Shown here: in pieces, positions 1 to 64,000 of the stretch
Numbering within the stretch: the stretch's first letter is position 1
Layout of the letters: each line of letters opens with the position of its first letter
NCBI RefSeq assembly: GCF_001443045.1
Contig: NZ_LKPJ01000004.1
Span: 311,292-375,291 of the forward strand
Direction of reading: 5' to 3'
Length of the DNA stretch: 64,000 nucleotides
Source: Burkholderia ambifaria
Lineage (GTDB): Bacteria > Pseudomonadota > Gammaproteobacteria > Burkholderiales > Burkholderiaceae
The notes under the pieces: model-generated
The model's input: only the letters and a program-made list of their open reading frames with translations
Told to the model about the DNA's origin: nothing
The model's database searches: none
Translations under genes and position numbers: made by a program

Positions 1-1
1 A

Positions 2-139
2 CTGAACGACTGGGCGCGCGGCAACATGGCGAACTACAAGGTGCCGCGGTATTTCACGTTCGTCGAGCAATTGCCGACGAGTGCGGCCGGGAAGGTGCTG
101 AAGTACCGGCTGCGCGCGGGCGCCGACGCGGCGGCCTGA
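2..139 (+). CDS. Acyl-CoA synthetase (AMP-forming), C-terminal end only
   Basis: The window opens inside this gene; 45 codons and the stop remain. The visible tail reads NMANYKVPRYFTFV followed by PTSAAGKVLKYRLR, which matches the C-terminal lid of ANL adenylating enzymes. The lysine of the AAGK motif (residue 31 of the visible part) is the conserved A10 catalytic lysine. It is followed 36 bp later by an SDR gene on the same strand, so it probably belongs to the steroid operon as a CoA ligase for a side-chain or ring propanoate substrate. That substrate is inference from context. Confidence 0.85.
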   Translation: MNDWARGNMANYKVPRYFTFVEQLPTSAAGKVLKYRLRAGADAAA

Positions 140-175
140 GCGCGTCGCACGACACCACACCAACGGGAGGAACGC

Positions 176-949
176 ATGTACGACAACGGATTTCCGCAGG
201 GCGCGGTGCTCGTGTTCGGCGGCAGCGGCGGGATCGGGCAGGGCGTCGCGCTCGAATTCGCGCGCGCCGGCGTGCCGGTCGCGCTCGGTTATCGCAGCAG
301 GGCCGACGTGGCCGAGCGCGTCGCGCGCAGCCTGCGCGATGCAGGCGTCGCGGCCACCACGCATCGCGCGGACGTGACCGATCCCGCGCAGATCGATGCG
401 GCGCTCGTGGCCGCGATCGATACGCATGGCCGCGTGCACACGATCGTATGGGCGGCCGGCCCGTTCGTGAACCAGCGCCATATCGGCGATATGACGCATG
501 ACGACTGGCGTCGCGCGATCGCGGTCGAGACGGTCGGCTTCTTCAACGCGGCGAAGGCCGCGTTGCCGCACTTCCGTGCATCGGGCGGCGGGTCGTTCGT
601 CACGCTCGGCTCGGCCGGACATCTGCGCTGGCCCGATCGCGACGGGCTGTCGGTCGCGCCGAAGGCGGCGAACGAGGCGCTGGTGAAGGGGCTCGCGCGC
701 GAGGAGGGGCGATACGAGATCCGCGCGAATTCGATCCTCGTCGGCGTGATCGAGGCGGGGATGTTTCCGGTGCTGCTCGAACAGGGACAGTTCGACCAGG
801 CGTGGATCGACGAGACGCAGAAAATGCTTGCGCTCAAGCGCTGGGGGAAGACGCACGATATCGGGCGCGCGGCGGTGTTTCTCGCGTCGGATCGCGCGAA
901 TTACATCACCGGGCAGCAGTTGAATGTGTCGGGTGGGTATGGCCTGTAG
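176..949 (+). CDS. SDR-family oxidoreductase lacking the catalytic tyrosine
   Basis: 257 residues with a short-chain dehydrogenase fold: NAD(P) motif GGSGGIG at 15-21, a WAAG in place of the usual NNAG near 92-95, and a C-terminal FLASD...ITGQQLNVSGG. The catalytic serine (S146) and lysine (K163) keep the family spacing, but the position that should be tyrosine, four before the lysine, is serine (S159). It may therefore be a divergent or non-reductase member. GGGAGG (165-170) precedes the ATG. The gene lies just behind an acyl-CoA ligase gene, consistent with a step in acyl-CoA or steroid ring degradation. The exact reaction is unknown. Confidence 0.85.
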   Translation: MYDNGFPQGAVLVFGGSGGIGQGVALEFARAGVPVALGYRSRADVAERVARSLRDAGVAATTHRADVTDPAQIDAALVAAIDTHGRVHTIVWAAGPFVNQRHIGDMTHDDWRRAIAVETVGFFNAAKAALPHFRASGGGSFVTLGSAGHLRWPDRDGLSVAPKAANEALVKGLAREEGRYEIRANSILVGVIEAGMFPVLLEQGQFDQAWIDETQKMLALKRWGKTHDIGRAAVFLASDRANYITGQQLNVSGGYGL

Positions 950-959
950 GGGATGGGCG

Positions 960-983
960 GAGCCCGCTTGGGCGAGCGGGCTC
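960..983. terminator. Hairpin between convergent genes
   Basis: GAGCCCGCT and AGCGGGCTC form a perfect 9-bp stem with a 6-nt loop, placed 10 nt after the SDR stop and 15 nt before the end of the convergent lipoprotein gene. There is no T tract, so it is a likely bidirectional transcription barrier rather than a textbook intrinsic terminator. Confidence 0.5.
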
Positions 984-997
984 GACAGCGGGGCGGG

Positions 998-1906
998 TCA
1001 GTTGTCTTGGGCGCTGACGTCGCCGGTTTGCGCAATCTTCGTCAGCACGCGTTTCTGATATGCATACCAGGACGCCAGGCATGCTTTGTCACGACAATTT
1101 TTCTCGCGAAAATTCCATTGCTTCCGCGTTCGTTCGGCAAAAGCCGTCTTGTCGCTGACAGCGTCCTTTGCCTGCTGGTACGTTGCGGCGAGATCTCGGT
1201 CGTCGGCCGCAAGATCTGGATCGTGGCAGATCAGAAACTCCGGAATGGACTTCGCCTTGCCACAGTCGAAGCTCGTTTGTTGAAGCGGTGAAGCAGCCAC
1301 GTCGCTCGCCGGATGGTTTGCTACTGGATCGGTCGCCGGCAACGTTGATTGCGTCGGGGGCGAGGTGATCACAGATTGCTGCGGTTGATTCAACGTTGCA
1401 GTCCGTTGACCATAGGGTGTGAGCTGCCCGGACATCGCGTCTTCGATCATCGCGCCGATCAAGGAGTTGGGCACAACCCTGACGGTTTCGGTTTTCAGAA
1501 CCGAATCGCCGGCCATCGTTTGCGATTTCGCGAAATTGCACGGAGCCTGACACGTAATGCGATTCGATATGTTCGGATTGTCCTCGTCGACCAAAAGCAA
1601 AATATAACTTCCGTCCCTCAGACCAACGTAGCGCATCATCACAAGCGCCTTTGTCGCTTTTCCTGCTCGTACGTCATCTTCGCTGAGTGCTGGCTCGTAC
1701 CCGTAAGTACCATCCTGGCTCATCGCGTAGTTGTGTGACGGAGGCGGCGGGGAAGGCGCGGGCGCCGGGGAGAGGGGGAGTGACGCGGTAGTATCGCTTG
1801 CCGATTTCGGACTTGCCGGTAACGATTGCGCGCTGCTGTCGGAATGTTTCGAGTCGCAAGCTGCAACCACAGCTGCGGCCAGCAAAAGAAGTGCGATGCG
1901 TTTCAC
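998..1906 (-). CDS. Lipoprotein with C-terminal LprI/DUF1311-like domain
   Basis: 302 residues. The N-terminus MKRIALLLLAAAVVAACDS is a lipoprotein signal with a lipobox ending at Cys17. A long Pro/Ser/Ala linker (about 18-60) follows, then a central region with a cysteine pair (CQAPC), a second Pro/Thr-rich linker, and a C-terminal domain (about 213-290) with FDCGKAKS, CHDPDLAADDRDLA and NCRDKACL. The tail resembles the lysozyme-inhibitor LprI/DUF1311 family, whose cysteines are usually disulfide-bonded. Likely location is the periplasm, anchored to a membrane. It appears monocistronic and convergent with the SDR gene. Confidence 0.75.
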   Translation of the reverse strand: MKRIALLLLAAAVVAACDSKHSDSSAQSLPASPKSASDTTASLPLSPAPAPSPPPPSHNYAMSQDGTYGYEPALSEDDVRAGKATKALVMMRYVGLRDGSYILLLVDEDNPNISNRITCQAPCNFAKSQTMAGDSVLKTETVRVVPNSLIGAMIEDAMSGQLTPYGQRTATLNQPQQSVITSPPTQSTLPATDPVANHPASDVAASPLQQTSFDCGKAKSIPEFLICHDPDLAADDRDLAATYQQAKDAVSDKTAFAERTRKQWNFREKNCRDKACLASWYAYQKRVLTKIAQTGDVSAQDN

Positions 1907-2847
1907 GATATCCCCGAGAGTCGATTGATCTTATTAATTGCCGACGGTCGCAGACATCAAACGCATTCCGCTTCGATTGCAATGGAGTCGCGGACCTGCC
2001 TGCATTCCGAATCAGCTTGATCTTGGTTGGGCATTGCATCAACGTGGGCTTGCCCGTATGTCGTTCGATAAAGCAGAAGATCAATGCGTCGCAATGGTGC
2101 TCACTCTGCGGAGAGCGTCGCCAATGGACTGCTGTTCGCCAGCTTACGCGTTCTCAAGAGCATCGTGGTACCCGAAGGCGTTTGACGCGCCAAGACATGT
2201 ACAAATACCGGCCTCAGTATTTCCCCTGACCTGTACGGCACGATTCACACAACTGGCTCGCCCCCGCGGCCGGCGCAAGGTCGCACGAATGAAACGCTTT
2301 TCGCGCTGCGCGCCGTGTTGCGTGAGTGCTCGCCATGCCGATCCCGACATGCCGGCGACTCGCTCGAGCATGTCCGGCGCACGTTACCGCGCCTGCCGCG
2401 CGGCGCCTCGATCATCTGCGCAGCGATGACGTACCTGGAAACAGATGCGTTCCTGAAACATTTCCATCGATTTCGCGCAGCGTAGTGCCGGGTGTTTGAC
2501 GGTGATGCTTGTCCCGCGCCGGTCTGCGCCGCATGGCACACCGCTTGCGATGAGCCCCGTGCTGCTCGTCACAACCGCAACTGATGTTCACGACGAATCG
2601 CGGGAGCGGCACGCAACGACATCGAAACAACATCGAAACAACGGGGATCGGATCGAGCTGCGGAATGGCGGCCCGTCGTGTCGGACGCGCACTGCGTCGT
2701 ATCGGCGACACGAACGGGCACCGCACGTTTGGTCCGTCAAACAGCAAGCTTGCTTGCAAGGTGTCGTGTCGGGGGGCCCGCTGCGCGTGGCGGCATGCGC
2801 TGCGCGCGGCGGGTTGGTGTGCCCGGCACATGTCGGGGGGGACGCCC
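1907..2847. other. Gene-free stretch of about 940 bp
   Basis: No frame here gives a protein with recognisable motifs or usual codon bias, and the first third has lower GC than its flanks. It contains two adjacent copies of ACATCGAAACA (2619-2640) and the 10-bp palindrome GCAAGCTTGC (2744-2753) about 95 bp ahead of the next gene, a possible regulatory site. The stretch should carry the promoters of the lipoprotein gene (leftward) and the barrel gene (rightward). Confidence 0.5.
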
Positions 2848-3507
2848 GTGAAAACGACGGTGAACCAATGGGCAGCGCTGGCGATCGTATTCGCCGCCGG
2901 CGCGCACGCGCAGGAAATCTACCTGCAGGGCGGCACGCAGGGCGTCGGCATCGGCGCGGCCGTGAGCTTCAACTCGGTGCTCGGCGCGCACGCGGATTTC
3001 AATGCGATCAATCTGACGCATGACTTCACGGTGGCCGGCAATCGCTACCAGGACGACATCAAGCTGCGGCAAGGCGGCCTGTACGCGGACATCTTCCCGT
3101 GGCGCGGCAGCGGCTTTCGCGCGACGATCGGATTGCGCTTCAACGACGACGAGATCCGCGGCGTGTCGGTGCCCACTGACGGTACCTACGTATTCGCCGG
3201 CAAGCGCTATCCGGCGCTGCCGGGGATGTATGCGGTCGCGCAGGCGCGCTATCCGGCCGTGATGCCGTATGTCGGAATCGGCTACGGGCATCGGCCTGCA
3301 TCGAAAGGGCTCGGCTTCGTCGCCGATTTGGGCGTTGCATACGGGATCCCGCGCTGCTCGTACACGCTGTCGCCGGAACTGGCCGCCGCGGCCGGGCCGC
3401 AGAAGAGCCAGATCCTGGTTGCGAGCGGCCTCGACGAACTGAACCGCATGATGTCGCGGTATCGGTGGTATCCGGTCCTGCAGATCGGGATCTCGTATCG
3501 GTTCTGA
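2848..3507 (+). CDS. Predicted outer-membrane beta-barrel protein
   Basis: 219 residues from a GTG start. I chose this start because a G-rich ribosome-binding stretch (2835-2841) precedes it and it yields a clean signal peptide, VKTTVNQWAALAIVFAAGAHA, cleaved before QEIYL. The mature chain has alternating hydrophobic/polar strands with turns rich in Gly/Asn/Asp and ends in an aromatic residue (GISYRF), as barrel proteins recognised by BAM do. The size suits an 8-stranded barrel. Function is unknown. The frame stays open upstream to an ATG at 2584, but that extension shows no signal or motif. It converges with the acyltransferase gene. Confidence 0.7.
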   Translation: MKTTVNQWAALAIVFAAGAHAQEIYLQGGTQGVGIGAAVSFNSVLGAHADFNAINLTHDFTVAGNRYQDDIKLRQGGLYADIFPWRGSGFRATIGLRFNDDEIRGVSVPTDGTYVFAGKRYPALPGMYAVAQARYPAVMPYVGIGYGHRPASKGLGFVADLGVAYGIPRCSYTLSPELAAAAGPQKSQILVASGLDELNRMMSRYRWYPVLQIGISYRF

Positions 3508-3519
3508 GCCGCACGAGCG

Positions 3520-4815
3520 TCACAGCACGGCTGTGTGCCGCTCGCGCGCGGATTCGACCGCCCGGCGCGCCGGGCGCGCATCGTTGCGCTTCGCGATGAA
3601 CGGATGCTCGATGTAGCGGTAGGTCAGCAGCGAACAGAGGACGGCGACCAGTGCGCTCGCAAGCGCGAGCGCCCAGATACCGGTGTCGTCGACGGAATCG
3701 ATCGGGAAAACGAACTTGTTGAATGCGCGGACGATTGTGTACACGATCACCATGTGGATCATGTAGATGCTGAAGCTGGCCGTGCCGAGCAGCGCGAGCG
3801 GTCGGGTTTCGAGCACACCGTAGAACGTATTCCCGCACGCGACGCAGAGGAACACCGGGAGGAGCGGAAGTGCGCCCTCGATCGAATAGCGTTCCGCCGG
3901 ATACGGGGCGACGGCGAGAATCAACAGCGCGACGGTGGCTGCCGATTTCGTGCCGAGCAGCGAGCGGATCGCGGGATGCCGCGAGGCCTCGAACGCCAGC
4001 GCACCGAACGCGAACAGCAGGGCCATCCCGCCGGGCGGTCCGAACAGCGCGGCGCAGATCGTGACGATCGCGAGGGCGAGCAGCTTGCGCCACGCACGTG
4101 TCGCAACGAACCACGCGAGGAACGGAATGGCGACGTAGAACCGCCATTCGTATGCGAGCGTCCACCAGACGCCGCTCAGGTAGCTGGCTTGTTCCGCGCC
4201 GTTGACCGGGAACGCACCGAACCAGCCGAGCGAAACGGTCTTGAGCAGGTCGGCCAGCAACCGGATCGGCGCGTGGACGACGTTGCGGGGAAACCAGTAC
4301 AGCGTGCAGGCGACGATGACGATCGCGTAAAAGAGGTAGAGCGGGGCGACGCGGCGCACGCGCCCGACGAAGAAGGTGCGCACGTCGAGCGTGCCCCTGC
4401 ATGCGCGTTCCCAAAACAGGAACCCGGTGACCATGAAGAACATCGCGACGGGAATCGTGCCGAGATTGCGCAGGAAGTCGGAGGTGGCGCCCCAGATGCC
4501 GGTCGACAGCAGGCCCTGGTTGCACGCGAAATGATGGAAGACGACGGAGGTCGCGAGGATGCCGCGGAACCCGTCCAGGTTGTGATGGCGCATCGACAGC
4601 GATTTGTCGACGGCTGACCGGTAGAACGGTATGTGCCTTGCGACGAGCCACGCGATGATCGCGACGGCCGCCAGGCAGGCAGGGAAGTAGAGTTTGTCGG
4701 GGGTCGGGGAAAACAGGGTATCCAGAGAAGGTGTAATCAGGTCCACTGAAGGGCGTCTCGTGTCTTGGATCGCTTGGATCGGGATTTCAGGCACGGATGG
4801 TCCGCGTCGATGCAA
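3520..4815 (-). CDS. Membrane acyltransferase, acyltransferase-3 (OafA/YrhL) family
   Basis: 431 residues, strongly hydrophobic with about ten membrane segments. The family signature appears near 75-95 as NLDGFRGILATSVVFHHF, where the histidine pair and the R of the DGFRG box are the conserved catalytic region. These enzymes transfer acyl groups, often acetyl, onto sugars of O-antigen, exopolysaccharide or glycans at the inner membrane. The first ATG has no obvious ribosome-binding site, so the start may differ by 10-25 codons. It is divergent from a GT87-type gene, suggesting both act on an envelope glycan. The substrate is not evident. Confidence 0.85.
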   Translation of the reverse strand: MHRRGPSVPEIPIQAIQDTRRPSVDLITPSLDTLFSPTPDKLYFPACLAAVAIIAWLVARHIPFYRSAVDKSLSMRHHNLDGFRGILATSVVFHHFACNQGLLSTGIWGATSDFLRNLGTIPVAMFFMVTGFLFWERACRGTLDVRTFFVGRVRRVAPLYLFYAIVIVACTLYWFPRNVVHAPIRLLADLLKTVSLGWFGAFPVNGAEQASYLSGVWWTLAYEWRFYVAIPFLAWFVATRAWRKLLALAIVTICAALFGPPGGMALLFAFGALAFEASRHPAIRSLLGTKSAATVALLILAVAPYPAERYSIEGALPLLPVFLCVACGNTFYGVLETRPLALLGTASFSIYMIHMVIVYTIVRAFNKFVFPIDSVDDTGIWALALASALVAVLCSLLTYRYIEHPFIAKRNDARPARRAVESARERHTAVL

Positions 4816-4973
4816 GGTCTTCTGCGCGCTTCGCGCGGCGTTCGATCGCCGGTCTTGTGCGTTGATGGTATCAAACGGTCACGACGGCATGCCGCACGCA
4901 GATGCAACATGATGTTTCGATGCGGCACGTGTCATCTGTACTTCACTGGAACAAAAATAGCGCGGGGTGGTCG

Positions 4974-6173
4974 ATGGAGACGATACGTGGGGCGGACGAT
5001 CGTGCAATCGACACGCGGCGTGTCGCAACGTATGCCGTCGTGGCGCTCGTGCTGCAGATGCTGTTCCTCGTCGTTTGGGTGATCCGCTATTACGGGTGGC
5101 ACGACCGGTCCGCGCCGATGGTCGGGTCGGACTTCGCGATATTCTGGGCGGCGGCGCGGGTCGCGCTCGAGCACGGTCCGACGGCGATCTTCTCGTCGCA
5201 ATGGATCCAGCCGATCGAGGCCGCGCTCCGGCCGTTCGACGATTTTGCGCCCTGGCCGTATCCGCCGACCTTCCTGCTCGTCGTCGTCCCGTTAGGCCTG
5301 ATGTCGTTTCCGCACGCCCTCGTGCTGTTCGGTGTACTGGCGATCGCCTGCTACGCGGCCGTCATCGCGCGACTGACGCGCCCGCTCGACGGTCGGTGGC
5401 GGATGGCGGTCGCCGCGTTTCCCGGCCTCATCGGCGCCGCCCTCACGATGCAGAATGCGTTCCTGACCGTTGCGGCGGCCGGTGCCGCGTTGCTGCTGCT
5501 GCGGTTGCGTCCGGTTATCTCCGGGGCGTGCATTGCGATCCTGATGGTGAAGCCGCAGTACGGCGTGCTGTTCCCGCTCGCGCTGATCTGCGGGCGGCAG
5601 TGGAAAGCGCTGGTGTCGGCGGGCATGTTCAGTGCCGCGATCGTCGCGACATCGGTGGCCGTATTTGGATCGCACGCGTGGGCCGCGTTTTTCGCGTTCC
5701 TGCCGACGTTCAACCGCACCGTGATCGAGCACGGCGAGACGCTGTGGCGCGGGATGCCGTCGATGGTCGGGCTCGCGCGTGCCGCGGGCCTGTCGGTTCA
5801 GGTCGCGTACGGTATGCAGGCGAGCGTCGCGGTGGCTGCCGCCGCGGCCGTCGTGTACGTGTGGATTCGCCCCGCGCGCTTCGAACTGCGTGCGGCGGCG
5901 CTGGCCGCGGCGACGTTGCTGGTGCAGCCGTACTACATGTATTACGACCTGCTGTGGCTGGTGCTGCCGCTGACCTTCCTGCTGCTCGATTGTCGGAGCG
6001 TCCGGCCGAACCGGCTCGAGAGTGCCGTCGCGGCGCTCGTGTGGATCGCGCCGGCCCAGGCGTTCGTCGCGGTCATTACCGGCACGATGTGGTCGGTTGC
6101 GGCCGCGATCCTGATTGCGGTGCTGGCGCTGGTCTTGCGGCGCGCGTCGAATGCTGCGCCGCCGCGCGCCTGA
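4974..6173 (+). CDS. DUF2029/GT87-family polytopic membrane protein (predicted glycosyltransferase)
   Basis: 399 residues from the ATG at 4974, preferred over the in-frame ATG at 4902 because GGGGTGG lies just before it and the extra 24 residues are polar and featureless. It has about ten transmembrane helices. The first extracytoplasmic loop contains SDFAIFWAAAR and WPYPPTFLL, typical of DUF2029/GT87 proteins related to polyprenol-phosphate-mannose-dependent transferases. Probable role is adding a sugar from a lipid-linked donor on the outer face of the inner membrane. It sits divergent from the acyltransferase gene. Confidence 0.75.
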   Translation: METIRGADDRAIDTRRVATYAVVALVLQMLFLVVWVIRYYGWHDRSAPMVGSDFAIFWAAARVALEHGPTAIFSSQWIQPIEAALRPFDDFAPWPYPPTFLLVVVPLGLMSFPHALVLFGVLAIACYAAVIARLTRPLDGRWRMAVAAFPGLIGAALTMQNAFLTVAAAGAALLLLRLRPVISGACIAILMVKPQYGVLFPLALICGRQWKALVSAGMFSAAIVATSVAVFGSHAWAAFFAFLPTFNRTVIEHGETLWRGMPSMVGLARAAGLSVQVAYGMQASVAVAAAAAVVYVWIRPARFELRAAALAAATLLVQPYYMYYDLLWLVLPLTFLLLDCRSVRPNRLESAVAALVWIAPAQAFVAVITGTMWSVAAAILIAVLALVLRRASNAAPPRA

Positions 6174-6358
6174 CGACGCGCACCTGCCTGGCTCTGCTTC
6201 GGTGCATGGCCATTCGGCCGGCTTTTTCATCACCTCGATCCGATTTACCGTGGACAACAGCAGTTCGACGCGTCGGGCCAGCGGCGGAACGCGGGTGGAT
6301 TCCTGTTGCCCGCTGCCGCCGGCCCACGCCGACACCGTCTTCCGTCCGATCGCGACGA

Positions 6359-6408
6359 TGATAGCAATGCTTGCAATTCACCGGCGAGGCGCTATCATTG
6401 ATAGCAAT
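6359..6408 (+). promoter_or_regulatory. Promoter and operator of the toxin-antitoxin pair
   Basis: TGATAGCAAT occurs twice, at 6359-6368 and 6399-6408, 40 bp apart (about four helical turns). The second copy is part of a perfect inverted repeat, GCTATCA-T-TGATAGC (6391-6405). A plausible sigma-70 promoter overlaps it: TTGCAA (6371-6376), 16-bp spacer, TATCAT (6393-6398). A ribbon-helix-helix antitoxin bound to these sites would occlude the promoter, the usual autoregulation of FitAB/VapBC pairs. Spacing and sequences are seen directly; binding is inferred. Confidence 0.65.
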
Positions 6409-6424
6409 CTGGATGGAGGGACCC

Positions 6425-6661
6425 ATGGCAAATCTTCTGGTGCGTAACGTGGATGACAGTATCGTTCAGAGCCTGCGCGAGCAGGCCGCGGCCAACGGCA
6501 GGAGCGCCGAGGCCGAACATCGGGCCATTCTGGCCGATGCGCTCGGCCGGCCGAAGCGACGGACATTCGCGCAAGTGCTGATGAGCATGCCGGACGTCGG
6601 CGAGGACGCGGATTTCCAACGTGTTCAGGATTCCGGCGAGGTCAGGCGTGTTTTTGATTGA
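6425..6661 (+). CDS. FitA-type antitoxin (ribbon-helix-helix)
   Basis: 78 residues: an N-terminal Arc/RHH DNA-binding region MANLLVRNVDDSIVQSLREQ followed by the FitA-like stretch NGRSAEAEHRAIL, then a C-terminal tail that would wrap the toxin. The start is fixed by GGAGGG six nt upstream and by the position just after the operator. It neutralises the PIN toxin encoded next, with which it overlaps by 14 nt, and probably represses its own promoter together with the toxin. Confidence 0.85.
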   Translation: MANLLVRNVDDSIVQSLREQAAANGRSAEAEHRAILADALGRPKRRTFAQVLMSMPDVGEDADFQRVQDSGEVRRVFD

Positions 6662-7064
6662 TACGAACGTCATCAGCGAGATCAGGAAAGGCAAGCGAAC
6701 CAACCGCGGCGTGCGCGCGTTCTTCAGGCAGGCCGAGGCCGACGCGAGCCCGCTTTACCTGTCGATCGTGACGGTGGCCGAACTGCGGCGTGGCGTCGAT
6801 TTGATCCGTCATCGCGGCGATCATCCGCAGGCGTCGGCGCTCGAGGCATGGATGGCGACGATCCTGTCCGGCTATGCGTCGAACATCCTGCCGGTCGATA
6901 TCGAGACCAGCCAGATGTGGGGCCATCTGCGCGTGCCCGATCCGGCGCACGCGCTCGACAAACTGATCGCGGCCACCGCGCTGATCAACGATCTCACGGT
7001 CGTCACGCGCAATGTCGACGATTTCGCTCGCACCGGCGTCCGGCTGTTGAACCCGTTCGATTGA
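6648..7064 (+). CDS. FitB/VapC-type PIN-domain toxin
   Basis: 138 residues from a GTG start inside the antitoxin gene; this start gives the family N-terminus FLIDTNVISEIRKG. The PIN acidic residues are visible: D5 in LIDTN, the Glu of VAELRRG near 45, the Asp of ALDKLIAATA near 102, and the Asp pair of RNVDDF near 120. PIN toxins are Mg-dependent RNases that cut tRNA or other RNA when freed from antitoxin. Co-translation with the antitoxin is suggested by the 14-nt overlap. The gene pair interrupts the catabolic cluster and may be a later insertion. Confidence 0.85.
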   Translation: MFLIDTNVISEIRKGKRTNRGVRAFFRQAEADASPLYLSIVTVAELRRGVDLIRHRGDHPQASALEAWMATILSGYASNILPVDIETSQMWGHLRVPDPAHALDKLIAATALINDLTVVTRNVDDFARTGVRLLNPFD

Positions 7065-7160
7065 TCCGGGTCGCCGCATCGCGGCAACCTGCCACCGCTT
7101 CCCGCCTTCTGCGTCGCGCGTAGCCCGTTTCACCGGGCTTCCGCGCGCGCCCGCTTCACC

Positions 7161-7204
7161 ACCAGCTTCCCACCAGCTTCCCGCCAGTTCCTTACCAGCT
7201 TCCC
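7161..7204. repeat. Four-unit 11-bp tandem repeat
   Basis: ACCAGCTTCCC occurs at 7161-7171, 7172-7182 and 7194-7204, with a degenerate unit (GCCAGTTCCTT) at 7183-7193, so the phase is exact over 44 bp. It lies in the 245-bp gap between the toxin gene and the dioxygenase gene. Confidence 0.8.
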
Positions 7205-7262
7205 GCTGATTCCCCACCGGGCTCTCGTCCCAACAGACGATGTGACGCCATCCCCGACCGGC

Positions 7263-7291
7263 CAGAATCCTTTCACGAACAACGGATTCTG
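7263..7291. promoter_or_regulatory. Inverted repeat ahead of the steroid operon
   Basis: CAGAATCC (7263-7270) and GGATTCTG (7284-7291) form a perfect 8-bp inverted repeat with 13 nt between the arms. It ends 18 nt before the start codon of the dioxygenase gene and just before its GGAGGAGG ribosome-binding site. It could be a regulator operator or an mRNA hairpin limiting translation. Confidence 0.45.
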
Positions 7292-7309
7292 AACCTGGAG
7301 GAGGCCGAC

Positions 7310-8206
7310 ATGATCGATGTCCGTGCGCTCGGCTACGTCGTCGTCGAGGCGACCCGCGTCGATGCGTGGCGCCGCTACGCGGAAGACGTGCTGGGCATGC
7401 AGGCGCTCGACGCGCCCGACGGCGCGCTGTACCTGAAGATGGACGAGCGCGATTTCCGCTACGTGATCGTCCCCGGCACGTCCGACCGCTATTTCGCGTC
7501 GGGCTGGGAACTGCCCGACGGCGCCGCGTTCGACGCCGCACTCGCGGTGTTGCAACGCGCGGGCGTCGAAGCCGTGCGTGCCACGCGCGACGAAGCCGCA
7601 CTGCGTCGCGTGCAGGCGATGGCGTGGTGTACCGACCCGTCGGGCAACCGGCACGAGCTGTACTGGGGCGCGCGCTGCGACTTCCGCCGTTTCGTGTCAC
7701 CGCTGGGCGTCGCGCGCTTCGTCACCGGCGACATGGGCCTCGGCCACGCAGTGCTGCCCGCGCCGCAGTTCGACGCGACCGACGCATTCGTGCGCGGCGT
7801 GCTCGGCTTCGAGCTGTCCGACATCTACCGCGTGAAGTTCACGCCCGATCCCGCCGAACCCGAGAAGCGCATCCACTTCATGCACTGCCGCAACGCGCGC
7901 CATCACAGCCTCGCGCTGTTCGAGATGGCCGTGCCGTCGGGCTGCGTGCACGTGATGGCCGAAGTCGACTCGATGGACGAAGTCGGCCGCGCGCTCGATC
8001 GGGTCGCCGCGCACGACGTGAAGATGTCGGCGACGCTCGGCCGGCACTGCAACGACCAGATGATCTCGTTCTACATGAAGACCCCCGGCGGCTTCGATCT
8101 CGAATACGGCTTCGGCGGCCTCACGGTCGACTGGTCGAAGCATGCGGTGTTCGAGGCCACCCAGGTGAGCCAGTGGGGCCACGACTTCAGCATCGGATAC
8201 CGGTAA
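7310..8206 (+). CDS. hsaC: HsaC/TesB-type extradiol dioxygenase (steroid ring A)
   Basis: 298 residues with two VOC modules, as in one-domain-pair extradiol dioxygenases. Iron ligands are visible: His146 (GLGHAVL), His198/199 (RHHSLALF) and Glu265 (GGFDLEYG). The stretch TLGRHCNDQMISFYMKTPGG agrees with my recall of mycobacterial HsaC. It should cleave the catechol 3,4-DHSA, formed when rings A/B are opened, by meta-cleavage, giving the substrate of the hydrolase gene at 45.8 kb. GGAGGAGG lies 8 nt before the ATG. First gene of a long operon; ipdA follows after 9 nt. A biphenyl-type BphC is the alternative, but all neighbours favour steroid. Confidence 0.88.
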   Translation: MIDVRALGYVVVEATRVDAWRRYAEDVLGMQALDAPDGALYLKMDERDFRYVIVPGTSDRYFASGWELPDGAAFDAALAVLQRAGVEAVRATRDEAALRRVQAMAWCTDPSGNRHELYWGARCDFRRFVSPLGVARFVTGDMGLGHAVLPAPQFDATDAFVRGVLGFELSDIYRVKFTPDPAEPEKRIHFMHCRNARHHSLALFEMAVPSGCVHVMAEVDSMDEVGRALDRVAAHDVKMSATLGRHCNDQMISFYMKTPGGFDLEYGFGGLTVDWSKHAVFEATQVSQWGHDFSIGYR

Positions 8207-8215
8207 GCCAGCACG

Positions 8216-9109
8216 ATGACGATGAAACCTCTCGACAAGACGATGTCCGCGCGCGACGTGGTCGCGCAACTCGCCGACGGCATGACGATCGGCATCGGCG
8301 GATGGGGGCCGCGACGCAAGCCGATGGCGCTGGTGCGCGAGATCGCGCGCTCGAACCTGACGGACCTGACGATCGTCGCATACGGCGGTGCCGATATCGG
8401 CCTGTTGTGCGCCGCCGGCAAGGTGCGCAAGGCGGTGTTCGGCTTCGTGTCGCTCGACGTGATCCCGCTCGAACCGCATTTCCGCCGTGCCCGCGAACAG
8501 GGCCGCGTCGACGTGCTCGAGCTCGACGAAGGGATGCTGCAGCTCGGCCTGCGCGCGGCCGCCGCGCGCCTGCCGTTCCTGCCGACGCGTGCCGGGCTCG
8601 GTACCGCGCTGCTCGATCACGCGCCGCAGCTTCGCACGGTGAGTTCGCCGTATGACGACGGCGAGACGCTGCTCGCGATGCCGGCGATCGAGCTCGACGT
8701 CGCGCTGCTGCACGTGAATGCGGCCGACCGGATGGGCAACACGCGCATCGATGGTCCCGATCCGTTCTTCGATGCGTGGATGGCGCGTGCCGCGCAGCGC
8801 TGCTACGTGTCGGCGGAAACGGTCGATGCGTCGCTCGCGAGCGACGACCTCGACGCCGCGCGCCGCAACCCGTTCGAGCGCTCGCTCGTCACCGGCGTCG
8901 TGCACGCGCCGGGTGGCGCGCACCCGACGTCGTGCGGGCCGGACTACGGCTGGGACCTGCCGCACCTGCGCGCTTACTGCGCGAGCGCGGAAGACGATGC
9001 GAAGACGGCGGCGTACCTGCGCGACGTGGTCGGCCAGGACGAACGCCAGTACCTCGAAGGCGTCGGCGGCCTGTCGCACGTAACGACGCTGCCGTTGCCG
9101 ATTCTGTAA
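8216..9109 (+). CDS. ipdA: IpdA-like CoA-transferase family subunit alpha (ring C opening)
   Basis: 297 residues. Motifs GIGGWGPRRKPMALVREI, YGGADIGLLCAAGKV and FGFVSLD match IpdA of actinobacterial steroid degraders (alpha subunit of the IpdAB heterotetramer). IpdAB has a CoA-transferase fold but acts as a hydrolase that opens the last steroid ring of COCHEA-CoA. It lacks the typical glutathione/acetoacetate transferase signature. The gene is 10 nt upstream of ipdB, so both subunits are probably made together. Role assignment follows family knowledge plus the ipdABC/echA20 gene order. Confidence 0.88.
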   Translation: MTMKPLDKTMSARDVVAQLADGMTIGIGGWGPRRKPMALVREIARSNLTDLTIVAYGGADIGLLCAAGKVRKAVFGFVSLDVIPLEPHFRRAREQGRVDVLELDEGMLQLGLRAAAARLPFLPTRAGLGTALLDHAPQLRTVSSPYDDGETLLAMPAIELDVALLHVNAADRMGNTRIDGPDPFFDAWMARAAQRCYVSAETVDASLASDDLDAARRNPFERSLVTGVVHAPGGAHPTSCGPDYGWDLPHLRAYCASAEDDAKTAAYLRDVVGQDERQYLEGVGGLSHVTTLPLPIL

Positions 9110-9119
9110 AGGAGCGCCT

Positions 9120-9917
9120 GTGAGCGAATCTCTCGACCATTCCCTCGCGGAACTGATGATCGTCGCGTCCGCGCGACTCTGGCGCAACGACGGCGAAGTG
9201 CTGGCGACCGGCATCGGCACGGGCCCGCGGCTCGCGGCGGGCCTCGCGCGGCTCGCCTACAACAACGGGCTGATGCTGACCGACGGCGAAGCGTATCTCG
9301 TCGAGGAGCCGGTGCCGCTTGGGCCCCGTCCCGACGGCTATCGCGTGAAGGCGAGCGGCTGGATGACCTACGAACGCGTGTTCGACTGCCTGTGGCACGG
9401 TCGCCGCCACGCGCTTGTCATGCCGACGCAGATCGACCGCTTCGGCCAGGCGAACATCTCGTGGCTCGGCGACGACTACGCGCGTCCGAAAACTCAATTG
9501 CTCGGCGCGCGCGGCTTTCCCGGCAACTCGACGAACCACGCGAACTCGTTCTTCGTCAGTGGCCACGGCAAGCGCACGTTCGTCGAAGGTGAAGTCGACA
9601 TGGTGTGCACGGTCGGCTACAACCCGGCGCGTCGGGTGCCCGGCATGAAGACCTTCGTCGACCTGCGCAGCATCGTCACCGACCTGTGCGTGATGGATTT
9701 CGGCGGGCCCGACCATGCGATCCGCGTGCGCTCGCTGCATCCGGGCGTGAGCTTCGACGAGGTGCAGGACGCGACGGGCTTCCCGCTGGCCGCCGCGCCC
9801 GATATCGGCACGACGGCCCCACCGACTGCCGAAGACCTGCGCATCGTGCGTGCGCTCGACCCTCACAACCTGCGCGCGGCGATCGTGCGCAACAACCCGG
9901 CGCCGCGCCGCGGATGA
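9120..9917 (+). CDS. ipdB: IpdB-like CoA-transferase family subunit beta (ring C opening)
   Basis: 265 residues from GTG, with AAAGGAG just upstream (9108-9114). Recognisable family stretches are LMLTDGEAYLVEE, DRFGQANIS, RGFPGNSTNHANSF and the C-terminal FGGPDHAIRVRSLHPGVSFDEV, all typical of IpdB. It pairs with the upstream subunit to hydrolyse the remaining ring of the CoA-bound C/D-ring metabolite. Its stop overlaps the next start as ATGA (9914-9917), indicating translational coupling. Confidence 0.88.
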   Translation: MSESLDHSLAELMIVASARLWRNDGEVLATGIGTGPRLAAGLARLAYNNGLMLTDGEAYLVEEPVPLGPRPDGYRVKASGWMTYERVFDCLWHGRRHALVMPTQIDRFGQANISWLGDDYARPKTQLLGARGFPGNSTNHANSFFVSGHGKRTFVEGEVDMVCTVGYNPARRVPGMKTFVDLRSIVTDLCVMDFGGPDHAIRVRSLHPGVSFDEVQDATGFPLAAAPDIGTTAPPTAEDLRIVRALDPHNLRAAIVRNNPAPRRG

Positions 9918-10843
9918 GGTCCGACATGGAAGCGACCCAGATGACGTTCGGCGAAGGTGTCGTCGACTACGCGGTCGAGGACGGCATCGCGACGATCACG
10001 ATGAACCGTCCCGAGTATCACAACGCGCAGAACTCGAAGATGACGTATGCGCTCGACGCGGCGTTCCGGCGCGCGGCACACGACGACGCGGTGAAGGCGA
10101 TCGTGCTCGCTGGCGCCGGCAAGCATTTCTCGGCGGGGCACGACATCGGCACGCCGGGCCGCGACATCCACGAGTCGTTCGATCGTGCGTCGCTGTGGTA
10201 CGACCACGTCGACAAGGAAGGCGGCGAGTTCCTCTATGCGCGCGAACAGGAGGTGTACCTCGGGATGTGCCGGCGCTGGCGCGACCTGCCGAAGCCGACG
10301 ATCGCGATGGTGCACGGTGCGTGCATCGCGGGCGGGTTGATGCTCGCGTGGGTGTGCGACCTGATCGTCGCGTCGGAGGACGCGTTCTTCGCGGATCCGG
10401 TCGTGCGGATGGGGATTCCGGGCGTCGAGTATTTCGCGCATGCATACGAGCTGAACCCGCGCATCGCGAAGGAATTCCTGTTCCTCGGCGAGCGGATGCC
10501 GGCCGAGCGCGCGTACCAGATGGGGATGGTCAATCGCGTGGTGCCGCGCGAGCGGCTGCGCGACGCGACCTACGCGATCGCCGCGAAGATCGCGACGATG
10601 CCGCGCCTCGGCCTCACGCTGACCAAGCAGGCGCTGAACCACGTCGAGGAGTTGCAGGGCAAGCGCGCGGCGATGGACGCGGCGTTCGCGTGGCATCACT
10701 TCGCGCATGCGCACAACGAGCTCGTGAGCGGCGACCGCCTCGGCGGGTATGACGCACGCAAGATGGCCAGCTCGCAGCGCAAGGCCGGCGACGAAGATCA
10801 GGCCGACGCCGCACCGGCCGCCGTCAACGGAGCCGCCGCATGA
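9914..10843 (+). CDS. Enoyl-CoA hydratase/isomerase family protein
   Basis: 309 residues, crotonase fold: oxyanion-hole regions AGKHFSAGHDIGT (about 65-78) and ACIAGGLMLAWVCDL (about 138-152), and the helix with KPTIAMVHG. It is longer than ordinary crotonases because of a C-terminal tail rich in Ala/Asp after DARKMASSQ. The start was set at the ATG overlapping the ipdB stop; a second ATG four codons later (9926) is possible. It sits between ipdB and ipdC, so it probably hydrates or hydrolyses a C/D-ring CoA ester. It is not the EchA20 match, which is two genes downstream. Confidence 0.82.
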   Translation: MRSDMEATQMTFGEGVVDYAVEDGIATITMNRPEYHNAQNSKMTYALDAAFRRAAHDDAVKAIVLAGAGKHFSAGHDIGTPGRDIHESFDRASLWYDHVDKEGGEFLYAREQEVYLGMCRRWRDLPKPTIAMVHGACIAGGLMLAWVCDLIVASEDAFFADPVVRMGIPGVEYFAHAYELNPRIAKEFLFLGERMPAERAYQMGMVNRVVPRERLRDATYAIAAKIATMPRLGLTLTKQALNHVEELQGKRAAMDAAFAWHHFAHAHNELVSGDRLGGYDARKMASSQRKAGDEDQADAAPAAVNGAAA

Positions 10844-11940
10844 GCACGACGCTTCAAAGCCCGCTGCATACGCCGCTGTGCGACCTGCTCGGCTGCCGCT
10901 ACCCGATCGTGCAGACCGCGATGGGCTGGGTGGCCGACGCGCGGCTCGTCGCGGCGACCGCCAACGCGGGCGGCTTCGGCTTCCTGGCCGGCGCGACGCT
11001 CGAACCGGAGCAGGTCGAGGCCGAGATCCTGAAGGTGAAGGCGCTGACCGACAAGCCGTTCGGCATCAACTTCCACATGTTCCAGAAGAACGCGCAGCAG
11101 GTCGTCGAATTGGCGATCAAGCACAAGCTGCGTGCAGTGAGCTACGGACGCGGGCCGGACGCGAAGACGATCCGCCGTTTCAAGGACGCCGGCATCGTCT
11201 GCATGCCGACCGTCGGCGCGCCGAAGCATGCGGCGAAGGCGGTCGAACTCGGCGCGGACATCGTGACGGTGCAGGGCGCGGAAGGCGGCGGCCACACGGG
11301 CTCGGTGCCGACCACGCTGCTGCTGCCGAAGGTCCTCGACGCGGTGCAGGTGCCGGTGGTCGCGGCGGGCGGCTTCTTCGATGGGCGCGGGCTGGCTGCC
11401 GCGCTCGCGTACGGCGCAGCCGGCATCGCGATGGGCACGCGCTTCCTGATGAGCGCCGAATCGCCGGTGCCGCGCGCGACGCTCGAGCGCTACGTCGCGG
11501 TCGGCGACCCGGCACGCATCCGCGTGTCGGACGCGCTCGACGGGCTGCCGCAACGGATGATCGACAACCCGTATCTGCTGAAGCTCGAACGCTTCGGCCC
11601 ACTGCGCCGCACGTGGTTCGCGCTGAAGACGGCCGAAGCGTGGCGACGCAAGAACGGGCTGAGCACGACGGACATGCTCGGCCTCGCGATCAAGGCGCTG
11701 CGCTCGCACGACTACACGGCGAGCCAGACGCTGATGGCCGCGAACGCGCCGTTCCTGATCCAGCGCGCGATCGTCGAGGGGCGTCCGGACGAAGGCGTGC
11801 TGCCGAGCGGCCAGGCGGCCGCGATGATCGGCGCGATCGAATCGTGCGACGCGCTGATCGCGCGGATCGTCGCGGAAGCCGGCGAGCGGCTGGACGCACT
11901 GGCCGCGTTGCGCGGCGCGGCAGCGGCACAGGCCGCATGA
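10840..11940 (+). CDS. ipdC: IpdC-like flavin-dependent dehydrogenase (nitronate monooxygenase fold)
   Basis: 366 residues with a TIM-barrel, FMN-binding NMO/2-nitropropane-dioxygenase fold: YPIVQTAMGWVADARLV at 18-34, the FMN phosphate region AAGGFFDGRGLAAAL, and GAEGGGHTG. The long C-terminus distinguishes it from true nitronate monooxygenases. Location beside ipdAB and echA20 matches the actinobacterial ipdABC set, where IpdC oxidises the C/D-ring CoA thioester before ring D hydrolysis. Start overlaps the previous stop (ATGA at 10840). Confidence 0.83.
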   Translation: MSTTLQSPLHTPLCDLLGCRYPIVQTAMGWVADARLVAATANAGGFGFLAGATLEPEQVEAEILKVKALTDKPFGINFHMFQKNAQQVVELAIKHKLRAVSYGRGPDAKTIRRFKDAGIVCMPTVGAPKHAAKAVELGADIVTVQGAEGGGHTGSVPTTLLLPKVLDAVQVPVVAAGGFFDGRGLAAALAYGAAGIAMGTRFLMSAESPVPRATLERYVAVGDPARIRVSDALDGLPQRMIDNPYLLKLERFGPLRRTWFALKTAEAWRRKNGLSTTDMLGLAIKALRSHDYTASQTLMAANAPFLIQRAIVEGRPDEGVLPSGQAAAMIGAIESCDALIARIVAEAGERLDALAALRGAAAAQAA

Positions 11941-11963
11941 AAAACATCACAGGGAGTCTGGAG

Positions 11964-12773
11964 ATGACTGTATCCAATCAACCGGCCGGCGCGATGCCGT
12001 TCCGGATCGAGCGCACCGACGGCATCGCCGAACTGGTGATCGCCCATCCGCCCGTGAACGCGCTCGACGCGCAGGGCTGGCATGCGCTCGCGCGTGCGCT
12101 CGACGCGCTCGGCGAGGACGACGACGTGCGCGTGATCGTCGTGCGCGGCGAAGGCCGCGGCTTCTGTGCGGGCGTCGACATCAAGGAGCTGGCCGCGCAT
12201 CCGGAGCGGATCGTGTCGGTCAATGCCGGGAACTACGAGACGTTCCGCGCGGTGCACCGCAATCCGAAGCCGGTGATCGCGGCCGTGCACGGTTTCGTGC
12301 TCGGCGGCGGGATCGGCATCTGCGGCGCGGCGGATATCGTCGTCGCGGCCGATTGCGCGCGCTTCGGCGTGCCGGAGATCGACCGCGGCGCGATGGGCGG
12401 CGGTGCGCACCTGCAGCGCTTGTTCGGTGTGCAGAAGGTCCGCGCGATGTACTTCACCGGCGAGATGATCGACGCGGCCGAAGCGTACCGGCTCGGCGCG
12501 CTCGAACAGGTCGTCGCGCGCGACGCGCTGCGCGACGCGGCGCTCGCGATCGCCCGCAGGATTGCGGAGAAGAGCCCGGCGATGGTGCGGCTCGCGAAGG
12601 AGGCGCTGAACGGCGTCGAGGACGGCGATCTCGAGGACAAGTACCGCTGGGAGCAGGGCTTCACGCTGCAGGCGTACATGACGAACGACTCGACGGAGGC
12701 GCGTGCCGCGTTCGTCGAGAAGCGCGACGCGCGGTTCGACGCGCAGGCCGCCGCCGAGGAGGCACGCGCATGA
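11964..12773 (+). CDS. echA20: EchA20-like ring-D hydrolase (crotonase family)
   Basis: 269 residues. GRGFCAGVDIKELA and VLGGGIGICGAADIVVA form the crotonase oxyanion hole, and the C-terminal KYRWEQGFTLQ plus AAFVEKRDARF match EchA20, which hydrolyses ring D of the HIEC-type CoA ester to give the IpdAB substrate. I chose the ATG at 11964 because AGGGAG (11951-11956) precedes it; an in-frame ATG at 11937 overlaps the ipdC stop and would add nine residues. The next gene overlaps its stop. Confidence 0.83.
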   Translation: MTVSNQPAGAMPFRIERTDGIAELVIAHPPVNALDAQGWHALARALDALGEDDDVRVIVVRGEGRGFCAGVDIKELAAHPERIVSVNAGNYETFRAVHRNPKPVIAAVHGFVLGGGIGICGAADIVVAADCARFGVPEIDRGAMGGGAHLQRLFGVQKVRAMYFTGEMIDAAEAYRLGALEQVVARDALRDAALAIARRIAEKSPAMVRLAKEALNGVEDGDLEDKYRWEQGFTLQAYMTNDSTEARAAFVEKRDARFDAQAAAEEARA

Positions 12774-13939
12774 ACCTGACCTATACGCCGCAACAGCAGG
12801 CGTTCCGCGCGGAAATCCGCGCATGGCTCGCCGCGCACGTGCCGCGCGAGCGGCTGCCGAGCTTCGATACGGAGGAAGGCTTCGCCGCGCACCGCGAATG
12901 GGAGCGCACGCTGCACTCGGGCCGCTGGAGCATGGTCACGTGGCCCCGCGAGCTGGGCGGTCGCGGCTGCGACCTGATCGAGTGGCTGATCTTCGAGGAA
13001 GAGTACTGGCGCGCCGACGCACCGATGCGCGTGAACCAGAACGGCATCTTCCTGCTCGGCCCGACGCTGATGGACTTCGGCACCGACGCGCAGAAGGCGC
13101 GCTTCCTGCCCGCGATGGCGGCGGGCGAGCACGTATGGGCGCAGGGCTGGTCGGAGCCGAATGCGGGCTCGGACATGGCCGCGATCCGCACGACGGCGAT
13201 CCGCATCGGCGACGAATACGTGCTCAACGGCCAGAAGATCTGGTCGACCCGCGCGGTGTGGGCCGACTGGCTGTTCGGGCTGTTCAGGAGCGACCCCGAA
13301 TCGTCGCGTCACCACGGGCTCACGTTCCTGATGGTGCCGCTGTCCGCGCCTGGCATCACGGTGCGGCCGATCCGCCAGTTGAACGGGCAGACGGGCTTCG
13401 CGGAAATCTTCTTCGACGACGTGCGCGTGCCGGTCGAAAACCGCCTCGCGGCCGAAGGCGCGGGCTGGCAGGTCGCAATGGCGACGGCCGGCTTCGAGCG
13501 CGGGCTGATGCTGCGTTCGCCCGCGCGCTTCCAGCGCACCGCACAGGCGCTGCGCGACCTGTATCTCGCGCATCGCGACAGCGCGGATCGCGACCCGACG
13601 CTGCGCGAGCGCGTGGTGTCCGCATGGATGGATGCGCAGGCGTACGCGCTGTCGACCTACGCGACCGCGAGCCGGCTGCTCAAGGGCGGCCATATCGGCG
13701 CGGAGTCGAGCACCAACAAGGTGTTCTGGTCGGAGCTCGACCTGCGGATGCACCAGACCGCGCTCGACATCCTCGGCGCGCACGGCGAGGTCGTCCCGCA
13801 GACGGCCGCGCAGCACGCGGTGCTCGGCCACTGGCTCGACGGCTTCCTGTTCGCGCAGGCGGGCCCGATCTATGCGGGCACCAACGAGATCCAGCGCAAC
13901 ATCGTCGCCGAACGGATGCTCGGCATGCCGCGCGCGTAG
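12770..13939 (+). CDS. Acyl-CoA dehydrogenase, first subunit of pair 1
   Basis: 389 residues with the three ACAD domains: helical N-domain, beta-barrel with WSEPNAGSDMA and NGQKIWSTRA (FAD/substrate binding), and the C-terminal helical domain ending AGTNEIQRNIVAERMLG. In steroid degraders such genes come in adjacent pairs forming heterotetramers that oxidise bulky ring or side-chain CoA esters. The start overlaps the echA20 stop and follows GAGGAGG. Partner is the next gene, 34 nt on. Which double bond it makes cannot be told from sequence alone. Confidence 0.87.
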   Translation: MNLTYTPQQQAFRAEIRAWLAAHVPRERLPSFDTEEGFAAHREWERTLHSGRWSMVTWPRELGGRGCDLIEWLIFEEEYWRADAPMRVNQNGIFLLGPTLMDFGTDAQKARFLPAMAAGEHVWAQGWSEPNAGSDMAAIRTTAIRIGDEYVLNGQKIWSTRAVWADWLFGLFRSDPESSRHHGLTFLMVPLSAPGITVRPIRQLNGQTGFAEIFFDDVRVPVENRLAAEGAGWQVAMATAGFERGLMLRSPARFQRTAQALRDLYLAHRDSADRDPTLRERVVSAWMDAQAYALSTYATASRLLKGGHIGAESSTNKVFWSELDLRMHQTALDILGAHGEVVPQTAAQHAVLGHWLDGFLFAQAGPIYAGTNEIQRNIVAERMLGMPRA

Positions 13940-13973
13940 GCGTGCCGGCGACACCTCACTGAACGGACATCCT

Positions 13974-15040
13974 ATGGATTTCGTATTCGATGAAGACCAG
14001 GAAGCGCTCGCGGACAGCGTGAAGCGCCTGCTGATGACCGAGATGACCCCGGAGCTGATCCGCGAGCTGTGGGCCACGCCGACGGGCCGCTCGGACGCGC
14101 TGTGGGCGCTGTTCGCGTCGCAGGGGCTGACCGCCGTGTCGGTGCCCGAAGCGCATGGCGGCCTCGGCCTGACCGAAGTGGAATGGGCGCTGCTCGCGCA
14201 GACCTACGGGTATTTCGGCAGCCCGGAGCCGCTGCTCGACACGGCGCTCGTATCGGCCGGCGTGCTCGCGCGGCTGCCTGCCAGCGATTGGCGCGACGCG
14301 CTGCTGAACGACATCGCCGAAGGCCGCGCGCGCGTTGCGCTCGTGCATCCGGTGAACCCGTATGCGGCCGACGTGCACGTCGCGCAAACGCTGCTGTGCG
14401 AGCACCGCGGCGAGTTGCACCGCGTCGATCCCGCGCAGTGCGCGTGGCGCGCCGTCGACAGCGTCGACCCGTCGCGGCGCCTGTTCACGCTCGACTGGGA
14501 GCCGTCGGCTGCCACCCGCATCGCGCGTGCCGACGATGCCGCGCCGCTGCTGAACCGCGCGCTCGACCACGGCGCGTTCGCGGTCGCCGCGCAGTTGCTC
14601 GGCCTCACGCAGCGCGTGCTGGATGTTGCGATCGACTACAGCGCGCAGCGCAAGCAGTTCGGCAAGGCGATCGGCTCGTACCAGGCGCTCAAGCACCTGC
14701 TCGCCGACGTCGCGATCCGCTACGAGTTCGCGCGGCCGGTGGTCGCACGCGCCGCTCGGGCGATCGCCGACGATCATCCGCAGCGCGCGGTGCTCGTATC
14801 GCACGCGAAGCTCGCGGCGACCGCGGCCGCGCAACTGGCCGCGCGCCACACGATGCAGGTGCACGGCGCGATCGGCTACACGTGGGAGCTCGACCTGCAG
14901 ATCTTCATGAAGCGGATCTGGGCGCTCTCCGGCAGCTGGGGCGACAGCGCGTTCCACAAGGCCCGCGTGGCCGACGCGATCCTCTGCGACGCATTGCCGA
15001 TCGGCCCCGCGCAGACCTTCGACTTCGAGGAAACCAATTA

Positions 15041-15041
<1 letters not shown>
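13974..15041 (+). CDS. Acyl-CoA dehydrogenase, second subunit of pair 1
   Basis: 355 residues, shorter and more divergent than its partner. It starts MDFVFDEDQEALADSVKRLL and keeps the C-terminal ACAD helices with YSAQRKQFGKAIGSYQALKH and QVHGAIGYTWELDLQIFMKR. The middle barrel lacks the standard FAD-binding WxSEP motif, as expected for the non-canonical subunit of an alpha2beta2 enzyme. The stop overlaps the thiolase start by one base (TAATG), implying coupling. Confidence 0.85.
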
Positions 15042-16192
<1,151 letters not shown>

Positions 16193-16233
16193 GCGCGTCA
16201 CTTTCACGATCTCAGGATCCAAGAGGCACAAGC

Positions 16234-17112
16234 ATGGGAATCTGCAACGGACGCACCGTCATCATCACCGGTGCGGGCGGCGGGCTCGGGCGCGAATACG
16301 CGCTGGCGTTCGCGGCCGAAGGCGCGGCGGTCGTCGTCAACGACATCCGGCACGAGGCCGCGCAGGCCGTCGTCGACGAGATCGCACAACGCGGCGGGCG
16401 CGCGCTCGCGAATGCGGACGACATCACGCGCGTCGAAACGGCGCAGCGGATCGTCGATGCCGCACGCGAAGCGTTCGGCGACGTTCACGTGCTGGTCAAC
16501 AATGCGGGCATCTGCCGCGACAAGATGTTCACCAGCATGACCGAAACCGACTGGGACGACGTGATGCGCGTGCACTTGCGCGGCCACTTCTGCCTGTCGA
16601 GCGTGCTGGCACGCGCGTGGCGCGACGCGGCGAAGGCCGGCAAGCCGGTCGACGCACGCATCGTCAACACGAGTTCCGGCGCAGGGCTGCAAGGGTCGAT
16701 CGGCCAGTCGAACTACGGTGCGGCGAAGGCCGGCATCGCCGCGCTGACGCTGATGCAGGCGGTCGAGCTGCAGCGCTACGGCGTGCGCGTGAACGCGCTC
16801 GCGCCGGCCGCGCGCACGTCGATGACCGAAGGCGTGTTCGCCGACATGATGAAGAAGCCCGAGGACGGCGGCTTCGACTATTTCGATCCGGCCAACGTCG
16901 CGCCGCTCGTCGTGTGGCTCGGCAGCGCGCTGTCGGCCGACGTGACGGGCCAGGTGTTCGAGGTCGCGGGCGGGATGATCGCCGTCGCCGAAGGCTGGCG
17001 CACGGGCCCGAGCGTCGATCGCGGCGCGCGCTGGGCGCCGGCCGAGGTTGGTCCGGCGGTCGCACAATTGCTCGCCGATGCGCGTCCCGCGCAGCGCGTG
17101 TACGGGAGCTGA
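16234..17112 (+). CDS. SDR-family hydroxyacyl-CoA/hydroxysteroid dehydrogenase
   Basis: 292 residues. NAD motif TGAGGGLG (about 12-19), NNAG near 92, catalytic Ser in NTSSGAGLQG and YxxxK in NYGAAKAG. The chain is about 40 residues longer than a minimal SDR, with a C-terminal segment after EVAGGMIAVAEGW, as seen in peroxisomal-type 17beta-hydroxysteroid dehydrogenases and their bacterial counterparts. A 3-hydroxyacyl-CoA dehydrogenase step on a C/D-ring or side-chain intermediate is likely. It precedes the second acyl-CoA dehydrogenase pair by 2 nt. Confidence 0.82.
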   Translation: MGICNGRTVIITGAGGGLGREYALAFAAEGAAVVVNDIRHEAAQAVVDEIAQRGGRALANADDITRVETAQRIVDAAREAFGDVHVLVNNAGICRDKMFTSMTETDWDDVMRVHLRGHFCLSSVLARAWRDAAKAGKPVDARIVNTSSGAGLQGSIGQSNYGAAKAGIAALTLMQAVELQRYGVRVNALAPAARTSMTEGVFADMMKKPEDGGFDYFDPANVAPLVVWLGSALSADVTGQVFEVAGGMIAVAEGWRTGPSVDRGARWAPAEVGPAVAQLLADARPAQRVYGS

Positions 17113-17114
17113 CG

Positions 17115-18356
17115 ATGGATCTGGCGCTCACCGACGAACAGGCGATGATTCGCGATGCGGCGGCCGACGTACTCGCCGAACGCAGCGCGTCGGCCGACGT
17201 GCGCCGCGCAATCGAGCACTCGGCCGGCCGCGACGACGCGCTGTGGGGCGCACTGGCCGGCGAGCTCGGCTGGAATGCGCTGCCGTTGCCGGAGGCCGCG
17301 GGCGGGATGGGGCTCGGCGCGCTCGAACAGACGCTGCTGATGGAACAGCTCGGCCGGCGCATCGCATGCGTGCCGTATTTTCCGACCGCGTGCCTGGCGG
17401 CGACCGCGCTGGCGGGCTGCTCCGACACGCCGCTTGCGACCGGCTGGCTCGCGAAGATCGCCGAAGGCGCGTGCAGCGCGACGCTCGCGCTGCCGTTCGA
17501 CCTGCCGGCCGTTTCGCGGTCGCTGCCGGTCGTCGCGGAAGAAGCGGCGGGCGGTTATGCGCTGTCCGGCACGCTCGAGCAGGTGATCGACGGCGCGCGC
17601 GCCGACCTGCTGCTGATCCCCGCTCGGATCGCGAACGAAGGGCAGGCAATCGGGATGTTCGCGATCGATGTCGCAACGGCGGCCGGCGTGAGCGTTACGC
17701 CGCTCGACACGCTCGACGCGACGCGGCCGATCGCGCGCATCGTTCTCGACGAAACCCGCGTGAACCGCGACGCGCTGTTTGCGAGCGGCGCCGTTGCCGC
17801 ACAGGTGCTCGAACGCGCCGGATGGTTCGCGGCGCTTGCGCTGGCTGCGGAGCAGCTCGGCGGCGCACAGCAATGCCTCGACCTGACGCTCGACTACACG
17901 GGCCAGCGCGTGCAGTTCGGCCGCGCGATCGCATCGTTCCAGGCGGTCAAGCATCGCTGCGCACAGATGATGGTGCTGATCGAATCCGCGCGTTCGGCCG
18001 TGCTCGGTGCGGCGCATGCGTGGGACGCGGAAGCAGGCAGCGGCGCGCCCGGCGCGGCGCTGCGGGCCGACGTCGCGGCCGCGAAGGCAGCCGCGAACGA
18101 CGCAGCGGCGTTCTGTGCACAGGAAGCGATCCAGTTGCACGGCGGCGTCGGCTTCACGTGGGAATACGACCCGCATCTTTATTTCAAGCGCGCGCAGGCG
18201 TCGGGTGCGCAGTTCGGCACGACGCCGCAACTGCTCGAATGGATCGCGAGCCATGCGATCGACGGCGGCACGTCGCAGCGCGACGCGGTGCTCGCGTCGT
18301 CGCAGACGTCGATCGCAACCCGTCCGTCCGCCGCGCGCACAGGAGCGCTTCAATGA
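17115..18356 (+). CDS. Acyl-CoA dehydrogenase, first subunit of pair 2
   Basis: 413 residues, divergent ACAD: MDLALTDEQAMIRDAAADVL at the N-terminus and DYTGQRVQFGRAIASFQAVKHR plus LHGGVGFTWEYDPHLYFKRA at the C-terminus. The canonical barrel motif is absent, so it is probably the structural subunit of a heteromeric enzyme with the next gene. An extra C-terminal tail of about 30 residues rich in Ser/Ala/Thr follows the conserved core. The start codon is 2 nt after the SDR stop and the stop overlaps the partner's start (ATGA at 18353). Confidence 0.85.
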   Translation: MDLALTDEQAMIRDAAADVLAERSASADVRRAIEHSAGRDDALWGALAGELGWNALPLPEAAGGMGLGALEQTLLMEQLGRRIACVPYFPTACLAATALAGCSDTPLATGWLAKIAEGACSATLALPFDLPAVSRSLPVVAEEAAGGYALSGTLEQVIDGARADLLLIPARIANEGQAIGMFAIDVATAAGVSVTPLDTLDATRPIARIVLDETRVNRDALFASGAVAAQVLERAGWFAALALAAEQLGGAQQCLDLTLDYTGQRVQFGRAIASFQAVKHRCAQMMVLIESARSAVLGAAHAWDAEAGSGAPGAALRADVAAAKAAANDAAAFCAQEAIQLHGGVGFTWEYDPHLYFKRAQASGAQFGTTPQLLEWIASHAIDGGTSQRDAVLASSQTSIATRPSAARTGALQ

Positions 18357-19555
18357 ATAGCGAAACGCGCGCGCAGCAATTGCGGCACGAAGTGGCCGAC
18401 TGGGTGCAGTCGCACCTGACCGGCGATTTCGCATGCCTGAAATATCGCGGCGGCCCCGGCGACGAGGAAGCGTTTCCCGAGTTGCGCAAGGCGTGGGAGC
18501 GGGAACTGGCGAAGGGCGGTTGGACCGGGCTCGGCTGGCCGACGGATGCGGGTGGGCGCGGCTTCTCGGTTGCCGAGCAGGTGATCTTCCACGAGGAATA
18601 TGCGCGCGCCGGCGGCCCGGGGCGGATGGGCCACATCGGCGAAGGGCTGCTGGGGCCGACGCTCGTCGCGTGCGGCACCGACGACCAGCGCGCCCGTTTT
18701 CTGCCAGTGATTCTCGCCGGCACGCAGTTCTGGTGCCAGGGCTACTCGGAACCGGGCGCGGGATCCGATCTCGCGAACGTGCGCACGCGCGCCGAGCAGG
18801 ACGCGGACGGCACGTGGCGCGTGTATGGCCAGAAGGTGTGGACGTCGCTCGCGCATGATTCCGACTGGATCTTCGTGCTGGCGCGCACCGATCCCGCGTC
18901 GAAGGGCAACAAGGGGCTGTCGTTCCTGCTGATGCCGCTCGACCAGCCGGGCATCGAGATCCGGCCGATCAAACAGCTCAACGGCGGCGCGGAATTCAAC
19001 GAAGTGTTTTTCGACGGTGCACGTGCGGAAGCCCGCGACCTCGTCGGCGCGCCGGGCGACGGCTGGCGGATCGCGATGACGCTGCTCGGCTTCGAGCGCG
19101 GAATGTCGACGCTCGGCCAGCAGATGCAGTTCGTCCGTGAACTCGAATGGGTGATCGACGCCGCGCGCGAATCGGGCGTCGATCGCGACCCGGTGCTGCG
19201 CCAGCGGATCGGCCGCGCGTGGGCCGGGCTGCGCGTGATGCGCTACAACGCGCTGCGGATGCTGTCGGGCGCGGACGACGCGAACGGCGGTACCGCCGCG
19301 CCGCTGCGCCGCGACGCACTGATCTACAAGTACTACTGGTCGAACTGGCACCGCGACCTCGGCCAGCTCGCGATGGATGCGCTCGGGCCGCGCGCGAATG
19401 TGATCGATCCGGCCGACGAAAAGCTCACCCATCTGCAGCGCGTCTTCCTGTTCTCCCGTGCGGACACGATCTACGCCGGTACCAACGAAATCCAGTTGAA
19501 CATCATGGCCGAGCGCGGGCTCGGCATGCCACGAGAAGCGCGAGGTAACGCATGA
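18353..19555 (+). CDS. Acyl-CoA dehydrogenase, second subunit of pair 2
   Basis: 400 residues with full ACAD motifs: GYSEPGAGSDLANV (FAD/substrate contact), GQKVWTSLAHDSDW and the terminal AGTNEIQLNIMAERGLG. An AGGAG at 18341-18345 precedes the start. This is the FAD-binding, presumably catalytic half of pair 2. With pair 1 the operon encodes two distinct dehydrogenases, giving separate alpha,beta-desaturation steps. EtfBA encoded at 47.7 kb is the likely electron acceptor. Confidence 0.86.
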   Translation: MNSETRAQQLRHEVADWVQSHLTGDFACLKYRGGPGDEEAFPELRKAWERELAKGGWTGLGWPTDAGGRGFSVAEQVIFHEEYARAGGPGRMGHIGEGLLGPTLVACGTDDQRARFLPVILAGTQFWCQGYSEPGAGSDLANVRTRAEQDADGTWRVYGQKVWTSLAHDSDWIFVLARTDPASKGNKGLSFLLMPLDQPGIEIRPIKQLNGGAEFNEVFFDGARAEARDLVGAPGDGWRIAMTLLGFERGMSTLGQQMQFVRELEWVIDAARESGVDRDPVLRQRIGRAWAGLRVMRYNALRMLSGADDANGGTAAPLRRDALIYKYYWSNWHRDLGQLAMDALGPRANVIDPADEKLTHLQRVFLFSRADTIYAGTNEIQLNIMAERGLGMPREARGNA

Positions 19556-20352
19556 CCGAACCCACCATCCAGAAAGCGCCGGCCTACGTGCCGGGTCACC
19601 AGCTGCTCGCCGGCAAATCGGTGCTGATCACGGCGGCCGCCGGCGCCGGCATCGGCTTCGCGGCCGCGCGCCGCTGCGCGGAGGAAGGCTGTCGCGCGCT
19701 GTTCATTTCCGACATCCACGAGAAGCGCCTCGAACAGGCGGTCGACACGCTGCGTGCCGAAACGGGGCTGCAGCAGGTGTACGGCCGCCTGTGCAACGTC
19801 GCGGTCGAGGACGACGTGCAGGCGCTCGTCGCCGACGCGCAGGACAAGCTCGACGGCGTCGACGTACTGATCAACAACGCCGGGCTCGGCGGCGCGAAAC
19901 GCATCGTCGAAATGGACGATGCCGAATGGTCGCGAGTGATCGACATTAGCCTTACCGGGACGTTCCGGATGACGCGCGCGATGCTGCCGCACATGCAGGC
20001 CCGCGGCCGCGGCGCGATCGTCAACAACGCATCCGTGCTCGGCTGGCGCGCGCAGGCGGAACAGGCGCACTACGCGGCGGCGAAAGCGGGCGTGATGGCG
20101 CTCACGCGCTGCGCGGCGCTCGAGGCGTCGCCGTACGGGGTGCGCATCAACGCGGTCGCGCCGAGCATCGCGATGCACGATTTTCTGAAGAAGTCGGCCC
20201 CGGCCGACCTGCTGAATCAACTGGCGTCGCGCGAAGCCTTCGGGCGCGCCGCCGAAGTCTGGGAGGTTGCGAACGTGATGGTGTTTCTTGCAAGCGATTA
20301 CGCGTCGTACATGACGGGCGAAGTGCTGTCGGTCAGCAGCCAGCACGCATGA
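19552..20352 (+). CDS. SDR-family dehydrogenase (IpdF-type candidate)
   Basis: 266 residues. The glycine motif reads TAAAGAGIG (about 24-32), NNAG near 106, catalytic Ser in NNASVLGW and YxxxK in HYAAAKAG. The N-terminal extension MTEPTIQKAPAYVPGHQLLAGKSV ahead of the first strand is seen in the SDR (IpdF type) that oxidises the 5-hydroxy group of the C/D-ring propanoyl-CoA. Overlaps both neighbours by four bases. The IpdF identity is tentative; SDR membership is firm. Confidence 0.8.
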   Translation: MTEPTIQKAPAYVPGHQLLAGKSVLITAAAGAGIGFAAARRCAEEGCRALFISDIHEKRLEQAVDTLRAETGLQQVYGRLCNVAVEDDVQALVADAQDKLDGVDVLINNAGLGGAKRIVEMDDAEWSRVIDISLTGTFRMTRAMLPHMQARGRGAIVNNASVLGWRAQAEQAHYAAAKAGVMALTRCAALEASPYGVRINAVAPSIAMHDFLKKSAPADLLNQLASREAFGRAAEVWEVANVMVFLASDYASYMTGEVLSVSSQHA

Positions 20353-20837
20353 TGGACACGACCCTCGACCCCGTGCGCGCGACGCCCCGCGTGTTCGCGC
20401 ATCCCGGCGAACTGGCAGCGGCCGTCGGCGACACGCTCGGCGCGAGCGCATGGCTCGCGATCGACCAGCTCCGCATCGACGGCTTCGCCGACGCGACGGG
20501 CGATCACCAGTGGGTGCACGTCGATCCGGTGCGCGCGAAGAGCGGCCCGTTCGGCGCGTGCATCGCGCACGGCTACCTGACGCTGTCGCTCGTCAACCAT
20601 TTCCTGCCGCAGATCGTACGCATCGACGGCGCGCGGCTCGGCGTCAACTACGGCTGCGACAGGATCCGTTTCCCCGCGCCGGTGAAGGTCGGCGCACGTG
20701 TGCGCGGCGTCGGCGAACTGCTGCGCGTCGCGCCGCTCGACGGCGGCGTGCAGGCGTGGATCCGCGTGACCGTCGAGATCGAAGGCGAAGCGAAGCCCGG
20801 CTGCGTTGCCGACACGATCAGCCGTTACTACTTCTAG
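20349..20837 (+). CDS. MaoC-like hydratase
   Basis: 162 residues, single hot-dog domain. The hydratase 2 signature is visible around 42-68: DGFADATGDHQWVHVDP then GPFGACIAHGYLTLSL, where the Asp and His are the catalytic pair of (R)-specific enoyl-CoA hydratases. It would hydrate an enoyl-CoA made by one of the dehydrogenase pairs. The start overlaps the SDR stop; a second Met immediately follows the first. Confidence 0.85.
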   Translation: MMDTTLDPVRATPRVFAHPGELAAAVGDTLGASAWLAIDQLRIDGFADATGDHQWVHVDPVRAKSGPFGACIAHGYLTLSLVNHFLPQIVRIDGARLGVNYGCDRIRFPAPVKVGARVRGVGELLRVAPLDGGVQAWIRVTVEIEGEAKPGCVADTISRYYF

Positions 20838-20855
20838 TTCCAGAGAGCCAGACAC

Positions 20856-22061
20856 ATGGAAGACGCAGTCATCGTTTCCGTCGCACGCACGCCGATCGGC
20901 AAGGCGTTTCGCGGCATGTTCAACGATACGGAAGCGCCCGCGCTGGGCGGCCACGTCGTGCGCGCCGCGCTCGAACGCGCGGGCGTCGCGCCGGCCGACG
21001 TCGATGACGTGCTGATCGGCTGCGCTGCGCAGCAGGGCACGCAGGGCTACAACATCGGCCGCCTGTCGGCCGCGGCGGCCGGGCTGCCGGCATCGGTGCC
21101 CGGCATGTCGATCGACCGCATGTGCTCGTCGGGCCTGATGTCGATCGCGAGCGCCGCGCGCAGCATCGGCGCGGGCGATGCGCGGATCGTCGTCGCGGGC
21201 GGCGTCGAATCGATCTCGCTCACGCAGAACAAGCACAAGAACGCGTATCGCGCGCGCTCGCAGGCCGTGCTCGACCACCAGCCGGCCGCGTACATCGCGA
21301 TGATGGAAACGGCCGAGATCGTGTCGCGCCGTTACCGGATCTCGCGTGCCGCACAGGACGAATTCGCGCTGCAGAGCCACCAGCGCACGGCCGACGCGCA
21401 GGCGGCCGGCCGCTTCGACGCGGAAATCGCGCCGCTCGACGTGCGGCGCGCGCTGTTCGACAAGGAGGGCAACCCGGCCGGCTACGAGGACGTCCACGCG
21501 GCACGCGACGAAGGCGTGCGTGCCGACACGACGGCCGAGCGGCTCGCGGGGCTCAAGCCGTCGTGGAGCGGCGGAAAGGCCGTCGAGCAGGGCGAGTTCG
21601 TGACGGCCGGCAACGCATCGCAGCTGTCGGACGGCGCGGCGGCCGTGGTCGTGATGTCGCGCGCCGAGGCCGCGCGCCGTGGGCTCGCGCCGCTCGGCAC
21701 GTTCCGCGGCCTCGCGGTGGCGGGCTGCGAGCCGGACGAGATGGGCATCGGCCCGGTGTTCGCGATTCCGAAGCTGCTGACGCGCTTCGGGATGACGGTG
21801 GCCGACGTCGGGCTGTGGGAGTTGAACGAGGCATTCGCGTGCCAGGCGCTGTACTGCCGCGACACGCTCGGCATTCCGGACGAGCGGCTGAACGTCGACG
21901 GCGGCGCGATCGCGCTCGGCCATCCGTTCGGGATGTCGGGCACGCGAATGACGATGCACGCGCTGCTCGAAGGCGCGCGCCGCGGCGTGCGGCATGCGGT
22001 CGTGACGATGTGCATCGGCGGCGGGATGGGTGCCGCCGCGCTGTTCGAGGTCGGCACGTAG
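20856..22061 (+). CDS. Thiolase (acetyl-CoA acyltransferase)
   Basis: 401 residues. Nucleophile Cys90 in [16 protein letters not shown], His in [18 protein letters not shown], second Cys in [17 protein letters not shown]. It is clearly a different thiolase subgroup from the FadA6-like one, closer to FadA/AtoB-type enzymes. It is presumably the cleavage enzyme for side-chain or late linear acyl-CoA beta-oxidation. Last gene of the tightly overlapping core; a hairpin and a 187-bp gap follow. Confidence 0.86.
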
Positions 22062-22070
22062 CGGCCGGCT

Positions 22071-22092
22071 CGGCGGCGTGGCTGCGCCGCCG
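22071..22092. terminator. Hairpin after the thiolase gene
   Basis: CGGCGGCG and CGCCGCCG pair perfectly around a 6-nt loop, starting 10 nt after the thiolase stop. No T tract follows. It may only damp transcription, since the next genes lie on the same strand. Confidence 0.4.
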
Positions 22093-22248
22093 GGCGAGGT
22101 AGCGATTCAGGACCCTCGAGGCCGCGGCACCGACCGCCGGCCTGGGACCGTGGCCGGCGCCTGGAGTCGGCCGCGACAACGCAAAGCGTGGGACCCGAGC
22201 AAGCGCTGAAGCGCCGGCTCGGATCGAAAAAGGCGATGGAGACAAGCG

Positions 22249-23208
22249 ATGAAACAAACCCTGCCAGGACTCGCGATGTCGGCGCTCGTGCTCGGCGCCG
22301 CGCTGTTCGCGTTTTCGCCGCGCCCGCTGCCGGCGTTCCCGATCACTGCGATCCACGCGGATCGTCTGCAGATCAACGGGCTGGCGAAGGCCGGCACGCG
22401 CATCGTCGCGGTCGGCGAACGCGGCGTGATTCTGCTCGGCGACGATGCGGGCCGCCAGTGGCGTCCGGCGTCCGTCACGCCCGACCCGGGCTCGACGCTC
22501 ACGCAGGTCAGCTTCATCACGCCGACGCTCGGGATCGCGGTCGGCCACGACGGGCGGATCGTGCGCAGCGACGATGCGGGCGTGCATTGGCGCGAGGTCC
22601 ACATGGACCACACGCATTCCGATCCGCTGCTGTCCGTGTGGGGGAGCGCGAACGGCCCGCTGTTCGCGGCCGGCAGTTTCGGCCAGCTGCTGCGCTCGGA
22701 CGATGCGGGGCTCACGTGGCAGCCGCTGAAGACGCCGGCGGGCGACCGCCACCTGAACGCGATCGTCGGCGACGGCCACGGCACGCTGCTGATCGCGGGC
22801 GAGAGCGGCACGCTGCTGCGCTCGACCGACAACGGCGCGACCTGGGACAAGCTGCCGTCGCCGTACGCAGGCTCGCTGTTCGGCGCGCTGATGCTCGCGA
22901 ACGGCGACTGGGTCGCGTACGGGATGCGCGGCAACGTGCTGCGCAGCACCGACCGCGGCGCGACCTGGACCCACGTCGACAGCCACGTGCCGGTGTCGTA
23001 CTTCGGCGCGACCCAGCTTGCCGGCGGCGAACTCGTGCTGGTCGGCCAGGGCGGCGCGATCGTCGCGTCGCACGACGGCGGCCTGACCTTCGACGTGCGC
23101 AAGCTCGGCGGCGTGCAGAGCCTCGCAGCCGTGCTCGACATGGGGCGCGGCGCACTGCTGCTCGGCGGCGAAGCCGGCGTCGCGCCGCTTGCCGCGTCGC
23201 CGTCCTGA
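22249..23208 (+). CDS. YCF48/BNR-repeat beta-propeller protein
   Basis: 319 residues with an N-terminal signal or anchor segment (MKQTLPGLAMSALVLGAALFAF) and repeated blades of the form RSDDAGVHW, RSDDAGLTW, RSTDNGATW, RSTDRGATW and SHDGGLTF, spaced about 42 residues apart. This is the YCF48-like/BNR propeller pattern. It is exported and probably periplasmic. Such genes sit beside an MMPL transporter gene and DUF1302/DUF1329 genes in several hydrophobic-compound degradation clusters, suggesting a role in uptake or envelope assembly rather than catalysis. Biochemical function is not established. Confidence 0.8.
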   Translation: MKQTLPGLAMSALVLGAALFAFSPRPLPAFPITAIHADRLQINGLAKAGTRIVAVGERGVILLGDDAGRQWRPASVTPDPGSTLTQVSFITPTLGIAVGHDGRIVRSDDAGVHWREVHMDHTHSDPLLSVWGSANGPLFAAGSFGQLLRSDDAGLTWQPLKTPAGDRHLNAIVGDGHGTLLIAGESGTLLRSTDNGATWDKLPSPYAGSLFGALMLANGDWVAYGMRGNVLRSTDRGATWTHVDSHVPVSYFGATQLAGGELVLVGQGGAIVASHDGGLTFDVRKLGGVQSLAAVLDMGRGALLLGGEAGVAPLAASPS

Positions 23209-23301
23209 CGCGCGATGGCGGTGAGTGCCGCCGCCCGCATCCGTTCGCCTCGCTGCGCCAACCCGCATCGTCCGCATCGTCCGTTCCGACACGAGAAAGC
23301 C

Positions 23302-25773
23302 ATGAACGACCTGTCACGTCCCACTGAAACCGTTTCCGCGTCGCGCCTCGCCGCGTTCGTCGAGCGCTGCGCCGACACGATCATCCGGCAGCGCCGGCTG
23401 TTGATGCTGCTGTGCGTCGCGGTGACGCTCGCGCTCGGCTTGTCCGCGACGCGCCTGAAGCTCGATCCGGGCTTCAACAAGATGATCCCGATGCAGCACC
23501 CGTACATGCAGGTGTTCGAGCGCTACGCGGGCGCGTTTCCCGGCGCGAACACGATCCTCGTCAGCCTGCGCTGGAAGGGCGACGGCGACATCTACAACCG
23601 GACGTTCATGGACGCGCTGCGCCATGCGACCGACGACGTGTTCTTCATCCCCGGCGTGAACCGCTCGCGCGTGTTCTCGCTGTTCACGCCGAACGTCCAC
23701 TACACCGAGGTGACCGAGGCCGGCTTTCGCGGCGACGTGGTCGTGCCGGGCCAGTTCTCGAGCGCGAACCCGGACGATCTCGCGAAGGTGCGCCGCAACG
23801 TCGCGCGTTCCGGGCAGATCGGACGCCTCGTCGGCAACGACCTGAAGTCGGCGCTGATCCGCGCGGAACTGCGCGAGACCGATCCGGCCACCGGCAAGCG
23901 GCTCGACTACAGCGCGGTCGCGCGCCAGCTCGAGGAAATCCGCGCGCGCTACGCGAAGCAGGGCATCGACGTGAACATCATCGGCTTCGCGAAGCTGGTG
24001 GGCGACGTCGAAGCCGGGATCGCCGGCGTGATGGCGTTCTTCGCGCTCGCGTTCCTCGTGACGGCCGCGCTGCTGTTCGCCTATACGCGCTCGCTGAAGA
24101 CCACCGTGCTGGCACTGGTCGTCGCGCTGCTGCCGGTCGTCTGGCTGCTCGGCGCGCTGCCGCTGCTCGGGCTCGGCATCGACCCGATGTCGATCCTCGT
24201 GCCGTTCCTGATCTTCTCGATCGGCGTGTCGCACGCGGTGCAGATGACCAATGCGTGGAAGCAGGCGCTGGTGCGCGGCGCGTCGTCGGTCGACGCCGCG
24301 CGCGACGCGTTCCGCAAGCTGTTCGTGCCGGGCACGGTCGCGCTGCTGACCAACGCGCTCGGCTTCATGGTGATCATGCGAATCAGGATCGACATCGTGC
24401 GCGAGCTCGGCATCACCGCGTGCCTCGGCGTGCTGCTGATGATCGTCACCAACAAGGTGTTCCTGCCGATCATGCTGTCGTACACGCGCCTCGAACGCGG
24501 CACGCTCGCGCGTGCACAGCGCGCGGCGGCGGCCGGCGGCAGCGGGAGATGGTCGCGCTTCGCGCTGTTCGCGCGGCCGGCGCCGGCGCTCGGCGTGTTC
24601 GCGGTGGCGCTCGCGCTGCTCGCGTACGGCACGCTCGAATCGCGCAGGCTGGAGATCGGCGACATCGGCACCGGCGCGCCGGAGCTGCGCGCGAACTCGC
24701 GCTACAACATCGACAACGCGGCGATCACGCACCAGTACAACATCGGCGTCGACGTGCTGTCGGTGATCGTCGAGACCACCGGTTTCGACGACGCCTGCCT
24801 GCATTACCCGGTGATGAGCGCAATCGAGAAGTTCGAGATGACCATGCGCGGCGTGGCCGGCGTGCAGTCGGTGACGAGCGTTGCGTCGCAGGGCAAGGTG
24901 TTCATCGCCGCGTTCAACGAAGGCAACCCGCGCTGGGCCGCGCTGCCGCGCTCCAGCGACGGGCTCACGCAGGGTTCCAACGCGTTCGACCCCGACAACG
25001 GGATGAACACCGCGAACTGCAAGGCGATCCAGGTGCTGATCTACACGCAGAACCACGAAGGCACGACCATCGCGCACATCGTCGACGAGATCAAGCGCTA
25101 CGCGGCCGAGAACCCGACGCCGAACGTCGCGTTCCGGCTGGCCGGCGGCAACGTCGGCGTGATGGCGGCGACCAACGAGGCGGTCGGCGACGCGGAGATC
25201 GCGATGCTGCTGTCGATCTTCGGTGCGATCGCGCTGCTCTGCGCGGTCACGTTCCGCTCGTGGCGCGCGGTGCTGTGCATCATCGTGCCGCTCACGCTCG
25301 TGTCGATCCTGTGCAATGCGGTGATGGCGCGGCTCGGCATCGGGCTGAAGGTCGCGACGCTGCCGGTGATCACGCTCGGCGTGGGCGTGGGCGTCGACTA
25401 CGGGATCTACCTGTACGAACGCCTGCAGCACGACATCCGCCACGGCGCGACGCTGCCGGACGCGTTCGCCGATGCGATGCGCCAGCGCGGCACGGCGGCG
25501 CTGTTCACGGCCGTCACGATGTTCATCGGCGTCGGCACGTGGGCGTTCTCCGCGCTGAAGTTCCAGGTCGACATGGGCGTGCTGCTCGCGTTCATGTTCC
25601 TCGTGAACCTGTTCGGCGCGGTGTTCCTGCTGCCCGCGCTGGCCGCATGGCTTGGCGTCGAGCGCGCCGAGCGCCGCGTGTCGCGCGAGCCGCAACCCTC
25701 GTCGCCGCAGGCCGCGCCGGCACCGGCGCTCAAGCCGACGCGCACGCTCGAACCCGGCAATCCGGTGCGCTGA
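23302..25773 (+). CDS. MMPL/RND-family transporter
   Basis: 823 residues from the ATG at 23302, preceded by ACGAGAAAG; the frame is open further upstream but without a start signal. Topology is the RND half-repeat: a helix near 35-55, a large extracytoplasmic loop, a five-to-six helix bundle (about 235-400), a second loop, and a second bundle (about 640-800). FLIFSIGVSHAVQMTNAW and LGVGVGVDYGIYLYERL are the characteristic TM4 motifs of MMPL/HpnN-like exporters. It probably moves steroid or lipid across the inner membrane, working with the preceding propeller protein. Direction of transport is not evident. Confidence 0.85.
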   Translation: MNDLSRPTETVSASRLAAFVERCADTIIRQRRLLMLLCVAVTLALGLSATRLKLDPGFNKMIPMQHPYMQVFERYAGAFPGANTILVSLRWKGDGDIYNRTFMDALRHATDDVFFIPGVNRSRVFSLFTPNVHYTEVTEAGFRGDVVVPGQFSSANPDDLAKVRRNVARSGQIGRLVGNDLKSALIRAELRETDPATGKRLDYSAVARQLEEIRARYAKQGIDVNIIGFAKLVGDVEAGIAGVMAFFALAFLVTAALLFAYTRSLKTTVLALVVALLPVVWLLGALPLLGLGIDPMSILVPFLIFSIGVSHAVQMTNAWKQALVRGASSVDAARDAFRKLFVPGTVALLTNALGFMVIMRIRIDIVRELGITACLGVLLMIVTNKVFLPIMLSYTRLERGTLARAQRAAAAGGSGRWSRFALFARPAPALGVFAVALALLAYGTLESRRLEIGDIGTGAPELRANSRYNIDNAAITHQYNIGVDVLSVIVETTGFDDACLHYPVMSAIEKFEMTMRGVAGVQSVTSVASQGKVFIAAFNEGNPRWAALPRSSDGLTQGSNAFDPDNGMNTANCKAIQVLIYTQNHEGTTIAHIVDEIKRYAAENPTPNVAFRLAGGNVGVMAATNEAVGDAEIAMLLSIFGAIALLCAVTFRSWRAVLCIIVPLTLVSILCNAVMARLGIGLKVATLPVITLGVGVGVDYGIYLYERLQHDIRHGATLPDAFADAMRQRGTAALFTAVTMFIGVGTWAFSALKFQVDMGVLLAFMFLVNLFGAVFLLPALAAWLGVERAERRVSREPQPSSPQAAPAPALKPTRTLEPGNPVR

Positions 25774-25843
25774 GCGACGCAATCCCCGATTACCCCGGTG
25801 CGCGGCGGGCCGCCGCGCGTCCCCCAAAAAGGAGTCAACCCGC

Positions 25844-26923
25844 ATGTCCGCACGCCCCTACAAGATCGAAGCCCAGCCGCTCGCGCAGCGCTATGCGCGC
25901 GGCTGGCACTGCCTCGGGCTCGCCCGCGACTACAAGGACGGCAAGCCGCACACGCTGAACGTGTTCGGCCGCAAGCTCGCCGCGTTCGCCGACTCGACCG
26001 GCAGGATCAACGTCGTCGACGCGTATTGCCCGCACATGGGCGCCGACCTGAGCCTCGGCACGGTCGAAGGCGACAACCTCGTCTGCCCGTTCCACGGTTG
26101 GGCATGGAGCGGCGAAGGGCAGTGCGCGTCGATCCCGTATTGCAAGCGGATCCCGCCGAAGGCGCGCATTGGCGCGTGGTCGACCTGCGAGGAGAACAAC
26201 CTGCTGTTCGTGTGGAACGATCCGGAAGGCAATGCACCGCCGCCGGAAGTCGCGATTCCGCGCCTCGACGTGTGCTTTTCCGACGAATGGTCGGACTGGG
26301 TCGTCGACAAGATGGTGATCCACGCGAACTGCCGCGAACTGGTCGACAACATCTCGGATGTCGCGCACTTCGCGACCGTGCACCACGCGCCGATCGACTA
26401 TTTCGCGAACCTGTTCGAGGACCACAAGGCGACGCAGCTGATGGTGGGCCGCAGCGCGAAGCTCGGCGGCGACAGCCTGACTGCGCTGTCGACGTATTTC
26501 GGGCCGGCCGTGCACATCACGCAGATGACGGGGCAGAGCAACGGGCAGCCGATCCATTCGGTGCTGCTGAACTGCCACGTGCCGATCGACATGAACAGCT
26601 TCGAGCTGCGCTACGGCGTGATCGTGAAGAAGGTGGCCGGCCTCGGCGACGAGCAGAACATGGAGATCGCGAACGCGTACGTGAAGGAAGCGCAGCGTGC
26701 GTTCTACGAGGACGTCGACATCTGGCACAGCAAGACGCGCATCGACAACCCGCTGCTGTGCGAAGGCGACGGGCCGCTGTACCAGATGCGCGACTGGTAT
26801 TCCCAGTTCTATCTGGACGCGGCCGACGTGCGGCCGTCGAGCGTCGCGCGCAAGGCGTTCGAGATGAAGATCCGCGACGGCGAGACGCCGCCGCCGCTGC
26901 ATCACGTGTTCGAACCGCAGTAA
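25844..26923 (+). CDS. kshA: KshA: 3-ketosteroid 9alpha-hydroxylase, oxygenase component
   Basis: 359 residues. Rieske ligands C62/H64 and C81/H84 (YCPHMG...VCPFHGW), then the mononuclear iron region NISDVAHFATVHH with N169, D172, H175 and H180. The start YARGWHCLG and the C-terminal DIWHSKTRIDNPLL and YQMRDWYSQFY agree with mycobacterial and Rhodococcus KshA. It hydroxylates C9 of androstadienedione-type steroids, causing ring B to open. It needs a reductase (KshB) that is not in this window. AAAAAGGAG lies just before the ATG. This gene is the strongest single marker for steroid degradation here. Confidence 0.9.
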   Translation: MSARPYKIEAQPLAQRYARGWHCLGLARDYKDGKPHTLNVFGRKLAAFADSTGRINVVDAYCPHMGADLSLGTVEGDNLVCPFHGWAWSGEGQCASIPYCKRIPPKARIGAWSTCEENNLLFVWNDPEGNAPPPEVAIPRLDVCFSDEWSDWVVDKMVIHANCRELVDNISDVAHFATVHHAPIDYFANLFEDHKATQLMVGRSAKLGGDSLTALSTYFGPAVHITQMTGQSNGQPIHSVLLNCHVPIDMNSFELRYGVIVKKVAGLGDEQNMEIANAYVKEAQRAFYEDVDIWHSKTRIDNPLLCEGDGPLYQMRDWYSQFYLDAADVRPSSVARKAFEMKIRDGETPPPLHHVFEPQ

Positions 26924-26948
26924 CCAACGGCGAAGCGCGGCGAAAAAA

Positions 26949-26968
26949 GGGGCGCATCGTTGCGCCTC
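26949..26968. terminator. Hairpin after kshA
   Basis: GGGGCGCA and TGCGCCTC pair (one G-T wobble) around TCGT, 26 nt after the kshA stop. A run of six A precedes the stem, so the T tract is on the minus strand. For the + strand operon it is a weak, hairpin-only terminator. Confidence 0.45.
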
Positions 26969-27204
26969 CCGATCGCCGCCCACGCCCGCCAGGCAAGGCG
27001 CGCGCGCTGCCGCGCGCGTGCGCCGCACCGAAAGAGCTTGACGGATCGGCCTGCACCGCGTAGTGTCCGAGACCGAAGTCTTCAAGAAGTTCGATTGCTC
27101 ATCATTGGCCGCACGCTGTGTGGCAGTCGTTGGTCTCTCCCTCTTTTGATTCTTTCTGTGCCCGTCGGGGCGCATGTTCAATTATTCGTATTAAGGAAGT
27201 ATTT

Positions 27205-27408
27205 GTGGATACCGGTACCGTCAAGTGGTTCAACGAAACCAAGGGCTTTGGTTTCATCTCCCCGGACAACGGCGGCGACGATCTGTTCGCCCATTTCTCG
27301 GAAATTCGCGGCACGGGCTTCAAGACCCTGGCCGAAGGCCAGAAGGTCAGCTACGAAGTGAAGCGTGGCCCGAAGGGTCTGCAAGCGTCGAACATCACGC
27401 CGCAGTAA
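27205..27408 (+). CDS. cspA: Cold-shock protein, CspA family
   Basis: 67 residues from a GTG start, chosen because it gives the family N-terminus [17 protein letters not shown] and is preceded by AAGGAAG (27193-27199). RNP1 (KGFGFI) and RNP2 (DLFAHFS) nucleic-acid-binding motifs are intact, and the end [16 protein letters not shown] is typical. It binds single-stranded nucleic acid and melts RNA structure. The 280-bp upstream gap leaves room for a long leader as in other csp mRNAs, but I could not identify a promoter with confidence. Confidence 0.93.
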
Positions 27409-27421
27409 GCCGCGTCGGCAA

Positions 27422-27441
27422 CGGCCGCCGAGTGGCGGCCG
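27422..27441. terminator. GC-rich hairpin after cspA
   Basis: CGGCCGCC and GGCGGCCG form a perfect 8-bp stem around GAGT, 13 nt past the cspA stop. No T tract follows. Confidence 0.45.
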
Positions 27442-27498
27442 CTGCCGGACGGATTTCGCGCGGATGCCGGCCCGAGCCGGCGTCCTGCGCGTTCCGAC

Positions 27499-27545
27499 GC
27501 ACACGACCGATGCATCGCGGGATTCACGATGCATCGGTCGTGTGC
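27499..27545. terminator. Long perfect hairpin (19-bp stem) downstream of cspA
   Basis: The arms at 27499-27517 and 27527-27545 are exact reverse complements over 19 bases and flank the 9-nt loop CGGGATTCA. The core is CCGATGCATCG. It begins 90 nt after the cspA stop and is followed by TTCCCTCACTC rather than a T run. It could end or stabilise the cspA transcript, or be a protein-binding palindrome. Confidence 0.6.
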
Positions 27546-27880
27546 TTCCCTCACTCATCGCAGGTCCGTACGACGTGCGATCCAACGCCCTCGCGAAGCG
27601 CTCGCCGCATCGCCAGCGGCTCATGCTGCACCCGAGTAGACCGTCGCCATGCCACATGCGGCGCGGTCCCGACTTTGCGCGGTGCTGATCGCACCGCCGC
27701 CACCGACCGCCCGACCGCCGCAATGTGCCGGGCTCCGATTGCAAGACGGGCCCGTCGCCCGTCTGAACGGTCTGAACGAATGGATATCCCGGCATCCCGC
27801 CGGCCGCCGTCCCGTTGCGGGGCACGGCGCCGATGAGTTCGCCGCGGCCGCGGTCATTCACCTTGTCTGGAGGAATTGGT
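27546..27880. other. Gap between cspA and infA
   Basis: No credible gene. It holds another perfect hairpin, AGACGGGC-CCGTC-GCCCGTCT (27744-27764), immediately followed by two head-to-tail copies of GTCTGAACG (27761-27778). The infA promoter and leader must lie here, but no clear sigma-70 boxes stand out. Confidence 0.5.
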
Positions 27881-28144
27881 TTGGCAAAAGAAGAACTGCT
27901 GGAACTGGACGGAATCGTCGACGAAGTGCTGCCGGACAGCAAATACCGCGTCACGCTGGAAAACGGCGTCGTGGTCGGCGCGTACGCGTCGGGCCGCATG
28001 CGCAAGAACCACATCCGCATTCTCGCGGGCGACCGCGTGACGCTGGAACTGTCGGTGTACGACCTGACGAAGGGGCGCATCAACTTCCGCCACAAGGACG
28101 CGAACTCGCCGCGTCCGCCGCGCACCGGGCAACCGCGTCGCTAA
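27881..28144 (+). CDS. infA: Translation initiation factor IF-1 (stand-alone copy)
   Basis: 87 residues from a TTG start, as the sequence [29 protein letters not shown] is the IF-1 N-terminus and CTGGAGG lies 7 nt upstream. The OB-fold continues through [35 protein letters not shown]. The C-terminal tail [13 protein letters not shown] is longer than in the IF-1 of the ribosomal-protein operon. Burkholderia often carry such a second infA apart from that operon. It binds the 30S A site during initiation. It lies next to cspA, which may indicate shared cold or stress control. Confidence 0.92.
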
Positions 28145-28525
28145 GCAGTAACGGTCGGGCGCGCAACGCTGCTCCGATCGACCCCGTCCGGCCGTCTCAT
28201 GCGGCTGGGCACACCGGATGGACGGCGCGGTTCGCGCCGTTCGTCGGTCGCCGGCGGCGGTGCAGTGCAGTGCCGCGGCGGCCAACGTTTTCTCCTCCGA
28301 CCGCGCTGCGTGTACGACGCTCAAGCGGTCGCGTCCCGCAGGAAATCCTCGATGAGCGTCGCGAAATACGGCGGACATTCCTGCTGACTTCCGGGTCGTC
28401 GCGCACCCTCCCGCCGCTGGAATCGGTTGCCACCGCACCCGGCGCTTTTCAATGTCTTCAGTCGCATTCAGCGCACCAACGACCATGACGGGCGGTGCGC
28501 AGTCGCGGCCGTACAGCGCGACGTG
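28145..28525. other. Gap between infA and the MFS gene, with a possible gene remnant
   Basis: An 8-bp hairpin, ACGGCGCG-GTT-CGCGCCGT (28222-28240), lies between these convergent genes and may stop transcription from either side. The rest has no intact gene. A short minus-strand frame (28321-28467) is listed separately. Confidence 0.5.
28321..28467 (-). pseudogene. Possible C-terminal remnant of a hydrolase gene
   Basis: A 48-codon frame whose last 21 residues, QECPPYFATLIEDFLRDATA, look like the final helix of an alpha/beta hydrolase, whereas the first half is Arg/Gly-rich and featureless. No ribosome-binding site is evident. It could be a decayed gene end or chance; the resemblance rests on a short segment. 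Confidence 0.25.
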
Positions 28526-29923
28526 TCACGCTGCCTGTCGCGCGCGCCGCACGCTGAGCGCCGACGCTGCCGCGCCCGTCAACTGAACCACCGCGCCGGC
28601 GAACATCGCCGAGCGCAAGCCGGCCGTGCCGCCGTGTGCGGCGGCGAACAGCGTACCGAGCATCGCGATCCCGAGCGTCGCACCGGTCATCCGCGCGACG
28701 TTGACGAGCGCGCTTGCGGTGCCCGAACGTGCGGCTTCGACCGCGCCGACGGCGACGGTCATCAACGGGCCGGTCGCGATGCCCATGCCGAGCCCGGTCA
28801 ACGCAAGCCCGATTTCGGCGCCGATCAGATCCGGCGAACCGGCCGACGCACCGATCACGGCGAGCCCGCTCGCGATCACCGCGACCCCGCCGGCCGTCGT
28901 CGCGCGCGTGCCGACGCGCTCCGACAGCGGCCCCGAGCAGGGCGACACGACGACGAACACGAGCGCCATCGGCAGTAGCGCGAGGCCCGCGCCGGTCGAA
29001 TCGAGCCGGCCGATGCTCTGCCACGTCAGCGGCAGCAGGAACAGCACGCCGTACATCCCGAACGTCATCCCGGTGGTCGCGGCGATCGCGCCGCGAAACG
29101 CGCCGATCCGGAAGATGTCGAGCGGCACCAGTGCGGCTGCGCCGTGGCGCCGCTCGATCACGATGAAGGCGACCAACGACACGATCGCCAGGCATCCGGC
29201 GATCGCGCATGAGGCCGGCGAATCGCGGAACACGATCGCCGCATACGCGAGCGCGCCGAGCGAGAGGGCGCCCGTGAGTTGTGCTCCGCCGTCGAAGTGC
29301 CTGCCGAGCGGATCGGACGATTCCGGCACGGCGGGGATCGCGAGCAGCATCGCGGCGATGCTCAACGGCACGACCACGAAGAAGATGCTGCGCCAGCCGA
29401 AGTGCCGGATCAGCACGCCGCCGAGCGTCGGGCCGATCACCATGGCCACGCCGTTGCATGCGGCCCAGATGCCGAGCGCGCGGCCGCGCTCGACCGGGTC
29501 GCGCCACACGACGCGCACGATCGCGAGCGACGCGGGCAGCAACAGCGCCGCGCCGACGCCGGCCAGCGCGCGTGCGCCGATCAGCACCGCCACCGACGGC
29601 GCGAGCGCGCACAGCAGCGACGCGACGGTGAAGAGGGCTGTGCCGGCCATGAAGATGCGGCGCCGGCCGAGCAGGTCGGCGAGCAGGCCGCCGGTCAGCA
29701 GCAGCACCGCGTAAGTGAGGTTGTAGCTGTCGACGACCCATTGCAATGCGCCGACGCCCACGTGGAAATAGTCGCCGATCGCACGCGTCGCGAGATTGAT
29801 GACGGCCGTGTCGACCTGCGCCACGAGCACGGCGAGGCAGAGGGTCAGAAGGGTCGCGCTGCGACGTTTGAAAATGATGAGGAAACCGGGGGCGGGCACG
29901 ATGGGGCGTTCCGGATGCGTCAA
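28526..29923 (-). CDS. MFS drug-efflux transporter, DHA2 (14-TM) type
   Basis: 465 residues from a TTG start (LTHPERPIVPAPGF), chosen because GGAGTAGG sits 9 nt upstream; an ATG 30 codons earlier (30013) gives a polar, unlikely N-terminus. It has 14 predicted helices. MFS motif A appears as GLLADLLGRRRIFMAG and motif B/C region as ALAGVGAALLLPASLAIVRVV, typical of EmrB/QacA proton-driven multidrug exporters. Transcribed away from the unknown operon across a shared 690-bp AT-rich region, so it could export the same product, but that is conjecture. Confidence 0.85.
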   Translation of the reverse strand: MTHPERPIVPAPGFLIIFKRRSATLLTLCLAVLVAQVDTAVINLATRAIGDYFHVGVGALQWVVDSYNLTYAVLLLTGGLLADLLGRRRIFMAGTALFTVASLLCALAPSVAVLIGARALAGVGAALLLPASLAIVRVVWRDPVERGRALGIWAACNGVAMVIGPTLGGVLIRHFGWRSIFFVVVPLSIAAMLLAIPAVPESSDPLGRHFDGGAQLTGALSLGALAYAAIVFRDSPASCAIAGCLAIVSLVAFIVIERRHGAAALVPLDIFRIGAFRGAIAATTGMTFGMYGVLFLLPLTWQSIGRLDSTGAGLALLPMALVFVVVSPCSGPLSERVGTRATTAGGVAVIASGLAVIGASAGSPDLIGAEIGLALTGLGMGIATGPLMTVAVGAVEAARSGTASALVNVARMTGATLGIAMLGTLFAAAHGGTAGLRSAMFAGAVVQLTGAAASALSVRRARQAA

Positions 29924-29947
29924 ATGGATCAACCTACTCCGGACCTG

Positions 29948-29965
29948 CTGACAACGGCCTGTCAG
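29948..29965. promoter_or_regulatory. Inverted repeat ahead of the MFS gene
   Basis: CTGACA-acggcc-TGTCAG is a perfect 6-bp inverted repeat lying 25 bp upstream of the proposed TTG start. Its form fits a TetR- or MarR-type operator controlling the efflux gene. No regulator gene is adjacent. Confidence 0.4.
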
Positions 29966-30288
29966 TAGCCGGTGAATCGAATCGCACGGTACCCGCATCG
30001 AATCTCCATCCATTCCGCTGGGTTTTGCTGCGACGAGGGCTCCACTAATGGCAGCTTTGCTGCGGCCAGGTTGAATTCCCGGTCAACATCTTGCCCGGTG
30101 CGCGCGGCCGTCGCGAACGCCGGTCACTTTCCCTCGCGCCTGCGTCGGCCATCAGATCGACGGATATCGCGCTGTTCCGCTTGCGGCACAGCGAGGTCGT
30201 TGTTGCAATGCGGAATTTCCATGGTCAAAACCGAGTAGTGCCGTGCTTTTTAAGTGCGGTGGGGCATTTCCCTCATCCGGATTGAAAT

Positions 30289-30304
30289 TTAGTACGGGTA
30301 CTAA
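30289..30304. promoter_or_regulatory. Perfect palindrome in the AT-rich region
   Basis: TTAGTAC-GG-GTACTAA, 7-bp arms with a 2-bp centre. It ends 72 bp upstream of the proposed -35 box at 30377, a position suited to an activator or a repressor that loops. No regulator gene in the operon would bind it. Confidence 0.45.
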
Positions 30305-30376
30305 TATTTAATTTGTTTCGAATTGAAAATTAATTAATTAATCTCAAAATAAGGATGGAAATCATCTGAATTGGTG

Positions 30377-30406
30377 TTGACGCGTCGCGCTCGGGAAAAA
30401 TAGAAT
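30377..30406 (+). promoter_or_regulatory. Sigma-70 promoter for the unknown operon
   Basis: TTGACG (30377-30382, five of six consensus bases), an 18-bp spacer, and TAGAAT (30401-30406, five of six). It is the best promoter match on the + strand in this region and predicts a transcript start near 30413, leaving a leader of about 200 nt before the first ATG. Confidence 0.55.
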
Positions 30407-30613
30407 TCGTCGCCAATAAGATTCGTTTTGATTTTTAGTGAATTTTTTGCCATTTCTGGTGAAACAGAAGATTGGTTTTTGGATCAATTTATTTTTCGAA
30501 TCCCCGGGTTCTGCTCATTTCACGAGCACGGTTTTATCGTGTGGCCAAATTGACCGGTCCATTCCGTATGGATTCGTCGTGCCCATTCAAACTGAAGCGA
30601 TGGAGGCGCACCA

Positions 30614-31867
30614 ATGGAAGAAAGAAAAGAATCTCCGCTGGCAACGGCATCGAATGTCTACTTCGGCCCATCCGCGCAAAGGAAATGGCTGGGACGCGGC
30701 GCTCCACGCGATGTGGACGTCGTTCTGCTGACGCATCCTCGCGACCGAGCCGATGTCGTACGGATGTTTCCATGGGCCGGCACGCTCGACGACGACGCAC
30801 TGGCTGATTTGCTGGACTGTCTGCAGCCCGTTTATGGCGAGATCATCGAGGCGAAAGACATCAACATCGGAATCCTCTTCCTGCCTATTCTTGCGGAAGA
30901 CATGATCGACCCCAGAAAGCGGGCATCCAGCCGCAACCGCATGAAGAAGGAGGGGCTGACCAAGGCAGCCGCGATGGGCGCGCGGCACGTCTGCCTGGGC
31001 GGTCTGACCGGGGCGCTGACGCAATACGGCCGCCGCATCGAAGCGCACTCGAGGGAACTCGGTATCGAATTGACGACCGGCCATGCGGTGACGTCGGTCT
31101 CGATCGTCCGTCAGTTCGACAAGGCACTGTCCGAGTCGGGGTTGAACGGGAACGACGTCGTCCTTGCCATTCTCGGCGTCGGTAGTGTGGGCGCGGGGGT
31201 GGCCAGGCTGCTGGCGCACTCGCCGCGGGTAACGCGGCCGGCGGAACTGATCCTGGTGGACACGCTGCAACAGCAGGACCGGGTTCGCGCCCTGGCGGAG
31301 GAATTGGCGGCATGTTCGCCGATGCGGGTTTCAGTAGAGGCGCTTCCGACGCGTCACGCGTTGCCGGATGGCAGCCGGTGCTATCGCGATGCCAACGTAA
31401 TCGTCAGCGCGGTCAGCACGCCATCCATCCTCGATATCGACCTCGTGCGCGCCGGCACGATCCTGATCGACGACAGCCAGCCTTATTGCTGGGATCGCAA
31501 CGCAGCGTGGGCGCGCGTGCGGGTACGTGGAGACATCCTCCCATGCGATGCGGGGCTTGTCGACGTAGGCGAGATCGCATACCGGTCATACTTTCCGTTT
31601 GATTTCGCCGACGATGTCGGACACGGCAGCGTCGTTTCATGGTCGTGCCTCGCCGAGGGGCTGTTGCGCGCGAGTCTGCCGCAGCTCGCGAGCAATATCG
31701 GCGAGGCCGATGTGGCGCAACTGCTTGCCTACGAGCGTGCGTTCGACGACATGAAATTCGGAATTCCGCCGCTCCAATGCGGAAAGCATGTGCTGGATGT
31801 CGCCGCTTTCCGCCGCTTTTTGCGCGATGCGGCCGGACCGTCCGGCGTTCGGGGAGGTCGTCCGTGA
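30614..31867 (+). CDS. Acyl-ACP-reductase-like oxidoreductase of the unknown operon
   Basis: 417 residues. Layout parallels cyanobacterial long-chain acyl-ACP reductase (AAR): FLPILAEDM near 89-97, LGGLTGALT at 128-136, TTGHAVTSVSIVRQ at 154-167, Rossmann GVGSVG at 188-193, DANVIVSAVSTP near 259-270, TILIDDSQP near 282-290, and Cys311 in DILPCDAGLV where AAR carries its acyl-accepting cysteine. AAR reduces an acyl thioester to an aldehyde with NADPH; that activity here is inference. Shikimate-dehydrogenase-like proteins share the Rossmann part. GGAGG lies 7 nt before the ATG. The stop overlaps the next start (GTGA). Confidence 0.7.
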   Translation: MEERKESPLATASNVYFGPSAQRKWLGRGAPRDVDVVLLTHPRDRADVVRMFPWAGTLDDDALADLLDCLQPVYGEIIEAKDINIGILFLPILAEDMIDPRKRASSRNRMKKEGLTKAAAMGARHVCLGGLTGALTQYGRRIEAHSRELGIELTTGHAVTSVSIVRQFDKALSESGLNGNDVVLAILGVGSVGAGVARLLAHSPRVTRPAELILVDTLQQQDRVRALAEELAACSPMRVSVEALPTRHALPDGSRCYRDANVIVSAVSTPSILDIDLVRAGTILIDDSQPYCWDRNAAWARVRVRGDILPCDAGLVDVGEIAYRSYFPFDFADDVGHGSVVSWSCLAEGLLRASLPQLASNIGEADVAQLLAYERAFDDMKFGIPPLQCGKHVLDVAAFRRFLRDAAGPSGVRGGRP

Positions 31868-33072
31868 AAACGTTTCCGATCTACCGCGGATGCAACCAGT
31901 GCGGGATGCCGTTGCACTACGACGCGCTGATGAACGGCACCGATGCCGACGAGGCCGTTGCATCTGGGCTATGCGCACACTGTTCGAGCATGCAGTCTGT
32001 CCGACGCAAGGAATACGAACCGGATGCCGATCATGAATGGTTGCTCGACGCGATCATTTCCGCTGCGGACGGCGAGCGCACCTGGCGTCACAAGGCGCTC
32101 TCCGTCGCCAAACGCGTGCCGATCGTCGGCGACGGCAGTCTAGGGGCGGCAGCGGCCATGCTCGATTCGATACCGACACGTGAGCCGCGCTCGACCTATG
32201 CCGCAATGGTGCTCTACAGCGGCGGCAAGGACAGCACCTACATGCTGGTTCAACTCGCCGAGAAAGGGCTGAATGTTTGCGCGTGGATGCTCGATCCCGG
32301 TTATCAGTCACCGCAGACCCTCGATAGCGCGCGGCGCGTTACCGAGAAGCTCGGTATTCCGCTAGTCATCGAGCGCCCCGACAAAGCGCTCACGGATGCG
32401 CTGTTCCGATCGGGATTCTCGATAGACGAAAATTCGGATGTCGATCTGCAGAAAGGGGCAATGACGTACGGCTCCGCGTGCTGGCCGTGTTTTTCGTTGA
32501 TCGCAGTCAGTGCGAGCGCATTCGCGAATCGCCATCGCATCCCGCTCTGCTTCATCGGCACGCAGAAAGGGCAGAACCGGTTGAATCTCGAAGGTACGGG
32601 CGTGTTGTCCGCGCGGGCATTGCCCAAGGTCAACGATCTCGTTGCCAAGTTCGTGCAGCCATTCCGCAAAGTGATTCCGGACCACTCGGGTTCGCTGGAC
32701 GCGGATCCAGACGACATCCGGTTTCCGACCGTGCTCGTGCCGTACTACAAACTGATACGAAAGCCCGCGCGGGAGATCCAGATTGCGCATATCGAGCGAT
32801 ATGACTGGATTCTCCCGAAAAACACGGGCGCTTGCAGTTCGAACTGCATGATCAACGAGTTGGGCCGGGCGGTCATGCGTTCGAGGTTCGGTTTCGATCT
32901 GTATCAGGTGATCGACGCGAACGAACGTCGGCTCGGTCACGCGCCGGATCGGGCGGCGTCCAGCTCACCCGATCCTGCCATCGTGCGTCTCGGCGCGACG
33001 ATGCTCGGCTTGAGCGAGCAGGAGGCCACCGAATTCGGCGTGACGATTCGAAAGGGAAATCACGATGCGTAA
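31864..33072 (+). CDS. PP-loop ATPase with an N-terminal zinc ribbon and further cysteine pairs
   Basis: 402 residues from GTG overlapping the previous stop, with GGAGG upstream. C10/C13 and C37/C40 form a ribbon; the ATP-pyrophosphatase loop SGGKDST is at 119-125; two more pairs, C206/C209 (GSACWPCF) and C324/C328 (GACSSNC), lie in the catalytic half. The overall plan resembles N-acetyl-sugar amidotransferases (WbpG/PseA type) and tRNA thiolases, which adenylate a carbonyl then add N or S. No HisH-type glutaminase gene is adjacent, so ammonia or sulfur must come from elsewhere. The overlap with the next gene is 8 nt. Substrate unknown. Confidence 0.75.
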   Translation: MKTFPIYRGCNQCGMPLHYDALMNGTDADEAVASGLCAHCSSMQSVRRKEYEPDADHEWLLDAIISAADGERTWRHKALSVAKRVPIVGDGSLGAAAAMLDSIPTREPRSTYAAMVLYSGGKDSTYMLVQLAEKGLNVCAWMLDPGYQSPQTLDSARRVTEKLGIPLVIERPDKALTDALFRSGFSIDENSDVDLQKGAMTYGSACWPCFSLIAVSASAFANRHRIPLCFIGTQKGQNRLNLEGTGVLSARALPKVNDLVAKFVQPFRKVIPDHSGSLDADPDDIRFPTVLVPYYKLIRKPAREIQIAHIERYDWILPKNTGACSSNCMINELGRAVMRSRFGFDLYQVIDANERRLGHAPDRAASSSPDPAIVRLGATMLGLSEQEATEFGVTIRKGNHDA

Positions 33073-34279
33073 CCTGAGCGAAACCGAAGCGTACTCCTTT
33101 GCCGATCACTTCCTGAGCCGCGCCGTCTTCACGCTTTCACGCGTCGTGGGCGTGAAGAACGTCACGCGACCCTTCTGGAACCGCTGGCGTGCGGCGCTGT
33201 TCGACCAGAACACGCTGGATCGCTTTCTTGCCGCGTTGCATGGTCTTTCCGACTGGCCGACGAAGGGAATGGAATTCCTGCGCGACGAGATTCGGCAGGT
33301 CGAGGCGATGCTGCCCAGAATGTCCGACGAGGAGGCCATCGCGCACTATCGGCGGCTGTCCTTCCTTGCCCATCTGGTCCAGTGGGGGTGTCTGCCGCTT
33401 TCGGATGCGAAGATGGCGGCCTATCGGCATTGTCGCGACTTCTACGTCCTGGCTGAACGTCGGGCATTCGGCGCGCGATTCGCCCGTCTGCGCGTCGACT
33501 GGAAACACAAGCCGATGTGGGCGAATTTGCATTTTCCCGAGACGCCGCTGCCGTCGGGGAAGATCCCGTTGATCGTAATCGTGCACGGCATGGACGACGT
33601 CAAGGAGGAGCACCTCGCGAGCGAGCTGCTGTTTTCGGAAGCGGGTTTCGCCGTGCTGTGCATTGATGGACCAGGGCAAGGCGAAGCCTTTCTGCTTGAC
33701 GGTGCGACATGGCCCGAGAACTTCGACGAGGCGATCGTCGCGGCCGTCGACGCGTTGAGCGACTATCCGCAGATCGATACGGAAGGCTATGCCATTGCCG
33801 GCATCAGTTGGGGCGGCATGTGGGCTTACAAGATCGCCGCAATCGACCCGCGCGTGAGCGCGATTCTCGATCTGGGCGGCCCTGTCGACGCACGCGAATT
33901 CAACAAGCTGCCGTTCTTCCTGAAAAGCAAGTTTTGCCAGATTCTCGGCATTACGTCGGTCAGCGACGCTCGAACCGTGGCGGATCACTTCGCCATTCGT
34001 GACGTCGCGATGCTCGAAAACATCCGCGCTCGCGTCCATATCGTTCATGGCGGACGCGACCCGCTTGTTTCGGTGGCGGACAAGACATGGCTGCGCGATA
34101 CCTTGAACGGGCTCGGGCGGTCCGACGGCGTCAGACTGACACTGTTCGCCGACGGCGACCATTGCTGTACGCAATACGTGACGGAGGTCCGACGGGCGGC
34201 AGCCGCCGATTTTCTCGACGCGTACATGCAGCGCATCGGCGCGCGATACCAGTCTGATCGTCGTCTGCCGCACGCATAG
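33065..34279 (+). CDS. Alpha/beta hydrolase related to C-C bond hydrolases
   Basis: 404 residues: a helical N-terminal domain (1-150) followed by an alpha/beta hydrolase core. VIVHGMDDVKEEH at 171-183 supplies the oxyanion loop, IDGPGQGEAF at 200-209, nucleophile Ser248 in AGISWGG, an Asp in HGGRDPLVS and His in DGDHCCTQYV. This pattern, including the helical domain and GDHCC box, matches the 2,6-dihydroxypseudooxynicotine hydrolase group, which cut C-C bonds beside a ketone. A dipeptidyl or ester hydrolase is possible. Together with the two preceding genes it forms the probable biosynthetic core. Confidence 0.78.
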   Translation: MRNLSETEAYSFADHFLSRAVFTLSRVVGVKNVTRPFWNRWRAALFDQNTLDRFLAALHGLSDWPTKGMEFLRDEIRQVEAMLPRMSDEEAIAHYRRLSFLAHLVQWGCLPLSDAKMAAYRHCRDFYVLAERRAFGARFARLRVDWKHKPMWANLHFPETPLPSGKIPLIVIVHGMDDVKEEHLASELLFSEAGFAVLCIDGPGQGEAFLLDGATWPENFDEAIVAAVDALSDYPQIDTEGYAIAGISWGGMWAYKIAAIDPRVSAILDLGGPVDAREFNKLPFFLKSKFCQILGITSVSDARTVADHFAIRDVAMLENIRARVHIVHGGRDPLVSVADKTWLRDTLNGLGRSDGVRLTLFADGDHCCTQYVTEVRRAAAADFLDAYMQRIGARYQSDRRLPHA

Positions 34280-34321
34280 ACGTTCGTCGCATACACCGGT
34301 GCTACATCAGGTTTCTTCATT

Positions 34322-35287
34322 ATGGAACGCATCACGCTCATGCCCCCGTGGGTCGGGTACGGCTTCGTTTGCGCGTGCCTCTTGACCGCGGGCTGTACAA
34401 AATCGCAGGAAACTTATCACGGCTATATCGAAGGGCAGTTTTCCTATTTGTCGGCGCCGTACTCCGGGAACCTGAAGACTCTGCGCGTGGCACGCGGCGA
34501 CCGTGTCGAAGCTGGCGCTGTCGTCTTCGAGATCGGCGCTCCAGACCTGGAACAGGCAATCAAGCGCCAGTATCACCAGTGGCAATCGTCGCTGGACCTG
34601 CTCGGCGACCTGGAACAAGGCAAGCGTTCATCGGAAATCGATACGGTGAAGGCACAGCTCGAACAGGCACGGGCGAGCGCCGTTCTTTCAACGCGTCGGC
34701 TCGCCCGTGCCGAAGCCGACTACGGGATACATGCGATCTCGCTCGATCAGCTCGAACGCGAGCGTGCGGCCGCCCGAACGGACAATGCGCGAGTCAGCGA
34801 GCTTGCCAGCCAACTGAAGACTGCGCGCTTGCCGGCACGAGACGGTCAGCAGCGTTCACAACGACAGAGCGCCGACGCACTGCAGGCCGAATACGAACGG
34901 CTCCAGACGCAATACCGGCAACGGTCCGTGCAGGCTCCCGGAACGGGTGTCGTCGTCGATACGTTCTTTACGCCGGGTGAGTGGGTCGTTGCCGGCAACC
35001 CGGTGGTCAAGGTTCTCGTCGATCGCAATACGAAGGTGCGCTTCTTCGTGCCTGAGACCGCTCTGGCCAATCTGCGCGTCGGTCATGTCGTGACCCTCGC
35101 ATGCGACGGGTGCGAACGCGGCTATTCGGCGACGATCAGCCATATCTCGCCGGACGCGGAATATACACCGCCTGTCATCTACAGCAATGACGCGCGTTCG
35201 AAGCTCGTGTTTCTCGTCGAGGCGCAGCCTGACACCGTTGCGGCGCGCAGTCTGCATCCCGGCTTGCCGATCGAGGTGACGCCATGA
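34322..35287 (+). CDS. HlyD-family membrane-fusion lipoprotein of an ABC exporter
   Basis: 321 residues. The signal ends in lipobox LTAGC with Cys25. The biotinyl-lipoyl-like halves are TLRVARGDRVEAGAVVFEIG (about 55-75) and the later VQAPGTGVVVDTFFTPGEWV, with a coiled-coil hairpin between (about 80-190, rich in Ala/Gln/Arg/Glu). It bridges an inner-membrane ABC pump and an outer-membrane channel. Its stop overlaps the ATPase gene start (ATGA). No strong ribosome-binding site precedes this ATG; a second ATG six codons on is possible. Confidence 0.85.
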   Translation: MERITLMPPWVGYGFVCACLLTAGCTKSQETYHGYIEGQFSYLSAPYSGNLKTLRVARGDRVEAGAVVFEIGAPDLEQAIKRQYHQWQSSLDLLGDLEQGKRSSEIDTVKAQLEQARASAVLSTRRLARAEADYGIHAISLDQLERERAAARTDNARVSELASQLKTARLPARDGQQRSQRQSADALQAEYERLQTQYRQRSVQAPGTGVVVDTFFTPGEWVVAGNPVVKVLVDRNTKVRFFVPETALANLRVGHVVTLACDGCERGYSATISHISPDAEYTPPVIYSNDARSKLVFLVEAQPDTVAARSLHPGLPIEVTP

Positions 35288-36210
35288 ACGGGGCGACGCC
35301 GCTGATCGATGTGCATGAGCTGAACAAGCATTTCGGCACACGGCACGTCGTCAAGAACCTGAGCCTGCAGGTCGGTCGTGGCGAGATATTCGGCTTTCTC
35401 GGTCCGAACGGGAGCGGCAAGACGACCTCGTTACGCATGATGTGCGGACTGCTGACGCCGGACTCCGGCAGCGGGACCTGCCTCGGATTCGACATCCTGA
35501 CGGAACGCCAGGAGATCAAGCGGCGAGTCGGCTACATGACGCAGCGCTTTTCGTACTGGGAGGACCTGACAGTGCGGGAGAACCTCGACTTTGTCGCGCG
35601 ACTATATGCAATCGACGCAAGAAAGGAACGCGTCGCGCGGATCCTCGCCGAGATGGGGCTGGAGTCGCGCTCGAATCAGCTGACCGGCTCATTGTCGGGT
35701 GGCTGGAAGCAGCGCGTGGCGCTTGCCGCTGCGCTGCTGCAGTCGCCCGAACTGCTGCTGCTCGACGAACCGACGGCCGGTGTCGACCCGGGCGTGCGCA
35801 GGGAGTTCTGGGAGGAACTGCACCGCCTGGCCGCACGCGGCATTTCGGTGCTCGTCAGCACGCACTATATGGACGAGGCCGAGCGTTGCCACAAGCTGGC
35901 CTACATCTCGTACGGCACGCTGCTGGCACACGGCGAAGCCGATGAGCTCGTCCGGCGGCATGCACTCCACACCTGGTCGGTGTCGGGGGGCGATCTCGTA
36001 CGTTTGAACGATCGGCTAAAGGGCCGACCGGGCGTCGAGCAGGTAATTGCGTTCGGGCGTGCGCTGCACGTATCGGGGCGCGACGGCGCCGTACTCGGTG
36101 AGAGTCTCGAAGCGGTCGGCGGCAATGGCATCGAGATCCACAGAATCGACACGAATCTCGAACACGTTTTCCTGCATTTGATGAAGGACGCATCCGGGGA
36201 GCCTGGCTGA
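35284..36210 (+). CDS. ABC exporter ATPase subunit
   Basis: 308 residues. Walker A GPNGSGKTTS at 40-49, signature LSGGWKQR near 138-145, Walker B LLLLDEPTAGVDPG near 157-170, followed by the H-loop in VLVSTHYMDEAE. This is the nucleotide-binding subunit of an ABC-2 exporter of the YbhF/drug type. The last 80 residues form the usual accessory tail. It couples ATP hydrolysis to export with the permease encoded 2 nt downstream. Confidence 0.92.
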   Translation: MNGATPLIDVHELNKHFGTRHVVKNLSLQVGRGEIFGFLGPNGSGKTTSLRMMCGLLTPDSGSGTCLGFDILTERQEIKRRVGYMTQRFSYWEDLTVRENLDFVARLYAIDARKERVARILAEMGLESRSNQLTGSLSGGWKQRVALAAALLQSPELLLLDEPTAGVDPGVRREFWEELHRLAARGISVLVSTHYMDEAERCHKLAYISYGTLLAHGEADELVRRHALHTWSVSGGDLVRLNDRLKGRPGVEQVIAFGRALHVSGRDGAVLGESLEAVGGNGIEIHRIDTNLEHVFLHLMKDASGEPG

Positions 36211-36212
36211 TC

Positions 36213-37343
36213 ATGATCGGATTCTCGGTTTCCCGCTGGTGGAGCATGGTGACGAAAGAGTTCCTGCAGATCCGCCGCGATCGCGTGACGCTTGGAATGA
36301 TCGCTGTGTTGCCGATCGTACAGCTGGCACTGTTTGGCTTTGCGATCAACAGCGACCCAAAGCATCTTCCGACGATCGTACTCGCGGACGACGCAAGTGA
36401 ATTTTCGCGATCGCTCGTCGCCGGGATGCGCAATACGGGCTATTTCGATGTCCGGGACGGCTTGTTTTCCGAACGGGCGGCACGTGACGCCCTGCAAAAG
36501 GGAACCGTACAGTTCGTCGTCAGCGTGCCGCACGATTTCTCGCGACGGCTGGTGCGCAGCGAGCATCCGGAAATCCTGGTCGAGGCGGATGCGACCGATC
36601 CCGCCGCGACGGGAAATGCGATCGCCGCGTTCAACACGATGGTGCGAACGGTGCTGGACAAGGATCTGACGGGAGTGTTGGCGATAACCGCGCCACCGCA
36701 CGCGTTCTCGGCCCGTGTGCACAAGATCTACAATCCGGCCGGCGTTACGCAGTACAACATCATTCCGGGATTGATGGGCGTCATCCTGTCGATGACGATG
36801 GTCATGATGACGAGTCTTGCCATTACGCGTGAACGTGAACGCGGCACGATCGAAAACATCCTTGCGTCACCGGCAACATCCATCGAGGTGATCTGCGGAA
36901 AAATCGTTCCGTACATCCTGATCGGCGTCCTGCAGTGCACGATTATCCTGCTGGCGGCCCGATTCGTATTCAGCGTTCCATTCGAAGGCAATCCCGCAAC
37001 CGTCTACTGCCTCGCGTCGTTGCTGATCCTCGCGAACCTGATGGTCGGCATCGCCATCTCGTCGGTCGCACGGAATCAGTTGCAGGCGATGCAGATGACG
37101 TTCTTCTATTTCCTGCCGAGCGTCTTGCTCTCGGGATTCATGTTTCCGTTTTCAGGTATGCCGGGCTGGGCGCGGCTGGTCGGCAACGGCCTGCCACTGA
37201 CGTATTTCAACAGGGCCATTCGCGGTGTTCTCTTGAAGGGAAGCGGATGGAGCGAAATATGGCCCGATGCGTCGGCGATGGTTGTTTTCGCGCTGGTTGC
37301 AATGACGATCGGCCTGCTCGCATACCGAACCACACTCGATTGA
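36213..37343 (+). CDS. ABC-2 type permease
   Basis: 376 residues: a TM helix near 25-45 (MIAVLPIVQLALFGFAI), a large extracytoplasmic domain (45-175), and five more helices including LMGVILSMTMVMMTSLAITRERERGTIENILASP, the conserved ABC-2 elbow motif. It matches the YbhS/YbhR permease group, whose pumps work with HlyD-type fusion proteins. The homodimer forms the membrane channel of the exporter. Confidence 0.88.
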   Translation: MIGFSVSRWWSMVTKEFLQIRRDRVTLGMIAVLPIVQLALFGFAINSDPKHLPTIVLADDASEFSRSLVAGMRNTGYFDVRDGLFSERAARDALQKGTVQFVVSVPHDFSRRLVRSEHPEILVEADATDPAATGNAIAAFNTMVRTVLDKDLTGVLAITAPPHAFSARVHKIYNPAGVTQYNIIPGLMGVILSMTMVMMTSLAITRERERGTIENILASPATSIEVICGKIVPYILIGVLQCTIILLAARFVFSVPFEGNPATVYCLASLLILANLMVGIAISSVARNQLQAMQMTFFYFLPSVLLSGFMFPFSGMPGWARLVGNGLPLTYFNRAIRGVLLKGSGWSEIWPDASAMVVFALVAMTIGLLAYRTTLD

Positions 37344-37349
37344 ACGACG

Positions 37350-38819
37350 ATGGCACAACGAACCCGACCTGGCCGCCGCGCTTGCCGCTCGATTGCGGTT
37401 CTGCCGATCACGGTTGCGATCGTCGTGGGGCAAGGGTGCAGCCATCCCGCGTTTGTCCCGCGATCCGCGAGCGATCTGGCATTGCCTTCCACATTCATGG
37501 GAATGCGCGCCGGTTCGACCGAGCGAGACGGTGTTTACGCACTTGCCGACGACGATACGCGCTGGTGGTCGCGCTTTGGCTCGCCGGCACTGAATGCGCT
37601 TGTCGCGCAGGCGATGGAGGATAGTCCGTCCATACGGAGCGCGGAGTCGCGACTGGTCGAAGCCACGAAGTATCTTGCGGGCCAACGTGGCGCAAGCCGC
37701 TATCCGCAGATCGACTTCGGCGCGTCGGTCAGGAAGGAGCAGTTGAATACCGCCTCGGCCGGCCTGCCGATGATTCCGAATCCATCGCCGTTCATGCTCT
37801 ACAACACGAACGTGAGCGTTCGATACGACTTCGACTTCTTCGGTGCGCAGCACCATCGAATCGCGGCGAAACGGTACGAAGCGGCGCTGAGAAAGCATCA
37901 GGCGGACGCGGCACGCCTGACGCTGGCCGGCAATATCGCCGCTGCGGCGGTCCGGGAAGGACGGCTGCGTGACGAAATCGAGCTGAACGAGGTGGTGTTG
38001 CGGAACCGGCAAGCCGTTCGACAGACGCTGCACGAACGATATGGAATCGGCAGCGTGGCTTATCGGGAAACGACCGAGGCGGATTCGGACGTCGACCGAA
38101 TCGAAGCAGACCTGGCGGCATTGCGCGCGGAACTGCTGAAAACTCGGTTCCAACTAGCGGTTTATGCGGGTGTTCCGTCGCCCGAATTGCTGCCACGGTT
38201 TCGTCTGGGCGATTTGCAGTTGCCGCGAGACCTGCCGTCGATCGTTCCGTCGGAACTCGTGCGTCAACGGCCCGACATTCTCGCAGCGGAGGCGAGCCTG
38301 CATATCGCCGGGGAACTGGCCGGCGTCGCCACGGCGAATCTCTACCCTCGGATCGAGCTGGGTGCGAGCATCGGGTCATCGCCTCTGGTGCTCAGCCAGT
38401 TGTTCGCAGGCGGAGCGGCGATCTGGAACATGGGTGCCCAGCTAAGCGCACCGCTCTTTCACGGCGGAGAATTGCGTGCGGCGCGGGATGCGGCGTATGC
38501 CGCTTACGATGCCACGTTTGAAGAATATCGGAAGGTCGTGCTAGGCGGGTTGCAGAGTGTCGCAGATGCAATGACCGAAATCGATCGCGATACGACTGCG
38601 CTGCAGGCCCGCACGGCCGTCGTGCAACGCCAACAGACGGATCTCGAAATGACGCAACGCCAGTTCGAAATCGGCAGCGCCGACCGGCTACGCGTGCTAC
38701 GCGCCGAGTATGCGTACGATCTGGCGCGGGTCGAGGTGATTCGCCTTCGCGCGGCCAGGATGGCCAGTACGGTTTCATTCTTCGTCGCCGTCGGTGGCGA
38801 TGTGAATCGTACGCGTTGA
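37350..38819 (+). CDS. NodT-family outer-membrane efflux lipoprotein
   Basis: 489 residues. A signal-like start with a cysteine at about 30 (VVGQGCSHPAF) and DTRWWSRFGSPALNALVAQAMEDSPSIRSAESRL, the usual opening of TolC/OprM family channels. Two repeated OEP domains follow, each with strand-helix-helix pattern (LVRQRPDILAAEASLHIAGE in the second). It completes the tripartite exporter. Last gene of the seven-gene operon. Confidence 0.88.
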   Translation: MAQRTRPGRRACRSIAVLPITVAIVVGQGCSHPAFVPRSASDLALPSTFMGMRAGSTERDGVYALADDDTRWWSRFGSPALNALVAQAMEDSPSIRSAESRLVEATKYLAGQRGASRYPQIDFGASVRKEQLNTASAGLPMIPNPSPFMLYNTNVSVRYDFDFFGAQHHRIAAKRYEAALRKHQADAARLTLAGNIAAAAVREGRLRDEIELNEVVLRNRQAVRQTLHERYGIGSVAYRETTEADSDVDRIEADLAALRAELLKTRFQLAVYAGVPSPELLPRFRLGDLQLPRDLPSIVPSELVRQRPDILAAEASLHIAGELAGVATANLYPRIELGASIGSSPLVLSQLFAGGAAIWNMGAQLSAPLFHGGELRAARDAAYAAYDATFEEYRKVVLGGLQSVADAMTEIDRDTTALQARTAVVQRQQTDLEMTQRQFEIGSADRLRVLRAEYAYDLARVEVIRLRAARMASTVSFFVAVGGDVNRTR

Positions 38820-38849
38820 CGGCAGGCACGCCGGAGCCGCGACTGCTGC

Positions 38850-38865
38850 GTCTCCGGCCGGAGAC
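38850..38865. terminator. Palindrome between convergent operons
   Basis: GTCTCCGGCCGGAGAC, self-complementary over 16 bases (6-bp stem with a GGCC loop if folded), lies 30 nt after the efflux-lipoprotein stop and before the end of the convergent aldolase gene. No T tract. Confidence 0.4.
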
Positions 38866-38922
38866 TGCCCTATCCCGTGCCCATGGCGCGACGGGGCAGG
38901 GCAAGGCTGGGCAGGGCTTCCG

Positions 38923-39954
38923 TTACGCCGCCACCTCCCGCGCGCGAACCATCGTCAGCGCCGCATCCTCGATCATGTCCTCCTGCCCGCCGACGAGCCG
39001 CTGCCGGCCCAGTTCGACGAGAATGTCGCGGGCTGGAATCCCGTACTTCGCTTCCGCACGCTTCGCGAACAGCAGGAACGACGAATAGACGCCCGCATAG
39101 CCGAGCGTCAGTGCATCGCGGTCGAGGCGGATAGGTACGTCCATGATCGGCACGACGAGATCTTCCGCGACGTCGGAAATCGCGAACACGTCGACGCCGG
39201 TCTCGATCCCCATCCGGTCGCATACCGCGACGAACACTTCCATCGGCGTATTGCCCGCACCCGCACCGAGGCCGGCCGCGGCGGCGTCGATCCGGTTCGC
39301 ACCGGCGGCGACCGCTGCGACCGAGTTCGCGACGCCCATCGCGAGGTTGTGGTGGCCGTGGAAGCCGAGTTCCGTTTCCGGCTTGAGCGCGGCGCGCACC
39401 TGGCCGATGCGCGCGGTCACGTCGTCGGGCAGCATGTGGCCGGCCGAATCGGTGATGTAGATGCAGTTCGCGCCGTACGACTCCATCAGCTTCGCCTGCA
39501 CGACGAGCTGCTCGGGCGACGACATGTGCGCCATCATCAGGAAGCCGACCGTATCGAGCCCGAGCGAGCGCGCAAGGCCGATATGCTGCTCCGACACGTC
39601 GGCTTCGGTGCAGTGCGTCGCGACGCGGATCGTGCCGACGCCGAGTGCGTGCGCCATGCGCAGGTGCTCGACGGTGCCGATACCGGGCAGCAGCAGCGCC
39701 GACACCTTTGCCTGCTTCAGTTCCGGAATCACGGCGCTCAGGTACGCCTCGTCCGTATGCGCCGGAAAACCGTAGTTAACCGAAGCGCCGCCGAGCCCGT
39801 CGCCGTGCGTGACCTCGATCAGCGGCACGCCGGCCGCGTCGAGCCCGCGCGCGATGTCGCGCATCTGGTCGAGCGTGATCTGGTGACGTTTCGGGTGCAT
39901 CCCGTCGCGCAACGACATGTCGTGGACGGTGATCTTCTTGCCTGCAAGTGACAT
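38923..39954 (-). CDS. hsaF: 4-hydroxy-2-oxovalerate (HOA-type) aldolase of ring-A pathway
   Basis: 343 residues. [18 protein letters not shown] (metal and substrate site, residues 10-27), [15 protein letters not shown] (metal-binding HxH) and the communication domain at the C-terminus match class II pyruvate aldolases BphI/MhpE/HsaF/TesG. It splits 4-hydroxy-2-oxoalkanoate into pyruvate and an aldehyde, channelled to the dehydrogenase encoded upstream. The gene order hydratase-dehydrogenase-aldolase is the standard meta-cleavage tail, here placed with steroid genes. Confidence 0.9.
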
Positions 39955-39970
39955 CGTGTGACTCCTCGAC

Positions 39971-40870
39971 TCAAGCGGTGGCGGCCGTCGCGGCCTGCAT
40001 CTGTTCGGCGAAACGCTCGGCCGTGGCGGCCGCGGCGGCGGTCATGATGTCGAGGTTGCCCGCATACTTCGGCAGGTAGTCGCCGAGCCCCTCGACTTCC
40101 ATGAAGACCGACACGCGGTTGCCGTCGAACACCGGGCCGTTCTTCAGCGTGTAGCCGGGCACGTAGCGCTGTACTTCCTTGACCATCGCATGCACCGAGG
40201 CGGTGATCGCGTCGACGTCGGGCGGGCCGTCGGTCAGGCAGTGGATCGTGTCGCGCATGATCAGCGGCGGCTCGGCCGGGTTGATCACGATGATCGCCTT
40301 GCCCTTGCGTGCGCCGCCGACCTGTTCGATCGCGCCGGACGTCGTGCGCGTGAATTCGTCGATGTTCTTGCGCGTGCCGGGGCCCACTGAACGCGACGAC
40401 ACGGTCGCGATGATCTCGCCGTACGCGACCGGCTGCACGCGCGACACCGCGTACACCATCGGGATCGTTGCCTGGCCGCCGCACGTCACCATGTTCACGT
40501 TCGCCTGCGCGCTGTCGAGATGCGCGTCGAGGTTCACCGGCGGTACACAGTACGGCCCGATCGCGGCGGGCGTCAGGTCGATCATCTTCACGCCGAGCGC
40601 GGTGAGCTTGTCGGAGTTGTCGCGGTGCACGTAGGCCGACGTGGCGTCGAACGCGATGCGGATCTCGTCGTCGACGACGTGCGGCAGCAGCCCGTCGACG
40701 CCGCGGTCGGTGGTTTTCAGGCCGAACTCGCGGGCTCGCGCGAGGCCGTCGGACGCCGGGTCGACGCCGACCATCCACACGGGTTCGAGCACCGGCGAGC
40801 GGCGCAGCTTGTACAGCAGGTCGGTGCCGATGTTGCCCGGCCCGATCAGTGCGCATTTGATTTTCTTCAT
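39971..40870 (-). CDS. hsaG: Acylating aldehyde dehydrogenase of ring-A pathway
   Basis: 299 residues. NAD motif [14 protein letters not shown] at 9-22, catalytic Cys130 in [12 protein letters not shown], and a GP[G][12 protein letters not shown] segment typical of BphJ/MhpF/HsaG/TesF. It oxidises acetaldehyde or propionaldehyde to the CoA ester in a complex with the aldolase. In HsaFG of steroid degraders the natural product is propionyl-CoA. 16 nt separates it from the aldolase gene. Confidence 0.92.
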
Positions 40871-40883
40871 CAGGGTCGTTCCT

Positions 40884-41666
40884 TTAGATAAAGCGGACGT
40901 CGCACCCGCCGATGCCGGAAATGTGCATCGACAGCGCGTCGCCGGCGGTGACCGGAATCAGCTTCGCGAGCGAGCCGGACAGCACGATCTCGCCGGCGAG
41001 CAGCGGCACGTCGTATGCGGCGAGGGTGTTCGCGAGCCACGCGACCGCGTCGGCGGGGTGGCCGAGCGCCGCATCGCCGCGGCCTTGCGCGACGGGCTCG
41101 CCGTTCTTCTCGATCGTCATCTCGCATGCGGCGAGATCGAGCGTGCGCGGATCGACGCGCGCGTCGCCGAGCACGTATACGCCGCACGACGCGTTGTCGG
41201 CGACGGTGTCCTCGATGCGGATCGCCCAGTCGCGGATGCGCGAATCGACGATCTCGAAGCAGGGTGCGACGGCGGCCGTCGCGGCGATCACATCCGTGCG
41301 GTCGATGCCGGGGCCGCGCAGGTCGCGCGCGAGGATGAACGCGATCTCGCCTTCGGCGCGCGGCGCGATCAGCGACTCGGCGGCGATCGCCTCGCCGGCC
41401 GCGTAGTGCATGCCGGACAGCAGGATGCCGAAATCGGGCTGGCGCACGTTCAGCATGTCCTGCACGGCCTGGCTTGTCACGCCGATCTTCTTGCCGACGA
41501 CCGCTTCGCCATGTTCGACGCGGCGTTCGATGAAGCGTTGCTGGATCCGGTATGCATCGTCGAGCGACAGGCGGCGCGGACGGCTCGACAGCGGCGCGAC
41601 CGGCGCGCGCGCGTGCCACGCGGCGTACAGCTCGTCGCCGAGCGTCGTATGCAGGCGGGAAGACAT
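40884..41666 (-). CDS. hsaE: 2-hydroxypentadienoate-type hydratase of ring-A pathway
   Basis: 260 residues of the FAH-like hydratase family: the opening [36 protein letters not shown], and the metal-binding [12 protein letters not shown] (EIAF acid pair). HsaE/TesE/MhpD/BphH enzymes add water to the 2-hydroxydienoate released by TesD/HsaD. The stop is 14 nt from the dehydrogenase start, so these three genes form one unit. Confidence 0.9.
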
Positions 41667-41696
41667 GAAAGGGCCCTCGAGTCTCGAATGGAAAAG

Positions 41697-41742
41697 GCCG
41701 CCGCCTCGGGCGGCGTCGTGCGCCGGAGCGAGGCTCCGGCGC
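41697..41742 (-). terminator. Two stacked hairpins between DUF1329 and hsaE genes
   Basis: On the minus strand the first is GCGCCGGAGC-CTC-GCTCCGGCGC (41742-41720), a perfect 10-bp stem, followed by GCCGCC-CGAGGC-GGCGGC (41714-41697) and then CTTTTCC. The second with its short T tract resembles an intrinsic terminator, which would partly insulate the envelope-protein genes from the ring-A genes. Confidence 0.6.
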
Positions 41743-41771
41743 GTGGATGGCGGACGTGCCGCGCGCGTTGC

Positions 41772-43154
41772 TTAGTTACCCGAACTGCGGATCGCGTCCG
41801 GCGAGAAGTACGCCTCGCTGAACTGCGGGCTGCTGTCGAGCTTCGGCATCGGCCCTTCGTTGGTCAGGCGGTCGGCCATGTACGCGCCGGAGATCAGGTC
41901 GTGGAAAAACACGACGCCCGGGTAGAACGTCTTCGCGTCATACGCGTACAGCGTCGTCGCGACGTTGGTGCGCCACAGCTGGCCGCGTGCGTCGTAGTTG
42001 TCGGCGAGCAGCGTCATCCACGAATCCTCGTCGATGTACAGCACGCGCTTCGCGTACTGGTGGCGGTAGCCGCTCTTCAGCGTCGCCTGCAGCACCCACA
42101 CGCGATGCAGCTCGTAGCGGATATACGACGGGTTTTCATGACCCTTGGTCAGCAGGTCCGCATACTTGACCGAGCTGTCCATCGCCTTGTAGTTGTCGTA
42201 TGGCACGTACACCTCGCGCTTGCCGACGATCTTCCAGTCGTAGCGGTCGCCGGGGCCGTTGTACAGGCGGTCGTCGTCGACGGTGCGGAAGCCGCCCGGG
42301 CCCTGCGGCTGGTCGTAGCCGTATTCCGGCGCCTGGCGCACGCGCCGAGTGCCCGGGTTGTACATCCACGTGCGCGACGAGTTGTCCGCGCCGGCCTTGT
42401 CCCAATTCGTGAAGCCGACGATCAGCGAGCCGCGGTCCGACAGCGGCAGCTCCGTCGCATTGCGATAGAACGTGCGGTTGTTCAGGTCGCTCTTCACGTC
42501 GTACTTGCCGACGTTGCGCGGCGAGTAGATGTCGTAGCGCACCTTGCCCCACGCGATGTTGCCGTCGGAATACACGACCGCCTGGTCGTAGGTCGCCTGT
42601 TCGGTGCCGATCGCCGACGAGAAGCGCTGGTTCCACAGCAGCTCGGCGGCCGTCTTCGGAATCGGGTAGGGCACCTGCGGCGGCGCGTTGGTCAGCCCGT
42701 TCGCGTCGGAAGTCATCGTCGAATCGGGGGCGTACGCGCGGATGTCCTTGTAGACGGAATCCGCGTAGCGGAAGTCGCGATGGCTCGGATAGACGTTGAT
42801 CTTGAAGCTGGCCGGATAGCGCTTGAACATCGCCTTCTGGCCGTCGGTCAGGTGCTCGGCGTACTGCGCCATGTTTTCCGCGGTAATCGTCGCGATCGGC
42901 TTCTCGCTCGCGAACGGATCGGGGTAGCGGCTGCCGCGCTTGTATTGCACGTCGGGCGGCGTGCCGAGCCACTTGCCCGACCACTCGGGCACGCTGCTGT
43001 CCTTGCTCGCGGCGCGTACCGCGCCCATCGGCGTCAGCGGGCCGTCGAGCGCCTTCAGGTCGTCCGGCGTGACTTTCGGGAACGACGCCGTCGAGACGAG
43101 TGCGCACGCGGCCATCACCGACGCGCGCAGGAGGGGGAGACGAATTCGCTTCAT
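41772..43154 (-). CDS. DUF1329 family exported protein
   Basis: 460 residues from the ATG at 43154, which follows AGAGGA and gives a signal peptide (MKRIRLPLLRASVMAACALVSTASF); the frame's earlier ATG overlaps the upstream gene. Conserved family features include the LDGPLTPMGAVRAASKD opening and WMYNPGTRRVRQAPEYGYD, and RYELHRVWVLQATL near the end. DUF1329 has a LolA/LolB-like fold in known structures and is found with DUF1302 in clusters for hydrophobic substrates. Probable periplasmic or outer-membrane-associated lipid/steroid carrier; the function is not proven. Confidence 0.85.
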   Translation of the reverse strand: MKRIRLPLLRASVMAACALVSTASFPKVTPDDLKALDGPLTPMGAVRAASKDSSVPEWSGKWLGTPPDVQYKRGSRYPDPFASEKPIATITAENMAQYAEHLTDGQKAMFKRYPASFKINVYPSHRDFRYADSVYKDIRAYAPDSTMTSDANGLTNAPPQVPYPIPKTAAELLWNQRFSSAIGTEQATYDQAVVYSDGNIAWGKVRYDIYSPRNVGKYDVKSDLNNRTFYRNATELPLSDRGSLIVGFTNWDKAGADNSSRTWMYNPGTRRVRQAPEYGYDQPQGPGGFRTVDDDRLYNGPGDRYDWKIVGKREVYVPYDNYKAMDSSVKYADLLTKGHENPSYIRYELHRVWVLQATLKSGYRHQYAKRVLYIDEDSWMTLLADNYDARGQLWRTNVATTLYAYDAKTFYPGVVFFHDLISGAYMADRLTNEGPMPKLDSSPQFSEAYFSPDAIRSSGN

Positions 43155-43191
43155 GACAATCCTCTTGCTGAGTGACGAGCGGACGGGCCGC

Positions 43192-44757
43192 TCAGAAGTG
43201 GTAGGTCGCCGTGGCGAGCACATAGTCGCGATCCGACAGCGGACGCGTGACCGGGTTGGGCGAACCGAGGAACTTGGCGTAGACGAGCGACAGCTGCAGG
43301 TTGCTCAGGCGCGTGAACGTCACGCCGGCCGTCACGCGGTGATCGCCCTGGCCCGTGAGCGAACCGAGCGCGCCGGCGAGCGGCGACGTGCCGGTCAGGT
43401 CGTGCGTGTAGGTCAGCGGCACGTCGAGATCCCAGCCGTTGAACACGTTCTTGTAGCTGAGCGTCCACGCGATCTCCATCGCGAGCGCATTGCGCGAGTT
43501 GGCGAGCGTCGTCGAGCCGTCGAGCTCGGAGATGCTGCCCGCATGCACGTACGTCAGTTCGCCGATCAGCGACTGCGAGTTCGCGAGGACGCTCGGCCCG
43601 ATCGAATAGATGCCCGACAGGTTGGTCTGCAGCACGTTCGCGCGCGTCGACTGCGGGCCGGTCGGCGTGTTGACGAGCACGGCCGCGCCCTGGCGGTACG
43701 ACACTTCGCCCGCGACGTTCACCGGGCCGACCTGCGTCGAGAAGCTCGCGCCGGTCAGCTTGATGTTGCTGAAATACTTTTGCTGGTACTGGAGCGTCGG
43801 GAAGTACGTCGTGACGACGCTCGGGTTCATGTCGTTGTAGTGCAGGTGGTACAGGCCGAGCTCGGTGTCGCCGAGGACGCGAAAGCGCGCGCCGATACCC
43901 CACTGGTTGCGCGCGCTCGGCTTGTCGTCGGGGCCGCGCGGAATGATCATCCCGCCCGGGCCGATGATGTACTGCGCGCCGGGGCCCGTGACGTCGGAGT
44001 AGCTCCAGTACGTGCCGGGCGCGGTCAGCCGGTTCTGCTGGTACGAGAACTGGTAGTAGCCGAGCAGGCTGAAGTTCGGCGTGATCTGCCACTGCGTCGA
44101 GATCTGCGGCACCGGCAGCAGGATGTCCTTCACCTCGGCGCCCGCCATGTACGACTTGGCCGCATCGGCGGGACCCTGCGCGCCCGCGATGTTCGGGAAG
44201 AACAGGCTTTCGCCCCATGCGACCACCTGGTCGCCGACCTTCACGTTCAGGCTCGTCGAGCCGAGATGGAACGTGTTGTACGCATACGCGGCGAGCAGCG
44301 TCGTGTGGCCGCCCGACCAGTAGCGCGCGTCGCTCGTGAAGTCGTTGTACTGACCCGAGTGGTTCACCGTGCCCGGCGCGTCGTTGTAGTTCGGGCGGTG
44401 ATAGGCCTGGTCGTAGAACGTATCCGCACGCACGAACACGCCCCAGTCGTCGTGCTTCAGGTTCACTTCGCCGAGCAGGCTGACCTGGTTCTCGATCAGC
44501 TTGTTCTTCGCGAAGTTGCGATCGCCGTCGTCGCCGTTGATGTTCGCGGGCGTCAGCAGATTGCCGCTCGGCGCACGCGTGCGCATGCCGAGCCCGTAGC
44601 TGAGCGTGAACGTATAGTCCAGCGTCGTGTCGGCGCCAAGCGCAATCGTGCTGCCTGCGTGTGCGTCGGGAACGGCGCACGACAGCAGCGCGGCGGCCAG
44701 CGTCGACAGCGTGGCGGCGGCCCGCTTGTCGGTACGGCGCGAAATCCGTTGATGCAT
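43192..44757 (-). CDS. DUF1302 family outer-membrane protein
   Basis: 521 residues. The signal peptide ends near residue 34 (VPDAHA-GS). The body is all-beta in pattern with WGESLFFPNIAG, GVFVRADTFYDQ and repeated Tyr/Phe strands, and ends in a terminal Phe (LATATYHF) as in BAM-inserted barrels. Often paired with DUF1329 in steroid, ester and alkane clusters, and proposed as an uptake channel for hydrophobic compounds. AGAGGAG precedes the ATG. First gene of the minus-strand operon. Confidence 0.85.
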   Translation of the reverse strand: MHQRISRRTDKRAAATLSTLAAALLSCAVPDAHAGSTIALGADTTLDYTFTLSYGLGMRTRAPSGNLLTPANINGDDGDRNFAKNKLIENQVSLLGEVNLKHDDWGVFVRADTFYDQAYHRPNYNDAPGTVNHSGQYNDFTSDARYWSGGHTTLLAAYAYNTFHLGSTSLNVKVGDQVVAWGESLFFPNIAGAQGPADAAKSYMAGAEVKDILLPVPQISTQWQITPNFSLLGYYQFSYQQNRLTAPGTYWSYSDVTGPGAQYIIGPGGMIIPRGPDDKPSARNQWGIGARFRVLGDTELGLYHLHYNDMNPSVVTTYFPTLQYQQKYFSNIKLTGASFSTQVGPVNVAGEVSYRQGAAVLVNTPTGPQSTRANVLQTNLSGIYSIGPSVLANSQSLIGELTYVHAGSISELDGSTTLANSRNALAMEIAWTLSYKNVFNGWDLDVPLTYTHDLTGTSPLAGALGSLTGQGDHRVTAGVTFTRLSNLQLSLVYAKFLGSPNPVTRPLSDRDYVLATATYHF

Positions 44758-44832
44758 GGTGTCTCCTCTGGGGGTATCGACGACGGTCGACTGTGGTTGT
44801 CGTGAGAGGCAGAGTAGGGAGATCGCGGTAGC

Positions 44833-44866
44833 AGGGAATCGTCAAAATGAACTAGATGACTTCCCT
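44833..44866. promoter_or_regulatory. Operator-like inverted repeat ahead of the DUF1302 gene
   Basis: AGGGAA-tc-GTCA and TGAC-TTCCCT are complementary apart from a 2-nt bulge, separated by 12 nt. It lies 76-109 bp upstream of the DUF1302 start, where an activator would bind. No consensus sigma-70 promoter is spaced properly downstream, which fits activator dependence. The SDR gene ends just beyond it (44918). Confidence 0.45.
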
Positions 44867-44917
44867 AGGACTGGAAACGATCGGGCAACGCTGCGCGTGC
44901 TGCGTGCGCAGCGTGTG

Positions 44918-45697
44918 TCATCGCGCGTTCGCTTGTGCCGCCGACAGGAACGCGGGCCGTTCGCCGCCGCCATCGAGCCGCAGGTTCGTGCCCGACGTGT
45001 ACGACGCGTCGGGCGATGCGAGGAACAGGCACGCCGCCGCGACGTCGTCGGGCGTCGCGAGACGTCCGGCCGGTATCGTCGCGCGGATGGCGTCGAGCGC
45101 ATCGTCGTCGCCGTAGTGGCCGTCGGTAGCCGATTCCGTCTGCACGAGGCTCGGGCTGATCGCGCACACGCGCACGCGCGGCGCCCACTCGACCGCGAGC
45201 GACGTGACCGCGTTGACGAGGCCCGCCTTCGCGGCGCCGTAGGCGGCCGTCCCGGGCGACGGCCGCGACGCGCTGACGCTCGCGATGAACAGCATCACGC
45301 CGCCGTGCGGCTGCGGCTGCATGATCGCGTTCACGCGCTGCGCGAGCTGCAGCGGCGCGATCAGGTTCAGCCGCACGATCGATTCGGTGAAGCGCGGCGA
45401 TGTGTCGGCCGCGAGCGCGAACGGCGAGCCGCCCGCGTTGTTGACGAGCACGTCGAGGCCGCCGGCCGCAGCGCGGATCGTCGCGAGCATCGCGTCGACC
45501 TGCTCGATGTCGCGCAGGTCGGTCGCGACGAAGCGGGCCGTGCGGCCGCCGGCCGAAGGCGGCGTGTCGGGCGCGCTACGCCCGCACACGAACACGCGTG
45601 CGCCCGCCGCGAGAAAACGCTCGGCGATGCGCCGCCCGATGCCCTTGGTGCCGCCCGTCACGAGCACCGTCTTGCCGCTGTAGTCGAATCCGTTCAT
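44918..45697 (-). CDS. SDR-family oxidoreductase
   Basis: 259 residues from the ATG at 45697 (GGAGGCAGACG upstream), rather than the frame's earlier ATG whose extra 31 residues are basic and featureless. TGGTKGIG (about 14-21), NNAG near 86, Ser in ASVSASRPS and YxxxK in AYGAAKAG. C-terminal GTNLRLDGGGERPAF is usual for SDRs. It is divergent from the tesD gene and may act on a steroid hydroxyl, but the substrate cannot be read from sequence. Confidence 0.82.
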   Translation of the reverse strand: MNGFDYSGKTVLVTGGTKGIGRRIAERFLAAGARVFVCGRSAPDTPPSAGGRTARFVATDLRDIEQVDAMLATIRAAAGGLDVLVNNAGGSPFALAADTSPRFTESIVRLNLIAPLQLAQRVNAIMQPQPHGGVMLFIASVSASRPSPGTAAYGAAKAGLVNAVTSLAVEWAPRVRVCAISPSLVQTESATDGHYGDDDALDAIRATIPAGRLATPDDVAAACLFLASPDASYTSGTNLRLDGGGERPAFLSAAQANAR

Positions 45698-45835
45698 CGT
45701 CTGCCTCCGTTTCGGTGGCCCGATGATAGGAACAAGCGCGCGCGGCTTCGTAGTCTGAAAGGATGATGCCGGGCGGCGCCTGCGGCGCAATCATCGTGGC
45801 AAGCATCCATCGACCGACGAAGGAGACAACCCGCG

Positions 45836-46672
45836 ATGACGACCCCCACGACGCCGCCGGCCGGCATCTTCACCGAGGTACCGGGCGGCCTGCGCCTGCA
45901 TCATTTCGAGGCGGGCGAAGGCCGCCCGGTGGTGTTCATCCACGGCAGCGGCCCGGGCGCCAGCGGTTTCAGCAATTTCAAGCACAACTACCCCGCGTTC
46001 GCGGCCGCCGGCCATCGCGCGATCGTCGTCGACCTGCCGGGCTACGGACAGTCGTCGAAGCCGTCCGACGTCGCCTATACGCTCGATTTCTTCGTCGGCG
46101 CGCTGCACGCGCAGCTGTCCGCACTGGGTATCGGGCCAGCCGTGCTGCTCGGCAACTCGCTCGGCGGCGCGATCGCGCTCAAGTACGCGCTCGATTACCC
46201 CGACGAAGTCGACGGACTGATCATGATGGCGCCGGGCGGCGTCGAGGATCGCGACACCTATTTCCGGATGGAAGGGATCCAGCGGATGGTGAAGCTGTTC
46301 ACCAATCGCCAGATGAATGACGACACCATGCGCGAGTTGCTGACGCTGCTGGTGCACGATCCGGCAATCGTCACCAACGCGCTCGTCGCCGAGCGGATGA
46401 AGGTATGCGTCGAGCAGCCGACCGAAGTGCTGTCGACGATGAGCGTGCCGAACCTGACGGGCGCGCTCGCCGACCTGCGCTGCCCGGTGCTCGGCTTCTG
46501 GGGCACGGACGACCGCTTCAATCCGGTCGGCGGCGCGCTGACGTTCCTCGAACGCTGCCGCGACGCGCGCTTCGTGCTGCTGAACCGCTGCGGCCATTGG
46601 GTGATGGTGGAGCATGCGGGCTATTTCAATCGGGAATGCCTCGATTTCCTGGCCGCGCCGGCTGCGCGATAA
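45836..46672 (+). CDS. hsaD: HsaD/TesD-type meta-cleavage product hydrolase
   Basis: 278 residues, alpha/beta hydrolase. Oxyanion stretch HGSGPGASGFSNF at 36-48, nucleophile Ser108 in LLGNSLGGA, Asp in WGTDDRFNP and His in NRCGHWVMVE. These are the hallmarks of MCP hydrolases (BphD, HsaD, TesD), which split the C-C bond of 4,9-DSHA to give the C/D-ring acid and 2-hydroxyhexadienoate. It uses the product of the dioxygenase encoded at 7.3 kb and feeds the hydratase encoded at 40.9 kb, linking the two gene blocks. AAGGAGA precedes the ATG. Confidence 0.9.
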   Translation: MTTPTTPPAGIFTEVPGGLRLHHFEAGEGRPVVFIHGSGPGASGFSNFKHNYPAFAAAGHRAIVVDLPGYGQSSKPSDVAYTLDFFVGALHAQLSALGIGPAVLLGNSLGGAIALKYALDYPDEVDGLIMMAPGGVEDRDTYFRMEGIQRMVKLFTNRQMNDDTMRELLTLLVHDPAIVTNALVAERMKVCVEQPTEVLSTMSVPNLTGALADLRCPVLGFWGTDDRFNPVGGALTFLERCRDARFVLLNRCGHWVMVEHAGYFNRECLDFLAAPAAR

Positions 46673-46854
46673 CGCCTCTGATGGCCGGGCCGTTCGACGA
46701 CGGTTCGCCTGAATAACGGAGACGCATTGACGCCCTCTTCCGCCTAAAGGCGGAGGATTCCCACAGCCTGTCAACAGCACGCCTTTCCTTCCCGCCATCC
46801 GCCCCGAAGGAAGTCCCCTTGGGGGAAGTGGCGAGGTTTCTCGGAGCAATTGCA

Positions 46855-47643
46855 ATGAAACTCATCGAAGACCTGTTCGACCTGCGCGGCAAGGTGGCCG
46901 CGATCACCGGCGGCGCGCGTGGCATCGGCGCCGAAACGGCACGCACGCTGGCCGCGGCCGGCGCGAGCGTCGCGATTCTTGACGTGCTGTCGCAACCGGC
47001 GCAGGCGCTCGTCGAGGAGATTCGCGCACAGGGTGGCCAGGCTGCGTTCTGGTCGCTCGACGTGACGCACGAGGCCGACGTGGCGCGCGTGTTCGGCGAG
47101 ATCGTCGCGCGCTTCGGGCGCCTCGACGTGCTCGTGAACAACGCGGGCATCGAAGGGCACAACGTGCCGACGCACGAACTCACGCTCGCGCAGTGGCAGC
47201 GCGTGCAGGACGTGAACGTCAACGGCGTGTTCCTGTGCACGCGCGCGGCGATTCCGCACCTCGAAGCGGCCGGCGGCGGCTCGATCGTGAACCTGTCGTC
47301 GATGTACGGGATCGTCGGCGGCCCCGACGTGCCCGCGTATCACGCGTCGAAGGCGGCGGTGCGGATGATGGCGAAGGTCGACGCGATGCTGTACGCGGCG
47401 AAGAACATCCGCGCGAACTCGGTGCATCCGGGCTACATCCGCACGCCGATGCTGGAGGACGCGTTCCGCCAGATGGGCCAGGATCCGGATCGCGCGTTCG
47501 AATACATGCAGACGCACGTGCCGATGGCGAAGATCGGCAGCCCGCGCGACATCGCGGCCGGCATCCTGTATCTCGTGTCGCCGGCTGGGCGCTACGTGAC
47601 GGGAGCGGAACTGGTGATCGACGGCGGCTACACCGCGCGCTGA
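46855..47643 (+). CDS. SDR-family oxidoreductase
   Basis: 262 residues from the ATG at 46855 (CGGAGC upstream). TGGARGIG (about 18-25), NNAG near 93, Ser in NLSSMYGIVG, YxxxK in AYHASKAAVR and the terminal VTGAELVIDGGYTAR. Related to 3alpha/20beta- and 7alpha-hydroxysteroid dehydrogenase-like SDRs. A 182-bp gap separates it from the tesD gene; that gap contains TCCGCC-TAAA-GGCGGA (46739-46754). Role in steroid hydroxyl oxidation is plausible from context. Confidence 0.83.
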   Translation: MKLIEDLFDLRGKVAAITGGARGIGAETARTLAAAGASVAILDVLSQPAQALVEEIRAQGGQAAFWSLDVTHEADVARVFGEIVARFGRLDVLVNNAGIEGHNVPTHELTLAQWQRVQDVNVNGVFLCTRAAIPHLEAAGGGSIVNLSSMYGIVGGPDVPAYHASKAAVRMMAKVDAMLYAAKNIRANSVHPGYIRTPMLEDAFRQMGQDPDRAFEYMQTHVPMAKIGSPRDIAAGILYLVSPAGRYVTGAELVIDGGYTAR

Positions 47644-47706
47644 CGCGCCTGACGGCGTGCCACAACTGAAGTTTGAAGCAAATCGAAGATATAAGGAGGC
47701 AGGCAG

Positions 47707-48456
47707 TTGAAAGCGCTCGTGGCAGTGAAGCGCGTGGTCGACGCGAACGTGAAGGTCGGCGTGAAGTCCGACCGCACCGGCGTCGATATCGCGAACGTGA
47801 AGATGTCGATGAACCCGTTCGACGAAATCGCGGTGGAGGAGGCCGTGCGGCTGAAGGAGGCCGGCGTCGTGACGGAGGTGGTTGCCGTGTCGGTGGGCGT
47901 GGCGCAAGCGCAGGAGACGCTGCGCACGGCGCTCGCGATCGGTGCGGATCGCGCGATCCTCGTCGAAGCGATCGATGGCGTCGAGCCGCTGGCCGTCGCG
48001 AAGATCCTGAAGTCGCTCGTCGACAAGGAGCAGCCGCAGCTGGTGATCCTCGGCAAGCAGGCGATCGACGACGACTCGAACCAGACCGGCCAGATGCTGG
48101 CCGCGCTGGCCGGTCTCCCGCAGGCGACGTTCGCGTCGAAGGTCACGATCGCCGATGGGCGTGCCACGGTCGCGCGTGAAGTCGACGGAGGCGCGGAAAC
48201 GCTGTCGCTTCGACTGCCCGCGGTCGTGACGACCGACCTGCGCCTGAACGAGCCGCGCTATGTGACGCTGCCGAACATCATGAAGGCGAAGAAGAAGCCG
48301 CTGGAAACGATGAAGCCGGAAGACCTGGGCGTGGACGTGACGCCGCGCCTGAAGACGCTGAAGGTGGTCGAGCCGCCGAAGCGCGCGGCGGGCGTGAAGG
48401 TGCCGGACATGAAGACGCTGGTCGACAAGCTGAAGACCGAAGCCAGGGTGCTGTAA
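47707..48456 (+). CDS. etfB: Electron transfer flavoprotein beta subunit
   Basis: 249 residues from a TTG start with AAGGAGGC just upstream. [53 protein letters not shown] and the recognition loop region [31 protein letters not shown] are standard for EtfB. It binds AMP and docks on acyl-CoA dehydrogenases. Adjacent to etfA; a dedicated acceptor for the steroid dehydrogenases is likely, though it could be the general ETF. Confidence 0.94.
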
Positions 48457-48472
48457 GAGAGAGCGGAAAGAA

Positions 48473-49423
48473 ATGACGATTCTGGTAATTGCCGAGCACG
48501 ATGCTGCATCGGCAGGCGGCGCGTCGCCGATCAAGGCCGCGACATTGAATGCGGTGGCGGCGGCGCAGGCCATTGGCGGCGACATTCACGTGCTGGTTGC
48601 AGGCCATGACGCACAGAGCGCGGCCGACTCAGCGGCAAAGATCGCGGGCGTTTCGAAGGTGTTGCTGGCCGACGCGCCGCAGCTCGCGGACGGTCTTGCC
48701 GAGAACGTCGAAGCGACGGTGCTGGCCGTCGCATCGAACTACTCGCATATCCTTGCGCCGGCCACCGCCTACGGCAAGAACATCGCGCCGCGCATCGCCG
48801 CGAAGCTGGACGTCGCGCAGATCTCGGACATCACGGCGGTCGTTTCAGCCGACACGTTCGAGCGTCCGATCTACGCGGGCAACGCGATCGCGACGGTACA
48901 GTCGGGCGATCCGGTCAAGGTGATCACGGTGCGAACGACGGGTTTCGATCCGGTTGTGGCGGAAGGCGGCAGCGCAGCGGTCGAGAAGATCGAAGCGGCA
49001 GCCGACGCAGGCAAGTCGCAGTTCGTGAGCCGTGAAGTGACGAAGCTGGATCGTCCGGAGCTGACGTCGGCGAGCATCATCGTGTCGGGCGGCCGTGGCC
49101 TGGGCAGCGGCGAGAACTACATGAAGGTGCTGGAGCCGCTGGCAGACAAGCTGCAGGCCGCACTCGGCGCATCGCGCGCGGCAGTCGATGCGGGCTACGT
49201 GCCGAACGACTATCAGGTCGGCCAGACCGGGAAAATTGTCGCGCCGCAGCTGTACATCGCAGTCGGCATCTCGGGTGCGATCCAGCATCTGGCCGGGATG
49301 AAGGATTCGAAGGTGATCGTCGCGATCAACAAGGATCCGGACGCGCCGATCTTCAGCGTGGCCGACTACGGTGTCGTCGGCGACCTGTTCACGCTCGTGC
49401 CCGAAGCGGCCGCGGTGCTCTGA
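48473..49423 (+). CDS. etfA: Electron transfer flavoprotein alpha subunit
   Basis: 316 residues. The C-terminal FAD domain carries [51 protein letters not shown] and [10 protein letters not shown], the classical EtfA signature. It holds the FAD that passes electrons to ETF-ubiquinone oxidoreductase. GAGAGCGGAAAG precedes the ATG, 16 nt after etfB. Confidence 0.95.
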
Positions 49424-49426
49424 GCG

Positions 49427-49957
49427 ATGCCGCTGTTCGAATTCAACGGCATGCGCCCGCGCGTCGATCCGTCCGCGTACGTTCATCCGAGCGCGGTCGT
49501 GATCGGCGACGTGACGATCGGCGCGGGCTGCTACATCGGTCCGCATGCAAGCCTGCGCGGCGACTTCGGCGCGATCGTCGTCGACGTCGGCAGCAACGTG
49601 CAGGACGGCTGCGTGCTGCACGTCGGCATCGGCGAGACGTGCCGGCTCGGCGTGAACAGCCACGTCGGCCACGGCGCGATCGTGCATGGCGCGACGCTCG
49701 AACCGGACACCATGATCGGGATGAACGCGGTCGTGATGGACGGCGCGACGATCGGCGCGACGACGATCGTCGCCGCGTGCGCGTTCGTGAAGGCTGGGTA
49801 CGACGTGCCGCGCGGCGTGTTGCTCGCGGGCGTGCCGGGGCGAGTCGTGCGGCGGCTGAGCGAGGCGGAGATCGACGCGAAGGCGAACGGCACGCGGATC
49901 TATCAGCAGTTGGCGGTGGATTGCCTGAAGACGCTCAGGCAGATCGACGACGCGTAA
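49427..49957 (+). CDS. Gamma-carbonic-anhydrase-like hexapeptide protein (PaaY/CaiE type)
   Basis: 176 residues with left-handed beta-helix repeats (IGDVTIGAGCYIGPHASLRGDFG onward) and metal-site histidines in CVLHVG and HVGHGAIVHG. PaaY/CaiE relatives act as thioesterases or accessory proteins in aromatic and carnitine catabolism. It begins 3 nt after the etfA stop and so shares its transcript. Here it may rescue CoA trapped as dead-end thioesters. Carbonic anhydrase activity is the alternative. Confidence 0.8.
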   Translation: MPLFEFNGMRPRVDPSAYVHPSAVVIGDVTIGAGCYIGPHASLRGDFGAIVVDVGSNVQDGCVLHVGIGETCRLGVNSHVGHGAIVHGATLEPDTMIGMNAVVMDGATIGATTIVAACAFVKAGYDVPRGVLLAGVPGRVVRRLSEAEIDAKANGTRIYQQLAVDCLKTLRQIDDA

Positions 49958-50176
49958 CAACCGTCGTTCACCGGCATGAATACCGTGAATCCGCAAGCGA
50001 CGAGCGTCGAACGAAGCCGCGCCGAAAGCGCGACACCATGGGTTTTCTCGGGGTTTATGCGGATGGCGATTCGCGCTCGTGCATGCCGGTCGTGACGTTC
50101 GCGCGGGATCGATTGCCTGATACGGCGTCGTTGTCTTAAGATCGGCGTCAGACCAGCCCACCGCCTCCGGCGCCGA

Positions 50177-50425
50177 ATGAACACGACTATACGCCTGCGC
50201 GTCGCCATCATCGCTTCGGCTTTTGCCGTCTATCACGTATTCATGCACGTCCAGTGGGTCGTCAGCGGTTGCATCGAATTCCTCCGCAGCCGGCATTGCA
50301 GCTTCGAGAACAGCGCGAATTTCGAAGGGATGATGGACTTCGACCTGTTGCTGACCTGCGCGTGGGTGGCGGGCGCGGCGATGGCGTGGTTCGCCGTCGC
50401 ACGCGCGCCGAAGAAACCCGGTTAG
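50177..50425 (+). CDS. Small membrane protein of unknown function
   Basis: 82 residues with two predicted helices (VAIIASAFAVYHVFMHVQWVV and LLLTCAWVAGAAMAWFAVA) joined by a loop with two cysteines (GCIEFLRSRHC). No family is recognised. There is no strong ribosome-binding site; the frame and codon use look genuine. It converges with the MFS gene. Confidence 0.5.
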   Translation: MNTTIRLRVAIIASAFAVYHVFMHVQWVVSGCIEFLRSRHCSFENSANFEGMMDFDLLLTCAWVAGAAMAWFAVARAPKKPG

Positions 50426-50448
50426 CCGCGCCGGCGTCGTGCCGCCGC

Positions 50449-51621
50449 CTATTGCGTGCGCACCTGCGCCGGCCGGTCATGCAGGAACGCGAGCGACAGC
50501 GCCGCGAGACCGCAGCTCGTGATGAGCATCAGCAACGCGCCCTTGCCGGCATGCACCATCACCCAGCCGCCGACCGACGGAAAGCCGAACGTGCCGATGA
50601 AATACGACGCGACGAACCACGTCAGCACGCCGTGCCGTTGCGTGTCCGCACAATCGTTGACCGCCTGGGCCTGGATCACCGGATACATAAGGCCGTAGCC
50701 GGCGCCGAGCAGGACGGCCGCGACGGACTGGAACGACGCATGTTCGGCTGCGCCGAACATCGCGAGTGCGCCGAGCAGCATCATCACGAGCAGCCCCTTG
50801 GTCGCCGTTTCGGGGCGCGCCAGCCTCACCCATCTTCCGAGCAGCCAGCGCGCGGTAATCACCGTCATCGTGTAAAGACTGAAGAATGTGCCGGGCCGCG
50901 CCTGCGTGCCTTGCGCGAACGACATCTGGAACGTCATCAGGCCGGAGAACACGCAGGTGCCGAGCGCGATCATCGCGATCGGCACGGCGGCGCGCGTGCG
51001 CGAGATCGCGCGAAAGTCGCGCACCCAGCGGCCGCCCGATATGGCGGCGGGCGGGCGCGGACACAGGCGGCCGAACGCCTCCAGCATCAGCGACGCCAGC
51101 GCGCACAGGGCGCCGACCGCGTAAAGCGTGTCGTCGATCGACCAATGGAGCATTCGCATCGCATACGCGGCCAATGCCGGGGATGCGCCGATCCCCGTCA
51201 TCTGGAAGGTTGCCGACCGGAAGAACCACACGTTTCGAGCCGCGCCGCTGGTTCGCTCGGCGAGCGACATCGGTGCGGCCAGGTGAAACGCACCCCAGCC
51301 GAAGCCGACCAGGAAGCCGGACGGCAGGTCGGCGGACGGCGCACGCCCGACGAGTGCGAAGCCGACGATGCCGGCGCCGATGCACAGCGACGACAGCGCG
51401 GCGATCCGCGCGGTGCCGATCTGCTGCGAGAACCAGCCGACCACCGACAGGCCGGCGAAGGTGCCGACCGTCGCGGCGGCCAGTGCCGCGCCGGTATTGA
51501 GATCGCTACCGCCGATCGCGTGAAAGCGCATCGACAACAGGAAGGTGGCGCCATAGCCGCCCGCGGTGAGCAGGGTGCCGACGAGAAAGAGCAACGCACT
51601 ATGAACGCGCATGACAGCCAT
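50449..51621 (-). CDS. MFS transporter
   Basis: 390 residues from the ATG at 51621; the frame is open 77 codons further upstream but that part is Arg-rich and unlike protein. About 12 helices, with SGFLVGFGWGAFHLAAPMSLAERTSG in the central region and YGLMYPVIQAQAVND near the C-terminus, as in MFS_1 sugar/drug transporters. Substrate unknown. The start is uncertain by a few codons (another ATG at 51612). Confidence 0.75.
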   Translation of the reverse strand: MAVMRVHSALLFLVGTLLTAGGYGATFLLSMRFHAIGGSDLNTGAALAAATVGTFAGLSVVGWFSQQIGTARIAALSSLCIGAGIVGFALVGRAPSADLPSGFLVGFGWGAFHLAAPMSLAERTSGAARNVWFFRSATFQMTGIGASPALAAYAMRMLHWSIDDTLYAVGALCALASLMLEAFGRLCPRPPAAISGGRWVRDFRAISRTRAAVPIAMIALGTCVFSGLMTFQMSFAQGTQARPGTFFSLYTMTVITARWLLGRWVRLARPETATKGLLVMMLLGALAMFGAAEHASFQSVAAVLLGAGYGLMYPVIQAQAVNDCADTQRHGVLTWFVASYFIGTFGFPSVGGWVMVHAGKGALLMLITSCGLAALSLAFLHDRPAQVRTQ

Positions 51622-51955
51622 CCGGGACGGCAGCGACGAACGGGGACGTCGTCGATTGCGAAACAGTATGGACCAGCACCGTTGCGGAATGCCCGCATTT
51701 GTGGTGACGCGACCGGGCTGTCGGCTTTTGTCGGGCCGCGCTCGTACACGATCGACCGGACGCGCCGTTTCGTGCCGCGCGCCTTGCATTGGGGGGGCGG
51801 CACGACGGCGGCGAATTCGTCGGATCAGCGCCGTCGAACGCTGCACGGACATCGTTTTTTGGGGCGATCGAGACGCCTCGTGCGCCCTTTGCTTTCCCCT
51901 GTGCGGTGCACTAGATTCGAAGCATTATGTGCCATCGATCGCGTGAGGTGACGCC
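51622..51955. other. Divergent intergenic region
   Basis: No gene. A weak promoter for the DUF1326 gene can be proposed at TTGCTT (51889-51894), a 17-bp spacer, and TAGATT (51912-51917), leaving a 30-nt leader. A G-run of seven (51790-51796) lies in the middle. No convincing promoter for the leftward MFS gene was found. Confidence 0.35.
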
Positions 51956-52597
51956 ATGACGCCGTGGGAGATTCAGGGAACCGAGCTGATGAACTGCAAT
52001 TGCTCATACGGTTGTCCCTGCCAGTTCAATTCGCTGCCGACGCATGGCAACTGCGAAGCGATGGGTGCGATTTCGATCGACAGCGGTCACTACGGCGACG
52101 TGGTGCTCGACGGTGTCCGGATCGCGGTCGTATTCCAGTGGCCGGGGCCGATTCACGAAGGCCATGGCCGCTGCCAGCCGATCGTCGACGAAAGCGCGAG
52201 TCCCGCGCAATGCGAGGCCGTGCTGAAGATCATGACCGGTCAGGATACCGATCCATTCGCGACGATGTTCGCCGTGTTCGCGTCGACGCTCGAACAGGCG
52301 TTCGATCCGATCTTCGCGAAGATCGATTTCGACGTCGATGTCGATGCGCGGCGCGGCCGGATCAGCGTCGACGGCGTGTTCGACGTCGTCGGCGAGCCGA
52401 TCCGCAACCCGGTGACGGGCGCCGAACATCGCGTACGGATCGACCTGCCGCACGGCTTCGAATACGAGATTGCCGAGATCGGTTCGGGCACCGGCCGGTC
52501 GCACGGTCACATCGAACTGGACCTCGAGCGGAGCTACGCGCAGTTCGCGCGGCTGCATCTGAACAATCACGGGCTGATCCGGCATCGCGCCGCATGA
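51956..52597 (+). CDS. DUF1326 family protein, cysteine-rich N-terminus
   Basis: 213 residues, soluble, opening TPWEIQGTELMNCNCSYGCPCQF with C14, C16, C20 and C22 packed like a metal site. The rest, including HGRCQPIVDE and LERSYAQFARLHLNNHG, matches DUF1326. Function is not established; the cysteine cluster and the following genes suggest handling of a soft metal such as copper. GAGGTG precedes the ATG and the stop overlaps the next start (ATGA at 52594). Confidence 0.8.
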   Translation: MTPWEIQGTELMNCNCSYGCPCQFNSLPTHGNCEAMGAISIDSGHYGDVVLDGVRIAVVFQWPGPIHEGHGRCQPIVDESASPAQCEAVLKIMTGQDTDPFATMFAVFASTLEQAFDPIFAKIDFDVDVDARRGRISVDGVFDVVGEPIRNPVTGAEHRVRIDLPHGFEYEIAEIGSGTGRSHGHIELDLERSYAQFARLHLNNHGLIRHRAA

Positions 52598-53385
52598 TTC
52601 CCGTCGACCATGTTCTCGGGCGCGAGCGCGTCGTCACGCTGCTCGGCATGGCCGCGCTCGTCGGCGCGTGCTGGGTCTACCTGTGGACGGGCGCCGGCAC
52701 TGGCATGTCGGCGCTGGACATGACGGCGGTCGCGCTGTTCCCGCATCGGCTGGCCGACGACATGGGCGCGATGGCCCCGTCGCTGGCGACCGTGATCCTG
52801 ATGTGGTGGGTGATGATGATCGCGATGATGACGCCCGGCGCGGCGCCGCTCGTGCTGCTGTACCGGCGCGTGCTGCGGCATCACGATCCGGCGGGCACGG
52901 GAGCGGCATTCACGTCGACCTGCCTGCTGGCCGGCTATCTGGCATCGTGGTTCGCGTTCTCGGTCGCTGCGGCCGCGCTGCAGATGCTGCTGCAGCCTGC
53001 CGGCCTGATCTCCGGAATGATGCTGTGGTCGAAGAGCGCGATGCTGTCCGCGATCGTGCTCGCGCTGGCCGGCATTTACCAGTTCTCGCCGTTGAAGCAG
53101 GCATGCCTGCGGCAATGCCGGTCACCGGTGCGGTTCCTCACAACGTACTGGCGGCCGGGAATCACGGGCAGCTTCCTGCTCGGCGTGCGCCACGGCGCGT
53201 ATTGCGTGGGCTGTTGCTGGCTGCTGATGGCGCTGCTGTTCGTCGGCGGCGTGATGAACGTCGTGTGGATCATCGCGTTGTCGCTGTTCGTACTGGTCGA
53301 AAAGGTGCTGCCGGGCGGCGAGTACGTCGGGCGCGCGTTGGGTGTCGTGCTGATCGCGTGGGCCGTCGCGACGTTGCTGGTGTAG
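52594..53385 (+). CDS. DUF2182 integral membrane protein (predicted metal-binding)
   Basis: 263 residues, about seven helices. MWWVMMIAMMTPGAAPLVLLY is the Met-rich DUF2182 signature; KQACLRQCRSP and YCVGCCWLLM add cysteine pairs at helix ends. DUF2182 proteins are annotated as predicted metal-binding membrane proteins and commonly follow DUF1326 genes. The coupled start with DUF1326 argues for one complex. The Met/Cys content suggests Cu(I), but this is inference. Confidence 0.82.
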   Translation: MIPVDHVLGRERVVTLLGMAALVGACWVYLWTGAGTGMSALDMTAVALFPHRLADDMGAMAPSLATVILMWWVMMIAMMTPGAAPLVLLYRRVLRHHDPAGTGAAFTSTCLLAGYLASWFAFSVAAAALQMLLQPAGLISGMMLWSKSAMLSAIVLALAGIYQFSPLKQACLRQCRSPVRFLTTYWRPGITGSFLLGVRHGAYCVGCCWLLMALLFVGGVMNVVWIIALSLFVLVEKVLPGGEYVGRALGVVLIAWAVATLLV

Positions 53386-53425
53386 GGTGGCGTATTCGTC
53401 ATCCGCCGCGCGCGGGAGTATCTCG

Positions 53426-53785
53426 ATGAAGATCCGATGCATTGCCATTGCCATTGCCATCACAGTCCTCGGTGCGATGGGCGTCGTTGCGGCACAGGTG
53501 CGGGCGGCGGGCAGCATGTCCGACATGAACATGGGTGACATGAAGATGTCGGCACCGGCCGCGGCGCTGACCGATGCCGAAGTGAAACGGATCGATGCCG
53601 CGCGCGGGATGGTGACGCTGAAGCACGGCGCGCTCGAGAACGTCGGGATGGCGCCGATGACGATGGCGTTCAAGGCCGGCGACCCGACGATGATCGAGTC
53701 GCTGCGCGTGGGCGACAAGGTCAAGGTCCGGGTCGAGCGCGTGAACGGCGCGCTTACGATCGTGAAGCTCGTGAAGCGGCAGTGA
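53426..53785 (+). CDS. CusF-like periplasmic copper-binding protein
   Basis: 119 residues from the ATG at 53426 (GGGAGTATCTCG upstream). Signal peptide to about residue 28, a Met-rich linker (MSDMNMGDMKM), then an OB-like CusF domain. His67, Met78 and Met80 align with the CusF Cu(I) ligands H36, M47 and M49, while the position of the capping Trp44 is Met75. It probably carries Cu(I) in the periplasm. Third gene after DUF1326/DUF2182, 40 nt downstream, probably the same transcript. Confidence 0.82.
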   Translation: MKIRCIAIAIAITVLGAMGVVAAQVRAAGSMSDMNMGDMKMSAPAAALTDAEVKRIDAARGMVTLKHGALENVGMAPMTMAFKAGDPTMIESLRVGDKVKVRVERVNGALTIVKLVKRQ

Positions 53786-53880
53786 CATACGTCCGGCCGA
53801 TATGGCCTTGATGCCCCTTCCTTCACGCGCCCCGCGGAAGCAGGGTGCCTGACGATGAATACGCAAACGGCAGTGCCGCG

Positions 53881-54291
53881 CTAACCGGCATCGTCACCGG
53901 AAATGTCGTCGGGCTGCGCGAAATTCAACTCGACGCCATTGCCGGCCGGGTCGGTGAAAAACAGCTGCAGCTGGCGCGTGAGCGGCACGTACGTGCGCGA
54001 GTACCGGATCTTCGCGTCGGTGAGACGCCGTTCCATCTCGACAGCGTTCGCGCATGAAAATGCCATATGGTCGAACGTATTGACGACATGCGCCGGCCGC
54101 ACCTCGCCGGGCCGTGCTTCCGACAGGTGGAGGATCGCCTGGGTCCCCGCGTAGAGCCAGTAGCCGTTGCTCTGGAACGGCGGCCGATAGCCCAACTCGA
54201 GGCCCACGACGTTCACGTAGAAATCGCGCAGCGGATCGAGCGTCGCCCGATCCGCGCGCAGGTTGTAATGATTGAGTCCGATCACTGTCAT
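53881..54291 (-). CDS. VOC (glyoxalase/dioxygenase fold) protein
   Basis: 136 residues from the ATG at 54291 giving MTVIGLNHYNLRADRATLDPLRDFYVNVVGLELG. A single VOC module with metal-site candidates His8 and the Glu of GNGVELNF. Too short and too degenerate for extradiol dioxygenase; a glyoxalase I-like or fosfomycin-resistance-like enzyme is possible. It shares direction with the downstream Lrp gene's neighbour but has no evident partner. Confidence 0.72.
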   Translation of the reverse strand: MTVIGLNHYNLRADRATLDPLRDFYVNVVGLELGYRPPFQSNGYWLYAGTQAILHLSEARPGEVRPAHVVNTFDHMAFSCANAVEMERRLTDAKIRYSRTYVPLTRQLQLFFTDPAGNGVELNFAQPDDISGDDAG

Positions 54292-54354
54292 GGCAGATTG
54301 TCCGGTGCTTGCAAGGTGCGCGGTGCACAGCATCGCGCACCGAACCGCATCCTG

Positions 54355-54816
54355 TCACCCCCGAATGCCTTTGACCGGCGCAGCCGGACGCGCGAGCCCG
54401 CGGGCCGGCAGCGGCGTCGACATCACGATCGACGTGCGCGTTTCGCCGTACAGGTTGATGCGCTCGATCAGTTGCTCGAGGTGCGCCATGCTGACCGCGA
54501 CGAACCGCATCACGTACGAATCCGCGCCGGTCACGTGATGGCACTCGACCACTTCGGGAATCGTCTCCAGCAGCTTCAGGAATTTCGCCTTCGCCGGCTG
54601 CGGCACCGTGATGCCGATCAGCGCGCTTACCGGGTACCCGGCGGCGGCCGGATTGACCCGCGCCGTGTAGCCTTCGATCACGCCGGCCGACTCGAGACGC
54701 TTCACGCGTTCCGTCACCGCCGGCACCGACAGGTGAACCTGGCGCGCCAGCTCCGTGTAGCTGATGCGGCCGTTGGCCTGCAGCAGCGCGAGTATCTTCC
54801 AGTCGAGTTCGTCCAT
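54355..54816 (-). CDS. Lrp/AsnC-family transcriptional regulator
   Basis: 153 residues. N-terminal winged HTH MDELDWKILALLQANGRISYTELARQVHLSVPAVTERVKRLE and a C-terminal RAM/ligand domain with VTGADSYVMRFVAVSMAHLEQLI. It is divergent from a LysE exporter gene, the common layout in which an amino acid sensed by the Lrp-type protein induces its own efflux. It probably represses itself and activates the exporter. Confidence 0.93.
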   Translation of the reverse strand: MDELDWKILALLQANGRISYTELARQVHLSVPAVTERVKRLESAGVIEGYTARVNPAAAGYPVSALIGITVPQPAKAKFLKLLETIPEVVECHHVTGADSYVMRFVAVSMAHLEQLIERINLYGETRTSIVMSTPLPARGLARPAAPVKGIRG

Positions 54817-54840
54817 CGTGGTGGAGTTTTTAAGCTGAAG

Positions 54841-54855
54841 CAGCCATTTTTCCTT
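54841..54855. promoter_or_regulatory. Candidate Lrp/AsnC box
   Basis: CAGCCATTTTTCCTT matches the loose Lrp consensus YAGHAWATTWTDCTR at 11 of 15 positions by hand comparison. It lies in the 115-bp gap between the regulator and exporter genes, within a short AT-rich segment that also contains CTTAAG. Confidence 0.4.
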
Positions 54856-54931
54856 AAGAACCGCCTTCAGCGGCGACCGGACTTTCCCTACGATGACGTT
54901 TCAAGCCACGGGATGTCGCGAGGAGCCGGCC

Positions 54932-55570
54932 ATGCTGTTCATCAAGTCCGTCGTGATGGGATTGTCGATCGCGGTGCCGGTCGGCCCGATCGGCATGCTG
55001 TGCATCCAGCGGGGCCTGAGCCGCGGCTTTCGTGCCGGGTTCGCGACGGGGATCGGCGCCGCATGCGCCGATGCGATCTACGGGCTGCTCGGCGCGCTGG
55101 GCGTCGCCGGCATCGTCACCGCGTTTCCGATGCTGACCGTCGCGCTGAAAATTGGCGGCGGCGCGTTCCTCGTGTGGCTGGCCTGGACCATCGCGCGGCA
55201 GGCGCCGGCCACGTCGGCGACACAACGCGATTTGCCGCGCACGACCGTGCTGCGCGATTTCCTGACGACGTTCGGCCTGACGCTGTCCAACCCGATGACG
55301 ATCCTGTCGTTCGTCGGCATTTTCGCGGCGCTCGGCCCGCTGGCGGGCACGCATGGCGACGCAATGGGGGCGACCGTCGCGCTGATGGTCGTCGGCGTGT
55401 TCCTGGGTTCCGCGACGTGGTGGCTGTGCCTGAGCGGCGCGACCGCCGTGTTGCGCACGAAGATGTCGCTGACGTTCATGCACGGGCTGTCGCGCGTGTC
55501 GGCCGTCGTGATCGCGGTGTTTGGCGCGATCCAGTTGATCGCGGGTGTGCGAGGCGTCGTATGGTCCTGA
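54932..55570 (+). CDS. LysE/RhtB-family amino-acid exporter
   Basis: 212 residues from the ATG at 54932 (GAGGAG upstream). Six helices; the family opening AVPVGPIGMLCIQRGLSRGFRAGFATGIGAACADAIYG is present with the conserved PVGP motif, and TLSNPMTILSFVGIF in the middle. It exports an amino acid or derivative, with the divergent Lrp-type protein as probable sensor. Confidence 0.9.
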   Translation: MLFIKSVVMGLSIAVPVGPIGMLCIQRGLSRGFRAGFATGIGAACADAIYGLLGALGVAGIVTAFPMLTVALKIGGGAFLVWLAWTIARQAPATSATQRDLPRTTVLRDFLTTFGLTLSNPMTILSFVGIFAALGPLAGTHGDAMGATVALMVVGVFLGSATWWLCLSGATAVLRTKMSLTFMHGLSRVSAVVIAVFGAIQLIAGVRGVVWS

Positions 55571-55687
55571 TGCGCACCGCAGCGCGATCGAACGCGCCCG
55601 CTCGCGCACGACGACGGCATCCGGCACCCGAAATCGTGTCCGAAGCGGCACCCGCGACCGCGGGCGCCGCTGCACCGACCGCCCCGG

Positions 55688-57616
55688 TCAGAACGTATAA
55701 CTGACCTTGCCGAACGCGGTGCGGCCGAGCGTGTTGTAACCGTACGCGGTCATGTACTGGCGGTCGAACAGGTTCGACAGCGTCGCCGACACCGTCAGGT
55801 GCGCATTGATCTTGTACGACGCGCGCAGGTTGACGGTCAGGTACGACGGCAGATACGTCGTGTTGGCCGGGTCGTCGAATGTCGTGCCGCCGTAGCTCGC
55901 CGTTGCCCCCGTGCTCAGCGCGTGCAGGTGCAGTTCGTCCCAGGTGTGGTCGATATTCACGCTGACCGTCTGGCGCGGCCGGCGGTTGAGCCAGCTGTCG
56001 TTGGTTTCGTCCTGCGGATTCAGGATGCCGACGGCGATGCTCACCGGCGTCGAGCGGCCGATCGTGCCCTTGTACGACAGGTCGATGCCGCGGATATGCG
56101 AGCGGCCGATGTTCATCGGCGAGAACGTCGCGGGGTTGTACGCGATCAGGTTGTTGATGCGCGTGTCGTAGATCGCGGCGCTGAACGTTCCGTACGCGGT
56201 GTTCGCGTCGAGCGCGGCCTCGACCGAATCGCTGCGCTCCGGATTCAGGTTCGGATTGCCGTAACCGGGGTAGTACAGGTCGTTGAACGCCGGCAGGCGA
56301 AACGCATTGCCGTACGACACGCGCGCCGTGTACACCGGCGTGATCGCCCACGACAGCGCAGCGTTGCCGGTGTTCACGGCTTTCCCCGCGATGATCTCGT
56401 GACGGCCCGCGACGAACATCGTCACGCTGCCGAGCGTCGCCGATTGATGCAGCGAGAACGCGGAGTCATTGCGCGTCGGCACGCCTTCCGGCATGTCGAC
56501 GGGCAGGAACGCCTGCTCGCGCGTGAAGTCGTACGCGACTTTCGTCTCGCCCGACAGCGGCAGGCCGAACAGGCGGAAGCCGTGTTCCTGATGCGTCAGC
56601 GACGTCGACGAGCTGATGCGCTGCGAGTTGATCTGGTCGGTCGAAATGGACGGGTCGCTCGCATACAGGAACTGGCGGTCGTTCGCATAACCGAACGACT
56701 GGTCGAACTGCGTGTCGGGCGTGATGTCGAGATGGAACGCGATGCCGGTCGTCAGCTGATGATCGAGCTGTCGGTTCGCAAAGCCGGCGTTGTCATAGGA
56801 CAGGTCGGAGCGGTGATACAGCGCGAACGTCGAGATCGACCAGTTGTCGCGTGCGTAGCCGAGGCGTGCATCGAGGTCCTGCGCGTGATACGGATTGCGG
56901 CCGTCCTCGTGGTATGGCAACACGGGCCGCGTTGCGTCGATGCCGGCCGTGTTGTAGTCGTGCAGCCCGAGCGAGTAGGTGAGTCCGCCGAGTGCGGCGA
57001 GCGGCCCGGTCGAGGGCACGGTGCCCGACGTGCGCAACTGCGTGTCGAAGGTCTTGTTCGAGCCGCCGCCGAACGACACGGTCGTCTGGTTGGGTTGGCC
57101 GGCGGCGCGGCGCGTGAACAGCTGCACGACGCCGCCCATTGCGTTCGCACCGAACGACGCGGCGGCCGGCCCCGAAATCACCTCGACGCGCTCGAATGCT
57201 TCGGTCGGCAGGTCGGCCCACGGCGCGATGCCGGTGGTCGGCGAGCCGATCCGGATGCCGTCGATGAACACCGCGACCTGGCTGGCCGACGAGCCGCGGA
57301 TGCTGACCGATGCCGACGCGCCGGGGCCGCCGGTCGTCGAGACGGTCACGCCCGGCAGTGTCGCGAGCGCCTGCGTGATGCTCGGATCGCTCGGCGACAG
57401 CCGGTCGAGGTCGGCGCGCGTGAGCACCTGCGTCGTCGCATAGCGCTGGTCGAACGACTCGGGCAGGTGCCGCGTGTCGGTCACGGTGATCGTCGGGAGG
57501 TCGGCGCCATTTGCAGGCTGGGACGGCTGCGCGGGTGCCGTGTCGCCAGCGGCGTGGGCGATCGGGGAGAGCAGCGCGGTGGCGGCGGACGTGGCGAGAA
57601 GGTGGCGAAGATTCAT
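55688..57616 (-). CDS. btuB: TonB-dependent vitamin B12 receptor
   Basis: 642 residues. Signal peptide MNLRHLLATSAATALLSPIAHA, TonB-box-like ITVTDTRH, plug domain with SVSIRGSSASQVAVFIDGIRIGSP and PAAASFGANAMGGVVQLFTRR, then a 22-strand barrel ending LGRTAFGKVSYTF. BtuB-type plug and the cobalamin riboswitch in its leader identify it as an outer-membrane cobalamin/cobamide transporter. No btuFCD genes are adjacent in the window. Confidence 0.92.
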   Translation of the reverse strand: MNLRHLLATSAATALLSPIAHAAGDTAPAQPSQPANGADLPTITVTDTRHLPESFDQRYATTQVLTRADLDRLSPSDPSITQALATLPGVTVSTTGGPGASASVSIRGSSASQVAVFIDGIRIGSPTTGIAPWADLPTEAFERVEVISGPAAASFGANAMGGVVQLFTRRAAGQPNQTTVSFGGGSNKTFDTQLRTSGTVPSTGPLAALGGLTYSLGLHDYNTAGIDATRPVLPYHEDGRNPYHAQDLDARLGYARDNWSISTFALYHRSDLSYDNAGFANRQLDHQLTTGIAFHLDITPDTQFDQSFGYANDRQFLYASDPSISTDQINSQRISSSTSLTHQEHGFRLFGLPLSGETKVAYDFTREQAFLPVDMPEGVPTRNDSAFSLHQSATLGSVTMFVAGRHEIIAGKAVNTGNAALSWAITPVYTARVSYGNAFRLPAFNDLYYPGYGNPNLNPERSDSVEAALDANTAYGTFSAAIYDTRINNLIAYNPATFSPMNIGRSHIRGIDLSYKGTIGRSTPVSIAVGILNPQDETNDSWLNRRPRQTVSVNIDHTWDELHLHALSTGATASYGGTTFDDPANTTYLPSYLTVNLRASYKINAHLTVSATLSNLFDRQYMTAYGYNTLGRTAFGKVSYTF

Positions 57617-57844
57617 GATGCGGCGAGCGTGATCGTGTTGCAGGTACGGCGTACGCGCGGGAAGACGCCGCGCATGCCGGCGGCGCAGTGGCGCGACGCT
57701 TCCGGCGTGGAAGCGGAGGCGGAAAGATTGGACATCCGAAGGATCCTGAGGTCGGGCCGTCCATGCAACGGGGCGACCGCCAAAGGCGGTGCCTGGCGCG
57801 CCGGGACACCCCGCCCGGTGCGGCTGCTTGGACCTCGGGTCGAT

Positions 57845-58002
57845 GGCAGGTCTCCTGGCTCGCGGGTCGTCATTCGCGCCGGCCTTCCCGGTTTCCCAGT
57901 GGCGTGGAGTGGCGCGGATTCGCCGCTTACAGTTGCGGGGGCAGCCGCAGATTCGAGGCGCTGCCTCTCCTGCGTTCCCTTTTGATCCCGTCTCCGGGAA
58001 CC
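57845..58002 (-). ncRNA. Cobalamin riboswitch in the btuB leader
   Basis: Read on the minus strand, it begins GGTTCCCGGAGACGGGATCAA, has the core GCTGCCCCCGCAACTGTAAGCGG and the closing B12-box region GCGAGCCAGGAGACCTGCC, in the order of the Cobalamin family. Bound adenosylcobalamin should shut off btuB. About 230 nt lie between it and the btuB ATG, enough for an expression platform; ACCGCC-TTT-GGCGGT is one possible switching hairpin. A weak promoter, TTGACG (58043-58038) with CATTAC, sits just upstream. Confidence 0.93.
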
Positions 58003-58130
58003 ATCAGCGCGCAAGCGTAATGGCGAGCGCTCGGGCGCGTCAATTATCGAAGCGCGCGGGGATGCGAAAAAACGTCATTGTTCGGCGAATTTTTTCTATT
58101 TCCTTTCGCTCAAGGCGCCCGAACCGCGCT

Positions 58131-59186
58131 TCATGTCTGATGAAACGGGATCTCGGCGGCGCCGCAATCGCGCCGGAATCGGCTCGGTGCGATGCCCGTC
58201 CATCGCACGAACGCCCGCCGAAACGCTTCCTCGCCACCGAATCCGAGATGCGCTGCAATCCGCGCGACCGGCCAGTCCGACTCGCGCAGGCAGCGCCGCG
58301 CGACGTCGGCGAGGCACTGCTCGCGCAACACGTGATAGCCGCTGCCTTCGGCGGCCAGCCGCCGCCGCAACGTCGCCTCGCTCACGCCCAGCCACGTCGC
58401 CAGCTCGGCGAGCGCCGGCAGCGCCTGCTCGCGCGCGAGCGCCGCATCGAGAAAGCCGCGTACTTGCTGCGCCCATGACACGACGGCCGGCGCCGCATCG
58501 ATCAGACGAAACGGAAAATCGACGAGGAAGGCGGCAAGCTCACCCGGCTGGCGGATCACGCGGGCATCGAGCCGCGCGGCATCGAACGCGAATCCATAGG
58601 TCTTGCGACCGACGTCGACCGGCGCGTTGAACAGCCCGAGCAGCGGCATCGCGTCGTCGCGGCGCGGATGGCCGAGCCAGACTTCGTCCGGCCGCAGCGG
58701 CTGCCCGATCAGCCAGCCGAACAACTGCAGATAGCAGAACAGCCCGGTCAGATCGACGAGGCATGCGGCCCGGCTGCGCGTGCGGCGCAGCGAATCCATC
58801 CGGAACGTCGCACGAGCGTCGCGCACCGTGAGCGACAGCGTGCCGGCACGCGGCGTCAGCATCTCGCAGAACTCGGCCGCACAGCGGATCGCGTCGGCGA
58901 GCGTCGCGCAACTGAGCAGGCAGCGGCACATCAGGTCGACTTCCTGCTTGCGCATCGGCGGATGGCCGTCGCCGCGCGCGACCTGCGCTTCGAGCCGCTC
59001 GATCGCGTCGCGGTACAGCGCGACGAAGCCGCCGGGCGTCGCTGCCGTTGCGGTCGTTGCGGTCGTTGCGTCCGGCGTCGCGCGCGGTTGCGCCTGCGGC
59101 GCGCCGCTGCGCGCCAGTTCGTCGAGCAGGCGCGCGCCGAGTCCCGGCAGCACGCGGCCGCGTGCCGGCATTGCGCGCTGTTTCAT
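58131..59186 (-). CDS. AraC-family transcriptional regulator
   Basis: 351 residues from the ATG at 59186 (GGAGAGAC upstream); an earlier ATG in the frame lies in Arg-rich sequence. The C-terminal HTH pair is LATWLGVSEATLRRRLAAEG and VARIAAHLGFGGEEAFRRAFVRWTGIAPSRFR, the AraC signature. The N-terminal 240 residues are the arabinose-binding-like domain of the OruR/ArgR-type subgroup. It is divergent from the operon at 59356 and presumably controls it. Confidence 0.9.
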   Translation of the reverse strand: MKQRAMPARGRVLPGLGARLLDELARSGAPQAQPRATPDATTATTATAATPGGFVALYRDAIERLEAQVARGDGHPPMRKQEVDLMCRCLLSCATLADAIRCAAEFCEMLTPRAGTLSLTVRDARATFRMDSLRRTRSRAACLVDLTGLFCYLQLFGWLIGQPLRPDEVWLGHPRRDDAMPLLGLFNAPVDVGRKTYGFAFDAARLDARVIRQPGELAAFLVDFPFRLIDAAPAVVSWAQQVRGFLDAALAREQALPALAELATWLGVSEATLRRRLAAEGSGYHVLREQCLADVARRCLRESDWPVARIAAHLGFGGEEAFRRAFVRWTGIAPSRFRRDCGAAEIPFHQT

Positions 59187-59355
59187 GTCTCTCCCGATCT
59201 GAGCGTTGCGACAGGGGTTGGTGAGCGGGCCGGTAGGGGTTCGCCGACCGTCGCCACGCAAGAATGCTATCCACGCCGGTTGCTTCCGGCCTCGCCGGAA
59301 CGGCGTAGGCGGCCGGTTTTGCTTCCCGCCACGAACCACCCGAGACGACCCGCGA

Positions 59356-59700
59356 ATGATTCAGATCGTAGACGAAATCACCCTCGCGCCCGAGCGCATT
59401 TCCGACGTGCTGGCGCTGCTGCACGACCGCTATCTGCCGGGCCATGCGGCGCGTGGGCTCGTGGCGGCCGGCCGCTGGGTGTCACCGCCCGTCGCGGTGC
59501 CGGGGCAGCCGAGCACGCTGTGGCTGACGTGGCAGGTTGCCGACGCGCCGTCGTACTACCGGATGCGCGCGCTGACCGACGGCGACGTGGTCGCGTTCTG
59601 GATGGCCGTCGACGCGCTGTGCGACACGCGTCGCCGCCATGTGATGACGGACGCCGATGCGCCGCTGCCCGCGCTGACGGAGGTCGACCATGCGGCATGA
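59356..59700 (+). CDS. Small protein, possible ferredoxin-like (Dabb/ABM) fold
   Basis: 114 residues from the ATG at 59356, which gives a compact strand-helix start (MIQIVDEITLAPERISDVLALLHDRYLPGHAARG). The middle has LWLTWQVADAPSYYRMRALTDGDVVAFWMAVDAL, like strands and helices of dimeric alpha/beta barrel proteins. No catalytic motif is visible. It overlaps the next gene by 11 nt, so the two products probably act together. Confidence 0.6.
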   Translation: MIQIVDEITLAPERISDVLALLHDRYLPGHAARGLVAAGRWVSPPVAVPGQPSTLWLTWQVADAPSYYRMRALTDGDVVAFWMAVDALCDTRRRHVMTDADAPLPALTEVDHAA

Positions 59701-60322
59701 CACGGCCCAGATATACGTTTCGGCGATCGACGATGCCGGCGCATTCGAACGTGCATTGCGCGACGCCGCGCATGCGCTGCCCGGCGCAACCCGCGTGGCG
59801 CTCGCGCGCAATCTCGAAGGCTGCTGGGGCGCGGGCGGCTACACGCTCGACGTATTGCGCGGCGAACGGGCGACCGTTCAAGCGACGGATTTCACCGCGC
59901 TGTCGCGTGTGCCGGGCGTCGTGCGGATCGACGGCGCCGCGTGCCGCGCGATCGGCGGCGGCCTGCGCGAGCCGGCGTTGCGCGACGGCGTATGGCGCAC
60001 GCTGATGCTGCGTGTGCGGCCGGAGGCCGGCGAAGCGCGCGTGCGCGACCTCGAGCGCGAATTGCTGCGCATGCCCGCGTTCATGCCCGGCATCCGCAAC
60101 TGGCGGCTGAGCCGGAGCGTGGCGCCCGGCGGGTGGACCCACGTCTGGCAACAGGAGTTCGCGCACGTCGGCGACCTGCTCGGCGAATACCTGCTGCATC
60201 CGTATCACTGGGGCTGGGTCGACCGCCGATTCGACGCCGAAAGCCCCGACTGGACGGTCGATGCGATCTCGCATGCGTTCTGTCCGCTCGCGTCGAGCCT
60301 GCTGGCCGACACGGCGGCGTGA
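59690..60322 (+). CDS. Dabb (stress-responsive alpha/beta barrel) domain protein
   Basis: 210 residues. The second half, MLRVRPEAGEARVRDLERELLRMPAFMPGIRNWRLSRSV followed by THVWQQEFAHVGDLLGEYLLHPYHWGWVDRRFD, is a Dabb domain of the kind found in olivetolic-acid-cyclase-like and other small-molecule enzymes. The first half may be a degenerate second copy. No enzyme activity can be assigned. The start lies inside the preceding gene. Confidence 0.75.
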   Translation: MRHDTAQIYVSAIDDAGAFERALRDAAHALPGATRVALARNLEGCWGAGGYTLDVLRGERATVQATDFTALSRVPGVVRIDGAACRAIGGGLREPALRDGVWRTLMLRVRPEAGEARVRDLERELLRMPAFMPGIRNWRLSRSVAPGGWTHVWQQEFAHVGDLLGEYLLHPYHWGWVDRRFDAESPDWTVDAISHAFCPLASSLLADTAA

Positions 60323-60378
60323 CGCGCGGCGCGCATACGACCCGCCGCAATGCAAACGACAACACTGGAGACACCACC

Positions 60379-61371
60379 ATGCGAGCCTTGCTGATCGACC
60401 GCGTCGGTCATTCCGACGCGCTGCGACTGGCCGACGTTCCCGCACCGAAGCCGGGCCCCGGCGACGTGCTGATCCGCGTCGCGTACGCGGGCGTCAATCC
60501 CGCCGACTGGAAATGCCGCGAAGGCTATCTCGGCGCGTTCATGCAGATGACGCTTCCGTTCGTGATCGGTTTCGACGGGGCCGGTGTGGTCGAGGCGGTC
60601 GGCGACGGTGTCGAGGGTTTCGCGCCGGGGATGCGCGTGTTCGCGCAGACCGACGTCGGCGCGGGACGCTGGGGCGCGTATGCGGAATACGTCGCGGTGC
60701 GTCACGACTCCGTCGTGCGCCTGCCCGATGCGGTGGGCTTCGCGGAAGCGGCGGCCACGCCGACGCCTGCGCTGGCCGCGTGGGCCGGCCTGTTCGACGA
60801 CGGCGGGCTGCGTGCGGGGCAGACCGTGCTCGTGCACGGCGGCGCGGGTGCGGTCGGCACGTTCGCGATCCAGCTGGCCGCCCAGGCGGGCGCGCGCGTC
60901 GCCGCGACGTGCTCGGCGCACAACCGCGCGAGCGTCGAATCGCTTGGCGCGGCGGCGAGCATCGACTATCGCGCGCAGGACATCGCCGCGGTCGTGCGGG
61001 CGTGGGCGCCCGGCGGCGTCGATCTCGTGCTCGATGCGGTCGGTGGCGACACGCTGCCCGACGCACTCGACCTGCTGGCACCGGGCGGCACGCTCGTGAA
61101 CATCATGACGCTCGCGGCGGGCGATGCGCAGCGGCTGGCTACGACGGATGCCGAAGCCGCGCGGCGCGGCCTGCGCACCGCGATGACGTATAGCCGGATG
61201 CCGAGCGGCGCCACGCTCGCATCGATCGCCGAACGGCTCGGCCGGCGCGCGTTGCGCGTGCCGCGCTTCGACAGTTTCCCGCTCGAACAGGCTGCACGCG
61301 CACTCGATCTCGTTCAAACGGGCGACGCGAAAACCAAGTTCGTGCTGCATGTTGCGGATATCGCGGGCTGA
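60379..61371 (+). CDS. NADP-dependent zinc-free quinone oxidoreductase (MDR family)
   Basis: 330 residues from the ATG at 60379 (TGGAGA upstream). MDR features: GPGDVLIRVAYAGVNPADWKCREG, GFDGAGVVEAVGDGVEGFAPGMRV, and the NADPH motif VHGGAGAVGTFAIQLA (about 154-169). Zinc ligands are lacking, so it belongs with quinone/enone reductases. It likely reduces an alpha,beta-unsaturated ketone or quinone in the pathway of this operon. Confidence 0.88.
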   Translation: MRALLIDRVGHSDALRLADVPAPKPGPGDVLIRVAYAGVNPADWKCREGYLGAFMQMTLPFVIGFDGAGVVEAVGDGVEGFAPGMRVFAQTDVGAGRWGAYAEYVAVRHDSVVRLPDAVGFAEAAATPTPALAAWAGLFDDGGLRAGQTVLVHGGAGAVGTFAIQLAAQAGARVAATCSAHNRASVESLGAAASIDYRAQDIAAVVRAWAPGGVDLVLDAVGGDTLPDALDLLAPGGTLVNIMTLAAGDAQRLATTDAEAARRGLRTAMTYSRMPSGATLASIAERLGRRALRVPRFDSFPLEQAARALDLVQTGDAKTKFVLHVADIAG

Positions 61372-61414
61372 CGCCGCACGGTCCGCACGCAACATCACCT
61401 TCACCGGAGACATC

Positions 61415-62290
61415 ATGACGAACACCCGAACCGCGACGCTCGCGGGCAAATGCGCGCTTGTAACCGGCGCGAGCCGCGGCATCGGCCGCGCGATCGCGCA
61501 GCGCCTCGCGTCCGAAGGCGCGACCGTCGTCGTGACGGCGCGCAGCCTCACGCAATCGGCGACGACTGCCGGCACGCTCGCCGAAACGGTCGCACTGGTC
61601 GAACAGGCGGGCGGCCGCGCGATTGCGCTCGCCGCCGACCTGTCGAACCCGGCCGAGCGCGATGCGCTCGTCGGACGCGCGGCCCAGGCCGCCGGCGGCC
61701 TCGACATCCTCGTGAACAATGCGGGTGTGGCCGACTACGCGTGCGTCGACGCGATGCCGATGGCGATGTTCGACACGACGATCGAGCACTATCTGCGCAT
61801 CCCGTTCGCGCTGAGCCAGGCCGCGATCCCGCTGATGCGCGCGCGCGGCGCCGGCTGGATCGTGAATGTCGGCTCGGTCACCGCGCTCGCGCCGCCGCGG
61901 CCGTTCGACGATTTCTCGCGCGCGGGCGGCGCGACCGTCTATGCGGCGGTCAAGGCCGCGCTGTCGCGCTTTACGCAAGGCCTCGCGGCCGAACTCGAAG
62001 CCGACGGGATCGCGGTGAACCTGGTCGCGCCGAGCACCGCGATCCGCACGCCGGGCGCGGCCCGTTATATCCCCGAAGGCTATCCGACCGAGGACGTCGC
62101 GTATCTCGCGGAAACGGCGCTCGCGCTGTGCAGCCTGCCGGCGCGCGAGCGCACGGGACTCGTCACGCACAGCCTGCATTTTCCGCTGTCGCAGGGGCTC
62201 GCGGTGCGCTCGCTCGACGGCCGCACGCCGTTGCCGCCGCCCGAGATTCCCGCGTACGCGCATCCCCGCATCGACCCGACAGGACGCTGA
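61415..62290 (+). CDS. SDR-family oxidoreductase
   Basis: 291 residues from the ATG at 61415 (CCGGAGACATC upstream). TGASRGIG (about 17-24), NNAG near 104, Ser in NVGSVTALAPP and YxxxK in VYAAVKAAL. Extra C-terminal 40 residues after the usual end. The preceding MDR gene ends 43 nt upstream, the next SDR gene starts 1 nt after its stop. Substrate unknown. Confidence 0.85.
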   Translation: MTNTRTATLAGKCALVTGASRGIGRAIAQRLASEGATVVVTARSLTQSATTAGTLAETVALVEQAGGRAIALAADLSNPAERDALVGRAAQAAGGLDILVNNAGVADYACVDAMPMAMFDTTIEHYLRIPFALSQAAIPLMRARGAGWIVNVGSVTALAPPRPFDDFSRAGGATVYAAVKAALSRFTQGLAAELEADGIAVNLVAPSTAIRTPGAARYIPEGYPTEDVAYLAETALALCSLPARERTGLVTHSLHFPLSQGLAVRSLDGRTPLPPPEIPAYAHPRIDPTGR

Positions 62291-62291
62291 C

Positions 62292-63116
62292 ATGACGTAT
62301 TCGATTCGCTTCGACGGCGGCACCGCCGTGATTACCGGTGCGGCCAGCGGCATCGGCAGCGGGCTTGCGCGCCATGCCGCCGCGCTCGGCATGCGCGTGG
62401 TGCTGGCCGACCTCGACGCGGCGAAGCTCGACGCGTTCGCCGCGACGCTCGACACCGACGTGCTGTGCGTGCCGACCGACGTCAGCCGGCCGGAGGCCGT
62501 CGATGCGCTGGCCGACGCCGCATGGCAGCGCTTCGGCGGCGTCGACCTGCTGTTCAACAACGCGGGCGTGATGGCGACCGGCTTCAGTTGGGAAATCACG
62601 CCGGAACGGTTCGAGCGCAGTTTCGCGATCAACGTGCACGGCGTGCTGAACGGGATCCGCAGCTTCGTGCCGCGAATGCTCGAGCGCAACCTGCCGGCGC
62701 GCATCGTCAATACCGCGTCGGTCGGCGGATTCCTGCCGAGCCCGTTGATGTCGCCTTACTCGGCGACGAAATTCGCGGTGGTTGCGCTGACCGAATCGCT
62801 GTACGGCGAGCTGAAGATGCTCGGCGCGCCGGTCGGCGTGTCGCTGCTCGCGCCGGGCCCGGTGCAGACGGGCATCTTCAACGACCCGTTCGGCGCCACG
62901 CACGACCGGCCCGAGGTGCGGGGTTTCGTCGAGACGATGCGCGCGATGCTGAACGCGCACGGGATTACGCCCGACGCATTCGCCGCGCGGGTGTTCGACG
63001 GCATTCGAGACGGGCGCTACTGGCTGATTCCGCAGCCGGAGACGATCGACGGCGCGCTGCAGCGGCGCACCGCGGACATCCTCGCCGCGCGCGATCCGTC
63101 CCTGCCGTCGTTGTGA
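62292..63116 (+). CDS. SDR-family oxidoreductase
   Basis: 274 residues. TGAASGIG (about 15-22), NNAG near 90, Ser in NTASVGGFLP and YxxxK in PYSATKFAV. Sequence after the active site (GPVQTGIFNDP) fits the classical SDR family. Last gene of the five-gene AraC-controlled operon. Together with the MDR enzyme it suggests stepwise redox of a ring alcohol or ketone. Confidence 0.85.
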   Translation: MTYSIRFDGGTAVITGAASGIGSGLARHAAALGMRVVLADLDAAKLDAFAATLDTDVLCVPTDVSRPEAVDALADAAWQRFGGVDLLFNNAGVMATGFSWEITPERFERSFAINVHGVLNGIRSFVPRMLERNLPARIVNTASVGGFLPSPLMSPYSATKFAVVALTESLYGELKMLGAPVGVSLLAPGPVQTGIFNDPFGATHDRPEVRGFVETMRAMLNAHGITPDAFAARVFDGIRDGRYWLIPQPETIDGALQRRTADILAARDPSLPSL

Positions 63117-63162
63117 GGTCGCGATGCGGGCCGGCCGTGCGATGTGACCGGCCCACGCGGCA

Positions 63163-63411
63163 TTACATATGCGTGCCGGAGCGCGTGCGGCCGTTCGGAT
63201 CGCCGCCGCGATCGGGCGGCGTATTGTTCTGATCGATCTTCGCGAGCACGAAGCCGGCGGCCGGCAGCGCGGCGGGCGAACGATGGGTGGCCTGCGCGAC
63301 AAGGGCGTGCGGCGACGTGGCGGGAAAACCGGATGACGTCACGCTCGGTTGAGCGAACGCCGGGAGGGATGCTGCCGCGAGGGCGGCAGCGACGATCGCG
63401 TGCGTGTTCAT
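63163..63411 (-). CDS. Small exported protein of unknown function
   Basis: 82 residues with a clear signal peptide MNTHAIVAAALAAASLPAFAQ and a short mature part ending DRGGDPNGRTRSGTHM. No cysteine and no recognised domain. GAAGGAG lies just before the ATG, supporting the frame. Similar small secreted proteins are common and lineage-specific in Burkholderia. Confidence 0.65.
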   Translation of the reverse strand: MNTHAIVAAALAAASLPAFAQPSVTSSGFPATSPHALVAQATHRSPAALPAAGFVLAKIDQNNTPPDRGGDPNGRTRSGTHM

Positions 63412-63495
63412 GGCGACTCCTTCTTCACGACTGACCTGACTGCGGGACGACCTAATCAGTCTAGGGCGCGAAACTTAACGCGACGTGAAGCAGCG

Positions 63496-63542
63496 GCGGC
63501 GTGCGGATGACAGGATGTTCATATCAGTCATCCGCGCGCCGC
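63496..63542 (-). terminator. Hairpin after the dehydratase gene
   Basis: Arms 63496-63511 and 63527-63542 pair over 16 positions with one G-T wobble around a 15-nt loop. On the minus strand it starts 5 nt beyond the dehydratase stop. No long T run follows. Confidence 0.55.
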
Positions 63543-63547
63543 GACGG

Positions 63548-64000
63548 TCATGCGGCCGCGGACACCAGCGCGCAGAAGTTCTCGAGATCGACGTTGCCGC
63601 CGCTGATCACGATGCCGACGCGCTTGCCCCTCAGTTCGTCCTTCATCCGGCGCGCGGCTGCGAACGACAGGCAGCCGGTCGGCTCGACGACAATCTTCAT
63701 ACGGGTCGCGAAGAAGCGCATGCAGTCGACCAGTTCCGCGTCGGTCGCGGTCAGGATGTCGTCGACGTCGCGCCGCAGGATCGGGAACGTCAGGTTGCCG
63801 AGGTGCTGCGTCTGCGCGCCGTCGGCGATCGTGCGCGGCGTGTCGATATGCACGATCGACCCGGACCGGAACGATTGCTGGCCGTCGTTGCCGGCTTCCG
63901 GCTCCACGCCGTACAGCTTCGCGTGCGGCGACAGCGCGCGCGTCGCGAGCGCCGTGCCCGACAGCAGGCCGCCGCCGCCGAGCGGCGTGAACACCGCGTC
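63548..64000 (-). CDS. Threonine/serine dehydratase-like PLP enzyme, C-terminal part
   Basis: The gene runs off the right edge; about 150 codons are present. FTPLGGGGLLSGTALA is the glycine-rich phosphate-binding loop of fold-type II PLP enzymes, and VVEPTGCLSFAA and IVISGGNVDLENF are the conserved C-terminal segments of threonine dehydratase/serine racemase. It deaminates hydroxy-amino acids to 2-oxo acids. Lacks an ACT regulatory domain, so it is the catabolic or racemase type rather than IlvA. Confidence 0.85.
   Translation of the reverse strand, partial: DAVFTPLGGGGLLSGTALATRALSPHAKLYGVEPEAGNDGQQSFRSGSIVHIDTPRTIADGAQTQHLGNLTFPILRRDVDDILTATDAELVDCMRFFATRMKIVVEPTGCLSFAAARRMKDELRGKRVGIVISGGNVDLENFCALVSAAA

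Follow-up and report, generated by a model that had tools for sequence, protein, structure and literature searches.

A seven-gene operon in Burkholderia ambifaria that links a conserved enzyme trio, with a candidate amide- or sulfur-forming chemistry, to a tripartite exporter

A same-strand array of seven genes in Burkholderia ambifaria (positions 30614-38819, + strand) is well supported as a biosynthesis-plus-export operon. It lies in the window, the 64,000-nucleotide stretch of DNA analysed here. The three enzymes encoded by its first genes most likely convert a fatty-acyl chain into an unusual small molecule that contains an amide or sulfur. The reading put forward, at a probability of about 45%, is that of a compact mobile cassette for biosynthesis and export, in which an acyl thioester would become an amide, the oxygen would be replaced, a hydrolase would trim the product and a pump would export it.

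Operon organization and leader region

An ORF check of the window confirms all seven open reading frames on the + strand. The initial annotation had described this gene set, together with overlaps of 4 and 8 nt within the enzyme trio, and these are found at 31864-31867 and 33065-33072, respectively. Its statement that no PKS or NRPS is present also holds for the operon. The features are as follows.

28385..38922, no strand: accessory insert with an MFS gene and the seven-gene operon, flanked on both sides by conserved backbone; in other species the site is found empty, with the MFS gene alone or with the pump alone
30290..30303, no strand: perfect palindrome TAGTAC-GG-GTACTA, a candidate operator; unique in the window, with no match in 100 shuffles
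30377..30406, + strand: predicted sigma-70-like promoter TTGACG-18-TAGAAT; best of the region scan, 10/12 match
30614..31867, + strand: gene 1, enzyme acting on acyl thioesters, with the AAR/PigE/TAD fold and TAD as its closest relative; in the alignment, Cys345 falls in the active-site Cys region of TAD
31864..33072, + strand: gene 2, GTG start, zinc-ribbon and PP-loop (AANH) enzyme with SGGKDS at 119-124, CWPC at 206-209 and C328; amidotransferase-like full-length fold
33065..34279, + strand: gene 3, alpha/beta-hydrolase with invariant Ser248, Asp332 and His366; kin of 2,6-dihydroxy-pseudo-oxynicotine hydrolase and AntI
34322..35287, + strand: gene 4, periplasmic membrane-fusion lipoprotein (HlyD/YbhG type) with an LTAGC lipobox
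35284..36210, + strand: gene 5, ABC exporter ATPase (DrrA/NodI/RbbA-like), from Pfam/NCBIfam
36213..37343, + strand: gene 6, ABC-2 type permease, from Pfam/NCBIfam
37350..38819, + strand: gene 7, NodT-type outer-membrane channel (TIGR01845, 299 bits, cut-off 210)

The conserved start of gene 2 is the GTG at 31864, as opposed to the ATG at 31639 given by the mechanical ORF call. The operon is not a chance arrangement, because the order of the trio recurs in two phyla and all seven genes have dN/dS values of 0.08-0.25 when the window is compared with other Burkholderia alleles.

The GC content of the leader (30250-30613) is 40%, lower than that of the operon (62%) and of the window (67%). The predicted promoter is kept in all five Burkholderia alleles compared, including an allele that has only the pump. 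The single AT-rich promoter proposed earlier is supported. The palindrome is partly conserved in other alleles, and its extended form, ATTTAGTACNNGTNCTA, has exactly one match across the 8.1 Mb genome. An Rfam scan of positions 29000-40000 revealed no riboswitch or other known RNA.

Insertion site in Burkholderia

The same site was compared in 12 Burkholderia genomes by BLASTN. The backbone is 85-94% identical up to ∼28384 and again from ∼38923. One site is empty, with only ∼300 bp between the backbone segments (L139), another has the MFS gene only (L149), and a third has only the pump (L140). The operon is therefore an accessory insert at a conserved site; it is of low GC3, and 4 of the 65 Burkholderia species carry it. 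The seven-gene set is rare and was probably acquired horizontally. A plasmid origin was considered and rejected: the only full-length relatives of genes 1 and 2 among plasmid records are those of Streptomyces NBC_00470. A role in anti-phage defence was also rejected, as the three enzymes have no PADLOC match.

The enzyme trio as a conserved unit

The initial annotation had proposed a search for co-occurrence of the three enzymes in other genomes. The three genes keep their order and are closely spaced in Burkholderia, Paraburkholderia, Paludibacterium, Frankia and Streptomyces, i.e. across two phyla, and the distance matrices of the three proteins are congruent (r 0.989-0.997). The three enzymes form a genuine unit, and the lack of conservation elsewhere that would have refuted the initial reading is not observed. 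At the Streptomyces loci, genes for FabH, ACP, KS and FAAL adjoin it. A literature search, which did not extend to MIBiG, found no characterised cluster with the same trio and no known product.

In P. bryophila and S. cyaneus, the trio has as its neighbour an NAD synthetase with a glutaminase domain. A self-resistance role was considered for this additional synthetase, but the copy numbers differ between hosts. P. bryophila has, besides the cluster copy, a further one elsewhere in the genome with 46% identity. The cluster copy of S. cyaneus is the only one found, and the cluster copy of S. niger is a remnant.

Distant gene 1-gene 2 pairs, with the hydrolase absent, are present on two MAG contigs. 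These pairs adjoin hybrid sensor kinases whose best NCBIfam match is LuxN. Together with the unique palindrome upstream of the promoter, this raises the question of whether the trio product serves in signalling between cells and not as a toxin or antibiotic. Such a role is considered quite improbable, in that the operon has no sensor or regulator gene and the LuxN match is confined to the kinase part and is far under the cut-off.

Gene 1, a TAD-like enzyme

Gene 1 had been termed acyl-reductase-like. The fold, catalytic Cys and dinucleotide site of AAR are indeed found, with little or no variation in Cys345 and GVGSVG, but the nearest relative is TAD and not AAR or PigE. The best PDB match by sequence is TAD, with a profile score of 126 bits, against 40 for PigE and 26 for AAR. 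By fold, TAD matches with Z 41.5 over 367 residues and AAR with Z 34.0 over 321 residues. Gene 1 displays the features of the carmabin-type TAD, namely the fold, TTGH, DDSxP and the active-site Cys. TTGH and DDSxP are common to gene 1 and TAD, whereas PigE has SGN and no DDS.

The carmabin TAD is probably a terminal amidation domain. Carmabin, vatiamide and hectoramide have terminal amides, which are the proposed product of such a TAD-type domain (PMC10949194); structure titles and this paper together suggest that the 'TAD' of the PDB entries is the amidating domain. Since the nearest solved relative is the carmabin TAD, amide formation by gene 1 appears at least as likely as aldehyde formation.

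An alternative is that gene 1 acts as an NAD(P)H-dependent acyl-ACP reductase, and that the other two enzymes turn the fatty aldehyde into an amine, amidine or heterocycle that is then exported. TAD crystals contain NAD(H), and by analogy a redox (aldehyde) reaction by gene 1 may be possible. PigE (60 bits) and AAR (26 bits) are the first and second NCBIfam matches, the nucleotide-binding GxGSxG and catalytic Cys are conserved, and the relatives PigE and TamH, which have the same fold, make aldehydes (PMC8341465, PMC9594044). The AAR score, at 26.3 bits, does not reach the TIGR04058 cut-off of 449.7. The aldehyde route is nevertheless unlikely: TAD is nearest by both fold and sequence, an aminotransferase is absent, and the PP-loop enzyme requires an oxygen that it can adenylate, which an amide or acid offers and an aldehyde does not.

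Gene 2, fold and cysteine motif

The earlier assignment of gene 2 as a PP-loop ATPase can be refined to an amidotransferase-like fold with a CtaC/TtuA-type [4Fe-4S] cysteine motif. As in N-acetyl sugar amidotransferases, a zinc ribbon and a PP-loop fold extend along the whole chain, and the zinc-ribbon cysteines C10, C13, C37 and C40 are invariant. The fold matches that of N-acetyl sugar amidotransferase 8wex with Z 19.5 over 303 residues; the next best match has Z 12.2.

Cysteines C206, C209 and C328 are also invariant, and are located at +83/+86/+205 from the PP-loop Asp. Gene 2 has a PP-loop and a CxxC...C motif whose spacing matches that of the Fe-S dependent, sulfur-inserting AANH enzymes (TtcA/TtuA/CtaC). 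The spacing in CtaC is +77/+80/+207, and the CtaC Fe-S cluster is required for thioamide formation (PMC6772006). Gene 2 probably holds a [4Fe-4S] site. A stand-alone PP-loop protein (L175) has a CtaC-like cysteine spacing of +77/+80/+206, but adjoins an unrelated gene.

The amidotransferase-like fold, taken with the CtaC/TtuA-type cysteines, points to an exchange of O for S (thioamide) or of O for N on an amide. The second possibility is that gene 2 inserts ammonia or dehydrates, like the sugar amidotransferases, QueC or ArtA, and that an acyl amidine or nitrile is formed instead of a thioamide. The closeness of the overall fold to 8wex agrees with this, as does the presence of the nitrile synthetase ArtA among the fold matches (Z 11.9). 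Related PP-loop genes are found beside asnB-like glutaminases in other loci, and the glutaminase-domain NAD synthetases of P. bryophila and S. cyaneus adjoin the trio. Against it, gene 2 scores 33.7 bits with TIGR03573, where the cut-off is 203.2; the CxxC...C motif is absent from 7 of 7 sampled sugar amidotransferases; and HisF-, HisH- or AsnB-type genes adjoin five of the seven sampled sugar enzymes but no AsnB or ammonia-supplying HisH/HisF-type partner is encoded in the operon. Score, partner genes and motif exclude gene 2 from the sugar amidotransferase family, although the fold is still common to both. The operon has neither a sulfur donor gene nor an ammonia donor gene. An amidine or nitrile route is considered improbable, and sulfur is the more likely replacement for the oxygen.

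Gene 3, a hydrolase

Gene 3 resembles alpha/beta-hydrolases in sequence, and its Ser, Asp and His are conserved. Comparisons with AntI and 2,6-dihydroxy-pseudo-oxynicotine hydrolase give E values of 3e-11 and 8e-20. On these similarities gene 3 may be a C-C hydrolase.

The exporter and the pump-only allele

The fusion lipoprotein, ABC ATPase, ABC-2 permease and NodT channel recognized in the initial annotation are clear families by Pfam and NCBIfam, and genes 4-7 do supply all four components of a complete tripartite exporter in one operon. The proposal that the pump is part of the enzyme system stands in part. The exporter is directly downstream of the trio in 6 of 6 proteobacterial trio loci, from three genera, but it is not core, as none was seen within ∼10 kb on each side of the Frankia and Streptomyces trios.

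Alternatively, the pump could be a multidrug exporter with a function of its own, linked to the trio by no more than a common promoter. This would fit its absence from the actinobacterial loci, its persistence alone in one Burkholderia genome (G051), and the 45%-identical paralogs present in most Burkholderia (a match in 44 of 65 genomes). It is rather unlikely in view of the constant position of the pump at the proteobacterial loci and of the distribution of its close orthologs, which within the genus are found only in the four trio genomes and G051.

G051 has the promoter and an intact exporter without the trio, with a pump dN/dS of 0.07-0.23, and no PP-loop ortholog is found in its genome. 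This pump-only allele strengthens the view that the trio product is the cargo of the pump. The G051 pump could serve another substrate, or loss of the trio may be recent. A single chromosomal site that occurs with the trio, with the pump alone or empty represents a natural experiment on production versus immunity.

Proposed pathway

In the pathway favored here, an acyl thioester would be loaded on the active-site cysteine of gene 1. The acyl source in Burkholderia would probably be ordinary fatty-acid-synthase ACP or CoA, and in Streptomyces the dedicated ACP/KS/FAAL genes beside the trio. Gene 1 would release the acyl chain, and a primary amide is the most probable form, in line with what is proposed for the related TAD domains. 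The PP-loop enzyme of gene 2, which uses ATP and probably has a [4Fe-4S] site, would adenylate the amide oxygen and then replace it, and the product would be a thioamide (sulfur) more likely than an amidine (nitrogen) or a nitrile (dehydration). Gene 3, as a serine hydrolase of the C-C-hydrolase/AntI group, may trim or cyclise the product. The lipoprotein-ATPase-permease-channel pump would carry it across both membranes and protect the producer.

A broader proposal, which is somewhat doubtful, is that a free-standing TAD-like amidating enzyme and an Fe-S PP-loop enzyme form a widely scattered minimal two-enzyme module, which the hydrolase accompanies in proteobacterial and actinobacterial genomes but not on the two MAG contigs. 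The module would make thioamides or amidines from ordinary fatty-acyl-ACP with no NRPS or PKS, and the Burkholderia version would have its own pump and pump-only immune strains. If the favored pathway holds, natural products of the thioamide or amidine type would be reached from primary fatty-acid metabolism in few steps, with only three enzymes and no assembly line. In 2019, closthioamide was described as the only bacterial thioamide-containing nonribosomal peptide identified (PMC6772006). The trio would also offer a direct test of cooperation between free-standing TAD-like enzymes and Fe-S PP-loop enzymes.

Comparison with known systems

Gene 1 resembles the TAD of the carmabin NRPS (PDB 9e4s, 9e4u, 9e4x, 9e50, 9e56) in full-length fold, TTGH, GxGSVG, DDSxP and catalytic-Cys region, but identity is 27% over the aligned part and gene 1 is free-standing, without an NRPS. 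With the acyl-thioester reductases PigE, TamH and AAR it has the fold, catalytic Cys and dinucleotide site in common; the similarity is weaker than to TAD, and there is no aminotransferase or ADO partner. Gene 3 is like the alpha/beta-hydrolase C-C lyases AntI and 2,6-dihydroxy-pseudo-oxynicotine hydrolase in sequence and in Ser/Asp/His, whereas partner genes and substrate are unrelated.

Gene 2 is similar to the N-acetyl sugar amidotransferases (WbuX/TIGR03573; 8wex) in zinc ribbon plus PP-loop architecture and in the whole fold. It differs in a score far under the cut-off, an extra CWPC...C, and the absence of HisH/HisF and of a surrounding sugar pathway. Relative to closthioamide biosynthesis, no other closthioamide genes are seen in the operon, and gene 2 is distinguished by a zinc ribbon at its N-terminus and by its amidotransferase-like fold. 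CtaC, the closthioamide thioamide synthetase, has a PP-loop and CxxC...C whose published spacing is near-equal to that of gene 2, and its pathway is also NRPS-independent, with no sulfur-mobilising gene in the cluster (PMC6772006).

Operon layout and leader

The operon and its surroundings comprise the following features.

28526-30013, - strand: MFS efflux gene of EmrB type, transcribed away from the operon and part of the same variable region
30290-30303: perfect palindrome TAGTAC-GG-GTACTA (TAGTACGGGTACTA), about 75 bp upstream of the promoter
30377-30406: promoter-like site TTGACG-18-TAGAAT, the best-scoring such site of the region
30614-38819, + strand: seven-gene operon
38923-41666, - strand: aromatic meta-cleavage pathway genes, forming the right flank of the insertion site

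All seven genes lie where the initial annotation had placed them, and the AT-rich promoter region that it described is borne out by a leader of 40% GC with the promoter-like site. Gene 2 is taken to start at GTG 31864, downstream of the ATG of the mechanical ORF, because all relatives align from there and a 4-nt overlap results; this overlap and the 8-nt overlap between genes 2 and 3 agree with the earlier description. Downstream of the trio, the pump genes are spaced by small gaps or overlap by 4 nt, and a scan for internal promoters or terminators in the operon found none strong enough to exceed chance. The extended form of the palindrome has exactly one match in the whole 8.1 Mb genome.

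The enzyme trio and its neighbours

A search for co-occurrence of the three enzymes, which had been recommended as a check, was carried out, and the gene 1-2-3 unit recurs in two phyla. Full-length relatives of gene 2 are found in Burkholderia, Paraburkholderia bryophila, Paludibacterium purpuratum, Frankia sp. CIT1, Streptomyces niger, S. cyaneus and, on a plasmid, Streptomyces NBC_00470. Gene 1 is directly upstream of gene 2 in all of these loci, and gene 3 directly downstream in all except NBC_00470. Pairwise distances of the three proteins are correlated at 0.989-0.997 (nine loci). Gene 3 is also absent from two MAG contigs that carry distant gene 1-gene 2 pairs; its absence from these and from the plasmid locus makes genes 1 and 2 the minimal core. 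The MAG pairs (L013, 1120-6093; L014, 1712-9790), in which genes 1 and 2 lie on opposite strands, adjoin hybrid sensor kinases with a hydrophobic N-terminus, double receiver domains and LuxN as best NCBIfam match. A signalling role for these pairs is possible.

In six of six proteobacterial loci the four pump genes directly follow the trio. That the operon is a dedicated biosynthesis-and-export unit is well supported. No pump genes were observed in the trio loci of Frankia or Streptomyces; those of Streptomyces have a FabF-type ketosynthase and an ACP in place of the pump, and S. niger and S. cyaneus additionally have a FabH-type ketosynthase, a fatty acyl-AMP ligase and a second alpha/beta-hydrolase. 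These genes suggest that the trio acts on carrier-bound acyl chains.

P. bryophila and S. cyaneus both have, next to the trio, a gene for a glutamine-dependent NAD synthetase as well as a second hydrolase, which is FrsA/AntI-like; NadE is degenerate in the S. niger locus. The P. bryophila NadE is an extra copy, since a second is present elsewhere in that genome. NAD synthetase/hydrolase neighbours are located as follows.

L007, 9661-12856
L011, 13943-18737
L010, 14789-15739

Predicted enzymology

Gene 1 matches no Pfam family, and its NCBIfam matches, to PigE and AAR, are weak. Its description as acyl-reductase-like holds for the fold family, which includes AAR and PigE, but not for the nearest relative, which is the TAD domain of carmabin synthetase: the profile scores 126 bits against TAD, 40 against PigE and 26 against AAR, and structural comparison of the predicted model (pLDDT 86) yields Z 41.5 over 367 residues for TAD and 34.0 over 321 for AAR. 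Trio gene 1 proteins, the MAG relatives and a Pantoea relative share TTGH and DDSxP with TAD, whereas PigE has SGN and lacks DDS. Cys345 aligns with the TAD cysteine counted as 2241, at most three residues from the Cys2238 of the PDB title. For carmabin, vatiamide and hectoramide, the proposed source of the terminal amides is a domain in this position (PMC10949194), which we infer to be the TAD of the PDB entries. PigE and TamH, which share this fold, are thioester reductases that yield aldehydes (PMC8341465, PMC9594044), and therefore both products are possible for gene 1; the amide is somewhat favoured, and the aldehyde is a lesser but substantial candidate.

Gene 2 has a zinc ribbon (C10, C13, C37, C40) followed by the PP-loop SGGKDS. 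Its model (pLDDT 82) is closest to N-acetyl sugar amidotransferase 8wex (Z 19.5 over 303 residues; all other entries at most 12.2), and it scores 34 bits against that family, below the cut-off of 203. The invariant C206xxC209...C328 set is lacking in all seven sugar amidotransferases compared; the strain SC52 sugar enzyme has CxxC at the first site, but its third-cysteine motif differs. Among PP-loop domains embedded in NRPSs (L015, L019, L023, L027, L029, L030, L032, L086, L087), those aligned do have the CxxC...C pattern, as CxxC...STNC; such domains perhaps form thioamides or amidines on the assembly line. In the closthioamide enzyme CtaC, an Fe-S cluster is required for thioamide formation on a carrier protein, its cysteines being placed at +77, +80 and +207 relative to the Asp of the PP-loop (PMC6772006), compared with +83, +86 and +205 in gene 2. 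In a tree, the PP-loop proteins of the trio group together with full support, in a clade separate from both comparison groups. Sulfur insertion is the probable chemistry, by a modest measure; nitrogen insertion is rather unlikely, and a nitrile or other outcome slightly more so. A large PP-loop family of about 390 aa, with motifs FMYSGGKDSTY and LPCVSC, is found mostly in Streptomyces and other Actinobacteria (L044-L083).

Gene 3 shows similarity to 2jbw, a C-C hydrolase of the nicotine pathway (E 8e-20), and to AntI 6hxa (E 3e-11), with Ser248, Asp332 and His366 invariant. Trimming or cyclisation of the product is a possible role for it, and is the least certain step.

Insertion site and distribution

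Gene 2 orthologs are rare: 4/65 Burkholderia species, 1/369 genomes sampled from the class (that of the window itself) and 2/393 Streptomyces, both at loci already known. The operon's flanks are backbone segments conserved across many Burkholderia. At the same site, the flanks are only about 300 bp apart in L139, the MFS gene alone is present in L149 (genome G018), and the window has both MFS gene and operon. The right flank includes a 4-hydroxy-2-oxovalerate aldolase (Pfam); its other genes, judged by eye, are likely acetaldehyde dehydrogenase and 2-oxopent-4-enoate hydratase. GC3 is 0.70-0.79 in the seven operon genes versus 0.87-0.92 in four neighbours, and this compositional difference suggests acquisition from elsewhere.

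Burkholderia genome G051 retains at this site (L140, G051:C1:176602-187402, 5200-9817) the leader, promoter and four intact pump genes, with proteins 81-92% identical. The trio is missing there, and a search of the genome returned no ortholog of gene 2. The simplest reading is that a full-operon ancestor lost the producer genes and the pump was kept by selection; dN/dS for the G051 pump, compared with its closest relative, is 0.065-0.23, which matches the range seen for trio-bearing pairs. Possibly the loss is recent, or the pump serves another substrate.

Proposed pathway and relation to known systems

In the proposed pathway, gene 1 would convert an acyl-S-carrier to an amide, gene 2 would convert the amide to a thioamide or amidine, gene 3 would trim the product and genes 4-7 would export it. 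This full chemical scheme is doubtful as a whole; the overall statement, a biosynthesis-and-export cassette with the proposed chemistry, is given a probability of roughly 0.45. The combination of enzyme families was not found in the literature and databases open to search. The kind of operon, a natural-product operon with its own exporter, is already known, as is each of its families.
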